A stretch of DNA of 43,634 nt from an uncultured Methanobrevibacter sp. Lineage in GTDB: Archaea > Methanobacteriota > Methanobacteria > Methanobacteriales > Methanobacteriaceae. Below the pieces are notes generated by a model. The model was given only the letters and a program-made list of their open reading frames with translations. It did no database searches and was not told the DNA's origin. Made by a program: the position numbers and the translations under genes. The stretch covers positions 1 to 43,634 of the forward strand of contig OMVY01000021.1 in assembly GCA_900314635.1 (NCBI GenBank), given 5' to 3'. Numbering within the stretch: the stretch's first letter is position 1; every line of letters starts with the position of its first letter. This document shows positions 1 through 43,634 of the stretch, piece after piece.

Positions 1-81
1 TTGAATGTATTTTTAGGAGCGCTGATAGTATCTCAAGGATTTTACTCAAAAACGGCCATTCAAAAGTTATCTGAAAACTGA
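1..81 (+). CDS. C-terminal end of an unidentified protein, cut by the window edge
   Basis: Frame 1 is open from the first base to a TGA at 79-81 and encodes 26 residues ending YSKTAIQKLSEN. The composition looks like real protein rather than intergenic AT-rich sequence. It converges on the truncated DUF3800 gene that starts 13 bases further on, which would fit the end of an inserted element (transposase or similar) having interrupted DUF3800. The family is not recognised and a chance open frame of this length is possible. Confidence 0.4.
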   Translation: MNVFLGALIVSQGFYSKTAIQKLSEN

Positions 82-94
82 AATCGTCAGGCCC

Positions 95-298
95 CTAAAT
101 ATATTTTTTAACTTTTGGGGGAGTTTTTGAGCCCTTAATTTCATTAGACTGGCCTATATCCTTTTTATAATTTCTACGAGTCTTTTTTATCAACTTTTCC
201 AACACTTTTTTATCCTCCACCAGTATGGCGGCAAGAACAAAATATTTAGATCCCTTATCTCCCAGGTCACCGCTTTCATCAATAAAAATATAAGACAT
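95..298 (-). pseudogene. DUF3800 protein, N-terminal fragment
   Basis: The N-terminus MSYIFIDESGDLGDKGSKYF carries the conserved acidic IDESGD motif of DUF3800, an RNase H-like fold family often seen in defence islands and near mobile elements. I chose ATG at 298 because family members start just before this motif; a GTG at 307 is also in frame. The family is usually 200 or more residues, but this frame stops at TAG (95-97) after 67 codons, and I see no continuation of the domain in any frame before the window start. It is therefore called a truncated remnant. A TATA-like stretch (about 402-418) and a perfect palindrome (423-438) lie upstream. Confidence 0.7.
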
Positions 299-422
299 GA
301 CAAACACTTTAAACTAATTAAAATAATAAAAAAATTGTATAAAATAAAATTAGTAAAAAGAAATATTTAAGTTTTTTTAAAAAAATGAGCAAAAAACAAT
401 CCCTATATCTTAAATAAAGAAA

Positions 423-438
423 AAATAGTTTACTATTT
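423..438. promoter_or_regulatory. Palindrome upstream of the DUF3800 promoter
   Basis: AAATAGT-TT-ACTATTT is a perfect 7+2+7 inverted repeat, just upstream of a TATA-like sequence (402-418) that reads towards the DUF3800 fragment. The same core, TAGTTTACTA, recurs next to the TATA box of the small-protein/HEPN module at 41400-41413. A repressor or activator site is inferred; no matching regulator is adjacent. Confidence 0.45.
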
Positions 439-553
439 ATAAAAAATAGTAAAAATTACAGTTTAATAACAATTTAACAAATTTAAATCAATTTTTCAAA
501 TTGATAATAATATCATAATCAAACTGTAAAAAACAGCTAATGAGAAATGAAAA

Positions 554-1249
554 TCATATCTGGATTCCAAAAAAGCTTAAGAAGAATCTGGCTATTGGAA
601 TAGTCAGATTGGCTTCAATGAATGCCGCAATTACTAGCAGTACTGCTGAAACCACCAGCAGGATGAAGGATTCCTTGATTTTGTCCTGATGTTTGTTTAA
701 AGACAGCATGAACTTGTCCTTAAAAGACAAGCCAAGCTCGCCAAAATAATGATTGTAGGTCTCATCATGCTTATCTGGACGGATAATATTCCAGACAAAG
801 AGAACAGCAAATTTTAAAAGGACCAGGCCTCCTGCGCATGCTATTATGATAGCTGGAATTTCAAATATTCCATGAGGCAGTGTCAGTGCGATATAGCTTG
901 TCAGATCCATTTGAGCTGCGAAAAAGCCTAAAAACAGACCATTCATTGCCAGAACAGTGATTCCCATAATTCCAAGCAATGCCCCTCCAGCATATAAGAT
1001 CAGTGCGACTGTGAAATTATTTACAAACAATGAATCTGTAGCCAGGGTCACGGTTCCATCAGCTATGTTCTGCTCGAACTGTTGAATCATAGGCTGCAGA
1101 ACGGAAGCAAAGGAATCCGGATAATAGTAAGCAGCAATCAGAGGAATTATAAAAACCAATATTAAAAACAGCAGAATGAACATGTTGTTGGCAAATGAGG
1201 ATTTAATCTCGCCAAGCACCTTGTCAGCATAATATTTAAAATCTGTCAT
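554..1249 (-). CDS. SpoIIM/DUF95-family integral membrane protein
   Basis: This 231-residue protein has hydrophobic segments near residues 22-42, 78-113, 124-153 and 193-225, and the family hallmark LPHGIFEIPA at 124-133. These features match the stage II sporulation protein M (SpoIIM/DUF95) family. The family is widespread in non-sporulating archaea and bacteria, where its function is not established, so the name should not be read as a sporulation role. The ATG at 1249 follows GTGATTTC, an acceptable ribosome binding site, and a strong TATA box (1288-1300, TTTATATATATG on this strand) predicts a short leader. It appears monocistronic. Confidence 0.85.
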   Translation of the reverse strand: MTDFKYYADKVLGEIKSSFANNMFILLFLILVFIIPLIAAYYYPDSFASVLQPMIQQFEQNIADGTVTLATDSLFVNNFTVALILYAGGALLGIMGITVLAMNGLFLGFFAAQMDLTSYIALTLPHGIFEIPAIIIACAGGLVLLKFAVLFVWNIIRPDKHDETYNHYFGELGLSFKDKFMLSLNKHQDKIKESFILLVVSAVLLVIAAFIEANLTIPIARFFLSFFGIQI

Positions 1250-1287
1250 GAAATCACGCTTTTTTTGTTAAATGTAATATTATTTTT

Positions 1288-1300
1288 ACATATATATAAA
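1288..1300 (-). promoter_or_regulatory. TATA box of the SpoIIM-like gene
   Basis: On the minus strand this reads TTTATATATATG, close to the methanogen TATA consensus. It lies about 40-50 nt upstream of the ATG at 1249, which fits a transcription start near 1265-1270. Confidence 0.5.
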
Positions 1301-1455
1301 TCTTGTCCTAAAAAATATTTTTTAAAAGAAAAAACAAGCAAATTTCAAAAAAAATTATAAAAAAATTGAACAAAAAAGAAGTAAAAATAGTTAAAATCGA
1401 GTTTTAACTATTTAAATATAAAATCCAATCAATAGAGGATTTAATAAAAAATATT

Positions 1456-2550
1456 TTAATCAAACAAGGTTTCAGCCACTTCCAAGGAATCTTCCTGTTT
1501 AACCTTGAGCTCTTCAAACATTTCACGCATGAGCTCCGCAGTCCTCCTCTTGCAGTCTCCACAAAGGAGAGTTCCAGCACAGCATTCCTCGTGAATGCTG
1601 TCAAGCTCTTCATCGGAGTCTATCAAATGATATACAAGCATTTCATATATCACACACTCATCAGGCCTTCCGCCTAATTCCTTTTGCTCTTTGAGGGATT
1701 CCCTGCCTCCTGTCTTGGCGGATTTGACCTTCTTCTCTGCTTCTTCAGGGCTTTCATTGAGGTAAATAGCTGTCTTAGGCTTGCTGCTTGACATCTTGTC
1801 TCCTGTAAGTCCTGTTAAAAATCTATGATAAGTTGAAGAAGGTGTGATAAACCCATATTCCTCTTTAAGCTTGGCTGCTATATCTCTTGTCAGTCTTATA
1901 TGAGGGTCCTGGTCGATTCCCACAGGAACTACAACATCCTTCGGACCGCCGTATTCCTCAAGCTGAGGAAGAAGAATATCTGCAACCTGTATCAATGGAG
2001 CATACAAATGAGCCATGTTTGTGCTTTGATCAAAACCATAAATTGCCTTCAGTTGATTGAAATTGGTCTTCTTGGATAATTTATAAGTCAAATCATTCAA
2101 AAGCTTGTTTTCAGACTGAAGATAGACATTCACATTGTCATCGGTTAAATCAAGCCCCAGGGCAATGTAATTAGACAGGTATTCCCTAACAGCAATGTCT
2201 CTACCTTCCTTGAAACTGATTCCCCTTGCAGCATAAGCCTCCATGTCTGCAATGGAGAGGGACAGGAATCCTCCCTTGTCGAAATACCATTTCAACTGGT
2301 CCACAACCATCTTGTGGCCTATGTGCATCTGACCGCTAGGCATCATTCCAGTCATCACAGCAAAGTCCTTTTTGCCGTTAATCAGCGGCACCATCTTGCC
2401 GAAATCCCTGTGAGAGAATACGACTCCCCTTTTCATCAGTCTTGCAGGACTTTCGATGCTGCCTAAAATATCTGAAAAATTTTCTATGCCGAACTCATTA
2501 ACTATATTTTCATAATCAACAAAAGAAGTTGATACCCATGGATTTAACAA
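1456..2550 (-). CDS. trpS: Tryptophanyl-tRNA synthetase
   Basis: This class I aminoacyl-tRNA synthetase of 364 residues charges tRNA-Trp. The HIGH signature is PSGQMHIGHK (HIGH at 76-79) and the KMSKS signature is KMSSS at 252-256. The N-terminus NPWVS followed by an acidic segment resembles archaeal/eukaryotic TrpRS rather than TyrRS, and the length fits archaeal TrpRS. A C-terminal Cys-rich stretch (CCAGTLLCGDCKRR) may bind metal. The start is TTG at 2550, four bases after a strong AAAGGTGA Shine-Dalgarno sequence. endA lies upstream on the same strand, separated by 250 bases that contain three inverted repeats. Confidence 0.92.
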   Translation of the reverse strand: MLNPWVSTSFVDYENIVNEFGIENFSDILGSIESPARLMKRGVVFSHRDFGKMVPLINGKKDFAVMTGMMPSGQMHIGHKMVVDQLKWYFDKGGFLSLSIADMEAYAARGISFKEGRDIAVREYLSNYIALGLDLTDDNVNVYLQSENKLLNDLTYKLSKKTNFNQLKAIYGFDQSTNMAHLYAPLIQVADILLPQLEEYGGPKDVVVPVGIDQDPHIRLTRDIAAKLKEEYGFITPSSTYHRFLTGLTGDKMSSSKPKTAIYLNESPEEAEKKVKSAKTGGRESLKEQKELGGRPDECVIYEMLVYHLIDSDEELDSIHEECCAGTLLCGDCKRRTAELMREMFEELKVKQEDSLEVAETLFD

Positions 2551-2667
2551 AAAATCACCTTTAATTTAATCTCTCTTTTTAAATTGAATAATTGAATAAG
2601 AATTATGTAAACATTTAAGAATATTTTTATTAAAATGAAGCTACTTTTAATTTAAACATAACAAAAA

Positions 2668-2782
2668 GATATTGAATAAAAAGCTTTTCAATAAAATTTT
2701 AAATTCGTCAAAAAATATTGAAAAAACTGCTTTTCAATAAAATTTTAACACCAAAAATATTGATAAAAAGCCTTTCAAATAT
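2668..2782. repeat. Three direct copies of a short inverted repeat between endA and trpS
   Basis: Copies of TATTGAA-N(10)-TTCAATA occur at 2670-2693 and 2716-2739, with a decayed third copy at about 2758-2780. The spacing is 42-46 bases. The first two copies are followed by a shared AAAATTTTAA stretch. They lie downstream of the endA stop and 120-250 bases upstream of the trpS start on the minus strand. They could be leader hairpins, processing or termination elements, or an operator array; the sequence does not decide. Confidence 0.6.
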
Positions 2783-2800
2783 GTTTAAAATTTATTTAAT

Positions 2801-3316
2801 TCAAGGACGAGTCCATTCCACATTGTAATATGTTATATCCAGATCGTCATCCACGACGGCAAGCAGAAGCTTTTTATTTACTCCGTGTGATACCCTGATA
2901 TAACTTGCAAAGTCAAGAACCGGAACGTCCCCTGTTTCGTATAAGACCTTTACAAGATAATCTGAGTGTCCTTTGCCCGGACCTCCTCCCCTGTCATAAA
3001 GCCTGAATTCAGAACCGTACTTGAAACCTGTCTTGATTATGTATCCTCTGTTCTTCAAGTCCTTGTACACCAGATATTTGCCGTAGATATCCCTTTCCCT
3101 GATTAAATCCAGGATATAAGAAACTTCGCATTTCTCATCGTTTTCATAAATGTCTATCCTGCCGCTTTCAAAGAGATAGCAGGCCTCGATAAGTGAAAGC
3201 TCAAGCTTGTCCTCTGACAATCTTCCAAATTGGCTTTTCTGATTAAAGGAAACAGCTCTTTGACTGTTAGCATCAATTTTTATTGTTACAATTTCATCAT
3301 ATAAATCTGCACGCAT
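2801..3316 (-). CDS. endA: tRNA-splicing endonuclease
   Basis: The 171-residue protein matches the short homotetrameric archaeal EndA that cuts bulge-helix-bulge motifs in pre-tRNAs. The catalytic triad is visible as Tyr107 (YGSEFRLY), His117 (KGHSDYLV) and Lys148 (SHGVNKK). Their spacing of 10 and 31 residues equals that of Methanocaldococcus jannaschii EndA (Tyr115, His125, Lys156). The start at 3316 follows TTTGGTGTTTAA. A TATA-like TTATTATATAATG lies near 3382-3392 on the same strand. Confidence 0.93.
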   Translation of the reverse strand: MRADLYDEIVTIKIDANSQRAVSFNQKSQFGRLSEDKLELSLIEACYLFESGRIDIYENDEKCEVSYILDLIRERDIYGKYLVYKDLKNRGYIIKTGFKYGSEFRLYDRGGGPGKGHSDYLVKVLYETGDVPVLDFASYIRVSHGVNKKLLLAVVDDDLDITYYNVEWTRP

Positions 3317-3622
3317 TTAAACACCAAATAATAAAAATAATCTTTTTTTATATTAAATTCACACTTTTAATATATTTTCATTATATAATAAAAACTTAAT
3401 GAAAATTAAAGAAGCCCTAATTAAAAAAAAATTGAATATCTAAAATAATACTCAACTATGAATTGGTTATTAAAAAACAGACTAAATAAAAAAAATAAAA
3501 TTGCAAAAATAGAATAAATCAAAAAAAAATACTGAAAAAAAGCTAAAAAAAGAAAATAATTACTAAAAAAAGAAAATAATTCCTAAAAAACAAAGCAAAT
3601 GAAAAAAATAAAAAATAGGAAA

Positions 3623-4333
3623 TTAGAATACCTTTACAAAGATATTGTTTGCTAATTCCTCAGGCAGTTCTACAAGAGAACCGTCAATAATTACATTATA
3701 TTTATCGCCTACAGGCTCTTCAATTTTTATTTGAGAATCTTTGACAACTCCTTTTCCTATAATCTCAGTAAAGGTAACCGGATTGCCACGTATGAATGAT
3801 ATTACACCTTCCTCTCCATGATGCAACTCAGTTACTGATAATAAGCTGGATTCCCTTATTTTTATATCATCGATGTCTGTGTGATCTGCCATGCAGTCTT
3901 CGCAATTTGCATAGTCAAAATCACAAGCTGGAATCAAACTGTTGCCTGGACAGGTATCAGGGTGTTCAAGCATATGACAGATAGCCCTTTCAGCCTCATC
4001 TGACAATGAATGCTCCATTTCACAAGCCTGTTCGTGGATGTTTTCATCCTTAATTTTCAAAATCTCCTTTAAGAATTTCTCGAGGATTCTGTGCTTTCGT
4101 GTGATTTTTTGAGCTATTTTAATACCTTCAGTAGTCAAACTAGCTCCCTTGTATGGAGTATATTCAATATAACCCAGATCTTCCAGTTTTTTAAGCATCT
4201 GTGTCACGCTGCCCGGAGCTATGCCAAGCTCATGGGACAAAGTTGTGGTGGAAACAAAAGTGTTTTTGCCTCCGAATTTATAAAGGACTTCCAAGTATTC
4301 TTCAATATTCTCACTAATAACCTTAGCTGCCAT
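3623..4333 (-). CDS. DtxR/MntR-family metal-dependent transcriptional regulator
   Basis: This 236-residue repressor-type protein has an N-terminal winged helix (about 1-65), a metal-binding dimerisation domain (Cys104, Glu107 and His108 in CEMEHSLSDEA are the likely ligands) and a C-terminal FeoA/SH3-like domain (about 160-236). A four-cysteine stretch between 128 and 147 (CPG, ACDFD, CEDC) is a possible extra metal site. Proteins of this kind sense Fe2+ or Mn2+ and repress uptake genes. No transporter gene is adjacent, so its targets are elsewhere apart from possible autoregulation at 4447-4472. The ATG follows AGGTGTACAC. Confidence 0.88.
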   Translation of the reverse strand: MAAKVISENIEEYLEVLYKFGGKNTFVSTTTLSHELGIAPGSVTQMLKKLEDLGYIEYTPYKGASLTTEGIKIAQKITRKHRILEKFLKEILKIKDENIHEQACEMEHSLSDEAERAICHMLEHPDTCPGNSLIPACDFDYANCEDCMADHTDIDDIKIRESSLLSVTELHHGEEGVISFIRGNPVTFTEIIGKGVVKDSQIKIEEPVGDKYNVIIDGSLVELPEELANNIFVKVF

Positions 4334-4446
4334 GTGTACACCTGTTTTTTAAGTAGGATATCTTATCGATAACTTAGCTATTTTATTGCTATTTAATTTT
4401 TAATATAGACTATTAATCAGTTCAATACTATATTTAAATAAATCAC

Positions 4447-4472
4447 TATATAAAAGTTTTGGCTAACCTAAA
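4447..4472 (-). promoter_or_regulatory. Promoter and candidate DtxR box of the regulator gene
   Basis: On the minus strand a DtxR-box-like inverted repeat, TTTAGG-TTAG-CCAAAA (4457-4472, one mismatch between arms), lies directly upstream of a strong TATA box CTTTTATATAG (about 4446-4456). The core resembles the classical DtxR/IdeR half-site TTAGGTTAG. This arrangement would let the regulator control its own transcription. The predicted leader to the ATG at 4333 is about 90 nt. Confidence 0.55.
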
Positions 4473-4582
4473 TTAAAAATAGTTTACAGAAACAAGCATC
4501 TGGATAATTAACTAAACAATAATCAAAATAAGAAGAAAATTAGATAATCCATTTAAAAAATTAAAAAAATGAGAAAATAAAT

Positions 4583-6220
4583 TTAAAATGGAATATAAGC
4601 ATATTTATGCAAGCTATAATAAGACTTTGTATTCCAGTTGTTTACCTTGCCCAGATAATTCCTATAACTTGTTGGATCTGCAACATACCACATCTTGCCC
4701 ACCTTGATTTGAGCCCATACATGGCCTGATCTAAAACCGCTATTGAAAGTGCATCCCTGGGCATGTGCATATCTTGCAGGAATCTTGGCCGCCCTGCACA
4801 AGGCAATAACCAGGCTGGCCTGGTCGCAGCAGTTTCCATATTTGGATTTCAAGGTTTTATGAGCGCCTTTCCTACTGTTTGCATAGTAGTCATAGTAAAT
4901 CTGGTCGGCAACATAATGCATGATGATTCCAGCCTTGTCCAGCTTGGAGCTGTATCCCTTGGTCAGCTTTTTAGCCAGTTTCCTAATGGATGCTGTAACC
5001 TTGCATCGGCCTTTTCCAATAAGATATGCCCTGATGCTGGAGCCTTTCTGGTTGAGGCCGTTCTTTCTCTGCTTGGAAATGTCAATGACAGTCAAAGCCA
5101 CTCCGCCGCTGGATTTATAATAATATGAGCTTCCAAGATAGGAGTATTTAACATCATGAAGTCCTCCAGAGACTTTTATCTTGAAATAAGCTATTCCCTT
5201 TTTATTTGTCTTGGCAGTATAAGTCTTGCCGCATATAGTCAACTGGACTATTTTATACTTTAATTTGGAGCCGTACTGGTTTTTCAAGGTAACTGCAAAC
5301 TTCTTTCCCTTCAAGACGTAAAGATTGTTGTTTTTAATATTTGTCTTAACATAAACCGGCATTTTAATTGACTTCTCACATGGAAGATTATATCCAGAAC
5401 CTCCAAAACTTATATTCATCACACAGTACTGCTTGTTTGGAAGAGCAAAAGTGAAAACCCCTTTTGAATCCGTACGTTTTGTATATTTTACACCATCCAC
5501 AATGAAAGTGAATTTAGCATTGGCGAGATAGTCACCGGCACTTGTTTTGAATCGGATGGCGATGGAAGATCCTCTGAATGAATAACTTGGCATTACAACT
5601 GATGTCTTCTCATAAATTGAAACAGAAGCATTGAAAGATGAACCGTTATAGCCTTCATTGCCCTCAAAAACAGCTGAGATATTCCAGATTCCACCTTTGT
5701 ACTTTAAAGGAAGACTAACATATCCATTTTCATCACTTATTTGTGAAACTTCATAGGAGCTTGCGCCATTGCTGATGGTGAAAATAAAATCTTGATATGG
5801 CAATGGATTTGATTCATTATCAACAAGCTGAAGAGCATAATTGTTCCCATAAATGAATGTGTGATTGGAATTCTTATCCAATATGGAAGTATTTACAGGT
5901 TCCTCTTCATCGCCAGAATCATCCCCCTCCTCTGCAGAATCGTTGCCAATCAATTCATTAGCAGCTGTAGCAAGAACATTTCCATTTGAATCTGCTGTTG
6001 GAAGAACATTGCATCCAGATTCCTGATTGTTGGATAAATCAATTGAATCCCCTTGAAGAGCTGAAGATGAATCATATATGTCAACAGCGGAAGCAAGATC
6101 ATCATTCACATCAGAAGTCTCTGGTGATAAATCAGATACTGCAGAGACTGATGAAACTGACAATAAAATGATTCCAATTATTGAAAACAAAAGCAATTTC
6201 TTAAATCTTATATTCAACAC
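4583..6220 (-). CDS. Secreted Ig-like/transglutaminase-domain surface protein
   Basis: This protein of about 545 residues has a signal peptide (FKKLLLFSIIGIILLSVSSVSA), an acidic Ser/Asn-rich linker, about three Ig-like beta domains (about 110-380) and a C-terminal transglutaminase-like domain. The putative catalytic residues are Cys in GNCCDQ, His in GHVWAQ and Asp in VADPTS. The last residues, YAYIPF, match its two paralogues upstream. It lacks the pseudomurein-binding-like repeat they carry. The start is uncertain: GTG at 6220 lies inside the GAAGGTG Shine-Dalgarno sequence, while ATA at 6211-6209 sits six bases after it and gives a typical signal peptide. A TATA box near 6241-6250 implies a very short leader. 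Likely role: wall-associated cysteine peptidase or cross-linker. Confidence 0.85.
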   Translation of the reverse strand: MLNIRFKKLLLFSIIGIILLSVSSVSAVSDLSPETSDVNDDLASAVDIYDSSSALQGDSIDLSNNQESGCNVLPTADSNGNVLATAANELIGNDSAEEGDDSGDEEEPVNTSILDKNSNHTFIYGNNYALQLVDNESNPLPYQDFIFTISNGASSYEVSQISDENGYVSLPLKYKGGIWNISAVFEGNEGYNGSSFNASVSIYEKTSVVMPSYSFRGSSIAIRFKTSAGDYLANAKFTFIVDGVKYTKRTDSKGVFTFALPNKQYCVMNISFGGSGYNLPCEKSIKMPVYVKTNIKNNNLYVLKGKKFAVTLKNQYGSKLKYKIVQLTICGKTYTAKTNKKGIAYFKIKVSGGLHDVKYSYLGSSYYYKSSGGVALTVIDISKQRKNGLNQKGSSIRAYLIGKGRCKVTASIRKLAKKLTKGYSSKLDKAGIIMHYVADQIYYDYYANSRKGAHKTLKSKYGNCCDQASLVIALCRAAKIPARYAHAQGCTFNSGFRSGHVWAQIKVGKMWYVADPTSYRNYLGKVNNWNTKSYYSLHKYAYIPF

Positions 6221-6546
6221 CTTCTAAAACGAGAAAATTTTTATAAATCTTTTTATGATTTTAAACAAACCCAACTGTTTAAGGTTTAATAAAGGAATAA
6301 TGATTAGTTTATTGATTAAAACAATTAATAAAAAGATTTTTTACAGTAGAAATTTTATTTTACATAATATTTAAAACATTCCATTATGTTAAACCTATTA
6401 TCTGTTAATATATTTAGTAAAAAGAAAAAGCAATAGCTATAAGAAAAAAATTAAAAACTGAAAAAAAGGTTTAAAAACTAAAAAAAAGGTTTAAAAACTA
6501 AAAAAAAGGTTTAAAATTTAAAATTAAAAAAAATAGAAAAAAAGAT
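6221..6546. other. AT-rich intergenic region with a 17-20 nt tandem repeat
   Basis: No gene is seen. It holds the TATA box of the downstream surface gene (TTATAAATC at about 6241-6249, read on the minus strand) and three tandem copies of AAAAAAAGGTTTAAAAACT-like sequence at about 6460-6515. Confidence 0.5.
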
Positions 6547-6548
6547 TA

Positions 6549-6572
6549 AAAAGAGGATAAGAATCCTCTTAT
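6549..6572 (-). terminator. Hairpin terminator after the 1017-aa surface gene
   Basis: On the minus strand AAGAGGAT-TCTT-ATCCTCTT forms a perfect 8-bp stem with a 4-nt loop, followed by a T-rich tail, directly downstream of the stop at 6580. Confidence 0.65.
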
Positions 6573-6579
6573 CTATTAT

Positions 6580-9500
6580 TTAAAATGGAATAGTCGCATA
6601 ATTCTTTAAAGAATAATATGAATTTGTATTCCAATTCTTGATATTTCCCAGGCTGTTTCTAGTACTTGTAGCATCAGCTGAGTACCATGTTCCGCCAATA
6701 TATATCTGCGCCCATACATGTCCGGTTACAAGACCGCTTGAGAAGGCACATCCTTGAGCATGAGAGTATCTTGCAGGAATTCCTGCTGCTCTGCATAAAG
6801 CCACGACAAGGTTTGCCTGGTCACAACAGTTTGCAGAACCTGAACTTAAAGTACCGTCAGCACCCTTCTTACTGTTTGCATAATAACTGTAGGCAACATT
6901 GTCCCTTACATAATTGAATATTGCGGTAGCCTTTGCAGCATTAGTGGTCAGACCTTTTGTAAGGCTTGCAGCCTTGTTTTTAATAGCAGTGGTTATTGTA
7001 GCATAACCTGAACTGACCAGATACTGGTCAAGATTGCCTTCAGAGGATTTTACATTCAATCCTGCCTTGTATTGGCTTGAGTTTGCAGTTGTGACTGTTC
7101 CATTAGCAGAAGTGCTTGAACTGCTTGAACCGGAACCGCTTGAACTGGAAGCGAATACGCTGCTGTCAAAGGTACAATATTTAGGCAGATAGCCCTCGGA
7201 TTTATAGAAATCCAGGATCTTTGCAAAACAGAAAGTGTACAATCCAAATCCTGCCTTGCCGGCAGATGAGCCGGAAGTGCTGTAAACAGTAGCATAGTTA
7301 GGCATGTACTTGTTGCTTGAGACAAATGTCAAGATCTCATTTGCTGTTTTGACATACTGGGCCTTGTAGATTGTAGCGCTTAAAGTGTAATTAACAGGGT
7401 TGTTGCTTGAAAGACTCTTATGAGCAATTGAAGCTGAACTTCCTTTGTTGAGTTCGCTTATAGCCTGAGCCATGAGATATGAAAACTCATCTATTGAAAC
7501 TGAAGTTGAACCTACAGTAACTGTTTTAGGCAATACCTTGTTTTTGTTAACATAAGCTTCTACATTAGATGCCGCAGCTTCTATATCCTTGACGGTAAAG
7601 CTTGAACCGCTTGAACTAGAACTGCTTGAACTACTTGAACTATTTGAAGTAGAACTGCCGGAACTAGAACTGCTTGAACTACTTGAACTATTTGAAGTAG
7701 AACTGCTGGAACTAGAACTGCTTGAACTACTTGAACTATTTGAAGTAGAACTGCTGGAACTAGAACTGCTTGAGCTCAATACACTGCTGTCAAAGGTACA
7801 GTAATTAGGCAGATAGCCCTCGGATTTATAGAAATCCAGGATCTTTGCAAAACAGAAAGTGTATAATCCAAATCCTGCCTTGCCCACCGCCTGATTGGAA
7901 CTGTTATGAACAGTAGCATAGTTAGGCATGTAATTGTTAGCATTTGCAAAGGATAAAATTTCCTTTGTCAGGTTTATATATTGAGCTTTGTAAACCTTGG
8001 CGTTTAAAGTATAATTCATAGGACTGTTGGCAGCAATATTATTTTTAATGGATACTGCATTCTTGTTTCCATTGTTGAGATTGCCTATAGCCTCAGCCAT
8101 TAGATATGAAAACTCATCTATTGAAACACTGTAAGAACCTACAGTAACTGTTTTAGGCAATGCCTTGTTCTTGTTGACATAAGCCTTCAAACTTGAAGCA
8201 GCAGTTAGAATATTATTAATGGAATTCTTGCTTGGATCATTGATAACATTCAAAGTCTTGCTGATGCTTGCTTTGGAGTAGACTGAACTGGCTGCATAAC
8301 TCGCCTTGAGGGAGTATGATTTCGCTGCCAGGCTGACATACAGGCTTGCCCTACCATTTGAATCGGTAGTTCTTGTGTAGGTCTTTCCGTTTAATGTGAT
8401 TGTAAGCTTTGCACTCTTCATTGCAGCTCCTGCCCCGTCTTTCAAGTAGAAATACAAGTTGTTGTTTTTAATCAGGGTTGTATTGGAAACTGTAATCTTT
8501 GGAGTGTTTTTAAGAACGCTTACTGTAAGAGCTTTCTTTTTATAAGCATAAACACCTGATGCATAATGATAAATCTGAGTGTAATATTTTCCTGCATTCA
8601 AAGTAAACTTCAATGCAGCTCTTCCATTAGAGTTAGTGGTCTTGGTATAAGTCTTGCCATTAAATTTAAAGGTGACTTTCTGTCCGCTCAATGCCTTGCC
8701 TGCCTTGTCTTTGAGGTAAACATAAAGATATTTGCCTCTTATGACAGTTGAATCGGCTACAGTAATTGAAGGGGTGTTGGCTACTGACTTTAAAGTAACG
8801 GACTTGCTTGCATATGAATAAATTCCAGAAGCATAATGATAAATATTCATTTTATAGCTGCCTGCTGGAAGTGTGATCTTCAATGCCACTCTTCCATTGG
8901 AATTTGTAGTTTTAGTGTAAGTCTTGCCGTTAACCTTGATAGTAAGCTTCTCACCGCTTAAAGCTTTACCTGCCTTGTCCTTGAGATAAGCATAGAAGTA
9001 ATATCCTCTTACTACGGAAGTGCTTCCTGTTGTAATTGCCGGAGTGTTTGCTAAAACATTGATGTTTATAGTCTTGCTGGAAGCAAGATAGTCATCATCT
9101 CCTGCAAAAGCCATCTTCAGGGAGTAGGTTCCTGCAGCCAGGCTGATAGGCAATGCAGCCTTACCATTTGAATCAGTTGTAATGGTATAATTCTTACCAG
9201 ATATTGTGAATGTTATGTTCTTACCTGATAAGGCTTTGTTATTGGAATCCACTAAAGCAGATGTGTAGCTGTATCCTCTGATAACAGAGCTTCCAGAGCC
9301 TGAAATAGAGCTTGACTGCTTTTCACTGCTTTGTAAAGCGGATACTGTTTCCTTTGAAGTGGAATCATTAGCACCGCTGGATTCGATAATAGTAGAAGAA
9401 TTATCAGCAGTTAAAACTTCCTGCGAACTAGCATCACTTGAGACATCCTCAGATACATCACTTGAAACACTCAAAGAATCTGACTCGTCAACAGAACTTT

Positions 9501-9633
9501 CTGCTATCGAATCCGATTCAACACTAGAAATAGCGCTTTGAGAATCCGTTCCACTTGCATCCGCAGCTGATACTGCTGAAATCATAAAGATAAGCAACAA
9601 TAGAGCAACTGCAAGCAATGATTTCTTCTTCAT
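6580..9633 (-). CDS. Large secreted surface protein: Ig-like repeats, two pseudomurein-binding-like repeats, transglutaminase domain
   Basis: This 1017-residue protein has a signal peptide (MKKKSLLAVALLLL...SAVSA), an acidic Ser-rich linker and four Ig-like repeats of about 85-95 residues (about 110-470, each with a GKTYTKTTNSNGRAALK-type motif). Two copies of a module of about 165 residues follow; each contains a pseudomurein-binding-repeat-like segment (VSIDEFSYLMAEAIGNL and SVSIDEFSYLMAQAISEL) and ends YLPxYCTFDSSV. A poly-Ser linker separates them. The C-terminal transglutaminase fold has Cys (ANCCDQ), His (GHVWAQ) and Asp (SADATS). This architecture resembles the methanogen-phage pseudomurein endoisopeptidases PeiW/PeiP (family C71), so wall-bound pseudomurein peptide cleavage or remodelling is plausible. 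The ATG follows GAGGTGA by 10 bases. Nearly identical DNA in the two modules points to recent internal duplication. Confidence 0.88.
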   Translation of the reverse strand: MKKKSLLAVALLLLIFMISAVSAADASGTDSQSAISSVESDSIAESSVDESDSLSVSSDVSEDVSSDASSQEVLTADNSSTIIESSGANDSTSKETVSALQSSEKQSSSISGSGSSVIRGYSYTSALVDSNNKALSGKNITFTISGKNYTITTDSNGKAALPISLAAGTYSLKMAFAGDDDYLASSKTININVLANTPAITTGSTSVVRGYYFYAYLKDKAGKALSGEKLTIKVNGKTYTKTTNSNGRVALKITLPAGSYKMNIYHYASGIYSYASKSVTLKSVANTPSITVADSTVIRGKYLYVYLKDKAGKALSGQKVTFKFNGKTYTKTTNSNGRAALKFTLNAGKYYTQIYHYASGVYAYKKKALTVSVLKNTPKITVSNTTLIKNNNLYFYLKDGAGAAMKSAKLTITLNGKTYTRTTDSNGRASLYVSLAAKSYSLKASYAASSVYSKASISKTLNVINDPSKNSINNILTAASSLKAYVNKNKALPKTVTVGSYSVSIDEFSYLMAEAIGNLNNGNKNAVSIKNNIAANSPMNYTLNAKVYKAQYINLTKEILSFANANNYMPNYATVHNSSNQAVGKAGFGLYTFCFAKILDFYKSEGYLPNYCTFDSSVLSSSSSSSSSSTSNSSSSSSSSSSSSSTSNSSSSSSSSSSGSSTSNSSSSSSSSSSSGSSFTVKDIEAAASNVEAYVNKNKVLPKTVTVGSTSVSIDEFSYLMAQAISELNKGSSASIAHKSLSSNNPVNYTLSATIYKAQYVKTANEILTFVSSNKYMPNYATVYSTSGSSAGKAGFGLYTFCFAKILDFYKSEGYLPKYCTFDSSVFASSSSGSGSSSSSTSANGTVTTANSSQYKAGLNVKSSEGNLDQYLVSSGYATITTAIKNKAASLTKGLTTNAAKATAIFNYVRDNVAYSYYANSKKGADGTLSSGSANCCDQANLVVALCRAAGIPARYSHAQGCAFSSGLVTGHVWAQIYIGGTWYSADATSTRNSLGNIKNWNTNSYYSLKNYATIPF
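7607..7775 (-). repeat. 48-nt minisatellite encoding the Ser-rich linker
   Basis: About three near-identical 48-nt units encode 16-residue runs of the pattern SSTSNSSSSSSSSSSS between the two repeat modules of the 1017-residue surface protein. The opposite strand reads as an open Leu/Glu repeat, which is a shadow. A unit that is a multiple of three lets the linker change length without losing frame. Confidence 0.8.
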
Positions 9634-9689
9634 AAAGATATTTTCACCTCACATTTTTCAGAATCATTTAAATTTAAATTTTAAGTTTA

Positions 9690-9772
9690 GAAAAAAACTC
9701 CTCATTGGAAGAAAATCTAAATTTAAACTAGAAATAAAAATTATCTAAAAAGTGATAGAAAATTTATAAATC
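9690..9772 (-). promoter_or_regulatory. Promoter and leader element of the 1017-aa surface gene
   Basis: The minus strand has a TATA box GATTTATAAATT (9761-9772), giving a predicted leader of about 110 nt. The leader contains one copy (about 9690-9731) of the element found three times in front of the paralogue at 13115-13266, with the same CTCC...(G)GAGAAAATCTAAATT pattern when read on the plus strand. Confidence 0.5.
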
Positions 9773-10689
9773 TAAGATTTTGTATATTCAAATTAAAATC
9801 CATTTCAACAGGATTTTAAATATAATGAATATTAAGTGAAAATCTATTCTGAATATTACAGATAACCTGAATTGGAAAATTCAAGTTAGCTTAGTTTATT
9901 ATTAATTTCTTAACTTATATAAACGTTTCTAATACAAATTATCAAAAACAAGCCATTTAAAGAGATTAAATTAAAAATATCTCACTAAAAATTCTTTATT
10001 TAATTTAATAAGACACAAATTAAATTTAAAATATCTATAAATTAATAAAATAATAAATTAATAAAAAACAAGCAAAAAATAGAAAAAAAATTAAAAAAGA
10101 ATAACTAATGCTTTAACGATTAAAAATAGGATTATAATTACTTTTTTTAATTCAAATTCAAATAATATTAGCTTAATAAATCAAAATTGATTAGATAATG
10201 ATTATTTAACTAAAAAAAGAATAAATATCCATAAAACTACATCGATATAAAGAGCAAAATATTAGACATTTTGTAAAAAATAGTTTACAATATATCTAAA
10301 ATAAAAAACAATGACAAAATAGCATATTTAAGCAAATTAAAAGCAAATAAAGCAAAATTTGTTAAAAACAATGAGTATAAAGCTATTTAGAAAAAATAAA
10401 AATATTAACTATTAAAACAGAACTTTTTACTGAATTTAGTTAAAAAAATTTACAATTTTTTCTAAAAAATTGAGCAGAATGAAATTAAAAAATCACAACC
10501 TAAAAAAATTTAAAAAATGATCTAATGAAAAAAGACATCAAAAAAAGTCCAATCACAATCTAAAAAATTATTAAAAAATGATTTATTAAAAAAAATAGGC
10601 GCCTAAAAAGTCAAATACGAACTAAAAAATTATTAAAAATGATTTATTAAAAAAAAAGTCCAATAATTAAAAAAATAAAAAAAGAAAAA
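9773..10689. other. Long AT-rich intergenic region
   Basis: No gene, tRNA or coherent ORF is seen over about 900 bases. The only structure noted is a set of roughly 60-nt direct repeats at about 10494-10665, annotated separately. Confidence 0.5.
10494..10665. repeat. Three roughly 60-nt direct repeats downstream of the 772-aa surface gene
   Basis: Units starting near 10494, 10553 and 10614 share CTAAAAAATTATTAAAAAATG followed by ATTTATTAAAAAAA, with divergent spacers. They lie just beyond the hairpin terminator of the surface gene and appear non-coding. Confidence 0.55.
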
Positions 10690-10694
10690 AATGA

Positions 10695-10711
10695 AGAGGA
10701 AAAAAATCCTC
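10695..10711 (-). terminator. Hairpin terminator after the 772-aa surface gene
   Basis: On the minus strand GAGGA-(T)7-TCCTC is followed by TTCATTTTTTTC, just downstream of the stop at 10725. Confidence 0.5.
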
Positions 10712-10724
10712 AAAATTTAAGTAC

Positions 10725-13064
10725 TTAAAATGGAATAAGCGCATACTGTTTCAATGTATTGTATGAATTTGTATTCCAATTGTTGATATCACCAAGCTTG
10801 TTTCTGCTGCTTGTAGCATCGGCAGCATACCAGGTATCTCCAACTAAGATCTGCGCCCATACGTGTCCTGTAACAAGACCGCTTGAGAAGGTGCATCCTT
10901 GAGCATGAGAGTATCTTGCAGGAATTCCTGCTGCTCTGCATAATGCCACGACAAGGTTTGCCTGGTCACAGCAGTTTGCAGAACCTGAACTCAATGTTCC
11001 GGAAGCATCTTTTTTACTGTCTGCATAATAACTGTATTCTATACCGTCTCTGACATAGTTGAATATCGCGTTAGCTTTTGCAGCAGTAGTGGTCAGACCT
11101 TTGGTCAGACTGGCCGCCTTGTTTTTAATAGCTTGATTGAGAGCGCAATGTCCTCCGGCTTTCAAATACTGGCTTAAATCAGATACGGTATTCTTCTCAT
11201 TCAAGCCCTTTTTGAAATCACTGGAGTCCGCTGTTGTTACCTTGCCCGGACTGGTATCATTGGAAGGAATAATTGATGTATCATCAAATACATCGCTTTC
11301 AAAGGTACACCAGTTAGGCAGATAGCCATCGGTTCTATAGAAATTCAATATCTTTGCAAAGCAGTATGTGTACAAATCGAAGTTTGCATTTCCAACTTTT
11401 GCCTTGCTGGAATTATAAACCTCAATCTCTGCTGCAGGCACCTTGTTGGTATTTATATGAGATACCACGCGGTTGGCCAGGTCGAGATATTCGGCTTTGA
11501 AAACCTTGGTATTCAAACTGGTATTTGTGCTGTTGACACTGCCAATTCCACTTAAAACGGAAACTTTTCCAGTGCTTCCCTTGTTGAGTGCCGCAATAGC
11601 TTCACCCATAAGATAGGAGAACTCTTCGATTGTTACAGTTTCAGAGCCTACGGTTACAGTTTCAGGCAATTTGCCGTAATCATCCACATAATTTCTGACA
11701 TTTGTTGCAGCCTTTTCAATATTCAATATTGAATTCTTATATGGATCATTTATAACTTTGATGGTCTTGGTAACTGATTTGGAAGAGTATACTGATACCG
11801 CATCGAATGAAATCTTTGTGCTGTATGATTTAGCAGCCATAGATAATTTCAATGCAGCTCTGCCGTTTGAATTGGTTGTTTTAGTATATGTCTTGCCATT
11901 GATTCTTATCTTTACTTTATGGCTTTTCATTACTGAACCTGCCTTGTCCTTCAAATATACATAAAGATATTTGTCTTTAATGACAGTGGCATTTTCAACA
12001 CTAATTTTCGGAGTGTTCTTTTGAACTGTCAAAGTAGCAGATTTCTTTTTATAATCATAAACACCTGATTTGTAATGATAAATCCTTAAACGATATTTGC
12101 CAGCTGCAATTTTAACTTTCAATGCAGCTCTGCCGTTTGAATTGGTTTTCTTGACATATGACCTGCCGTTCAATGTGAAAGTCAATTTCTTGTCACTTAA
12201 AACCTTGCCGGCACCATCTTTCAAGTAGGCGTAAATGTATTTGCCCCTGATAACGCTTTTTGAAGACAAGCTTATCTTAGGAGTGTTCGCCAAGGACTTG
12301 ATGGTAACGGTTTTCTTGGCATAGGAATATATTCCTGATGCGGAATGAACAATATTGACTTTGTATTTTCCCACAGGCAGTTTGATCTTCAATGCAGCCC
12401 TACCATTTGAATTGGTAGTTTTGGTATAAGTCTTGCCATTTACCTTGAAAGTAATTTTTTGTCCTTTCAATGCTTTTCCAGCAGCATCCTTCAAATATGC
12501 ATAGAAGTAATATCCCCTCATGACAGATGTGGATCCTGTTGTAATTTTTGGGGTATTGGCTAAAACTTTCAAGCTGATGCTTTTTGTTGTGCCTGAATAA
12601 TTGTCATCTCCAGCAAAAGCGAGCTTTAAAGTATATGTTCCAGCAGCCAGATTGATTGGAATGGTAATTTTACCATTTGAATCAGTGGTCTTATTATATG
12701 TTTTTCCGGATAAAGTGTATGTAACGACCTTATTGGATAAAGAGACATTATCTGAGTCAGTCAAAGTGGCTGAAATATCATAACCTCTGATAACAGAACT
12801 TGAATTAGTTGTTAGGGAGGTATTCTTTAAAGTCTCGGATTCTGATAGAGAATCGGTGTTATCTGTACTTAAAACTTCATTTTCTGAATTCTCGTCACTT
12901 ACAGATTCTTCATTTGAAACGCTGATTTCTTCAACCGAACTTGTCGTATCTTCTTCCACGGCTGAAGAGTCTTCTCCTGTAGCATCCGCAGCTGATACTG
13001 CTGATATCATAAAGACAAGCAACAATAGAGCAGCTACAAGCAACGTGCCATTCTTCTTTGAAAT
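10725..13064 (-). CDS. Secreted Ig-like/pseudomurein-binding/transglutaminase surface protein with non-ATG start
   Basis: This is a paralogue of the neighbouring 1017-residue protein: signal peptide, acidic linker, four Ig-like repeats, one pseudomurein-binding-like module (VTIEEFSYLMGEAIAAL, then YLPNWCTFESDV) and a C-terminal transglutaminase domain with Cys (ANCCDQ), His (GHVWAQ) and Asp (AADATS). The poly-Ser linker and second module are absent. The start is odd. The ATG of the paralogue is not present; the frame reads ATT-TCA-AAG-AAG-AAT-GGC-ACG-TTG from 13064 after a strong TGAGGTGA site. ATT at 13064 has correct spacing and restores the basic n-region. TTG at 13043 has no ribosome binding site and would remove the Lys residues. 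It is either an AUU start or a gene that has just lost its start codon. Confidence 0.8.
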   Translation of the reverse strand: MSKKNGTLLVAALLLLVFMISAVSAADATGEDSSAVEEDTTSSVEEISVSNEESVSDENSENEVLSTDNTDSLSESETLKNTSLTTNSSSVIRGYDISATLTDSDNVSLSNKVVTYTLSGKTYNKTTDSNGKITIPINLAAGTYTLKLAFAGDDNYSGTTKSISLKVLANTPKITTGSTSVMRGYYFYAYLKDAAGKALKGQKITFKVNGKTYTKTTNSNGRAALKIKLPVGKYKVNIVHSASGIYSYAKKTVTIKSLANTPKISLSSKSVIRGKYIYAYLKDGAGKVLSDKKLTFTLNGRSYVKKTNSNGRAALKVKIAAGKYRLRIYHYKSGVYDYKKKSATLTVQKNTPKISVENATVIKDKYLYVYLKDKAGSVMKSHKVKIRINGKTYTKTTNSNGRAALKLSMAAKSYSTKISFDAVSVYSSKSVTKTIKVINDPYKNSILNIEKAATNVRNYVDDYGKLPETVTVGSETVTIEEFSYLMGEAIAALNKGSTGKVSVLSGIGSVNSTNTSLNTKVFKAEYLDLANRVVSHINTNKVPAAEIEVYNSSKAKVGNANFDLYTYCFAKILNFYRTDGYLPNWCTFESDVFDDTSIIPSNDTSPGKVTTADSSDFKKGLNEKNTVSDLSQYLKAGGHCALNQAIKNKAASLTKGLTTTAAKANAIFNYVRDGIEYSYYADSKKDASGTLSSGSANCCDQANLVVALCRAAGIPARYSHAQGCTFSSGLVTGHVWAQILVGDTWYAADATSSRNKLGDINNWNTNSYNTLKQYALIPF

Positions 13065-13114
13065 TTTTTCACCTCACATTTTTCAGAAACCTTTAAATTT
13101 AAATTTTAAATTAG

Positions 13115-13305
13115 AAAAAACTCCCAATTAAAGACTTTTCGAGAAAAACCTAAATTAAAAAAGATTAGCAAAAAACTCCTCAGTGAGGAGAAAAATCTAA
13201 TTTAAAAAAGATTTAGTAAAAAACTCCAATTAAAAGATTAGCGAGAAAATCTAAATTAAAAGATAGAAATAAAAATTCTAAAAAATGTTAAGAAATTTTT
13301 ATATC
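13115..13305 (-). promoter_or_regulatory. Promoter and triplicated leader element of the 772-aa surface gene
   Basis: A TATA box GATATAAAAATTTC (minus strand, about 13293-13306) predicts a leader of about 210 nt. The leader contains three tandem units (about 13115-13169, 13170-13217, 13218-13266) beginning AAAAAACTCC and carrying GAGAAAA-CTAAATT. The middle unit contains the near-perfect palindrome CTCCTCAGTGAGGAG (13176-13190) flanked by A and T runs, which reads like a hairpin with a T tail on the transcript strand. One unit is present before the paralogue at 9690. Confidence 0.5.
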
Positions 13306-13306
13306 T

Positions 13307-14172
13307 AAAAGATTTTTGCCAATAAAGTTTCTTATTTGAGAAAAATCATTTTAAAAAATCTTTTTCCTGAATTAAATTACTATTTGAATTAAAAAATTCA
13401 ATATAGCTCATTTCATATTTTTTTATTTCAACTTATATAAAGATTTCTACAAAAAAAATTAAAAAACAAGCAATATTAAAGCTTTAAATTAACAAATAAA
13501 GATTAATTTAAGTTAAAAATTATAAAAAATAATGGAAGATTGTTAATATCATTAGATATTTAAGAAATAAATCTTAAATTGATTAAAAAAGAATTAAATT
13601 AAAAAAAATTAAAAAAGAATTGTTTAACCTTTAAATATGAAAATATAACCTATAATAACTTATTTTTATAAAAATTCAATTATTTTAACTTTAATAAATC
13701 AAAAATAAACAAATAAAGAGTTTTTAAGTAAAAAAAGAACAAATATAAGTTAAATAAAGTTGATATAAAAGATTAATAAAAAGACGATTTTTTAAAAATA
13801 GTTAAAAAATTGTTAAAATTAAAAAATAAGTGATTTAAGATATTTTTATGCCAAATTACAACATTTTAAGTAGAATAAGAAAAAATGAAATATTTTTATG
13901 TGATTTTTTAAAAAAAATTAAAATTATTAAAAAATAAGCGATTTTTCATAGAAAATTTGTACAAATTTATAAAAAAATTATCTAAAAAAATTGAAAAAAA
14001 ATTTAAAATTTTTAAAAAAATGTGGTGAAAGAATTATAAAAAAATCTTTAAAAAAATAGTGAAAAAATTATAATAAAAAAATTAGCGATTATAATAAAAA
14101 TATTATTAATATAATAATAAATTTTAAAAATATTTTATAATAAAAGTAAAAATTTAAAAATTAAAAAAAGAA
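13307..14172. other. Long, extremely AT-rich intergenic region
   Basis: No gene or RNA is recognised in about 870 bases between the surface-protein promoter and the thermosome terminator. Homopolymeric A and T runs dominate. Confidence 0.5.
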
Positions 14173-14173
14173 A

Positions 14174-14193
14174 AAATGGGAAAGGCCCCATTA
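14174..14193 (-). terminator. Hairpin terminator after the thermosome gene
   Basis: On the minus strand ATGGGGCCTTTCCCAT folds into a 5-6 bp GC-containing stem followed directly by TTTTTTC, 30 bases after the stop at 14224. Confidence 0.6.
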
Positions 14194-14223
14194 TAATTTT
14201 AAGAAATTCCTGAATCGTTAGAC

Positions 14224-15909
14224 TTACATCATAGGTGGCATTCCGCCCATTCCACCCATTCCGCCCATGCCTGGCATACCGCCAGTCATGTTGGAAGCAT
14301 AAGTAGGGTCGTCCAGGTTTTCATCAGGATCTGGAGTGTTCAATGCTCCTGCAGCCGCTACAAGGTCGTCGATTCTTAAAATCATTTCACAAGCTTCATG
14401 AGCAGATTGAATAGCTTGCTTCTTGACTCTTTGAGGTTCAACAACACCTGCTTCCTTCATGTCGACTACTTTTCCTTCGAAAACATTGATTCCCATATTT
14501 ACATTGTCTTCGTGAGCAGCTCTCAGTTCCACTAACAAGTCAATAGTATCGAGTCCTGCATTTTCAGCCAGAGTTTTTGGAACAATTTCAATAGCTTCAG
14601 CAAATTTGATGATAGCCAATTGCTCCCTTCCGCCGATTGTGTTTGCAAAAGCTCTTAATTTACGGGCGATTTCTATTTCTATTGCTCCTCCGCCTATGAC
14701 TATTTTTCCTTCTTCAACAGTAGCTGCAACTACACCCAGTGCGTCGTCCATTGCTCTTTCGATTTCAGAGGAAATGTGTCTGGTACTTCCACGAATTAAA
14801 ATTGAGCTTGCCTTAGGATCCTTGCATCCTTCAATGAATGTGATGAACTGGTCGAATACCTTCTCCTGGTGAACATAGTCTGCAGTACCCAGGGATTCAG
14901 GAGACAAGTCTTCAATATTGGTGATGAGCTCAGCGCCGGTTGCCATCATGATTCTTTTAATATCGGTGTTTTTAACCCTCTTAAATGCCATGACGCCAGC
15001 TCTTGAAAGGTAGTGCTGTACATAGTCATCAATTCCTTTCTGACAGAACAGCACATTTGCTCCTGAGTCGATGATCTGGTTTGCAATATCCTTAAGCATT
15101 TCCTCTTCATTGTCTAAAAATGCCTGCAATTCAAGAGGATTGGTAAGGTCGACCTTGGCATTGTTTACATCCTTGAGTTCAAGAGGATATTTCATAAGTG
15201 CGATTTTTGCATCGTGGATTTCAGCAGGCATGTCCTCCCTTGCTCTTGGCTGGTCTACAAAGATACCATCGACAAGTTCGGAATCTTCAATGGCTCCGCC
15301 GTTTATCCTGTGGATTTTAATAAGCTTCTTGTCTACTTCGCCATTGTCTTCTACTTTTTGAACAGCTTTTACAAGGAGTTCTGCAAGTTCATCCTTGGCA
15401 TAATCTGATCCCTTACCAGTCATTGCAGTTCTAGCAATACCAAGAAGGGTTTCTTCATCATCAGCATCAATTGAGGTCTCAAACAGGGTTTCCAATGCCT
15501 TGTCAACAGCTAAACGATATCCGAGCAATACGGTAGGTATTGGAGTTCCATCTTCATACAATTCCTGAGCCTTCTTGAGCAGCTCGCCAGCAAGAATAAC
15601 CGCAGTTGTGGTTCCGTCTCCTACAATGTGCTCCTGTTTTCTTGCAATTTCCACAAGCATTTTAGCTGCTGGGTGGGTTATATCCATTTCCTGAAGGATT
15701 GTTGCTCCGTCATTTGTAACAACAACATCACCCATCTTGTCCACCAGCATCTTGTCCATTCCTTTTGGACCAAGAGTGGTTCTTACAATGCTTGATAAGA
15801 TCTGGCAGGCAAGAATATTGTATCTTAAAGCTCTGCTTCCTTCGAATCTTTCTGTATCATCACGTAAAATATACATCGGATTATTGATAGTTTTATTAAC
15901 TAATGCCAT
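14224..15909 (-). CDS. thsA: Thermosome subunit (group II chaperonin)
   Basis: This 561-residue ATP-dependent protein-folding chaperonin assembles into double-ring cages. The equatorial ATP-site motifs are [11 protein letters not shown] (44-54), VTNDGATIL (64-72) and GDGTTTAV (97-104). The central apical and intermediate domains are complete, and the C-terminal tail is the Gly/Met-rich [19 protein letters not shown] type that lines the cavity. The ATG follows AAGGAGATAAT. It appears monocistronic and ends in a hairpin terminator. Three palindromic repeats lie upstream (15965-16057) and may mediate stress control. Whether it is the alpha or another paralogue cannot be decided from one gene. 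Confidence 0.95.
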
Positions 15910-15960
15910 ATTATCTCCTTATTGATTCTTTAATGATAATTTAATTTTTATAATCTAATA

Positions 15961-16060
15961 AGAACTGTTTTAACAAACAGCTCTAGAATAAATCTAAAAA
16001 GAACTGATTTAACAAACAGCTCCGAAATTAATCTAAAAAAACTGTTTTAAGAATAGTTCT
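15961..16060. repeat. Three phased palindromes upstream of the thermosome
   Basis: Direct repeats start at about 15961, 16000 and 16038. Each contains an inverted repeat: CTGTTT-TAAC-AAACAG (15965-15980), CTGATT-TAAC-AAACAG (16004-16019) and a weaker CTGTTT-TAAG-AATAG (16042-16056). The spacing is 39 and 38 bases. They lie 55-150 bases upstream of the thermosome ATG. A TATA-like TTATAAAAA near 15940-15952 would make them upstream operators; a TATA further up (about 16118-16125) would put them in the leader. Confidence 0.6.
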
Positions 16061-16588
16061 AAAATTCATTAAACATCTTAATATTAATAAATAATAGTTT
16101 ATAATAGATAATTTTTAATATAAATCATAAATTTTTATTATTTAATTCATAAATGAAAAAATAACTATTTTTAGCCAATTTATAAGGAAAATAACCATTT
16201 TTAAATTTTTAAATTAAAAATAGAATAAAATTTCCAATAAATTATCCATATTTTAATATGGGTTTAACATAATATAAAAGTTTTTGCTATTTTTCTAATA
16301 AAAGGTTATTAAAATCAATTTTCAAAGTAATACATTTCATGATTTTTGATTTTTTGGATGAAAAATATTGAAAAACTTAAAAAATAAAAATTTATTAAAT
16401 TAATTTATTTCAATAATCAAGTATAAAAATAAGGCAATATATAAATATAATTAAAAATATAGATTAATTTAGCAAATAAATGGAAATTAATTATCCATAT
16501 CGAAAACAAACAAAATTGAATACTTTTAAAATCAATTTGATAAAAATATCAAAATCATCTTATAAACAAGTACAAGGAGCAGGTGCAA
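16058..16588. promoter_or_regulatory. Divergent promoter region between the thermosome and proC-like genes
   Basis: No ORF is seen. A plus-strand TATA box (TATATAAATATAA, about 16438-16450) precedes the proC-like gene and predicts a leader of about 120 nt. Several TATA-like stretches face the thermosome. No structured RNA is recognised. Confidence 0.4.
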
Positions 16589-17518
16589 ATGAATATCGGG
16601 CTTATAGGATACGGCCATATGGGGTCAATGATCGTAGAAAACATCTTAAAACTGGAATTATTGTTTGATGACGAGAAATTAATCGTGTCAAACAGAAACA
16701 TCGAAAAAATCCAGCATCTTAAAGAGGAATACGAAGAACTGGATGTGGAAATAACAGAGGACAATACAGAACTAGCTTCAAAATGTGAAAAAATCATCAT
16801 AGCAGTTGAAACCCCTCAGTTCAAGGACTTATTAAATGAAATCAAGCCTTTCTTAAAAGAAAACTGCCACATAATGTATACCTGCTCAGGATTGGAATTT
16901 GAAAATGTGGAAAAAATACATGACGGCAAGTTCAGCATGATAATCCCGACATATGCTTCAACAGTCAGCTCAAGCAATTCCATCGCATCCCAGAACAGAA
17001 GAAAGGGAGTCACACTCATAAAGCACAATTCCAAGGTTGGATTCGAGGAGCAGAAGTATATTGAAGACCTTTTCAATGAATTCAGCTATGTCAAGAAATT
17101 TGAAGAATTCAACATGGACATGGAAAATCCCTTCAATTACACCAGCGACTTGAACAACTTCTCTATGAAGAATGATATTGAAGTCAGCACCATAATAACA
17201 AGCTGCGCTCCTGCATTCATAGCTATTTTAATCGAGAAACTGGCAAGTATAGCAAGCATGAAATCCGGCATTCCAAAGAATGAAATGGAACAGATGATTA
17301 CAAAAACAGTCCTTGCAACAGCAAGCCTGAAGGACGACTACAATTTATCCAATGAGGAGATAATCTCTCAGGTAGCTACCAAAGGCGGAATAACCCAGGA
17401 AGGAGTTGACTTTTTAAACAAGAACATGGACAGGATCTATGAAAAGCTGATTTACCAAAGCATAAGCAGATTCAATGAAGTAAAAATGGAATTGGATGAA
17501 GAATATTCCAAGGAATAG
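16589..17518 (+). CDS. Pyrroline-5-carboxylate reductase-like NAD(P)-dependent oxidoreductase
   Basis: The 309-residue protein opens with a Rossmann dinucleotide-binding motif MNIGLIGYGHMGSMIVENIL (GxGxxG type, 6-11) and matches the ProC/F420-dependent reductase superfamily. The C-terminal helical part (from about 200, with IASMKSGIPKNEMEQMITKT and ATKGGITQEGVDFL) resembles the ProC dimerisation domain, including the family pattern xxPGGxT as TKGGIT. It probably makes proline from pyrroline-5-carboxylate, though the sequence is divergent. I chose ATG at 16589; the upstream in-frame GTG at 16583 lies inside the AGGTG ribosome binding site. It is divergent from the thermosome gene. Confidence 0.75.
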   Translation: MNIGLIGYGHMGSMIVENILKLELLFDDEKLIVSNRNIEKIQHLKEEYEELDVEITEDNTELASKCEKIIIAVETPQFKDLLNEIKPFLKENCHIMYTCSGLEFENVEKIHDGKFSMIIPTYASTVSSSNSIASQNRRKGVTLIKHNSKVGFEEQKYIEDLFNEFSYVKKFEEFNMDMENPFNYTSDLNNFSMKNDIEVSTIITSCAPAFIAILIEKLASIASMKSGIPKNEMEQMITKTVLATASLKDDYNLSNEEIISQVATKGGITQEGVDFLNKNMDRIYEKLIYQSISRFNEVKMELDEEYSKE

Positions 17519-17783
17519 GCCTATAAAATATTCCAAGGGATAATCTTATAAAAAAAATCTCCAAGGAAGAAATCCAATAAAAAAAAAATTAAGTTATTGC
17601 TGATTTTAAAAAATAAGAATTAACGCTGTTTAAAACGTTAATTTAATAATTAAAACCTTATTAAACAAAAACTAAATGTTTGAAGCTTAATTCAAACCCA
17701 CATTTTAAAAAATAAGTTAAGATAGCCATTAACTTATTTTCAAATTATTTTTATAAATTAAAGGCCACCACTTGTATGTGAAT
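17519..17783. other. Convergent intergenic region
   Basis: The region separates the converging proC-like and YhgE-like genes. Imperfect repeats of the end of proC (ATTCCAAGGRATA) occur at about 17502-17515, 17531-17543 and, weaker, 17560-17568. No gene is seen. Confidence 0.4.
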
Positions 17784-19658
17784 TTAGAATAATCCGCTAT
17801 CATTTAAGCGTTCTTCAAAGTAATGGGTCCTCTTGTCAAACCTGATTTTTACAGCAACTGCAATAAGCAGGAAAACAACGCCATAAACAATCAAACTCGC
17901 CATTGCAGGCAGATAATTGGACCAGATCATTCCTAGCAAGGACTCTCTCAGCATCATGATTCCATAAGTCATAGGCAGGTAAGGATAAAGTGTTTGGAAA
18001 AATGGATGCATCAATTGAATAGGGTAAATTCCTCCGGTTCCGGAAATTTGAAGCACAAGGAAAATGATTGTGATTGCCTTTCCTACATCGCCGAGTGATG
18101 CTATAATGGAATAGATAATCACCATGAAAACAATTGAAATAATGTAAGTGGATACTATAAACATCAGAGGATTGTCAACATCGATTCCAAGCAGGAAGCA
18201 GCCTGTAATAGTAACAGTAGCCTGTAATATGGAAACCACCAGGAATAGTGCAAGCTTTCCGAAGTACAGTTCTGTTGGAGTGTATTTTGTATTGGATGCA
18301 TATCCAGGCTTAAGCATCACACAGCTAATCAAAGCGCCGACCCATATTGACAGCACAATATAAAATGGAGATACCTCGCTGCCATAATTGGAAATAGGAT
18401 TCAATTCATTCTCATTCAATTTGACAGGAGAGTATATGTAATCTCCAATTTTATCATCATCAACACCAGTAACATCTGACAATGAACTGGATGCAAGAGA
18501 GAGGGAACTTGCAGCGGCATATAATGCATATGCTGAATTATCCGCCAGTAATTGGGAACCTGCAGCAAGACTCAATGCCCCGTTTGCAAGTTCGACTGAA
18601 CCGTCCGCCAGCTGAGTTGAGCCGTTGGCAACTTTGGATGAACCTTTTGCAAGTGCGTCTGCACCTTGGGCCAAGCCTACTGAACTGTTTGCCAGTTTTG
18701 AAGATCCTTGGGCCAGACTGCTGCTTGACCTTGCAAGGCTTGAACTGGAATTAGCCAATGATTTTGAACCCTGCACAACAGTCTGCACTTCAGCTGATGG
18801 AATCTGACTGGTATCGATTGAATCCAATTGGGCAGCACCGGATTCCACCTGGCCAGCACCCTGAGATATCTTATCTGCGCTTGATGAAACATCTTGTGAG
18901 CCTTTTGAAACTTGAGAAGCGCCGGAAGAGATTTTTGAAGAGCCGCTGGATACTTCAGATGCGCCTGATTTTACCTTGCTTGCTCCTGATTTAACATTGT
19001 CCACACCGGAGGATACCTTGGAAGAACCTGAAGAAACTTGACTTGCTCCAGACTGAATCTTTACGGCTCCTGAAGACAACTGGCCTGCACCCTGGGACAA
19101 TCCGCTTTGAAGCTCGCTTAATTTATCCAAAGCCGCAAGATTGATTATTTGAACCACTTTAGCGTTAATTTTATTATAAACCGCTTTAGCACCAGAATCA
19201 CTTAATTTTGAAGCTACAGGATTGGTTTTTTCATTGTGAACATATTCAAGCTCTGCTGAGTGAGGATTGTTTGTCATTATGGAGCCTATGTTTTCGCTGA
19301 AGTTCTTGGGAATAACTATACCTGCATAGTAAGTTCCATCCTCGACCCCCGTCCGCAGTTCCTCCTCGCTTACAAATTTCCAATTGAAGTCATCATTATT
19401 CTTCAATTCATCGACAACCTCGTTGCCTACATTGACATCCACCCCATCGATTGTTGAGCCATTGTCAATGTTTGCAATGGCAAAGTCCAAATCCCCAGTA
19501 TTTCCATAAGGATCCCAGCAAGCCTGTATGTTTAATACTGCATATAATGAAGGCAGCACTATTATGCCAATTAAAGTAATTACAACTATGGGATTGGAAA
19601 AAACTGATTTAAAATCATTTTTATTAATTTCAAGAATGTTTTTTAATGTTGTTCTCAT
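17784..19658 (-). CDS. YhgE/Pip-family ABC-2-type membrane protein
   Basis: This protein of about 624 residues has one N-terminal transmembrane helix (VVITLIGIIVLPSLYAVLN), a large extracytoplasmic region and five or six C-terminal helices of the ABC-2 permease type (about 425-610). The middle (about 190-400) is a run of seven-residue units such as SSGSSKV, KSGASKV and LAQGSSKLANSS, as expected of a long helical stalk in YhgE/Pip proteins (phage-infection protein, ESX-associated relatives). Its substrate is unknown. I preferred ATG at 19658 because GAGGATAAAT precedes it; an ATG at 19670 is in frame. It sits 71 bases after a TetR gene, which probably controls it. Confidence 0.85.
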   Translation of the reverse strand: MRTTLKNILEINKNDFKSVFSNPIVVITLIGIIVLPSLYAVLNIQACWDPYGNTGDLDFAIANIDNGSTIDGVDVNVGNEVVDELKNNDDFNWKFVSEEELRTGVEDGTYYAGIVIPKNFSENIGSIMTNNPHSAELEYVHNEKTNPVASKLSDSGAKAVYNKINAKVVQIINLAALDKLSELQSGLSQGAGQLSSGAVKIQSGASQVSSGSSKVSSGVDNVKSGASKVKSGASEVSSGSSKISSGASQVSKGSQDVSSSADKISQGAGQVESGAAQLDSIDTSQIPSAEVQTVVQGSKSLANSSSSLARSSSSLAQGSSKLANSSVGLAQGADALAKGSSKVANGSTQLADGSVELANGALSLAAGSQLLADNSAYALYAAASSLSLASSSLSDVTGVDDDKIGDYIYSPVKLNENELNPISNYGSEVSPFYIVLSIWVGALISCVMLKPGYASNTKYTPTELYFGKLALFLVVSILQATVTITGCFLLGIDVDNPLMFIVSTYIISIVFMVIIYSIIASLGDVGKAITIIFLVLQISGTGGIYPIQLMHPFFQTLYPYLPMTYGIMMLRESLLGMIWSNYLPAMASLIVYGVVFLLIAVAVKIRFDKRTHYFEERLNDSGLF

Positions 19659-19729
19659 ATTTATCCTCATTTACAATTTCTAAGCAAAAAAGGAATTTCA
19701 ATTAAAGCACGAAATCAATTATTTAGAAT

Positions 19730-20326
19730 TCATGCTTCACTTGAAATTCCATTTAAAAGAATATCTAAAAAGTCTCTAAAATACTGATTGACATCACCTT
19801 CTGGATTCAGATTATACAGTCTCCAGAGAACAGCCGCTTCAAAAATAATTCCAAAGATATTCAAGGAAAGGACATTGACATTAACATCCCTGATTTCACC
19901 TTGTTGGATTTTTAAAGTGAAAAAGCCATATAATTTCTCCATTACTGACTCAAAAATAGATTTAAAAATCTTCTCGCTTTCTAATGCTCCATGGGCTTCT
20001 TCCAAGGATAATTTAATAATATTGAAATCCTTTTCCGGAAGATTCACTAAAAATAGAAATATCTTCTCAAGATATTGTTCTATGGAATTGTTCTCATCAT
20101 ATGAGAAAGTTTCTTCTAAAAGAGTGATGAAATACTGGGTGTAATAATCTTTTACGGCCTTTATAATTCCTTCCTTGGATTTGAATTTGCGAAATAGGGT
20201 TACTTCGCTGAGCCCCGCTTCATCTGCAATTTGACGAGTGGTGGTTCCTGAAATGCCATTTCGTTCTATTACTCTGAATGAAGCTTCTATAATCTTTTCT
20301 TCAGTATTTTGAGTTTGTGATTCCAT
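19730..20326 (-). CDS. TetR-family transcriptional regulator
   Basis: The 198-residue protein has the classic N-terminal helix-turn-helix (GISGTTTRQIADEAGLSEVTLFRKFKSKEGII, about 24-55) and a divergent helical ligand-binding domain. It is the first gene of a likely two-gene operon with the YhgE-like protein, a common pairing in which the repressor responds to a membrane-active compound. The palindrome at 20329-20350 overlaps the promoter and almost touches the start codon, so autorepression is likely. The transcript is predicted to have little or no leader. Confidence 0.9.
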   Translation of the reverse strand: MESQTQNTEEKIIEASFRVIERNGISGTTTRQIADEAGLSEVTLFRKFKSKEGIIKAVKDYYTQYFITLLEETFSYDENNSIEQYLEKIFLFLVNLPEKDFNIIKLSLEEAHGALESEKIFKSIFESVMEKLYGFFTLKIQQGEIRDVNVNVLSLNIFGIIFEAAVLWRLYNLNPEGDVNQYFRDFLDILLNGISSEA

Positions 20327-20328
20327 TA

Positions 20329-20357
20329 TGTTAGTAAGTTCTTACATACATATAAAT
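20329..20357 (-). promoter_or_regulatory. TetR operator and promoter
   Basis: The inverted repeat TGTTAGTAAG-TT-CTTACATACA (8 of 10 positions paired; 20329-20350) overlaps the minus-strand TATA box TTTATATG (about 20350-20357) and the predicted transcription start beside ATG 20326. Occupancy would block transcription of both tetR and the YhgE-like gene. Confidence 0.7.
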
Positions 20358-20475
20358 GTTTCGTTGAAGAAATAAAATCATGAAAAAACTGAAAAAGTGG
20401 AAAATATCAAATAAATTCAAAAAAATAAAATTCAAAAAAAACAAAAAAATTCAAAAAAATAAAATTAGAAAAAAA

Positions 20476-21216
20476 TTATTTTCTAATGAACTGTCTAAGC
20501 ACTTTTTTCTTGCCGCCTACTTCATTCAAGCATAATTTAACCTCATTTTCATCGATGAAGTAGGTATTGTAGGAATTCTTGTCCTTTCCTCTTAATTTGC
20601 AAGAAGATAGAGTGCCTGCATTTACAAACAAGGTATTCTCCAATTTCCAAACATGACAAACATGCTTGTGACCGGTTAATACAAGATTGATATTGTTTGA
20701 AATCACAGATTCCAGCATGTCTCCGGAATCAATGAGTATGTTTGCGTTTCTTCCTGTTTTTGGAATTGGGATTACATGATGGTGCAATGCCACAATTGAG
20801 AAATTACAACTATCAGACATGGCCTTTTTGATTTGATGGTCCATCCAGATCCTCTGCTCGCGGCCGATATGGCCTGAATCCAAATCAGGGGATGTGCTGT
20901 CCAAGCCTATTACAATCAGGCCGTCCTTTGTAATAACCCTCCAGCTTCTCTCGCCGATAAGCTCTTCAAAGACTTCATAACCTCTGTTTTTTGAGTCCTG
21001 ATTTCCAGGAATAGCGAATAATGGAGCATTGAACATTTTCAAATAGTCTGTAGCCCTTACATACTCCCTGTAATAGCCGTTGTCTGTAACATCTCCAGTT
21101 AGAAGAATCATGTCCGGCTTCAATGCATTAATCTCTTCAACAGCTGTAAGAAATGCCTTCTCATCAAAATCAGTTCTACTTACATGTAAATCTGAAATAT
21201 GTGCAATAGTTGTCAT
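20476..21216 (-). CDS. Calcineurin-like metallophosphoesterase
   Basis: This 246-residue protein has all the binuclear-metal motifs of the family in order: DLH (9-11), GDVTDNG (41-47), GNQD (71-74), LHHH (about 154) and GHKH (about 191). The arrangement resembles CpdA-type phosphodiesterases and Icc-like proteins. The natural substrate, whether cyclic nucleotide, nucleotide-sugar or another phosphoester, cannot be told from sequence. ATG follows AGGTGATTGA. The gene lies between the TetR and NAC genes with its own gaps and no obvious functional link. Confidence 0.85.
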   Translation of the reverse strand: MTTIAHISDLHVSRTDFDEKAFLTAVEEINALKPDMILLTGDVTDNGYYREYVRATDYLKMFNAPLFAIPGNQDSKNRGYEVFEELIGERSWRVITKDGLIVIGLDSTSPDLDSGHIGREQRIWMDHQIKKAMSDSCNFSIVALHHHVIPIPKTGRNANILIDSGDMLESVISNNINLVLTGHKHVCHVWKLENTLFVNAGTLSSCKLRGKDKNSYNTYFIDENEVKLCLNEVGGKKKVLRQFIRK

Positions 21217-21329
21217 TCAATCACCTGAAAAAAGATTATAATAAAAAAATATAAAATAAGCTAATAAAATTTTAATTCAATTAACCAAATGTCAGTTAAA
21301 AGACAGCAAACGCCTTAAAACCATAGTTA

Positions 21330-21686
21330 TTATTGGGCAAGTTTTAAAATAGCTTCCGCAAGGTCGCCTTTGGTTGAAATCAGGGCTTCTTCAGCAGCTT
21401 CCCTAGTCACTCCAGCCTGATTTGCCACCATTTCAATGTCCTCATCAGGAATAACAATCTCCACTTCCCTTTCAACCTCGTGAACTTCTCCAGAAACTTG
21501 GAATGTCTGTTGACCCATGATGTTCATCTGGTTGACTTCAGCAGGAGAGACAATAATTTCCTTGTCTTCAAGACGGATGATGACCTCTTCAACTCCCTCA
21601 AGGTCTTTCATATCCATTCCCATTTTTTTCATTTGTCTTTGCATCTGCTTCATTTGCTTTGGGTTCATGTTCATACCAGGTATCAT
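21330..21686 (-). CDS. nac: Nascent polypeptide-associated complex protein
   Basis: This 118-residue archaeal NAC has a Met-rich N-terminus, a NAC beta-barrel domain (about 30-80) and a C-terminal UBA domain (about 82-118, EDIEMVANQAGVTREAAEEAL). Archaeal NAC is a homodimer that binds the ribosome near the exit tunnel and contacts nascent chains. Length and domain order fit the family. The ATG follows AAGAGGATTTATT. Upstream is a 46-nt tandem duplication that may contain two copies of the promoter. Confidence 0.93.
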   Translation of the reverse strand: MIPGMNMNPKQMKQMQRQMKKMGMDMKDLEGVEEVIIRLEDKEIIVSPAEVNQMNIMGQQTFQVSGEVHEVEREVEIVIPDEDIEMVANQAGVTREAAEEALISTKGDLAEAILKLAQ

Positions 21687-21698
21687 AATAAATCCTCT

Positions 21699-21795
21699 TA
21701 ATAATATAATTTTTAATTAATTCTCTTTTTATTTATTAAAATATTTAATAATATAATTTTAATTAATTCTCTTTTTATTTATTAAAATATTTAAT
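21699..21795. repeat. 46-nt tandem duplication upstream of NAC
   Basis: Two near-identical units, each with TTAATTAATTCTCTTTTTAT and TTATTAAAATATTTAATAAT, lie end to end and differ by a one-base T slip. The repeat begins only about 13 bases before the NAC start codon and may duplicate the TATA region. Confidence 0.65.
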
Positions 21796-21887
21796 AATTA
21801 TTATTTAATATTGAAATTTAAAAATCAAAAACAATTAAAACACACTTAAAACTAAATTAAAATAAAAAAATAAATGAAATAATTCAA

Positions 21888-23930
21888 TTATTTCTTAAAT
21901 CCCTTTCTTGTCTTAATTGCCTGACCTACAGAAAAGTCATTCATTTCCTTTGCACCGATTAAAGCTTTTCCAAATGCTAAAAGCTCGTCTTCTTCATTTA
22001 CAATTAAAACTTCGTCATTGGATCTCATGTTTTCATCGCAGTCGACAATGAACTTGGAGAAAACGCTTTTTCCATCTCTTGCAAAGGATTCCACACTATT
22101 ACTAATCATGACCTTGTTCTTCATTCCCTCGCTGCAGGAATAAAGCCTTTTAGCACCGAGCTTGGATAGAATCAGAAGGCTGTCTGAGGCCCTCATGTTT
22201 ACAATATTCTGCTTTTTATCGAAGATATGCCTTATCTTGCCTGTCTTCTTGCTTTTTTCAATTTCAATCTTTCCAGTAAACAAGGCTTCTCCAGCACCGT
22301 CTCCAAACTGATAGTCTGCTATGGATTTTATTTTTTCAAGGTCGTTCTTTCTAACCTTGATTCTCTCAGGATCCACATACAAGTCAATATAGTCAAGCTC
22401 GCATAAATCAACGATTCTAGGGTGAATCAGCACGTTGTCATACTTTTCAGCATATTCAACCAAAAAGTCACGGGCAAATTCCACTGCAATCTCATCATTG
22501 ATTTTAGGAGCCTCGTTCTGGCTTAATGGATAAACCTCATCAAGTTCTAATGGTATGAGGCAGAATGGAATGTCAAATACCAGGTAATCAGTATTTTCAT
22601 CCTTTATATTCAAATCAAAGCCTTCAGGAATTCCATCTTCAAATTTTGAAAGTTCTTCTTCAGTCAGATTATCTTCATCCAGGCTGTACAAATAGAACTT
22701 CTTGTAATCCTTGTTGATGAATTTAGAATAAGGCTTTCTGTTTCCAGCTAGAACAACAAGGTTCTTCTTGGTTTTCCTTGCCCTCATCTTGTTCAAGTGC
22801 CTTGTGACTTCAGCTCTCTTCAAGGACTCTGGTCCTGTGTAGAAGAATGCTGATTTCTTGCTTCTAGGCTCATAGACTTCTATATCATCACTGTAGTCTC
22901 CAAGACATCTAAGTGCATCTAAAAGCAGAGGATGTGCCCTGCATCGCTCTTCCACAAGCTCCATCAATGAACCTTCATAAATTGCCTGACGGATGAGCCT
23001 CAGCTCTGCAAAACTTACATGCAGATTGTGTTGTGCTATCAGATTGACTCTTTCCTCCTTGTCCATGGCTCTTAAGTCATCAGGAGTGTATTTGCAGCAG
23101 ACCTCGCAGGAACATGGCATTTCATTCAGGTTTTCAAGCTTGATTGTTCCGCGGGTGGTTAGGAACCTGTCGTCTTCTGCATATAATATGTAAGCTGCTG
23201 AATCAAACAAGTCGCAGCCCATTGCAACTGCAAGTGCGAATACCATAGGATGTCCCGCACCCATGAGATGTCTTGCAGTATCATCCGGCAGATGCTTCAT
23301 TGAATGCATTACAACATCCACAACATCCTTGTACTGGTACTGCTCCATCAAAGGCACTACAGCACCTATAGGATATAAGTCCGCATCCAGCTTGGACAAT
23401 TCCTCCGCACATTTCTCTCTAAGGTCTAAAAAAGTGGACCCTTGGACAACAGAGTTTATCATCATATCATAATCATTGTCCTTCACATATGATATTGCTT
23501 CCCTTGCCCTTTCAAGTGTGATTTCCATATCGCCTTCAGCCTGCTCCCTTGTCACATACGGAGCTGTTGGAATGTCCAGTGAGGTTCCGATATCTGTTCC
23601 TATGGCTTCCTGGAATTCAATGACCTCTTTATTTGTGATTTCAATATCTCCATAGACTGAAAGCTGGAAGGATCCTGAATCAGTCATTACAGGTCCGTCG
23701 AAGTTAATCAAATCATGCAATCCATTTTCCAAGGCCTTTTCCTTCAGGTCTTCGTTCTTGTAAATCAGATAAGCATTTGTAATTACAATATCCGCACCAT
23801 ATTTTCCCACATCTATGGTTTGCTTTCTTGGATGAATGACAGGCATGAGGTTTGGTGTTTTAACATCTCCATGATTGGTTTTAAGGACGCCTACTCTTGC
23901 CTTTCCGTCTTTAGCTTTAATTTCAAACAT
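21888..23930 (-). CDS. tgtA: tRNA-guanine(15) transglycosylase (archaeosine pathway)
   Basis: This single 680-residue polypeptide swaps guanine 15 in the tRNA D-loop for preQ0, the first tRNA-level step of archaeosine synthesis. The catalytic TIM-barrel domain is N-terminal, with the Asp84 motif MTDSGSFQ and the zinc site CSCEVCC plus a distal His. A long archaeal C-terminal extension ends in a PUA domain (about 605-680, KVMISNSVESFARDGKSVF) that binds tRNA. I chose ATG at 23930 (MFEIKAKDGKA); an in-frame GTG at 23939 is the alternative. Confidence 0.94.
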   Translation of the reverse strand: MFEIKAKDGKARVGVLKTNHGDVKTPNLMPVIHPRKQTIDVGKYGADIVITNAYLIYKNEDLKEKALENGLHDLINFDGPVMTDSGSFQLSVYGDIEITNKEVIEFQEAIGTDIGTSLDIPTAPYVTREQAEGDMEITLERAREAISYVKDNDYDMMINSVVQGSTFLDLREKCAEELSKLDADLYPIGAVVPLMEQYQYKDVVDVVMHSMKHLPDDTARHLMGAGHPMVFALAVAMGCDLFDSAAYILYAEDDRFLTTRGTIKLENLNEMPCSCEVCCKYTPDDLRAMDKEERVNLIAQHNLHVSFAELRLIRQAIYEGSLMELVEERCRAHPLLLDALRCLGDYSDDIEVYEPRSKKSAFFYTGPESLKRAEVTRHLNKMRARKTKKNLVVLAGNRKPYSKFINKDYKKFYLYSLDEDNLTEEELSKFEDGIPEGFDLNIKDENTDYLVFDIPFCLIPLELDEVYPLSQNEAPKINDEIAVEFARDFLVEYAEKYDNVLIHPRIVDLCELDYIDLYVDPERIKVRKNDLEKIKSIADYQFGDGAGEALFTGKIEIEKSKKTGKIRHIFDKKQNIVNMRASDSLLILSKLGAKRLYSCSEGMKNKVMISNSVESFARDGKSVFSKFIVDCDENMRSNDEVLIVNEEDELLAFGKALIGAKEMNDFSVGQAIKTRKGFKK

Positions 23931-24116
23931 AATTCTCACATAAATATTTTAAAAATAGATTTTAATAGTTTTATTTTGGATTTAAAAGTTTAAAAAGTTT
24001 TTTACTGAATGTATTTTAGAGATATGAAAAAATTATGCATGAGCTTAATGAGAATAAAACAGTACCTTGAAAAATTTAAAAAGCAAAGCTTGAAAATAAA
24101 CGAATAAAATGAGAAA

Positions 24117-24139
24117 AGGAATCCAATGGAATTCCTTAA
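24117..24139. terminator. Hairpin in the gap upstream of tgtA
   Basis: AAGGAAT-CCAATGGA-ATTCCTT forms a 7-bp stem, read equally on both strands. It lies between the last Rpn remnant and the tgtA start and could terminate transcription of the Rpn array. The tail is only moderately T-rich. Confidence 0.35.
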
Positions 24140-24189
24140 TTAACAAAAATCATTAATAAGTTTAATGGAATGAATATTATTTTAAATAT

Positions 24190-24420
24190 TAAAATAAACA
24201 CATGCAACCAAAGAACCTTGTCAACTTTGTTATCAGACTTTATAAAAGGAACAGCAGACAATTTCAAATAAAGTTGTCTTAAATTAAGATAGATTAAAAT
24301 TTAAAAGATTTAATTTGATTAATAGGTACTCCAGTCCATTTAGAGACTAGTTCAACACTAACACCATCCTTTACCATACAATTCATAATAATAAGTATTT
24401 TCCAAAAAGCACATAATCAT
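24190..24420 (-). pseudogene. Rpn-array remnants: two decayed C-terminal pieces
   Basis: Two last, degenerate copies of the Rpn C-terminal unit can be read. One starts at ATG 24414 (MCFLENTYYYELYGK), is joined out of frame by a deletion to the GVSVELVSKW tail and stops at 24358. Below it (24200-24290) a further piece reads LKLSAVPFIKSDNKVDKVLW, then diverges. Neither can encode a full domain. Confidence 0.6.
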
Positions 24421-24443
24421 CAACTCTAAAATATTATCTTAAA

Positions 24444-24611
24444 TTAAAATTTTATTGACTGAACTCGATTAAGAGGAACTTTAGCCAATTTAGAAACCTG
24501 TTCAGCACTTAAACCACTTTCTAATAAATTTTGAATAATTTCCATTCGACCCTGTTCTCTTTCTTCCTTGCCATACAATTCATAAAAATAACTGTTTTCC
24601 GACAAACACAT
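24444..24611 (-). CDS. Short ORF: Rpn-type C-terminal tail
   Basis: This 55-residue frame starts at ATG 24611 (MCLSENSYFYELYGKEERE) and ends with the tail LSAEQVSKLAKVPLNRVQSI. It corresponds to the last third of the units at 24641 and 25456. The tail is the variant seen at 24641, not the GVSVELVSKWTGV variant. A GGGG run precedes the ATG. It may be translated, but could equally be a passive remnant of tandem duplication. Confidence 0.4.
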   Translation of the reverse strand: MCLSENSYFYELYGKEEREQGRMEIIQNLLESGLSAEQVSKLAKVPLNRVQSIKF

Positions 24612-24640
24612 AATCCCCAACTCTAAAATATTATCTTAAA

Positions 24641-24997
24641 TTAAAATTTTATTGACTGAACTCGATTGAGAGGAACTTTAGCCAATTTAGAAACCTGTTC
24701 AGCACTTAAACCACTTTCTAATAAATTTTGAATAATTTCCATTCGACCCTGTTCTACTTTTTCCTTGCCATATAATTCAAAATAATAACTGCTTTCCATA
24801 TTTATCAACTCAAAAATTCTTCTTTTCCTGTTATTATTTGAGACAAACTTATCAACCAGCACAATAAGACCACACTTAAGAGCATCTAATCGGCCATCAT
24901 CACTATCCTTGACCTTGTTCACCAAACTACAAACATCCCACAAAACCTTGTCAATTTTGTTATCAGACTTCATAAAAGGAAGAACAGACAATATCAA
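24641..24997 (-). CDS. Rpn-type nuclease C-terminal fragment (copy C)
   Basis: This 118-residue frame corresponds to the C-terminal half of the 25456 gene: SVLPFMKSDNKIDKVLWDVC, the FELINMESSYYFELYGKEK segment, then a different tail, LSAEQVSKLAKVPLNRVQSI. The PD-(D/E)XK catalytic part is missing. Only TTG starts are available and no ribosome binding site is clear, because the unit begins at the duplication junction TTTAAGACAAGGATTATTTG. The family is known as Rpn (recombination-promoting nuclease/putative transposase). Confidence 0.5.
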   Translation of the reverse strand: MILSVLPFMKSDNKIDKVLWDVCSLVNKVKDSDDGRLDALKCGLIVLVDKFVSNNNRKRRIFELINMESSYYFELYGKEKVEQGRMEIIQNLLESGLSAEQVSKLAKVPLNRVQSIKF

Positions 24998-25023
24998 ATA
25001 ATCCTTGTCTTAAATTAAATAGA

Positions 25024-25422
25024 TTAAAATTTAACAGATTTTATTTGATTAATAGGCACTCCAGTCCATTTAGAGATTAATTCAACATTAACTCCATCAT
25101 TTAATAAATTTTGAATTACTTCTTGAGCTTTTTCATCACGACCTTCTTTATGTCCTTTTTCTAATCCTATTTCAATACCCTGTTCTACTTTTTCCTTGCC
25201 ATACAATTCATAAAAATAACTACCTTCCATCTTTATCAACTCAAAAATTCTTCTTTTCCTGTTCTTATTTGAGACAAACTTCTCCACCAGCACAATAAGA
25301 CCCCATTTAAGAGCATCCAGACGCTTGTCATCACCATCCTTGACCTTGTTCACCAAACTGCAAACATCCCATAGAACCTTGTCAATTCGCTCATCAGACC
25401 TCATAAAAGGAATAACAGACAA
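25024..25422 (-). CDS. Rpn-type nuclease C-terminal fragment (copy D)
   Basis: This 132-residue frame begins SVIPFMRSDERIDKVLWDVC and includes a KEKVEQGIEIGLEKGHKEGR helix-forming insert of the type common near Rpn C-termini, followed by VNVELISKWTGVPINQIKSV. It lacks the nuclease motifs. The start would be TTG at 25422 just after the junction TAAGACAACC, with no good ribosome binding site. It may be silent, or it may be an RpnS-like short product. Confidence 0.5.
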   Translation of the reverse strand: MSVIPFMRSDERIDKVLWDVCSLVNKVKDGDDKRLDALKWGLIVLVEKFVSNKNRKRRIFELIKMEGSYFYELYGKEKVEQGIEIGLEKGHKEGRDEKAQEVIQNLLNDGVNVELISKWTGVPINQIKSVKF

Positions 25423-25455
25423 TTTTAAATAAAGGTTGTCTTAAATTAAGATAGA

Positions 25456-26328
25456 TTAAAATTTAAAAGATTTAATTTGATTAATAGGTACTCCAGTCCA
25501 TTTAGAGACTAGTTCAACACTAACACCATCCTTTACTCCAGTCCATTTAGAGACTAGTTCAACACTAACACCATCCTTTAGTAAATTTCGAATAACTTTG
25601 TCAGCCATTTCAGCACGACCCTGTTCTCTTTCTTCCTTGCCATACAATTCATAAAAATAACTACCTTCCATCTTTATCAACTCAAAAATTCTTCTTTTCC
25701 TGTTATTATTTGTCACAAACTTCTCCACCAGCACAATAAGACCCCATTTAAGAGCATCTAATCGGCCATCATCACTATCCTTGACCTTGTTCACCAAACT
25801 ACAAACATCCCACAAAACCTTGTCAATTTTGTTATCAGACCTCATAAAAGGAATAACAGATAATTTCAAATAATCCTTGTCTGAAAGTTCCTTATTTTGT
25901 TTTATTTTTAATTTAATATCATTTAAAGCTTTCTTTTCGCTGAATTCTTTAAACGATTTGACATGCATAGTAAACCAACTGTCTAAAGCGAAATTATCGC
26001 AAACGGTTTCATTTTTCTCGGCATGAGTGCTGACAACGATGGTTAAAACCTTTTTTCCATATTTTTCCCTTGCTTTTTGTGCATATTCATGAAATTGATC
26101 TATCTTCTTTTGATTGAGAGCAGTTGAGAGGAATTCAATATTTATCAATATGCCACAGCAAGTTTCCGCTAGGAAATCCATTCGAATGGACCTGGCACTG
26201 TTTACAACGATTTCACTATTCAAGATCTTTTTGATTCTATAATCATAGCCAAAGCATCAAAGCAAATCATTAATATACATTTCCGTCAGAGATTTCATAT
26301 ATTTGTCTTCATATTTGTTGAAATCCAT
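25456..26328 (-). pseudogene. Full-length Rpn-family PD-(D/E)XK nuclease with in-frame TGA
   Basis: From ATG 26328 the frame reads MDFNKYEDKYMKSLTEMYIN, DLL, then TGA (26259-26257), and continues in the same frame as CFGYDYRIKKILNSEIVV to the end at 25456. The catalytic region RMDFLAETCCGILINIEF retains Asp and Glu of the PD-(D/E)XK core. The middle and C-terminal parts match the shorter copies downstream. The C-terminus carries a 45-nt tandem duplication. With the TGA the protein can only be made by readthrough or from an internal start (track-like start at 26223). Rpn proteins in E. coli are DNA endonucleases acting in recombination and phage defence. Confidence 0.7.
25490..25579 (-). repeat. 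Exact 45-nt tandem duplication in the Rpn C-terminus
   Basis: Two identical 45-nt copies (25490-25534 and 25535-25579) encode KDGVSVELVSKWTGV twice in frame. The repeated peptide is a short helix-turn-helix-like tail found at the end of many Rpn proteins. Confidence 0.9.
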
Positions 26329-26645
26329 ATATTTTCTACCTACAATTTATCTCAATTAAGTAAATATAGATTATAACTAACTAATATTTAAAATTAACTT
26401 TTTTTAAGTCTTAAAATTTCAAATAGAAAAAATATTTCAAGTTAATATAATTTTTACAAGCAAATATTAATTTTTATAAAAATTTAGAAAATTTTATAGC
26501 TTTAAAAAAAATTTCAAAGTTGGAGCAATTTAATAAATCAAAGCAAATAATTTTAAAAAATTAGAAAAAAGATTAAAAGAACAATAAAGAAACTATATAA
26601 AAATTAGAAAAAAGTTTAAAAAGTTATGAAAAAATTTTAAAAAAT
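26329..26645. other. AT-rich gap upstream of the Rpn gene
   Basis: No ORF or RNA gene is seen. It must hold the Rpn promoter, but no TATA candidate stands out from the background. Confidence 0.4.
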
Positions 26646-26668
26646 AAAAGCTGAATCAAGCTTTTTTA
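26646..26668 (-). terminator. Hairpin overlapping the end of the MnmC-like gene
   Basis: On the minus strand AAAGCT-TGATTC-AGCTTT is followed by a T-rich tail. The left arm overlaps the last codons of the methyltransferase gene. Confidence 0.4.
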
Positions 26669-27891
26669 CCAGCTATTTCATCCAATCTGGACATCATCTC
26701 GAGAATTCTTGTTCTTGAATTATTATCTTCCCTGTAATCCTCGCACCAATCCTCTTCAGGCTCAATCAGATAAAAGGCCTCATCAGAGAGAACTCCAGGA
26801 ATATTCATTCTTGCAAGATTCCTCTCGACCCTGCGTTTTAAAGGCTCGTCCTCCATCTCCTGGCCCAGAAATATCGGAGTCTTAACAGCAGATGATATTT
26901 TGGTATTATGTCGTGCCCTGTGGCGCTCTTCAGTCCTGTTGTCAAGTATCTCCTTTGAGTTCAGATTCAAATCAGGATCTCTGAATGGAACTCCAACATC
27001 AGACAAGGCCATTCTTATCTCGTCATTTCTAGGAAGTGATTTGGTCAAGTTGATTGTTGTCGGACTTGCAAGGGTTCCTCCTTGAAAGCGTCCGAATATC
27101 GGCCCTTGTGATACATAAAAATCCGCTTCAATAAAAGCCATCCTGACAGGTGCGGATGAAGTATATGTGGCCACTATTCCATTTTCCTTAATCACCCGTC
27201 TGAATTCATTGAAAAAGTCCAGTGACACCAATTCAGGCGCCATGTTTTGTGAGAAGGGATCAAGAAATATCGCATTATACTTGTCATCCTCAAGATTTTG
27301 TATGACACGTCTTGCATCATCGATGTAGAGGTTGATATCCACATTATCAGGAATTTTTGAATTTTCCATCCTCAATGAGGCATAGCCTTCCTTTAAAAGC
27401 TCCTCCTCTATTGCGACCTTGGTTATGTCATGAGCTTCAATCGGTGATGGAACAAGAAGTCCTGCTGCAAGGGTCGGCTTGGATATTTCAAGCATGTCAA
27501 CTTGAAGAGATGCATTTCCTCTTGAATTTTTCAGGAAATCATCAACAGCAGCAGAAGTATTGTATCCAAGACCGGCACAGATATCAAGAATTGCTATGTC
27601 CTTCTCATAATCCAATTTTAAAGGCTTGATAAATTTTTCAAAGGATTCGGATATCGCACCGGTTGAAGTGTGTAGGGTTTCAACCTTGTGGTTTATCTCC
27701 CTTGACTTGATGCTGTAAGACCCGTCATCTGTTTTTACAAAGTACTCCATGTTTTCCTTGAAGATGGAGTTTCTATATTCTGGATTATTGGTTTTCCTTT
27801 CCATCTCGAAGGCCTCGTTTATCAGGCCATAGATGGTGTCATCGATTACGGTGGAATCCCTTACATAATTTGAATCTGTGTTCTCGTCCAT
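26656..27891 (-). CDS. MnmC2-like SAM-dependent methyltransferase
   Basis: This 411-residue protein has SAM-binding motif I at 101-111 (ILDICAGLGYN) and the motif YNAIFLDPFSQNMAPEL, which parallels the WFLDGFAPAKNP signature of the methyltransferase half of bacterial MnmC. In bacteria MnmC completes mnm5s2U in the tRNA wobble position. The FAD domain of MnmC is absent, and archaea generally lack the bacterial MnmE/MnmG route, so the substrate here is open. A tRNA modification is the best guess. ATG follows GTGATTAA. It lies between the Rpn array and the glycan operon and seems monocistronic. Confidence 0.75.
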   Translation of the reverse strand: MDENTDSNYVRDSTVIDDTIYGLINEAFEMERKTNNPEYRNSIFKENMEYFVKTDDGSYSIKSREINHKVETLHTSTGAISESFEKFIKPLKLDYEKDIAILDICAGLGYNTSAAVDDFLKNSRGNASLQVDMLEISKPTLAAGLLVPSPIEAHDITKVAIEEELLKEGYASLRMENSKIPDNVDINLYIDDARRVIQNLEDDKYNAIFLDPFSQNMAPELVSLDFFNEFRRVIKENGIVATYTSSAPVRMAFIEADFYVSQGPIFGRFQGGTLASPTTINLTKSLPRNDEIRMALSDVGVPFRDPDLNLNSKEILDNRTEERHRARHNTKISSAVKTPIFLGQEMEDEPLKRRVERNLARMNIPGVLSDEAFYLIEPEEDWCEDYREDNNSRTRILEMMSRLDEIAGKKA

Positions 27892-28102
27892 TTAATCACG
27901 TAAAAATAAGTTTGATTTTATATTATACTATTAAGATGATTAGATATTTAATATTAATTATAAAAAAAGAATTCCAAAGAATTCCTGATTTTATCATGTA
28001 CGAAAATTTAGTTTTCAATTAAATGTTAGATTTTAAATTATTTAATATTTTGCATAATCATAGCGAAAAACTTCCCAAACAGTTGCTACTTAAATAGAAA
28101 AA

Positions 28103-29533
28103 TTAATTCCTATTTAAAATTTCATTTATAATGAACCTGTCAGTATCATCTATTGTTCCAGTCAAATATAATGAAGCCAGATAAACTACCAATCCAATTG
28201 GAATAGCAAGCCACAATGATACATTTATAACATACAAAACAATGGCTAGAATAATGCCACAGATTACTACTTTCACAACATTTTTCAATAATGACCAATC
28301 AGGGGAATATTCAGTCCTGGAAATCTCACGCATCATCAAGGCCATAATCAGGATTTCGCTTAAGACAGTAGCTGCAGATGCTCCCATGTATGACCAGACA
28401 GGAATTGCAAAGAAGTTTAAAATTATATTGAAGACAGCTGCCACAATATAAATCTTAGTTACTGAAAATTCTTTTCCGATTGAATTCAACAAGGAAGTGG
28501 CCACACCATTAATGAACAGGAAAACAACTGTCCAAATCAATATCTGCATAGGGCCTGACGCAAGAGCAAATTCATTAGTATATATCAAGTTAATAAGATA
28601 TGGAGCATATAAATAGACTCCTATGATTATTGGAAGCAATATGAGCAAGGAATATTTAAATGATTGCTCAAAACTCACTTTCAATAGATTTGTATCCTCG
28701 GCATATAATTTGCTCATGAGAGGGAATACCACATACTGATAGATCACATAAAATGCAGTGAATACTGAAATGACCTTATATGCGGAATTATAAAGTCCTG
28801 TAGCATAATCTCCAGCAAGCATGGAAATCATTACAACATCTATTGAGAAGTAGATGGTATAAAAGAATGCAGTCAGACCAAATGGAAGGGATTTGATTGC
28901 GGCATCCCTCCAGAATGCAAAATCAAACTCAAACTCGGGCTTTCCATAAGTTCTAACCAGTAAACTTGATGTATAAATAAGACATATGAAGTATGCCACC
29001 GCATAAGAAACAGCTACAGCAATTATTCCCAAATCCAAAATTGATACAAGCACAGTGAGCAGAACCAATGAGATGCTGTAGATTATCTGTCCTGTAGAGC
29101 TAGGCCTTAATTCCTCGTGAGCTTGGAATACGCCGCTTACAAAACCGAACATGGTTATGAAGCTGGATTCAATGAACATAATGAATGTTAGTACAACCAC
29201 CAAATGGCTGTATCCAAGAAGATATACCGCTCCACCAGTAAGAAGACATAAAATAATCGATAGGGCTATTTTAAATGGGACGATGTTGTTTACAAATTTC
29301 ATTGTTTTATTTCGGTCCCTTGACAATTCACGGGTTGTATAAACAGACATTCCTATATCTGTGCCTATTCCAATGAGTACAGTGAATGAGATAACGAATG
29401 AAAGGGTTCCATAATCAGTCACACCAAGATATCTGGCTATTAGAATAGTCCAGACAAATGCACATAAATTTGTGACGACTTGTGAGAATGTAACCCAACT
29501 GAAATTTTTAAATAATGTCTTTATTTCACTCAT
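28103..29533 (-). CDS. Polysaccharide flippase (Wzx/MATE-like)
   Basis: This 476-residue, strongly hydrophobic protein has 12-14 predicted membrane helices. The start MSEIKTLFKNFSWVTFSQVVTNL and the motif ARYLGVTDYGTLSF are typical of the oligosaccharide flippase family (Wzx/RfbX) that moves lipid-linked glycans across the membrane. It is the last gene of the minus-strand glycan cluster, after three DUF4422 glycosyltransferase paralogues and UDP-galactopyranose mutase, so the cargo probably contains galactofuranose. The ATG follows only a weak TGGGTTAAT site. Confidence 0.9.
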   Translation of the reverse strand: MSEIKTLFKNFSWVTFSQVVTNLCAFVWTILIARYLGVTDYGTLSFVISFTVLIGIGTDIGMSVYTTRELSRDRNKTMKFVNNIVPFKIALSIILCLLTGGAVYLLGYSHLVVVLTFIMFIESSFITMFGFVSGVFQAHEELRPSSTGQIIYSISLVLLTVLVSILDLGIIAVAVSYAVAYFICLIYTSSLLVRTYGKPEFEFDFAFWRDAAIKSLPFGLTAFFYTIYFSIDVVMISMLAGDYATGLYNSAYKVISVFTAFYVIYQYVVFPLMSKLYAEDTNLLKVSFEQSFKYSLLILLPIIIGVYLYAPYLINLIYTNEFALASGPMQILIWTVVFLFINGVATSLLNSIGKEFSVTKIYIVAAVFNIILNFFAIPVWSYMGASAATVLSEILIMALMMREISRTEYSPDWSLLKNVVKVVICGIILAIVLYVINVSLWLAIPIGLVVYLASLYLTGTIDDTDRFIINEILNRN

Positions 29534-29650
29534 ATTAACCCAGAATAAAAGTTGTTGATCTATTTCAATAATAATACTATGAAAATCAAGTTATAGAATT
29601 TAATCAAAAAAATATATGATGTTATATATTTTTTACTTAATCATATAAAG

Positions 29651-30465
29651 TTATTTATAAAACATATTATGAATTTTTTCTTCTAACCATTTTCCAATGG
29701 ACTTTTTAAAGAAATTAAAGTACAAGAATCTATATCCTTTTCTTAAAAATACATTGTTTGATATGGCCATTCTGAATTTCAAGTCATTTCCCAAATAATA
29801 AACTGGACATTCCTTGACTTTTAGCCTGTTTTTTTCTATCCAAACATTGAAAATAGCTTCAGATATTAATCCAAATACACGAGGATACTCTTCCACGTTT
29901 ATCCTGTTTTCAACTTCTTCAAGAATAGGAAAAACCCAGGAGCAATAATCATTCACTATTTCCTTGGAAGCTATGAACATGTTGTAGTTAGAAAAGCTGG
30001 ACTGATTCAACATTCTATCAAAAGTTTCCAAAAATTCTTCTGATTTATCTGCCAAGACATCTCTAGTTATTTCCAAAGCAGGATATAAATAATGACCTTC
30101 ATAGGTTTCCCAGTAAGATCCCTTTATTAATTCAGTTTTTTCAGGAAGAATCATGTCATATCGCTAAGGTAATCTAGAATTTCATCTTTTTCAATTAATT
30201 TTCCATTTTTACCTTTGAAATAACGCCTGTAATGACATAATCCAATTACATCTGCATCAGAAGCTTTCCACATCCAATAAAGACCAGTCAATTCACAGTA
30301 ATCTTTGTTTTTTGAAGATATGTTTCCTTCAAAACGGTCATCACTACAGAAACCTAAATTATCCTTACCATTTCTGCCTACAAACAAAGGAGTGTAGATT
30401 TCATCATTTCTAATGGTTTTAATATCTTCTTCACTTTGTGAGACAACATACAATTGAATTTTCAT
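29651..30465 (-). pseudogene. DUF4422 glycosyltransferase, split by a one-base frameshift
   Basis: Two frames together cover a complete DUF4422 protein of about 270 residues. The N-terminal part (30465-30151, MKIQLYVVSQSEEDIK... GLCHYRRYF) ends LSDMT-stop; the C-terminal part (30154-29651, MILPEKTELIKGSYWETYEG) carries on. The intact paralogue at 31461 reads RDYDIILPKKT across this point. Restoring one A on the plus strand between 30160 and 30161 gives LSDYDMILPEKTE. So a single-base deletion, or a sequencing error, splits the gene. The ATGA overlap of the two frames is a by-product. Confidence 0.8.
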
Positions 30466-30651
30466 AATTTTTACCTATTTTTAATATTTAATTTTTGTAT
30501 ATACTTTTGAGCTGAAACTAGATATCTAATCATTGAATTCCTTGTCTAAAAACATGAATAATCAGACTTAGAAACTTTTTCCAATATTATGTGGTTTTGA
30601 CAGATTTCCATTCTTTTTATCTGAAAATATAACTTTAATAGACTCATAAGA

Positions 30652-31434
30652 TTAATCTATCATTTTTTGTTTTAAATAAATATAATAATAGATATATGCA
30701 AAGATTTGAGAATCATTTATCAAATTAGCCAAATTACTTGATTTAGCATCCAGAAATTTGATATAAAACTCTTTAGTTTTGAATTTAAAATGTTTAATGT
30801 AAACATATAATAAAATTTCAGCTATATAGCCTATCACACGTTTATTTTTTAAATTATTTGCATTATACAAAGCCTCTTCCAAATAAAATAAAAATTTGAA
30901 TAAGAACTCACAGTAATCATCTAGCCACTCTTTTGAAGATATGAAAAGAGAATAAGCATACATCTCACGGTCATTCAAAACTTCATCATAGGTATCACTA
31001 TATTCTGGATAGAATTTATGAAAGGCATCTCTAGCTATATTCATATCTTCCTTTGTAACATGAATTCTAAAATTTTCATAAAGGGTTTTAGCTAATTTCT
31101 TTTTCTTGTAAACAATGACATCATGATTTTCTAAGGCATGAAGTATTTGCTCTTTTTCTAATAGCTTCCCTCTACCCAGATATCCATTTGCAAAAACTCT
31201 TCTATAATGGTTTAAGCCAACAATATCTGCTTGACTATTTTTCCAAATCCAGTATAAACCTGTAAATTCAGAATAATCTTGGTTCTTTTCGGAAATATTA
31301 TCTCCTACATCATCCCTTAAATAACCATAAGTCTCCTTATTCGCTGCACCAACAAAAAGAGGCTTATAAATGTCGTTTTGAGTAATGTCATATTGTTTAT
31401 GAGTAACAACATAAATTTTAACGTCTTTTTCTAT
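30652..31434 (-). CDS. DUF4422 glycosyltransferase lacking a canonical start codon
   Basis: An uninterrupted frame runs from a stop just upstream (TAA, 31455-31453) to 30652. It encodes the whole DUF4422 domain: VKIYVVTHKQYDI, IYKPLFVGAANKETYGYL, FTGLYWIWKNSQADIVGLNHYRRVF, then the divergent C-terminal half. The first ATG is at 31044, in the middle of the domain. The codon that aligns with the start of the paralogues is ATA (31434-31432), five bases after the strong site AAAGGGGGAG. Either AUA initiates, or the gene has recently lost its ATG. The gap to the upstream DUF4422 gene is 26 bases, so they are co-transcribed. Confidence 0.75.
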   Translation of the reverse strand: MEKDVKIYVVTHKQYDITQNDIYKPLFVGAANKETYGYLRDDVGDNISEKNQDYSEFTGLYWIWKNSQADIVGLNHYRRVFANGYLGRGKLLEKEQILHALENHDVIVYKKKKLAKTLYENFRIHVTKEDMNIARDAFHKFYPEYSDTYDEVLNDREMYAYSLFISSKEWLDDYCEFLFKFLFYLEEALYNANNLKNKRVIGYIAEILLYVYIKHFKFKTKEFYIKFLDAKSSNLANLINDSQIFAYIYYYIYLKQKMID

Positions 31435-31460
31435 TGAATCTCCCCCTTTAATTTAAAAAA

Positions 31461-32261
31461 TTAACGCCTCATATCCTTATGGAGCAAACCCATATAAATA
31501 TGAATATAAGCCCATCTTACAATAGCTCTTTTTACAATCCACATATGAACATTAAGTCTTAATCCATTTACTTTAAGTTCACATTCTTTTACTCTTAGAT
31601 TTTGCCTATCCATCCAGACATCAAAGAGACGTTCTGTTAAAAATCCATAAATTCTTTTTTGATAATCATCATATCCAGTCATGTCCACTCTCTTTTCCAC
31701 TTCAGCAAGTATTGGAAATACCCAATCACAATAAGGAGCAATGACTTCCTTAGGTGCTATAAACATGTTGTAGTAATAAAGATCCTTGCCCTCAACAACT
31801 CTTTTGTAGCTGTCTAAGTATTCGGGGCATTGTTCTCCAATTACCTCTTCACATAAATCAAGGTCTTTAGCATAGTTCCAGTGGTCATAATCCTCATAAA
31901 CTGAACCTAATAGGGCAGTGGTCTTTTTAGGAAGAATTATGTCATAATCCCTGAATATTTCTTCCAGGTCATCACGTTCCAGTCTTTTTCCAAGTCTCCA
32001 TTTTGCAAAGTATCTTCTGTAGTGCACAAGACCTATAATGTCTGCAGGACTGTTTTTCCACATCCAGTAAAGACCAGTAAGCTCACAATAGGAAGAATTC
32101 TTATTTGATATGTTATCTCCGGTATCATCACTGAGAAAACCAAAATTATCCTTCCCATCCCTACCAACAAAAAGAGGAGTGTAAATATCGTTTGCATCTA
32201 TGTCCTTTATATCATCCACACTATGAGAAACAACATAAACTTGAATATTTGAACTTTCCAT
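31461..32261 (-). CDS. DUF4422-domain glycosyltransferase (intact copy)
   Basis: This 266-residue protein shows the DUF4422 pattern: IQVYVVSHSVDDIKDI, IYTPLFVGRDGKDN, CELTGLYWMWKNSPADIIGLVHYRRYF and a central YYNMFIAPKEV. DUF4422 proteins are found in capsule and surface-polysaccharide clusters and are regarded as glycosyltransferases. ATG follows AAAGGAATTAAATC. It is the first and best preserved of three tandem paralogues and lies downstream of UDP-galactopyranose mutase, which hints at a galactofuranosyl donor. That link is inference. Confidence 0.82.
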   Translation of the reverse strand: MESSNIQVYVVSHSVDDIKDIDANDIYTPLFVGRDGKDNFGFLSDDTGDNISNKNSSYCELTGLYWMWKNSPADIIGLVHYRRYFAKWRLGKRLERDDLEEIFRDYDIILPKKTTALLGSVYEDYDHWNYAKDLDLCEEVIGEQCPEYLDSYKRVVEGKDLYYYNMFIAPKEVIAPYCDWVFPILAEVEKRVDMTGYDDYQKRIYGFLTERLFDVWMDRQNLRVKECELKVNGLRLNVHMWIVKRAIVRWAYIHIYMGLLHKDMRR

Positions 32262-32476
32262 GATTTAATTCCTTTAAAGTTTCAGTTTTATTCATTGAGC
32301 GCATTTAATAAATTATTCTATAAAAATAATACTACTATAAATTTTTTAAATACTACTTTATAAAATTAACTAAAAAATAAAAAATAGCTAAAAATAAAGG
32401 TTTAAAGAAAAGAAAAAGATTAAAAAAGAGATAAAAATTAAAAAAAAGGATAAATAAGATAAGAATTAAAACAATC

Positions 32477-33574
32477 CTATTCTAAATCCTCAACCAGTTT
32501 TAAAGCTTCATCGATGACCTGCCACATGTCAAAGTAACGGTACATTCCAAGTCTTCCACCGAAGATGACATTATCCTCTTTTTCAGCCAGTTTTCTGTAT
32601 TTTGCATACAATGCGCCATTCTTGTCATCATTCATTGGATAATAAGCTTCCTCTCCTTTTATCCAGCTCTTAGGATACTCTCTTGTAATGATTGTCTTGT
32701 CTGACTCTGCACCTTCAAAGTGCTTGTGTTCTATGATTCTTGTAAAAGGTGTCTCCCTATCGGTATAATTTATTATAGCATTCCCCTGATAGTTTTCAAC
32801 ATCCAATGTTTCAAATTCGAATTCAAGTCCCCTGTATTCCAGCTCGCCGTAGCAGTAATCATAATACTCATCAATCATTCCTGTAAATAGAACCTTATCT
32901 GCCATGGAGGACCATTTCTCTTTATCATCAAAGAAATCTGTATTGAGTTTGACTTCTATTCCATCAAGCATCTTTTCTATAATTTTAGTATAGCCTCCAA
33001 TAGGTATGCCCTGGTACATGTCATTGAAATAATTATTGTCAAATATGAATCTGACAGGCAGTCTTTTGATAATGAATGCTGGAAGATCCTTGCAGTCTCT
33101 TCCCCACTGCTTTTCAGTATATCCTTTAACAAGCTTTTCATAAATATCCATTCCAACAAGTGAAATAGCCTGCTCTTCAAGATTGGTTGGATTTGTTATA
33201 TTGGCTTCAACCTTCTGCTCTTCAATTTTATCTTTTGCTTCCTGCGGAGTTTTCACTCCCCACATCTGGTAGAATGTGTTCATATTGAAAGGAAGGTTGT
33301 ATAATTCGCCCTTGTAGTTGGCGACAGGGGAGTTTGTGTAACGGTTGAACTCGGCAAATTGGTTGATGTAGTTCCAAACCGCCTTATTTGAAGTGTGGAA
33401 TATATGGGCACCATATTTATGCACATTTATGCCATGTTCTTCTGCAGTATAAACATTTCCTCCAACATGGTCTCTTTTTTCGATAACAAGACATTTTTTT
33501 CCTTTTTTAGTCATTTCATGCGCGAATACAGAACCAAACAGGCCGGAACCTACTATTAAATAATCATATTTCAT
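32477..33574 (-). CDS. glf: UDP-galactopyranose mutase
   Basis: This 365-residue flavoenzyme interconverts UDP-galactopyranose and UDP-galactofuranose. The FAD-binding Rossmann motif is YLIVGSGLFGSVFAHE (5-20), with CLVIEKRDHVGGN and the signature KYGAHIFHTS that follows. The C-terminal NDDKNGALYAKYRKLAE and VIFGGRLGMYRYFDM segments are diagnostic of bacterial-type Glf. Length fits the family. ATG follows GAGATGTAAAA. Its presence predicts galactofuranose in a surface glycan assembled by the neighbouring GT2 and DUF4422 enzymes and exported by the flippase. Confidence 0.95.
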   Translation of the reverse strand: MKYDYLIVGSGLFGSVFAHEMTKKGKKCLVIEKRDHVGGNVYTAEEHGINVHKYGAHIFHTSNKAVWNYINQFAEFNRYTNSPVANYKGELYNLPFNMNTFYQMWGVKTPQEAKDKIEEQKVEANITNPTNLEEQAISLVGMDIYEKLVKGYTEKQWGRDCKDLPAFIIKRLPVRFIFDNNYFNDMYQGIPIGGYTKIIEKMLDGIEVKLNTDFFDDKEKWSSMADKVLFTGMIDEYYDYCYGELEYRGLEFEFETLDVENYQGNAIINYTDRETPFTRIIEHKHFEGAESDKTIITREYPKSWIKGEEAYYPMNDDKNGALYAKYRKLAEKEDNVIFGGRLGMYRYFDMWQVIDEALKLVEDLE

Positions 33575-33697
33575 TTTTACATCTCGAATTATAAGTAAAA
33601 AAATAGTTAATTTTAGTTATTAATATATTAAATATCATCATTTAAATATTTGATAAAATTAAAAGATTTTAAAAAAAAGATTTCAAACTATAAAAAA

Positions 33698-34810
33698 TCA
33701 GGATTTAAACCTCAAAAGCAATCCAATAAATCCTAAAATCATCCTGTATTTGATTCCAGGCTTCTTGCCTTTTTTTAACAAACCAATTTCCTTTTTGAAT
33801 TCCAAATTGTCTTTCCTGGTATTGTCCCTGCTTAAATATAAACTGATCCAATTCAAAAGATAAGGATTTAAAAAGAGATCCTTGTTCTTGATTCCATACT
33901 CATCACAAATCTCTGAAGCCATCCTATAAGCCTTTAGGGAATCATCCACAAGTCTGAAATTAATATTCTTGGTAATTGACTTCTCCTCCTCTTCAAGCCG
34001 CATGTAATAATTATAAACAACCTTGTCATTGATAAAAAGGATTCCATCGGCATTAAATGAAGCGAGAAGAAGGAAATTCAAATCTTCAGCTGAAACGAAT
34101 GGAGGAAACTCAATATCATTATCCAGAATCAGACTTCTTTTATAAATCTTCGTCCAGAATGAAGGAAGTATCTTGAAAACAGCTATGTCCTCTTTATTCT
34201 CAAGCTTCAAGTCCTTTATGAATATCTCATGATTATCATCTCTTTTAATGGATCTTCCATAAAAGAAATAGCTGATGAAATATCTCCAAAGGAAACCTGA
34301 TAATCCGCTAATATTGCTTCCATTTACAAGATCATCCAGATAAGGCACATCCAGAGTTTCCACATATGGAGTATATGACTTTCGAACAATATTCTTCTCA
34401 GGATAATGGCGAAGGTATCTTCCAAAGGCAATATCGCAATCGTATTCATTTATTTTATTATAAAGAATCTCACAAGCATCCTCTTCAAATGAGTCATCAG
34501 CATCAAGAAACATCAGATAATCCGCGCTTGCATGTTGAAGGGCAATGTTACGAGGTCCGTATGCCCCACCGATGTTTTCATCCAAGTGAATGGTAATGAT
34601 ATTGGAAGAGCAGGATTCATTAGAAACAGAATTTTCCATTTTGAATTCTTCAATAATCTCCTTGGAATTGTCACGGGAACAATCATTTACTATTATCACT
34701 TCAAGATTTTCAAATCCTATTGTCTGGTTTAAAAGAGAGTCAAGAGCATTCTTCAAATACTTTTCTCCATTATAAACAGGAATGATGACGCTTATTTTGT
34801 ACTGGCTAAT
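33698..34810 (-). CDS. Family 2 glycosyltransferase
   Basis: The GT-A fold opens with YKISVIIPVYNGEKYLKNAL and has the nucleotide-sugar/metal motif MFLDADDSFE. Total length is about 370 residues, with a C-terminal extension seen in many surface-glycan GT2 enzymes. The start is unclear. TTG at 34825 has no ribosome binding site. GAGGG (34821-34817) lies six bases before ATT at 34810-34808, which would give the ordinary N-terminus (M)SQYKISVIIP. This is the first gene of the glycan operon. A TATA box (about 34921-34932) drives it divergently from the radical SAM gene. Confidence 0.85.
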   Translation of the reverse strand: MSQYKISVIIPVYNGEKYLKNALDSLLNQTIGFENLEVIIVNDCSRDNSKEIIEEFKMENSVSNESCSSNIITIHLDENIGGAYGPRNIALQHASADYLMFLDADDSFEEDACEILYNKINEYDCDIAFGRYLRHYPEKNIVRKSYTPYVETLDVPYLDDLVNGSNISGLSGFLWRYFISYFFYGRSIKRDDNHEIFIKDLKLENKEDIAVFKILPSFWTKIYKRSLILDNDIEFPPFVSAEDLNFLLLASFNADGILFINDKVVYNYYMRLEEEEKSITKNINFRLVDDSLKAYRMASEICDEYGIKNKDLFLNPYLLNWISLYLSRDNTRKDNLEFKKEIGLLKKGKKPGIKYRMILGFIGLLLRFKS

Positions 34811-34920
34811 GGTAATCCCTCGCAATCTTGAAATTAATCATGAAAAATAATCGAATAACTTTTAATAAAAGTATGGTTCTTATTGAATTTATTTTTATTT
34901 GTATCAAATTAATAATTATT

Positions 34921-34960
34921 TAAATTTATATAATACTAAATTTAAAATATAGTTTATATA
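34921..34960. promoter_or_regulatory. Divergent TATA boxes: glycan operon and radical SAM gene
   Basis: The minus-strand box TTATATAAATTT (34921-34932) faces the GT2 gene. The plus-strand box GTTTATATAAAA (about 34952-34963) faces the radical SAM-ATPase gene. They are some 20 bases apart, so initiation on one side may interfere with the other. Confidence 0.5.
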
Positions 34961-35019
34961 AAATTACATAAAAAGATTTGTAAAAAATCTTGTTTTACTT
35001 AAAAATTCTGATGATAAAT

Positions 35020-37635
35020 ATGAAAATTCTATTCTTAAACCTGCCATACAAATTCAACATAAGCCGTGCAAGCAGATGGCCGGAAAAGACAAAGTCAGGA
35101 ACATTGTACTATCCATACTGGCTTGCATACTGTGTTGGAGTCTGCCAGAGGGAAGGCCATGACTGCAAATTAGTGGACTGCATAACAAAGGCATACACAA
35201 CCGAGGACACAATCGAAGAAGTGAAATCATTTGCCCCTGATTACATAATGGCCGAGATAACAACCCCTACATGTGCTTATGACTATGAAGTGATAAACGC
35301 CATAAAAGCTGCTTATCCAAGTGCAAAAATCCTTATTGGAGGAACCCATGCCACAATACTGCCTGAAGAGGTATTAAGAGCATGCGAGGGAATCGATTAC
35401 ATTTTAAGACAGGAATACGACTACACAGTTGGGGAAATAATCGAAACAGGTGATATTTCAAAGGTCAGAGGAGTTTCCTATCGAGTAAACGATGAAGGAG
35501 AAGACATATCAAATTTAAAGGACTATGACCTTTCTCAAGGCTATGAAGTCGCACACACAGAAGACAGAGAGCCTTTGGATGACCTGGACTCCCTGCCATA
35601 TGTCTCCAAGGTTTATCAGGAATTCTTGAACTTCGATGATTATGCCTATGCATTTGCCCAGAAGCCGATGATACAAATCGTATCTTCACGAGGATGCCCG
35701 AACCAGTGCAACTTCTGCAGCTATCCTTCAACAATGGGAGGAAGAATATACAGAACCCGAAGCGTGAAGGACCTGGCTGATGAATTCGAATACATCCTGA
35801 AGGAAATCCCTCAAATCAAGGAGATCTTCATTGAAGACGACACATTCACAGTAGACCAGAACAGAGTCATCGATTTCTGCGATGAAATCATCAAAAGAGG
35901 CCTCAAACCAGTATGGAGCTGCAATACAAGAGTCGACCTTAAATTCGAAACAATGCAGAAGATGAAGGATGCAGGATGCAGGCTGCTTGTCTGCGGATAT
36001 GAATCCGGAAATCAGGATGTCCTCAATCAAATCAAGAAGGGAATCACCCTCGAACAGTCAAGAGCCTTTGCAGAAAACGCCAGAAAACTTGACATAAAGG
36101 TCTTCGGATGCTTCATGATAGGCCTCACTGGAGACAATCTGGATACAATCCAGGAAACATACAAGTTTGCACAAAGCGTTTATCCAGACATGTGCTTCTT
36201 CCAGCAGTCAGTTCCATTTCCTGGAACAGGATTCTACGAATGGGCCAAGAAAAATGGCTACCTGATTACAGAAGACTATTCCAAATGGCTAAATGAAGAC
36301 GGCTATCTCAACTGCCTGGTTGATTATCCTTATGCAGACCACAAGGAAATTGAAAAGCTGAGGGACGACCTCATGAGCAAGTACTACTTCTCTTTTGCCT
36401 ATATTGTGAAGACTTTCCTTGCAAATCTGGATTGGACGGAATTCAAGAGGGTCATGCGCGGAGGAACACAATACATCAGCTTCAGTAAACTGCATAAAGG
36501 AATGGAAAAAATGTTAAAACTATCCCTGATCAATTTCGGACCAATCGATGAGGCTGCAATAGAAATAAAGCCCCTCACCATCATAAAAGGGACCAACAAC
36601 ACTGGAAAAACAATGATATTGAAACTAATAAATTCATTGAACTCAGTCATAAACAACCAGCATCCAGAACTCAATAGCTCAAAATTAAGTTTTACAGCAG
36701 CCACAATTTTAAAAAACAGCATAAATCAGGAGTTCTTCAACGATTTCATGAGCGGATTCATAGAGTACATTAATACAAATCCTTCCATCGATTCAGAACC
36801 TTTCAAAATACGAATGGAAGACTTCGACATGCTATACAAGGAGGGAATACAGAATCTTGCAAACATATGCCTCTCTCAAAAGCTTGAAAACACATATCAC
36901 ACCAGAATTGAAGATTTGATTAAATCAGACAAGAGAGAAAAAATAGAAAACGGAACAGAAGACTTCAAATTCTCATACAGAAACACAAGCTATGAGAACA
37001 CACAGATTGAAAACTTCCCCTACATAAACATCGACCTTGAAAGCGGCAATGAACCCCTCTTGTCAATCCACTTTGAAGATGAAGTTGAAGTGAGGATGAA
37101 CTCCGAATACATAGACTCACTGAATGGAAGGGACTATGATTTCTATTTCATATTCTTTTACTCAAATTTCGCAAAGACCGTCCTGAACAAGATCTTTGAA
37201 ACTTCAACCTCATATTTCCTGGATGAATTGAATGAAGATTTTGCCAAATTCATACTGGACAATAATATCAAATCTCCGCTTTATGAAATTGGATTAGATT
37301 TGGAAAAGGATGTTTTAAACACACACTTAGTCAAGGAAAATGATAGTCTTTACTATAAAACAGGATCTGATTTGATTAATACATCATTGGCATCAGATTC
37401 TTTGAAGAAATTATCAAATATAGTCTTCCACATCAAGCATGTGATAAATTCCGGAGATTATCTAATCATCGATGACATTGAGAATCATCTTGATAAAAAA
37501 AGCATATGCATTCTGGCCGAATATCTCTCCAAGGCAAGTGAGAATGGAGTGAATGTTGTCTTAAGCACACACAGCGATCATGTGGTGGAAGAGTTTGAAA
37601 AGCATTCAAAAGACTTGAATGCATATTACCTGTGA
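35020..37635 (+). CDS. B12-binding-type radical SAM enzyme fused to an SMC/OLD-like ATPase
   Basis: The frame encodes about 871 residues. Residues 1-200 form a cobalamin-binding-like Rossmann domain, and 215-480 a radical SAM domain with CPNQCNFC (Cys226, 230, 233), the layout of BchE/HpnJ-like methyltransferases and related enzymes. From about residue 495 a second protein starts without a stop: LSLINFGPIDEAAIEIKPLT, Walker A GTNNTGKT (524-531), Walker B-like YLIIDDIENHLD and the switch LSTHSDH, as in AAA_15/AAA_21 ATPases of the OLD/RecF/SMC type. I chose ATG 35020 (MKILFLNLPYKFN). ATGs at 36502 and 36511, after AAAGGA, could start the ATPase separately. The first half is visibly less AT-rich than the second. 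A gene fusion is the simplest reading. Confidence 0.8.
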   Translation: MKILFLNLPYKFNISRASRWPEKTKSGTLYYPYWLAYCVGVCQREGHDCKLVDCITKAYTTEDTIEEVKSFAPDYIMAEITTPTCAYDYEVINAIKAAYPSAKILIGGTHATILPEEVLRACEGIDYILRQEYDYTVGEIIETGDISKVRGVSYRVNDEGEDISNLKDYDLSQGYEVAHTEDREPLDDLDSLPYVSKVYQEFLNFDDYAYAFAQKPMIQIVSSRGCPNQCNFCSYPSTMGGRIYRTRSVKDLADEFEYILKEIPQIKEIFIEDDTFTVDQNRVIDFCDEIIKRGLKPVWSCNTRVDLKFETMQKMKDAGCRLLVCGYESGNQDVLNQIKKGITLEQSRAFAENARKLDIKVFGCFMIGLTGDNLDTIQETYKFAQSVYPDMCFFQQSVPFPGTGFYEWAKKNGYLITEDYSKWLNEDGYLNCLVDYPYADHKEIEKLRDDLMSKYYFSFAYIVKTFLANLDWTEFKRVMRGGTQYISFSKLHKGMEKMLKLSLINFGPIDEAAIEIKPLTIIKGTNNTGKTMILKLINSLNSVINNQHPELNSSKLSFTAATILKNSINQEFFNDFMSGFIEYINTNPSIDSEPFKIRMEDFDMLYKEGIQNLANICLSQKLENTYHTRIEDLIKSDKREKIENGTEDFKFSYRNTSYENTQIENFPYINIDLESGNEPLLSIHFEDEVEVRMNSEYIDSLNGRDYDFYFIFFYSNFAKTVLNKIFETSTSYFLDELNEDFAKFILDNNIKSPLYEIGLDLEKDVLNTHLVKENDSLYYKTGSDLINTSLASDSLKKLSNIVFHIKHVINSGDYLIIDDIENHLDKKSICILAEYLSKASENGVNVVLSTHSDHVVEEFEKHSKDLNAYYL

Positions 37636-37674
37636 AATGAATGAAATATAGTTTTTTAAATAGCTGTTTAAAAA

Positions 37675-38223
37675 TTAAAGCAATTTCAATTCCTTTAAAA
37701 AATATTTCAAAGAAGTGTTTCTCTCTACAGCTTTATCAAAATCAAAGTCCCTACATATCTGCTCCATGAATTCCAATTTAGAATTAAATTTAGTGGATTT
37801 TCTTATCATCTCCTCAAAATCCTCTTTGCTGATATCATCAGTACAATCGGGAATCTCAAATTCAGAATATATATCTTTTGCATCATCAATTCCAGATAAA
37901 TACCAGCTTTCTATTTCTTCAACCACTATGAAAATCTTTTCATAATCCAAGTCAGGATATATGTCCTGACAATGCTTAATCTTTTCTTTAAATGAGGAAT
38001 AATTCACAGAATCCAAATCTGCAAGAAATACATAATTCATATTGTTTGATTTAGCATATCTAACAATATTGTTTTTTATATCGGCATTTTTACGCTGCTG
38101 GTAAGGAATAACAAATATCTTACATTTGTTCCCATATTTTTCATATAATTTAGGAACAATCAAATTTTCAAAAAATCGCTTATCATCACTCCCCTCTACA
38201 AAAATATAAAATAATTTAAACAT
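37675..38223 (-). CDS. TOPRIM-like nuclease-type protein (OLD/AbiL/RloB-like partner)
   Basis: The 182-residue protein begins KLFYIFVEGSDDKRFFENLI, with Glu10 in a TOPRIM-type VEG motif, followed by VFLADLDSV (Asp69, Asp71), the DxD pair expected of TOPRIM metal sites. A later EEIESWYLSG motif is typical of small TOPRIM proteins encoded beside AAA ATPases (DUF4276/DUF4435-like; I cannot tell which). In known defence systems (split OLD, AbiL, PARIS) such proteins are nucleases or toxins held by the ATPase. It follows the 404-residue ATPase gene by 182 bases. ATG is preceded by CTGGTGATTAG. It converges on the radical SAM-ATPase gene. Confidence 0.7.
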   Translation of the reverse strand: MFKLFYIFVEGSDDKRFFENLIVPKLYEKYGNKCKIFVIPYQQRKNADIKNNIVRYAKSNNMNYVFLADLDSVNYSSFKEKIKHCQDIYPDLDYEKIFIVVEEIESWYLSGIDDAKDIYSEFEIPDCTDDISKEDFEEMIRKSTKFNSKLEFMEQICRDFDFDKAVERNTSLKYFLKELKLL

Positions 38224-38405
38224 CTAATCACCAGAAAAATTTAGAAAAGTTGAAAATAATAAAGAGAGATTGATCTAAAAAGAATCAAAAAACAATGATA
38301 AAAGCTACAAAAGATAAGTAAATTTAAAAAAAATACTGAAATGGAATATGAATAAAAATTAAATTTAAAAGATGCAAAATCAATAAAAATTCAATTATTA
38401 AAAAA

Positions 38406-39620
38406 TCAAATATTCAAGATTCCATTCAGATACAAGTCTTCAATACCCATTTCCTTTAGAAAATCCGCAATGTATTCCTCATCAGCAGGTTTTGAAACTG
38501 TGGAAAATCCCTCCATATCTCTGCAGATACAGTAAATATCATCATCATGAGACTGTCTTAAAAATTCAGCGCTGTGAGTCGCAACAAAGATCTGTTTTTT
38601 CAAGGAAACCTCCTCCATCATTTCAATAAGACTCAAAATCATATTGGGATGAATGTTTCTCTCAGGTTCCTCAATGAAAATAAAATTATTGTTTTCAAAA
38701 TATAATGCTATGATTAAAGCAATCATATTGCTTGTCCCATCTGAAATAAACGAGGAAGGAAAGTGATTTTTAGAAAAATTCTCACTTAAATTAAAAGCCA
38801 TGGAACTGTCTGCGAATTTTTCCACCTCAACATCACCAACAAAAGGCATCAAAACATTCAACAAGTTCATGAACTCTCTTTTTCGAGTATTTAAAATGTT
38901 TTTCAGGATTATGGCAAGATTATCACCATTTTCGCTTAAATAGGACTTATCAAAATTTTTTGTAATGCTTTTTGATTTTAAAGGGTCGAAATTATAAAAG
39001 TTAAAATCAAACAAAAGCAAAGCCCATGGAAATGGGAGATTGGCAAGTGGACTGTGCAATAGTGTGAAATAAGAATCCTTTGAAGACATTTCATTAATCA
39101 GATTCAATAATTGAAGGGGAATTATGTCTTCAACCATTATCTCATGGCTTGTTCGTAAAAAAGATTTAATCATTCCTTGAGAGTTGACAATAGTCAATAC
39201 ATCTTCACATAATAATGACTCCCTCTTGAAAAATCTGCAATGAAATTCCACTTTTTCACTTAGAACTTTGATATCATCATTAGAGAAATCCAATTCCAAA
39301 TTGTAAATTATTGAATCTGATTCAATTGCAATCTTCTCGTTTTCATCAATCAAGCTTGAAAATCTGCCATTATAATCAAATAATAGCTTGATGCTTAAAA
39401 CATCATTATCCAAATTCACATTGGTAATGTATTTGCTTCCTCCCTGCTTATAGACAGCCCTATACAAACCATTCTTGGAAATATCTTTTAAGAATCTGAA
39501 TATTTCAAAAAAATTGGATTTACCTGAAGCATTAGGACCAATCATCACATTGAATCTATTGAATCTGGTTTTAAAATATTTGAAACTTTTAAAGTTCTTC
39601 ACTTCCATCTCAGACAGCAT
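38406..39620 (-). CDS. AAA_21-type ATPase (RecF/OLD-like), putative defence ATPase
   Basis: This 404-residue protein begins MLSEMEVKNFKSFKYFKTRF. Walker A is GPNASGKS (28-35), the signature-like region FISDGTSNMIALIIAL comes before Walker B FIFIEEPERNIHP, and the switch is VATHSAEFL. This order is typical of AAA_21 ATPases found in abortive-infection modules. The TOPRIM-like gene is immediately downstream on the same strand, and the orphan small-protein gene is 68 bases upstream, so the three may be one transcript. ATG follows AGGAGATAAATC, a strong site. Confidence 0.85.
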   Translation of the reverse strand: MLSEMEVKNFKSFKYFKTRFNRFNVMIGPNASGKSNFFEIFRFLKDISKNGLYRAVYKQGGSKYITNVNLDNDVLSIKLLFDYNGRFSSLIDENEKIAIESDSIIYNLELDFSNDDIKVLSEKVEFHCRFFKRESLLCEDVLTIVNSQGMIKSFLRTSHEIMVEDIIPLQLLNLINEMSSKDSYFTLLHSPLANLPFPWALLLFDFNFYNFDPLKSKSITKNFDKSYLSENGDNLAIILKNILNTRKREFMNLLNVLMPFVGDVEVEKFADSSMAFNLSENFSKNHFPSSFISDGTSNMIALIIALYFENNNFIFIEEPERNIHPNMILSLIEMMEEVSLKKQIFVATHSAEFLRQSHDDDIYCICRDMEGFSTVSKPADEEYIADFLKEMGIEDLYLNGILNI

Positions 39621-39688
39621 GATTTATCTCCTATGTGAAATAATTTTTCTCATCATTAAAATTTTTAAAACTTTTCTTAAAACGAATT

Positions 39689-39994
39689 TCATCTATTTAA
39701 AAATATATAAATTCTCTCAAAATTCAATGAAATATTATTTTTATCGCAAAAATCGCAAAAATCATCAGTAACTTTTAAAGTTAAATCAAGTAATTCATCG
39801 CTAGATACTTCTTTTTTAACTCTGAAAAAATATTCCACATCAATTCCTTCAATTTTAGAAGGATTTATAAAAGTACAGGATAAAACATTTTCATATTTCA
39901 GAACTATCACATCTTGACAATATTCTAAAACAACACCATAACTATCTAAAGGCTTTGAAAATTGCCTTTTAAATAAATTTTCAGTGTCTTCCAT
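39689..39994 (-). CDS. Small protein of unknown family, copy 1 (heads the ATPase-TOPRIM group)
   Basis: The frame is open for 129 residues, but ATG at 39994 is preferred: TGGGGTATTTT precedes it, giving 101 residues (MEDTENLFKRQFSKPLDSYG). The sequence suggests a beta-beta-alpha-beta fold: VLSCTF, GIDVEYFFRV, a helix DELLDLTLKVTDDFCDFC, and ERIYIFLNR. No known motif is recognised. It is about 60-65% identical to the copy at 40787. A HEPN gene follows that copy, whereas here the ATPase follows. Its TATA region is less perfect than that of copy 2. Confidence 0.6.
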   Translation of the reverse strand: MEDTENLFKRQFSKPLDSYGVVLEYCQDVIVLKYENVLSCTFINPSKIEGIDVEYFFRVKKEVSSDELLDLTLKVTDDFCDFCDKNNISLNFERIYIFLNR

Positions 39995-40078
39995 AAAATA
40001 CCCCATTAAACTTTTCTTAAAATGATTATATCCAAAATTACTTAAATATTTTTGCTTTAAATAGAAATAAAATAACAA

Positions 40079-40349
40079 ATAAAGATTATTTTAACAAATA
40101 AATACTAATTTGACAAATAAATACAAATTTAACAATTTAAAATCAATATTGCTCTAGATTAAGAAAATAATTTCAAGTTATAAAAAATAATTTAAAGACG
40201 ATTTTAATAATTTAAATTGTAAAAATAGTCTATTTTTCATTATTAATAAATATTTTCAATCAAAATCAAAAAACAATAACAAAACGAGCATATTTTCACA
40301 TATAGTAAACCATACATTAAAAAAATTGAAAAAAAGGAAAAATTATCCA
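40079..40349 (-). repeat. Conserved leader, copy 1
   Basis: About 270 nt upstream of small-protein copy 1 are roughly 90% identical by eye to 41177-41440 upstream of copy 2. The copy ends in a palindrome with one mismatch, TATAGTAAACCATA (40301-40314), and its TATA box is altered (TATATGTGAAAA on the minus strand). There is no ORF. Confidence 0.7.
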
Positions 40350-40361
40350 TCAACAAAAAAA

Positions 40362-40781
40362 TTATTTTAAAGTTCTAATAATATAATCAGAAAAATCAAA
40401 CAGATCATCCAAGGAAAATTTGTAGCGGTCAGGCAAATAACTATAAAATTCATTATTCAACTCATAATCACAATAATGACGATTATTTTTAAGAGAAGTT
40501 AACCTGTCCTTAAGATTTATCTTAATATTCATTGGAAAAGATGTATGAACCATTATAAATTCTGGAACATGATAATGGTCCCCAGTACCCCTGGACTCAT
40601 AATCAGTTTCCAATATTAACCATTCCCTAGCATGTAAAAATGCAGCATAATATAATCTGCTGACAATGGTTCTCTTGATGGAAGATTCATTTGAATCAAG
40701 ACCGTTCATTTTCATATATAACTCTTTAGAAAGCTCAAAAAAGTTTATTGGTTCAAAAGAGTTAAAATCATCACCATACAT
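40362..40781 (-). CDS. HEPN/UPF0332-like protein, putative toxin or RNase
   Basis: The 139-residue protein contains SRLYYAAFLHAREWLI, which matches the first-helix signature of UPF0332/HEPN proteins (SRAYYAAFHAARALL), and ends its core with LKNNRHYCDYELN, the counterpart of the RxKADY segment. HEPN proteins are often RNase toxins in toxin-antitoxin and defence systems; the canonical Rx4-6H catalytic motif is not clearly present, so activity is uncertain. ATG at 40781 is preferred, with CGGTGA five bases upstream overlapping the stop codon of the preceding gene. The pair is therefore translationally coupled, as toxin-antitoxin genes usually are. Confidence 0.65.
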   Translation of the reverse strand: MYGDDFNSFEPINFFELSKELYMKMNGLDSNESSIKRTIVSRLYYAAFLHAREWLILETDYESRGTGDHYHVPEFIMVHTSFPMNIKINLKDRLTSLKNNRHYCDYELNNEFYSYLPDRYKFSLDDLFDFSDYIIRTLK

Positions 40782-40786
40782 GAAAA

Positions 40787-41092
40787 TCACCGGTTAACAA
40801 TTATATAAACTCTTGCAAAATCTATTGGAATCCTGTTTTTCTCGCAAAAATCACAGAAATCATCATGGACTTTGGTGGTTAGATCATTCAACTCTTTAGA
40901 AGATACTGTATCCATAACTTTAAAATAGTATTCAACATCAATTCCCTCAAGCGGAGACTGTTGGAAAAAAGTACAGGACAAAACATTTTCATATTTCGGA
41001 ACTATCACATCTTGGCAATATTTTAAAACTAAATTATGACTATCTTGAGGACTTGATAATTGCCTTTTAAATAAATTTTCAGCTGTTTCCAT
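40787..41092 (-). CDS. Small protein of unknown family, copy 2 (partner of the HEPN gene)
   Basis: ATG at 41092 follows GAGGCGTTTT and gives 101 residues (METAENLFKRQLSSPQDSHN); the frame is open upstream to 41176 but that part overlaps the leader. Its features are KYENVLSCTF, GIDVEYYFKV, a helix SSKELNDLTTKVHDDFCDFC and ARVYIIVNR. Its position just before and coupled to a HEPN gene is that of an antitoxin or regulator. It is not an MNT nucleotidyltransferase: no GSxxxxxxDxD motif is present. A 275-nt leader with TATA box and palindrome lies upstream. Confidence 0.65.
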   Translation of the reverse strand: METAENLFKRQLSSPQDSHNLVLKYCQDVIVPKYENVLSCTFFQQSPLEGIDVEYYFKVMDTVSSKELNDLTTKVHDDFCDFCEKNRIPIDFARVYIIVNR

Positions 41093-41176
41093 AAAACGCC
41101 TCATTAAACTTTTCTTAAAACGATTATATTCAACATTACTTAAATATTTTTGCTTTAAATGAAAATAAAATAACAA

Positions 41177-41440
41177 ATAAATATTATTTTAACAAACAAA
41201 TGCTAATTTGATAAATAAAAATAAATTCAACAATTTAAAATCAATATTGCTATAGATTAAGAAAAATAATATCAAGTTATAAAAAATAATTTAAAGATGA
41301 TTTTAATAATTTAAATTGTAAAAATAATCTATTTTTCATTATTAATAAATATTTTCAATCAAAATCAAAAAATAATGATAAAATAAGCGTATTTTTATAT
41401 ATAGTAAACTATACATTAAAAAAATTGAAAATAAGGAAAA
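41177..41440 (-). repeat. Conserved leader, copy 2
   Basis: This is the upstream copy of the leader duplicated at 40079-40349. On the minus strand it runs from the promoter (41388-41413) to the small-protein gene. If transcription starts about 25 nt after the TATA box, the untranslated leader is roughly 275 nt, unusually long for this organism. No ORF and no known riboswitch pattern is recognised. Confidence 0.7.
41388..41413 (-). promoter_or_regulatory. TATA box and palindromic operator of the HEPN module
   Basis: The perfect palindrome TATAGT-AA-ACTATA (41400-41413) overlaps the upstream edge of the minus-strand TATA box CTATATATAAAAA (about 41392-41404). A bound protein would block TBP/TFB. 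This placement suits autoregulation by a toxin-antitoxin pair. Confidence 0.6.
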
Positions 41441-41505
41441 AAAATTTAATTATTGTGCAATGAAAAAAATAAAGAAAAATTAAAATTTTCAAACTAAAAA
41501 ATAAT

Positions 41506-41523
41506 AGAGTTTATAAAAACTCT
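41506..41523 (-). terminator. Hairpin terminator after glmS
   Basis: On the minus strand AGAGTTT-TTAT-AAACTCT is a perfect 7-bp stem followed by ATTATTTTTTAG, directly after the glmS stop at 41528. Confidence 0.6.
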
Positions 41524-41527
41524 AAAA

Positions 41528-43315
41528 TCATTCGACTGTCACACACTTTGCCAGGTTCTTAGGCTTGTCAGGATCGACTCCTTCCTTGGATATTGCCACA
41601 TAATAGCTTAAAAGCTGGAGAGGCACGATGTATACAAGAGGAGCGATTATCTCATCAACCTCATCATTGATTAAAAATATATCCTTGGCATGGGTGAACT
41701 GCTCCTTGTCCTTGCGTGCTCCGATTGCAAGAACATCCGCACCGCGGGCCCTAACTTCCTCGAGATTGCTCATGGTCTTTTCAAGATTGTCTCCAGGAGG
41801 AAGCAGAACGACAACAGGAATTCCCTTGTCTATAAGAGCCAGAGGCCCATGCTTCAGCTCTCCTGCGGCATAACCTTCACCATGAATATAAGTAATCTCC
41901 TTTAATTTCAAAGCCCCTTCAAGAGCTGTCGGATATGCATATCCTCTTCCAAGATAGAAGAAGTCCTTGGCATACCTGTACTTCACGGATAATTGCTTTA
42001 TGACATCGCAGTCCTTTAAGATTTCATTGATATAATCAGGAACTTTTTCCAATTTAGATAACAGCTCTTCATCTCCTGCAAGAAGACCTGCAAAGAGATA
42101 GATTGCAGTCAATTGACTTACATAGGTCTTGGTTGCCGCAACCCCTATTTCAGGACCTGCCTGGGTCTGGATTACATACTGGGCTCTGCGTGTCATTGAA
42201 GATCCTACAACATTGACGATTGCAAGAGTCTTTGAAGTCTCGTTTGCAATATCCAGCGCCTTCAGGGTGTCTGCAGTTTCTCCAGACTGGGATATGAAAA
42301 TCACAAGTGTCTTCTCATCCAATGTGCGAGCTGAGTATTTGAATTCGCTTGCAAGAAGCACTTCTGTTGGAATGCCTGCCAATGGCTCAATCAAGTATTT
42401 TCCAATCAATGAAGCATGATATGAAGTTCCGCAGGCTACAAAAACCACTCTGTTGATGTCGCCTTTAAGCTCGTCAACGATTTGCTGGACATTCTCCCTT
42501 TGAGTGAGGGTGTTTTGAATGGCGGTATCCTGCTCGTTTATCTCTTTTATCATGAAGTGGTCGTATCCTCCTTTTTCAGCCATTTCAGGAGACCAGTTGA
42601 TTGTGGTTACCTCCTTGTTTATCACATTGTCGTATTCATCCTTGACAGTGACTCCATCAGGATTCAAGACAACGATTTCCCCCTGTTCAGGGAAGATGAT
42701 GTCACGGGCGTACTTAAGAATTGCAGGATAATCACTTGCTACAAAATACTCATCATGACCGATACCAACGATTAAAGGACTGTCCTTCCTAGTTGCAACA
42801 ACCCTTCCAGGCTCGTCGACACAGATTGCAGCAATGGCATATGAACCATGAATTACATCAAGAACCTTTCTTAATGCATTTTCCAAATCAAGGCCTGTCT
42901 TCATGTATTTATCAAGAAGATGAGGGATGACTTCGGTATCTGTTTCAGATTTGAATTTATATCCTTCACCAATCAGCTCCTCCTTGATTTCAGCGCTGTT
43001 TTCAATTATTCCATTGTGAACTACTGCTATTGTCCTGTCCATGTTCAAGTGAGGGTGGGAATTGGTCTTGTTTGGATCTCCATGAGTGGCCCATCTTACA
43101 TGGGCGATTCCAAAACTGCCTTCCATGTCCTTTAAATCGAGCTTTTTGTCCACTTCCTTGATTTTGCCTGCATCTTTCTTAAGGTTTATTTTCCTATCCA
43201 CCGCAGTAGCTATCCCTACTGAGTCATAACCTCTGTATTCCAGTTTAGAAATTGAGTCTAATAGAATTGGAGCCGCTTTTTTCTCTTTTAATACACATCC
43301 AACAATTCCACACAT
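41528..43315 (-). CDS. glmS: Glutamine--fructose-6-phosphate aminotransferase (isomerising)
   Basis: This 595-residue enzyme makes glucosamine-6-phosphate from fructose-6-phosphate and glutamine, the entry to UDP-GlcNAc and hence pseudomurein and surface glycans. The class II amidotransferase domain begins MCGIVGCVLKEKKAAPIL; Cys2 is the N-terminal nucleophile after Met removal, so ATG 43315 is the start, not the in-frame ATG at 43324. Two SIS isomerase domains follow (VFVACGTSYHAS...ISQSGETADT, and LGRGYAYPTALEGALKLKEI), and the end is KNLAKCVTVE as in the family. A TATA box at 43361-43370 gives a leader of about 25 nt. Confidence 0.96.
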   Translation of the reverse strand: MCGIVGCVLKEKKAAPILLDSISKLEYRGYDSVGIATAVDRKINLKKDAGKIKEVDKKLDLKDMEGSFGIAHVRWATHGDPNKTNSHPHLNMDRTIAVVHNGIIENSAEIKEELIGEGYKFKSETDTEVIPHLLDKYMKTGLDLENALRKVLDVIHGSYAIAAICVDEPGRVVATRKDSPLIVGIGHDEYFVASDYPAILKYARDIIFPEQGEIVVLNPDGVTVKDEYDNVINKEVTTINWSPEMAEKGGYDHFMIKEINEQDTAIQNTLTQRENVQQIVDELKGDINRVVFVACGTSYHASLIGKYLIEPLAGIPTEVLLASEFKYSARTLDEKTLVIFISQSGETADTLKALDIANETSKTLAIVNVVGSSMTRRAQYVIQTQAGPEIGVAATKTYVSQLTAIYLFAGLLAGDEELLSKLEKVPDYINEILKDCDVIKQLSVKYRYAKDFFYLGRGYAYPTALEGALKLKEITYIHGEGYAAGELKHGPLALIDKGIPVVVLLPPGDNLEKTMSNLEEVRARGADVLAIGARKDKEQFTHAKDIFLINDEVDEIIAPLVYIVPLQLLSYYVAISKEGVDPDKPKNLAKCVTVE

Positions 43316-43360
43316 GATAACCATTCCTTTTGATTTGAAATTAGCAATTGATCTTGCTAT

Positions 43361-43370
43361 TATATAAAAT
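43361..43370 (-). promoter_or_regulatory. TATA box of glmS
   Basis: On the minus strand this reads TTTTATATAA, about 46-55 bases upstream of the glmS ATG, giving a short leader with no room for a glmS-type ribozyme. Confidence 0.5.
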
Positions 43371-43563
43371 TAATAATTCCAATTGATTTATGAAATACTC
43401 CAAAGTTTCCATGAACTTGTCATAATTGATTTCATGAATTTAGAGCATCCCAATTGATATAATTTAATGCTTTATAAGTCAGTTTATATTATTTTATTCT
43501 TTTATTTTATTTAAAACTTTATAGAATTGTGAAAGCGGGACTGTCACAAATTTGAGTGATTTT

Positions 43564-43632
43564 TTAACAAACCATTTTCCTATCCCAAAATCTTAATTTA
43601 AGACCAAAACGTGCCAATACTCCATTAAAAGT
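43564..43632 (-). CDS. C-terminal end of an unidentified protein, cut by the window edge
   Basis: A minus-strand frame enters from the window edge and ends at TAA (43566-43564). It encodes TFNGVLARFGLKLRFWDRKM, then VC. The composition looks protein-like, perhaps the end of a transposase or another enzyme, but the stretch is too short to identify and may be chance. Confidence 0.3.
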   Translation of the reverse strand, partial: TFNGVLARFGLKLRFWDRKMVC

Positions 43633-43634
43633 TC

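Follow-up and report, generated by a model that had tools for sequence, protein, structure and literature searches.

A single uninterrupted reading frame of 871 amino acids (positions 35020-37635, plus strand) is present in an uncultured Methanobrevibacter sp. (assembly GCA_900314635.1), whose genome is a 36-contig draft of 2.29 Mb that is 97% complete. The window analysed here is the whole of one contig (OMVY01000021.1, or C36; 43,634 bp). Three Pfam domains are encoded in the frame, all scoring over their cut-offs: B12-binding (residues 25-139), Radical_SAM (220-384) and AAA_21 (519-856). An earlier note on this DNA described an in-frame fusion of a B12 radical SAM enzyme to an ATPase, and as one open frame this fusion is real. 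An in-frame TTG upstream, at 34990, is unsupported as the start codon because the orthologs of the enzyme begin with MKILFLNLPY.

The N-terminal part of the protein (residues 1-488; 35020..36483, plus strand) corresponds to the conserved part of an HpnJ-like cobalamin-binding radical SAM enzyme, as judged by Pfam, TIGR03471 and orthologs. Its place in the B12-binding radical SAM superfamily is indicated by scores of 65.7 bits for PF02310 and 77.2 bits for PF04055, and by a CX3CX2C cluster motif read from the translation (C226, C230 and C233; 35695-35718, plus strand). The HpnJ model TIGR03471 matches with an E value of 9.7e-119 and 397.3 bits, but the enzyme is not certified as HpnJ because the curated cut-off is 577.6 bits, a score that is passed in none of 152 genomes of the phylum. 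The protein resembles HpnJ and the HpnJ-like proteins of Methanobacteriales in its full-length match to the model, its two domains, its cluster motif and its adjoining glycosyltransferase, but differs from the HpnJ-like proteins in having an ATPase in place of the C-terminal tail. Furthermore, the host is to our knowledge an archaeon without known hopanoids, unlike the setting of HpnJ. Thirteen same-genus genomes encode stand-alone orthologs that share 84-89% identity across about 489 residues, and the orthologs of three further genera are also free-standing (67-74% identical). The enzyme is changed at 2 of 263 invariant positions, and dN within the genus is 0.08-0.11, with dS mostly saturated. 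This half of the protein should still perform an HpnJ-like B12/radical-SAM reaction.

Identity to the orthologs stops after F488, where SKLHKGMEKMLKLS stands in the position at which orthologs have RIKKALNKSDNLD and a stop codon. All enzyme orthologs close with a YIxFR(I/V/L/A)KK motif. Within the genus the C-terminus reads GGTQYIxFR.KK.L..SDNLD followed by the stop (R-[IVL]-KK-x-L-x-x-S-[DN]-N-L-D-stop from the arginine onward), and most of these orthologs terminate 14-15 residues past the equivalent of F488. The ortholog stop is visible in 12 of the 13 same-genus genomes, and the contig of the thirteenth breaks off inside the conserved tail. Comparison of ortholog C-termini with the DNA places six junction codons (SKLHKG; 36484..36501, plus strand) where this tail would be. 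The junction carries an out-of-frame TAA (36486-36488) and ends in AAAGGA (36496-36501), and behind it are the ATGs at 36502 and 36511 to which the earlier note had drawn attention. In the two other frames, stops occur 1 and about 11 codons past the conserved end. A search of the alternative frames near the junction and past the stop revealed neither the ancestral enzyme tail nor the missing C-terminus of the ATPase. The proposed end of the radical SAM part near residue 494, like that of free-standing relatives, was correct to within about 10 residues. However, loss of an intergenic stop is too simple an account of the fusion because the C-terminal tail of the enzyme has also been replaced.

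The remainder of the frame (36502..37635, plus strand) encodes a PD-T4-4_A-like ABC-type ATPase, as assigned by PADLOC, AAA_21, an alignment with nine Methanobacteriaceae homologs and AlphaFold2. The best named family is PADLOC PD-T4-4_A (PDLC04033, E value 2e-21), with the C-terminal profile positions unmatched. The SMC/OLD-like label originally given to this ATPase holds at the superfamily level, but not more narrowly. SMC_N reaches 15-18 bits against a cut-off of 40, and the chain terminates immediately behind the ATPase core. Unlike the ABC-ATPase heads of Rad50, SMC, PtuA and OLD proteins, the window ATPase has no coiled-coil arms (its model is without a long coiled-coil insertion), no hinge and no C-terminal TOPRIM domain. 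The alignment bears out the claim that the ATPase part opens with the usual N-terminus of its family (LSLINFGPI...PLTI). The natural start of the ATPase is probably the ATG at 36511, located 9 nt after AAAGGA, with the ATG at 36502 as an alternative.

Compared with the gene A proteins (AAA_15/AAA_21) of PD-T4-4, an anti-phage system, the window copy retains the family N-terminus, an intact Walker A (GTNNTGKT; 36589..36612, plus strand), the serine of the signature region and an intact H-loop (STHS; 37564..37575, plus strand), all seen in the alignment. In contrast, its Walker B (LIIDD; 37462..37476, plus strand) has Asp in place of the catalytic Glu, which is present as [E/D]E in all 69 scored homologs and is likewise retained by other Methanobacteriaceae homologs from a full-protein search. 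Only 23 residues separate the start of the H-loop from the end of the protein, versus 84-106 in homologs, and about 75 C-terminal residues are missing relative to about 70 homologs. As the alignment shows, the window ATPase has also lost the YYIPAE motif region together with an internal segment. The earlier view that both halves look complete thus fails for each of them, since the enzyme has lost its last 14-15 residues and stop, and the ATPase is short at its C-terminus and internally. Of the 26 alignment columns in which the remaining family members are at least 90% conserved, the window ATPase violates 11 (next worst 4, median 1), although the homolog set was fetched by Walker-B and H-loop patterns, which biases 2 of these 11 columns toward conservation. 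In a phylogenetic tree, the protein is nested in the Methanobacteriaceae PD-T4-4_A-like clade (100/99), and its terminal branch measures 2.14 versus a median of 0.86.

Full-length homologs of this ATPase are mostly 430-540 amino acids long and are found in Methanobacteriaceae and widely in bacteria. A small gene of 159-182 amino acids lies directly 3' of the A gene in most of the Methanobacteriaceae loci inspected. No PD-T4-4 partner gene B lies beside the window ATPase, and 39 nt beyond its stop codon is the end of a convergent HEC-01B-like gene. The window copy matches the A-gene profile, but it is without the full catalytic motif set and the companion B gene, and it differs further from its relatives in being fused behind a metabolic enzyme. 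Another Methanobrevibacter carries a PD-T4-4_A-like ATPase that is interrupted by stop codons (L077:3412-4856, minus strand; the same locus as L108), with identity of up to 57% over 40 residues and 42% over 76. This broken copy suggests that this branch of ATPases decays repeatedly.

Despite these losses, the ATPase tail is not clearly dead. The chance that its frame of 374 codons would stay open is about 7e-13 given shuffled composition, and the other five frames over the ATPase half contain 15-37 stops. Codon periodicity is strong (GC1 0.38, GC2 0.25, GC3 0.43), and this GC3 value is nearer that of resident genes (0.49 for the radical SAM part) than that of the adjacent AT-rich downstream island genes (0.28-0.34). 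AlphaFold2, using 39 sequences, predicts a core with a pLDDT of 83 and a pTM of 0.82 that ends just past the last core strand. The best Foldseek matches of this model are SMC heads, Rad50 and the PtuA proteins of retron/Septu systems, with TM-scores mostly of 0.3-0.45, and no sequence match to the ATPase half was obtained in a search of solved structures. Together, the open frame, periodicity, host-like GC3, motifs and predicted core suggest that the tail has been kept and not merely left to rot, and both recent decay and a change of function fit these data. The tail is coding and is predicted to fold, yet the features on which its family relies for hydrolysis and partnership are gone.

The fusion is unique among the genomes searched. 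In a TIGR03471 scan of the phylum that used one genome per species (152 in total), full-length matches fell in open frames of 481-527 amino acids, whereas the window frame measured 883, and this was the only HpnJ-like open frame longer than about 530 amino acids. A radical-SAM domain was fused to none of about 70 wider homologs of the ATPase. The N-terminal extensions of three homologs (L095, with 418 amino acids, L171 and L164) were considered as radical SAM candidates and rejected by eye as low-complexity or GC-rich frame extensions. The ATPase was found in none of the 18 other genomes of the genus. The earlier note had envisaged relatives that carry the two genes apart with a stop at this place, and this arrangement exists in part: the enzyme stands alone and ends in a stop, but the second gene is not adjacent.

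In relatives within the genus, the gene order is GT2 (minus), hemD-like (minus), radical SAM (plus), membrane protein (minus), cobA-like (minus), then purQ, purS and purC. The hemD, cobA and purQSC genes of the window genome are located on contig C25 without the GT2 and radical-SAM genes. This pair now resides on C36, flanked by a UDP-galactopyranose mutase block on one side and a defence-like cluster before glmS on the other, and therefore it must have moved. Scanning the window for Rfam families and tRNAs revealed no hallmarks of insertion, and a scan for sigma-70-type promoters, a model not suited to archaea, yielded matches at chance level. In most relatives within the genus, and also in two further genera, the GT2 gene adjoins the enzyme gene or is one gene away from it. 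That the GT2 and HpnJ-like genes (33698-36483 in the window) are neighbours across genera and relocated together suggests that they serve one pathway. Given this recurrent neighbourhood and the HpnJ-like family of the enzyme, its chemistry would involve a glycolipid or glycan carrier, and the substrate is probably a lipid or carrier that is glycosylated with the help of the adjacent glycosyltransferase. A precedent by analogy for such glycolipid-type chemistry is calditol synthase, a ring-contracting radical-SAM enzyme of archaea that acts on a hexose-lipid substrate (PMC9385802).

We consider it somewhat likely that the frame arose by a lineage-specific, accidental gene fusion that left a working enzyme with a tail probably inactive in defence. 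Based on synteny, the GT2/radical-SAM pair would have left its ancestral place between the hemD-like and cobA-like genes and landed in a variable, defence-rich region beside glmS. At relocation or later (the order of these events being conjectural), the enzyme would have lost its last 14-15 codons and stop, such that the reading frame passes through about six leader codons into a PD-T4-4_A-like ATPase copy that is intact upstream and shortened at its 3' end. The product would be one protein of about 100 kDa. Given the off-frame stops 1 and about 11 codons on, the deletion of one base could have been enough for the final step in opening the frame. The earlier note left the choice between a chance fusion and a deliberate coupling open, and the evidence now favours chance: the fusion occurs in a single genome, relatives have only the enzyme with a stop, the ATPase is absent from the rest of the genus, the pair has relocated and key ATPase residues are lost. 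Unequal constraint on the two halves, with 2 of 263 invariant sites changed in the enzyme and 11 of 26 conserved columns changed in the ATPase, also speaks for this reading. The coupling of the halves is very probably accidental, even though the fully open, codon-periodic ATPase frame with host-like GC3, Walker A, H-loop and predicted core speaks against an accident. Because the ATPase no longer has its catalytic Glu, C-terminal element or partner gene, and because the fusion is not conserved beyond one genome, we prefer to view the tail, presumably a folded head that binds nucleotide, as probably a tolerated passenger and not an active defence ATPase.

Three other explanations deserve consideration. 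It is unlikely that the fusion is an assembly or base-call artefact, in which the cell has two separate genes and a stop is concealed by a base missing near 36484 or by a misjoin. The off-frame stops noted above mean that a base-call error would mimic a fusion, since gaining or losing one base would break the frame in two, and the window is one whole contig of a 36-contig draft. However, stops are common in AT-rich off-frames and thus are weak evidence, and there is no homopolymer at the junction. A repeat-driven misjoin is unlikely because the 261-bp junction stretch has only chance-length repeats in the genome; the best match (28 bp at 89%, on contig C17) lies inside an unrelated 72-amino-acid frame and was taken as chance.

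It is rather more doubtful that transcripts from the radical-SAM promoter also yield a separate ATPase, with translation starting internally at the ATG at 36511. An AGGA located 9 nt 5' of this ATG and the natural family N-terminus that begins there are consistent with two products, but a short Shine-Dalgarno-like match in purine-rich sequence is weak evidence, and the damaged motifs speak against a need for the ATPase in either form.

A selected, functional fusion, in which an ABC head that hydrolyses ATP slowly or not at all now serves the radical-SAM enzyme as a nucleotide-binding or dimerising module, seems improbable: the open, codon-periodic frame with host-like GC3, the compact predicted fold closing at the last core strand and the accelerated divergence (which a change of function would explain as well as relaxation would) would agree with it, but the fusion is confined to a single genome, no conserved fusion was found anywhere searched, orthologous enzymes work without an ATPase tail, and conserved residues are lost in the D-loop, Walker B and signature neighbourhood. 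Most improbable of all is its fullest form, a two-domain protein whose defence-derived ABC head, impaired in hydrolysis, senses nucleotide or dimerises an envelope or glycolipid radical-SAM enzyme and so makes envelope chemistry responsive to infection or energy state. A functional tail would represent a new mode of radical-SAM enzyme regulation, although nothing we found requires this. If the fusion is accidental, rearrangement of a defence island can weld a decaying immune ATPase onto a conserved metabolic enzyme, and fusions seen in single genomes should be read with caution as signs of a functional link.

Several other features were observed in the window. Downstream of the fusion is a HEC-01-like candidate defence pair (37675-39620, minus strand), comprising an AAA_21 ATPase (38406-39620) and a DUF4276/TOPRIM-like protein (37675-38223). 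Contig C8 carries another pair of this kind (L091:4752-6561), and the two ATPases are 38% identical. We found no paper on HEC-01 in the literature. Next to the window pair (39689-41176, minus strand), two similar 129-amino-acid ORFs (39689-40078 and 40787-41176) surround a weakly HEPN-like ORF (40362-40790), and this region resembles a toxin-antitoxin-like unit of two genes that has been duplicated. Elsewhere, DUF4422 glycosyltransferase genes are split or truncated (29651-31044, minus strand; 29651-30154 with 30151-30465, and 30652-31044) and adjoin an intact gene of this type (31461-32261). The C-terminal part of one protein exists in three tandem partial copies (VLWDVCSLVNKVKD; 24641-26223, minus strand), which were probably left behind by a repeated mobile or Rpn-like gene. 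Finally, the region 4583-13043 (minus strand) encodes three paralogous surface proteins that combine Ig-like repeats with a transglutaminase-like core, and two of the three also have pseudomurein-binding repeats.
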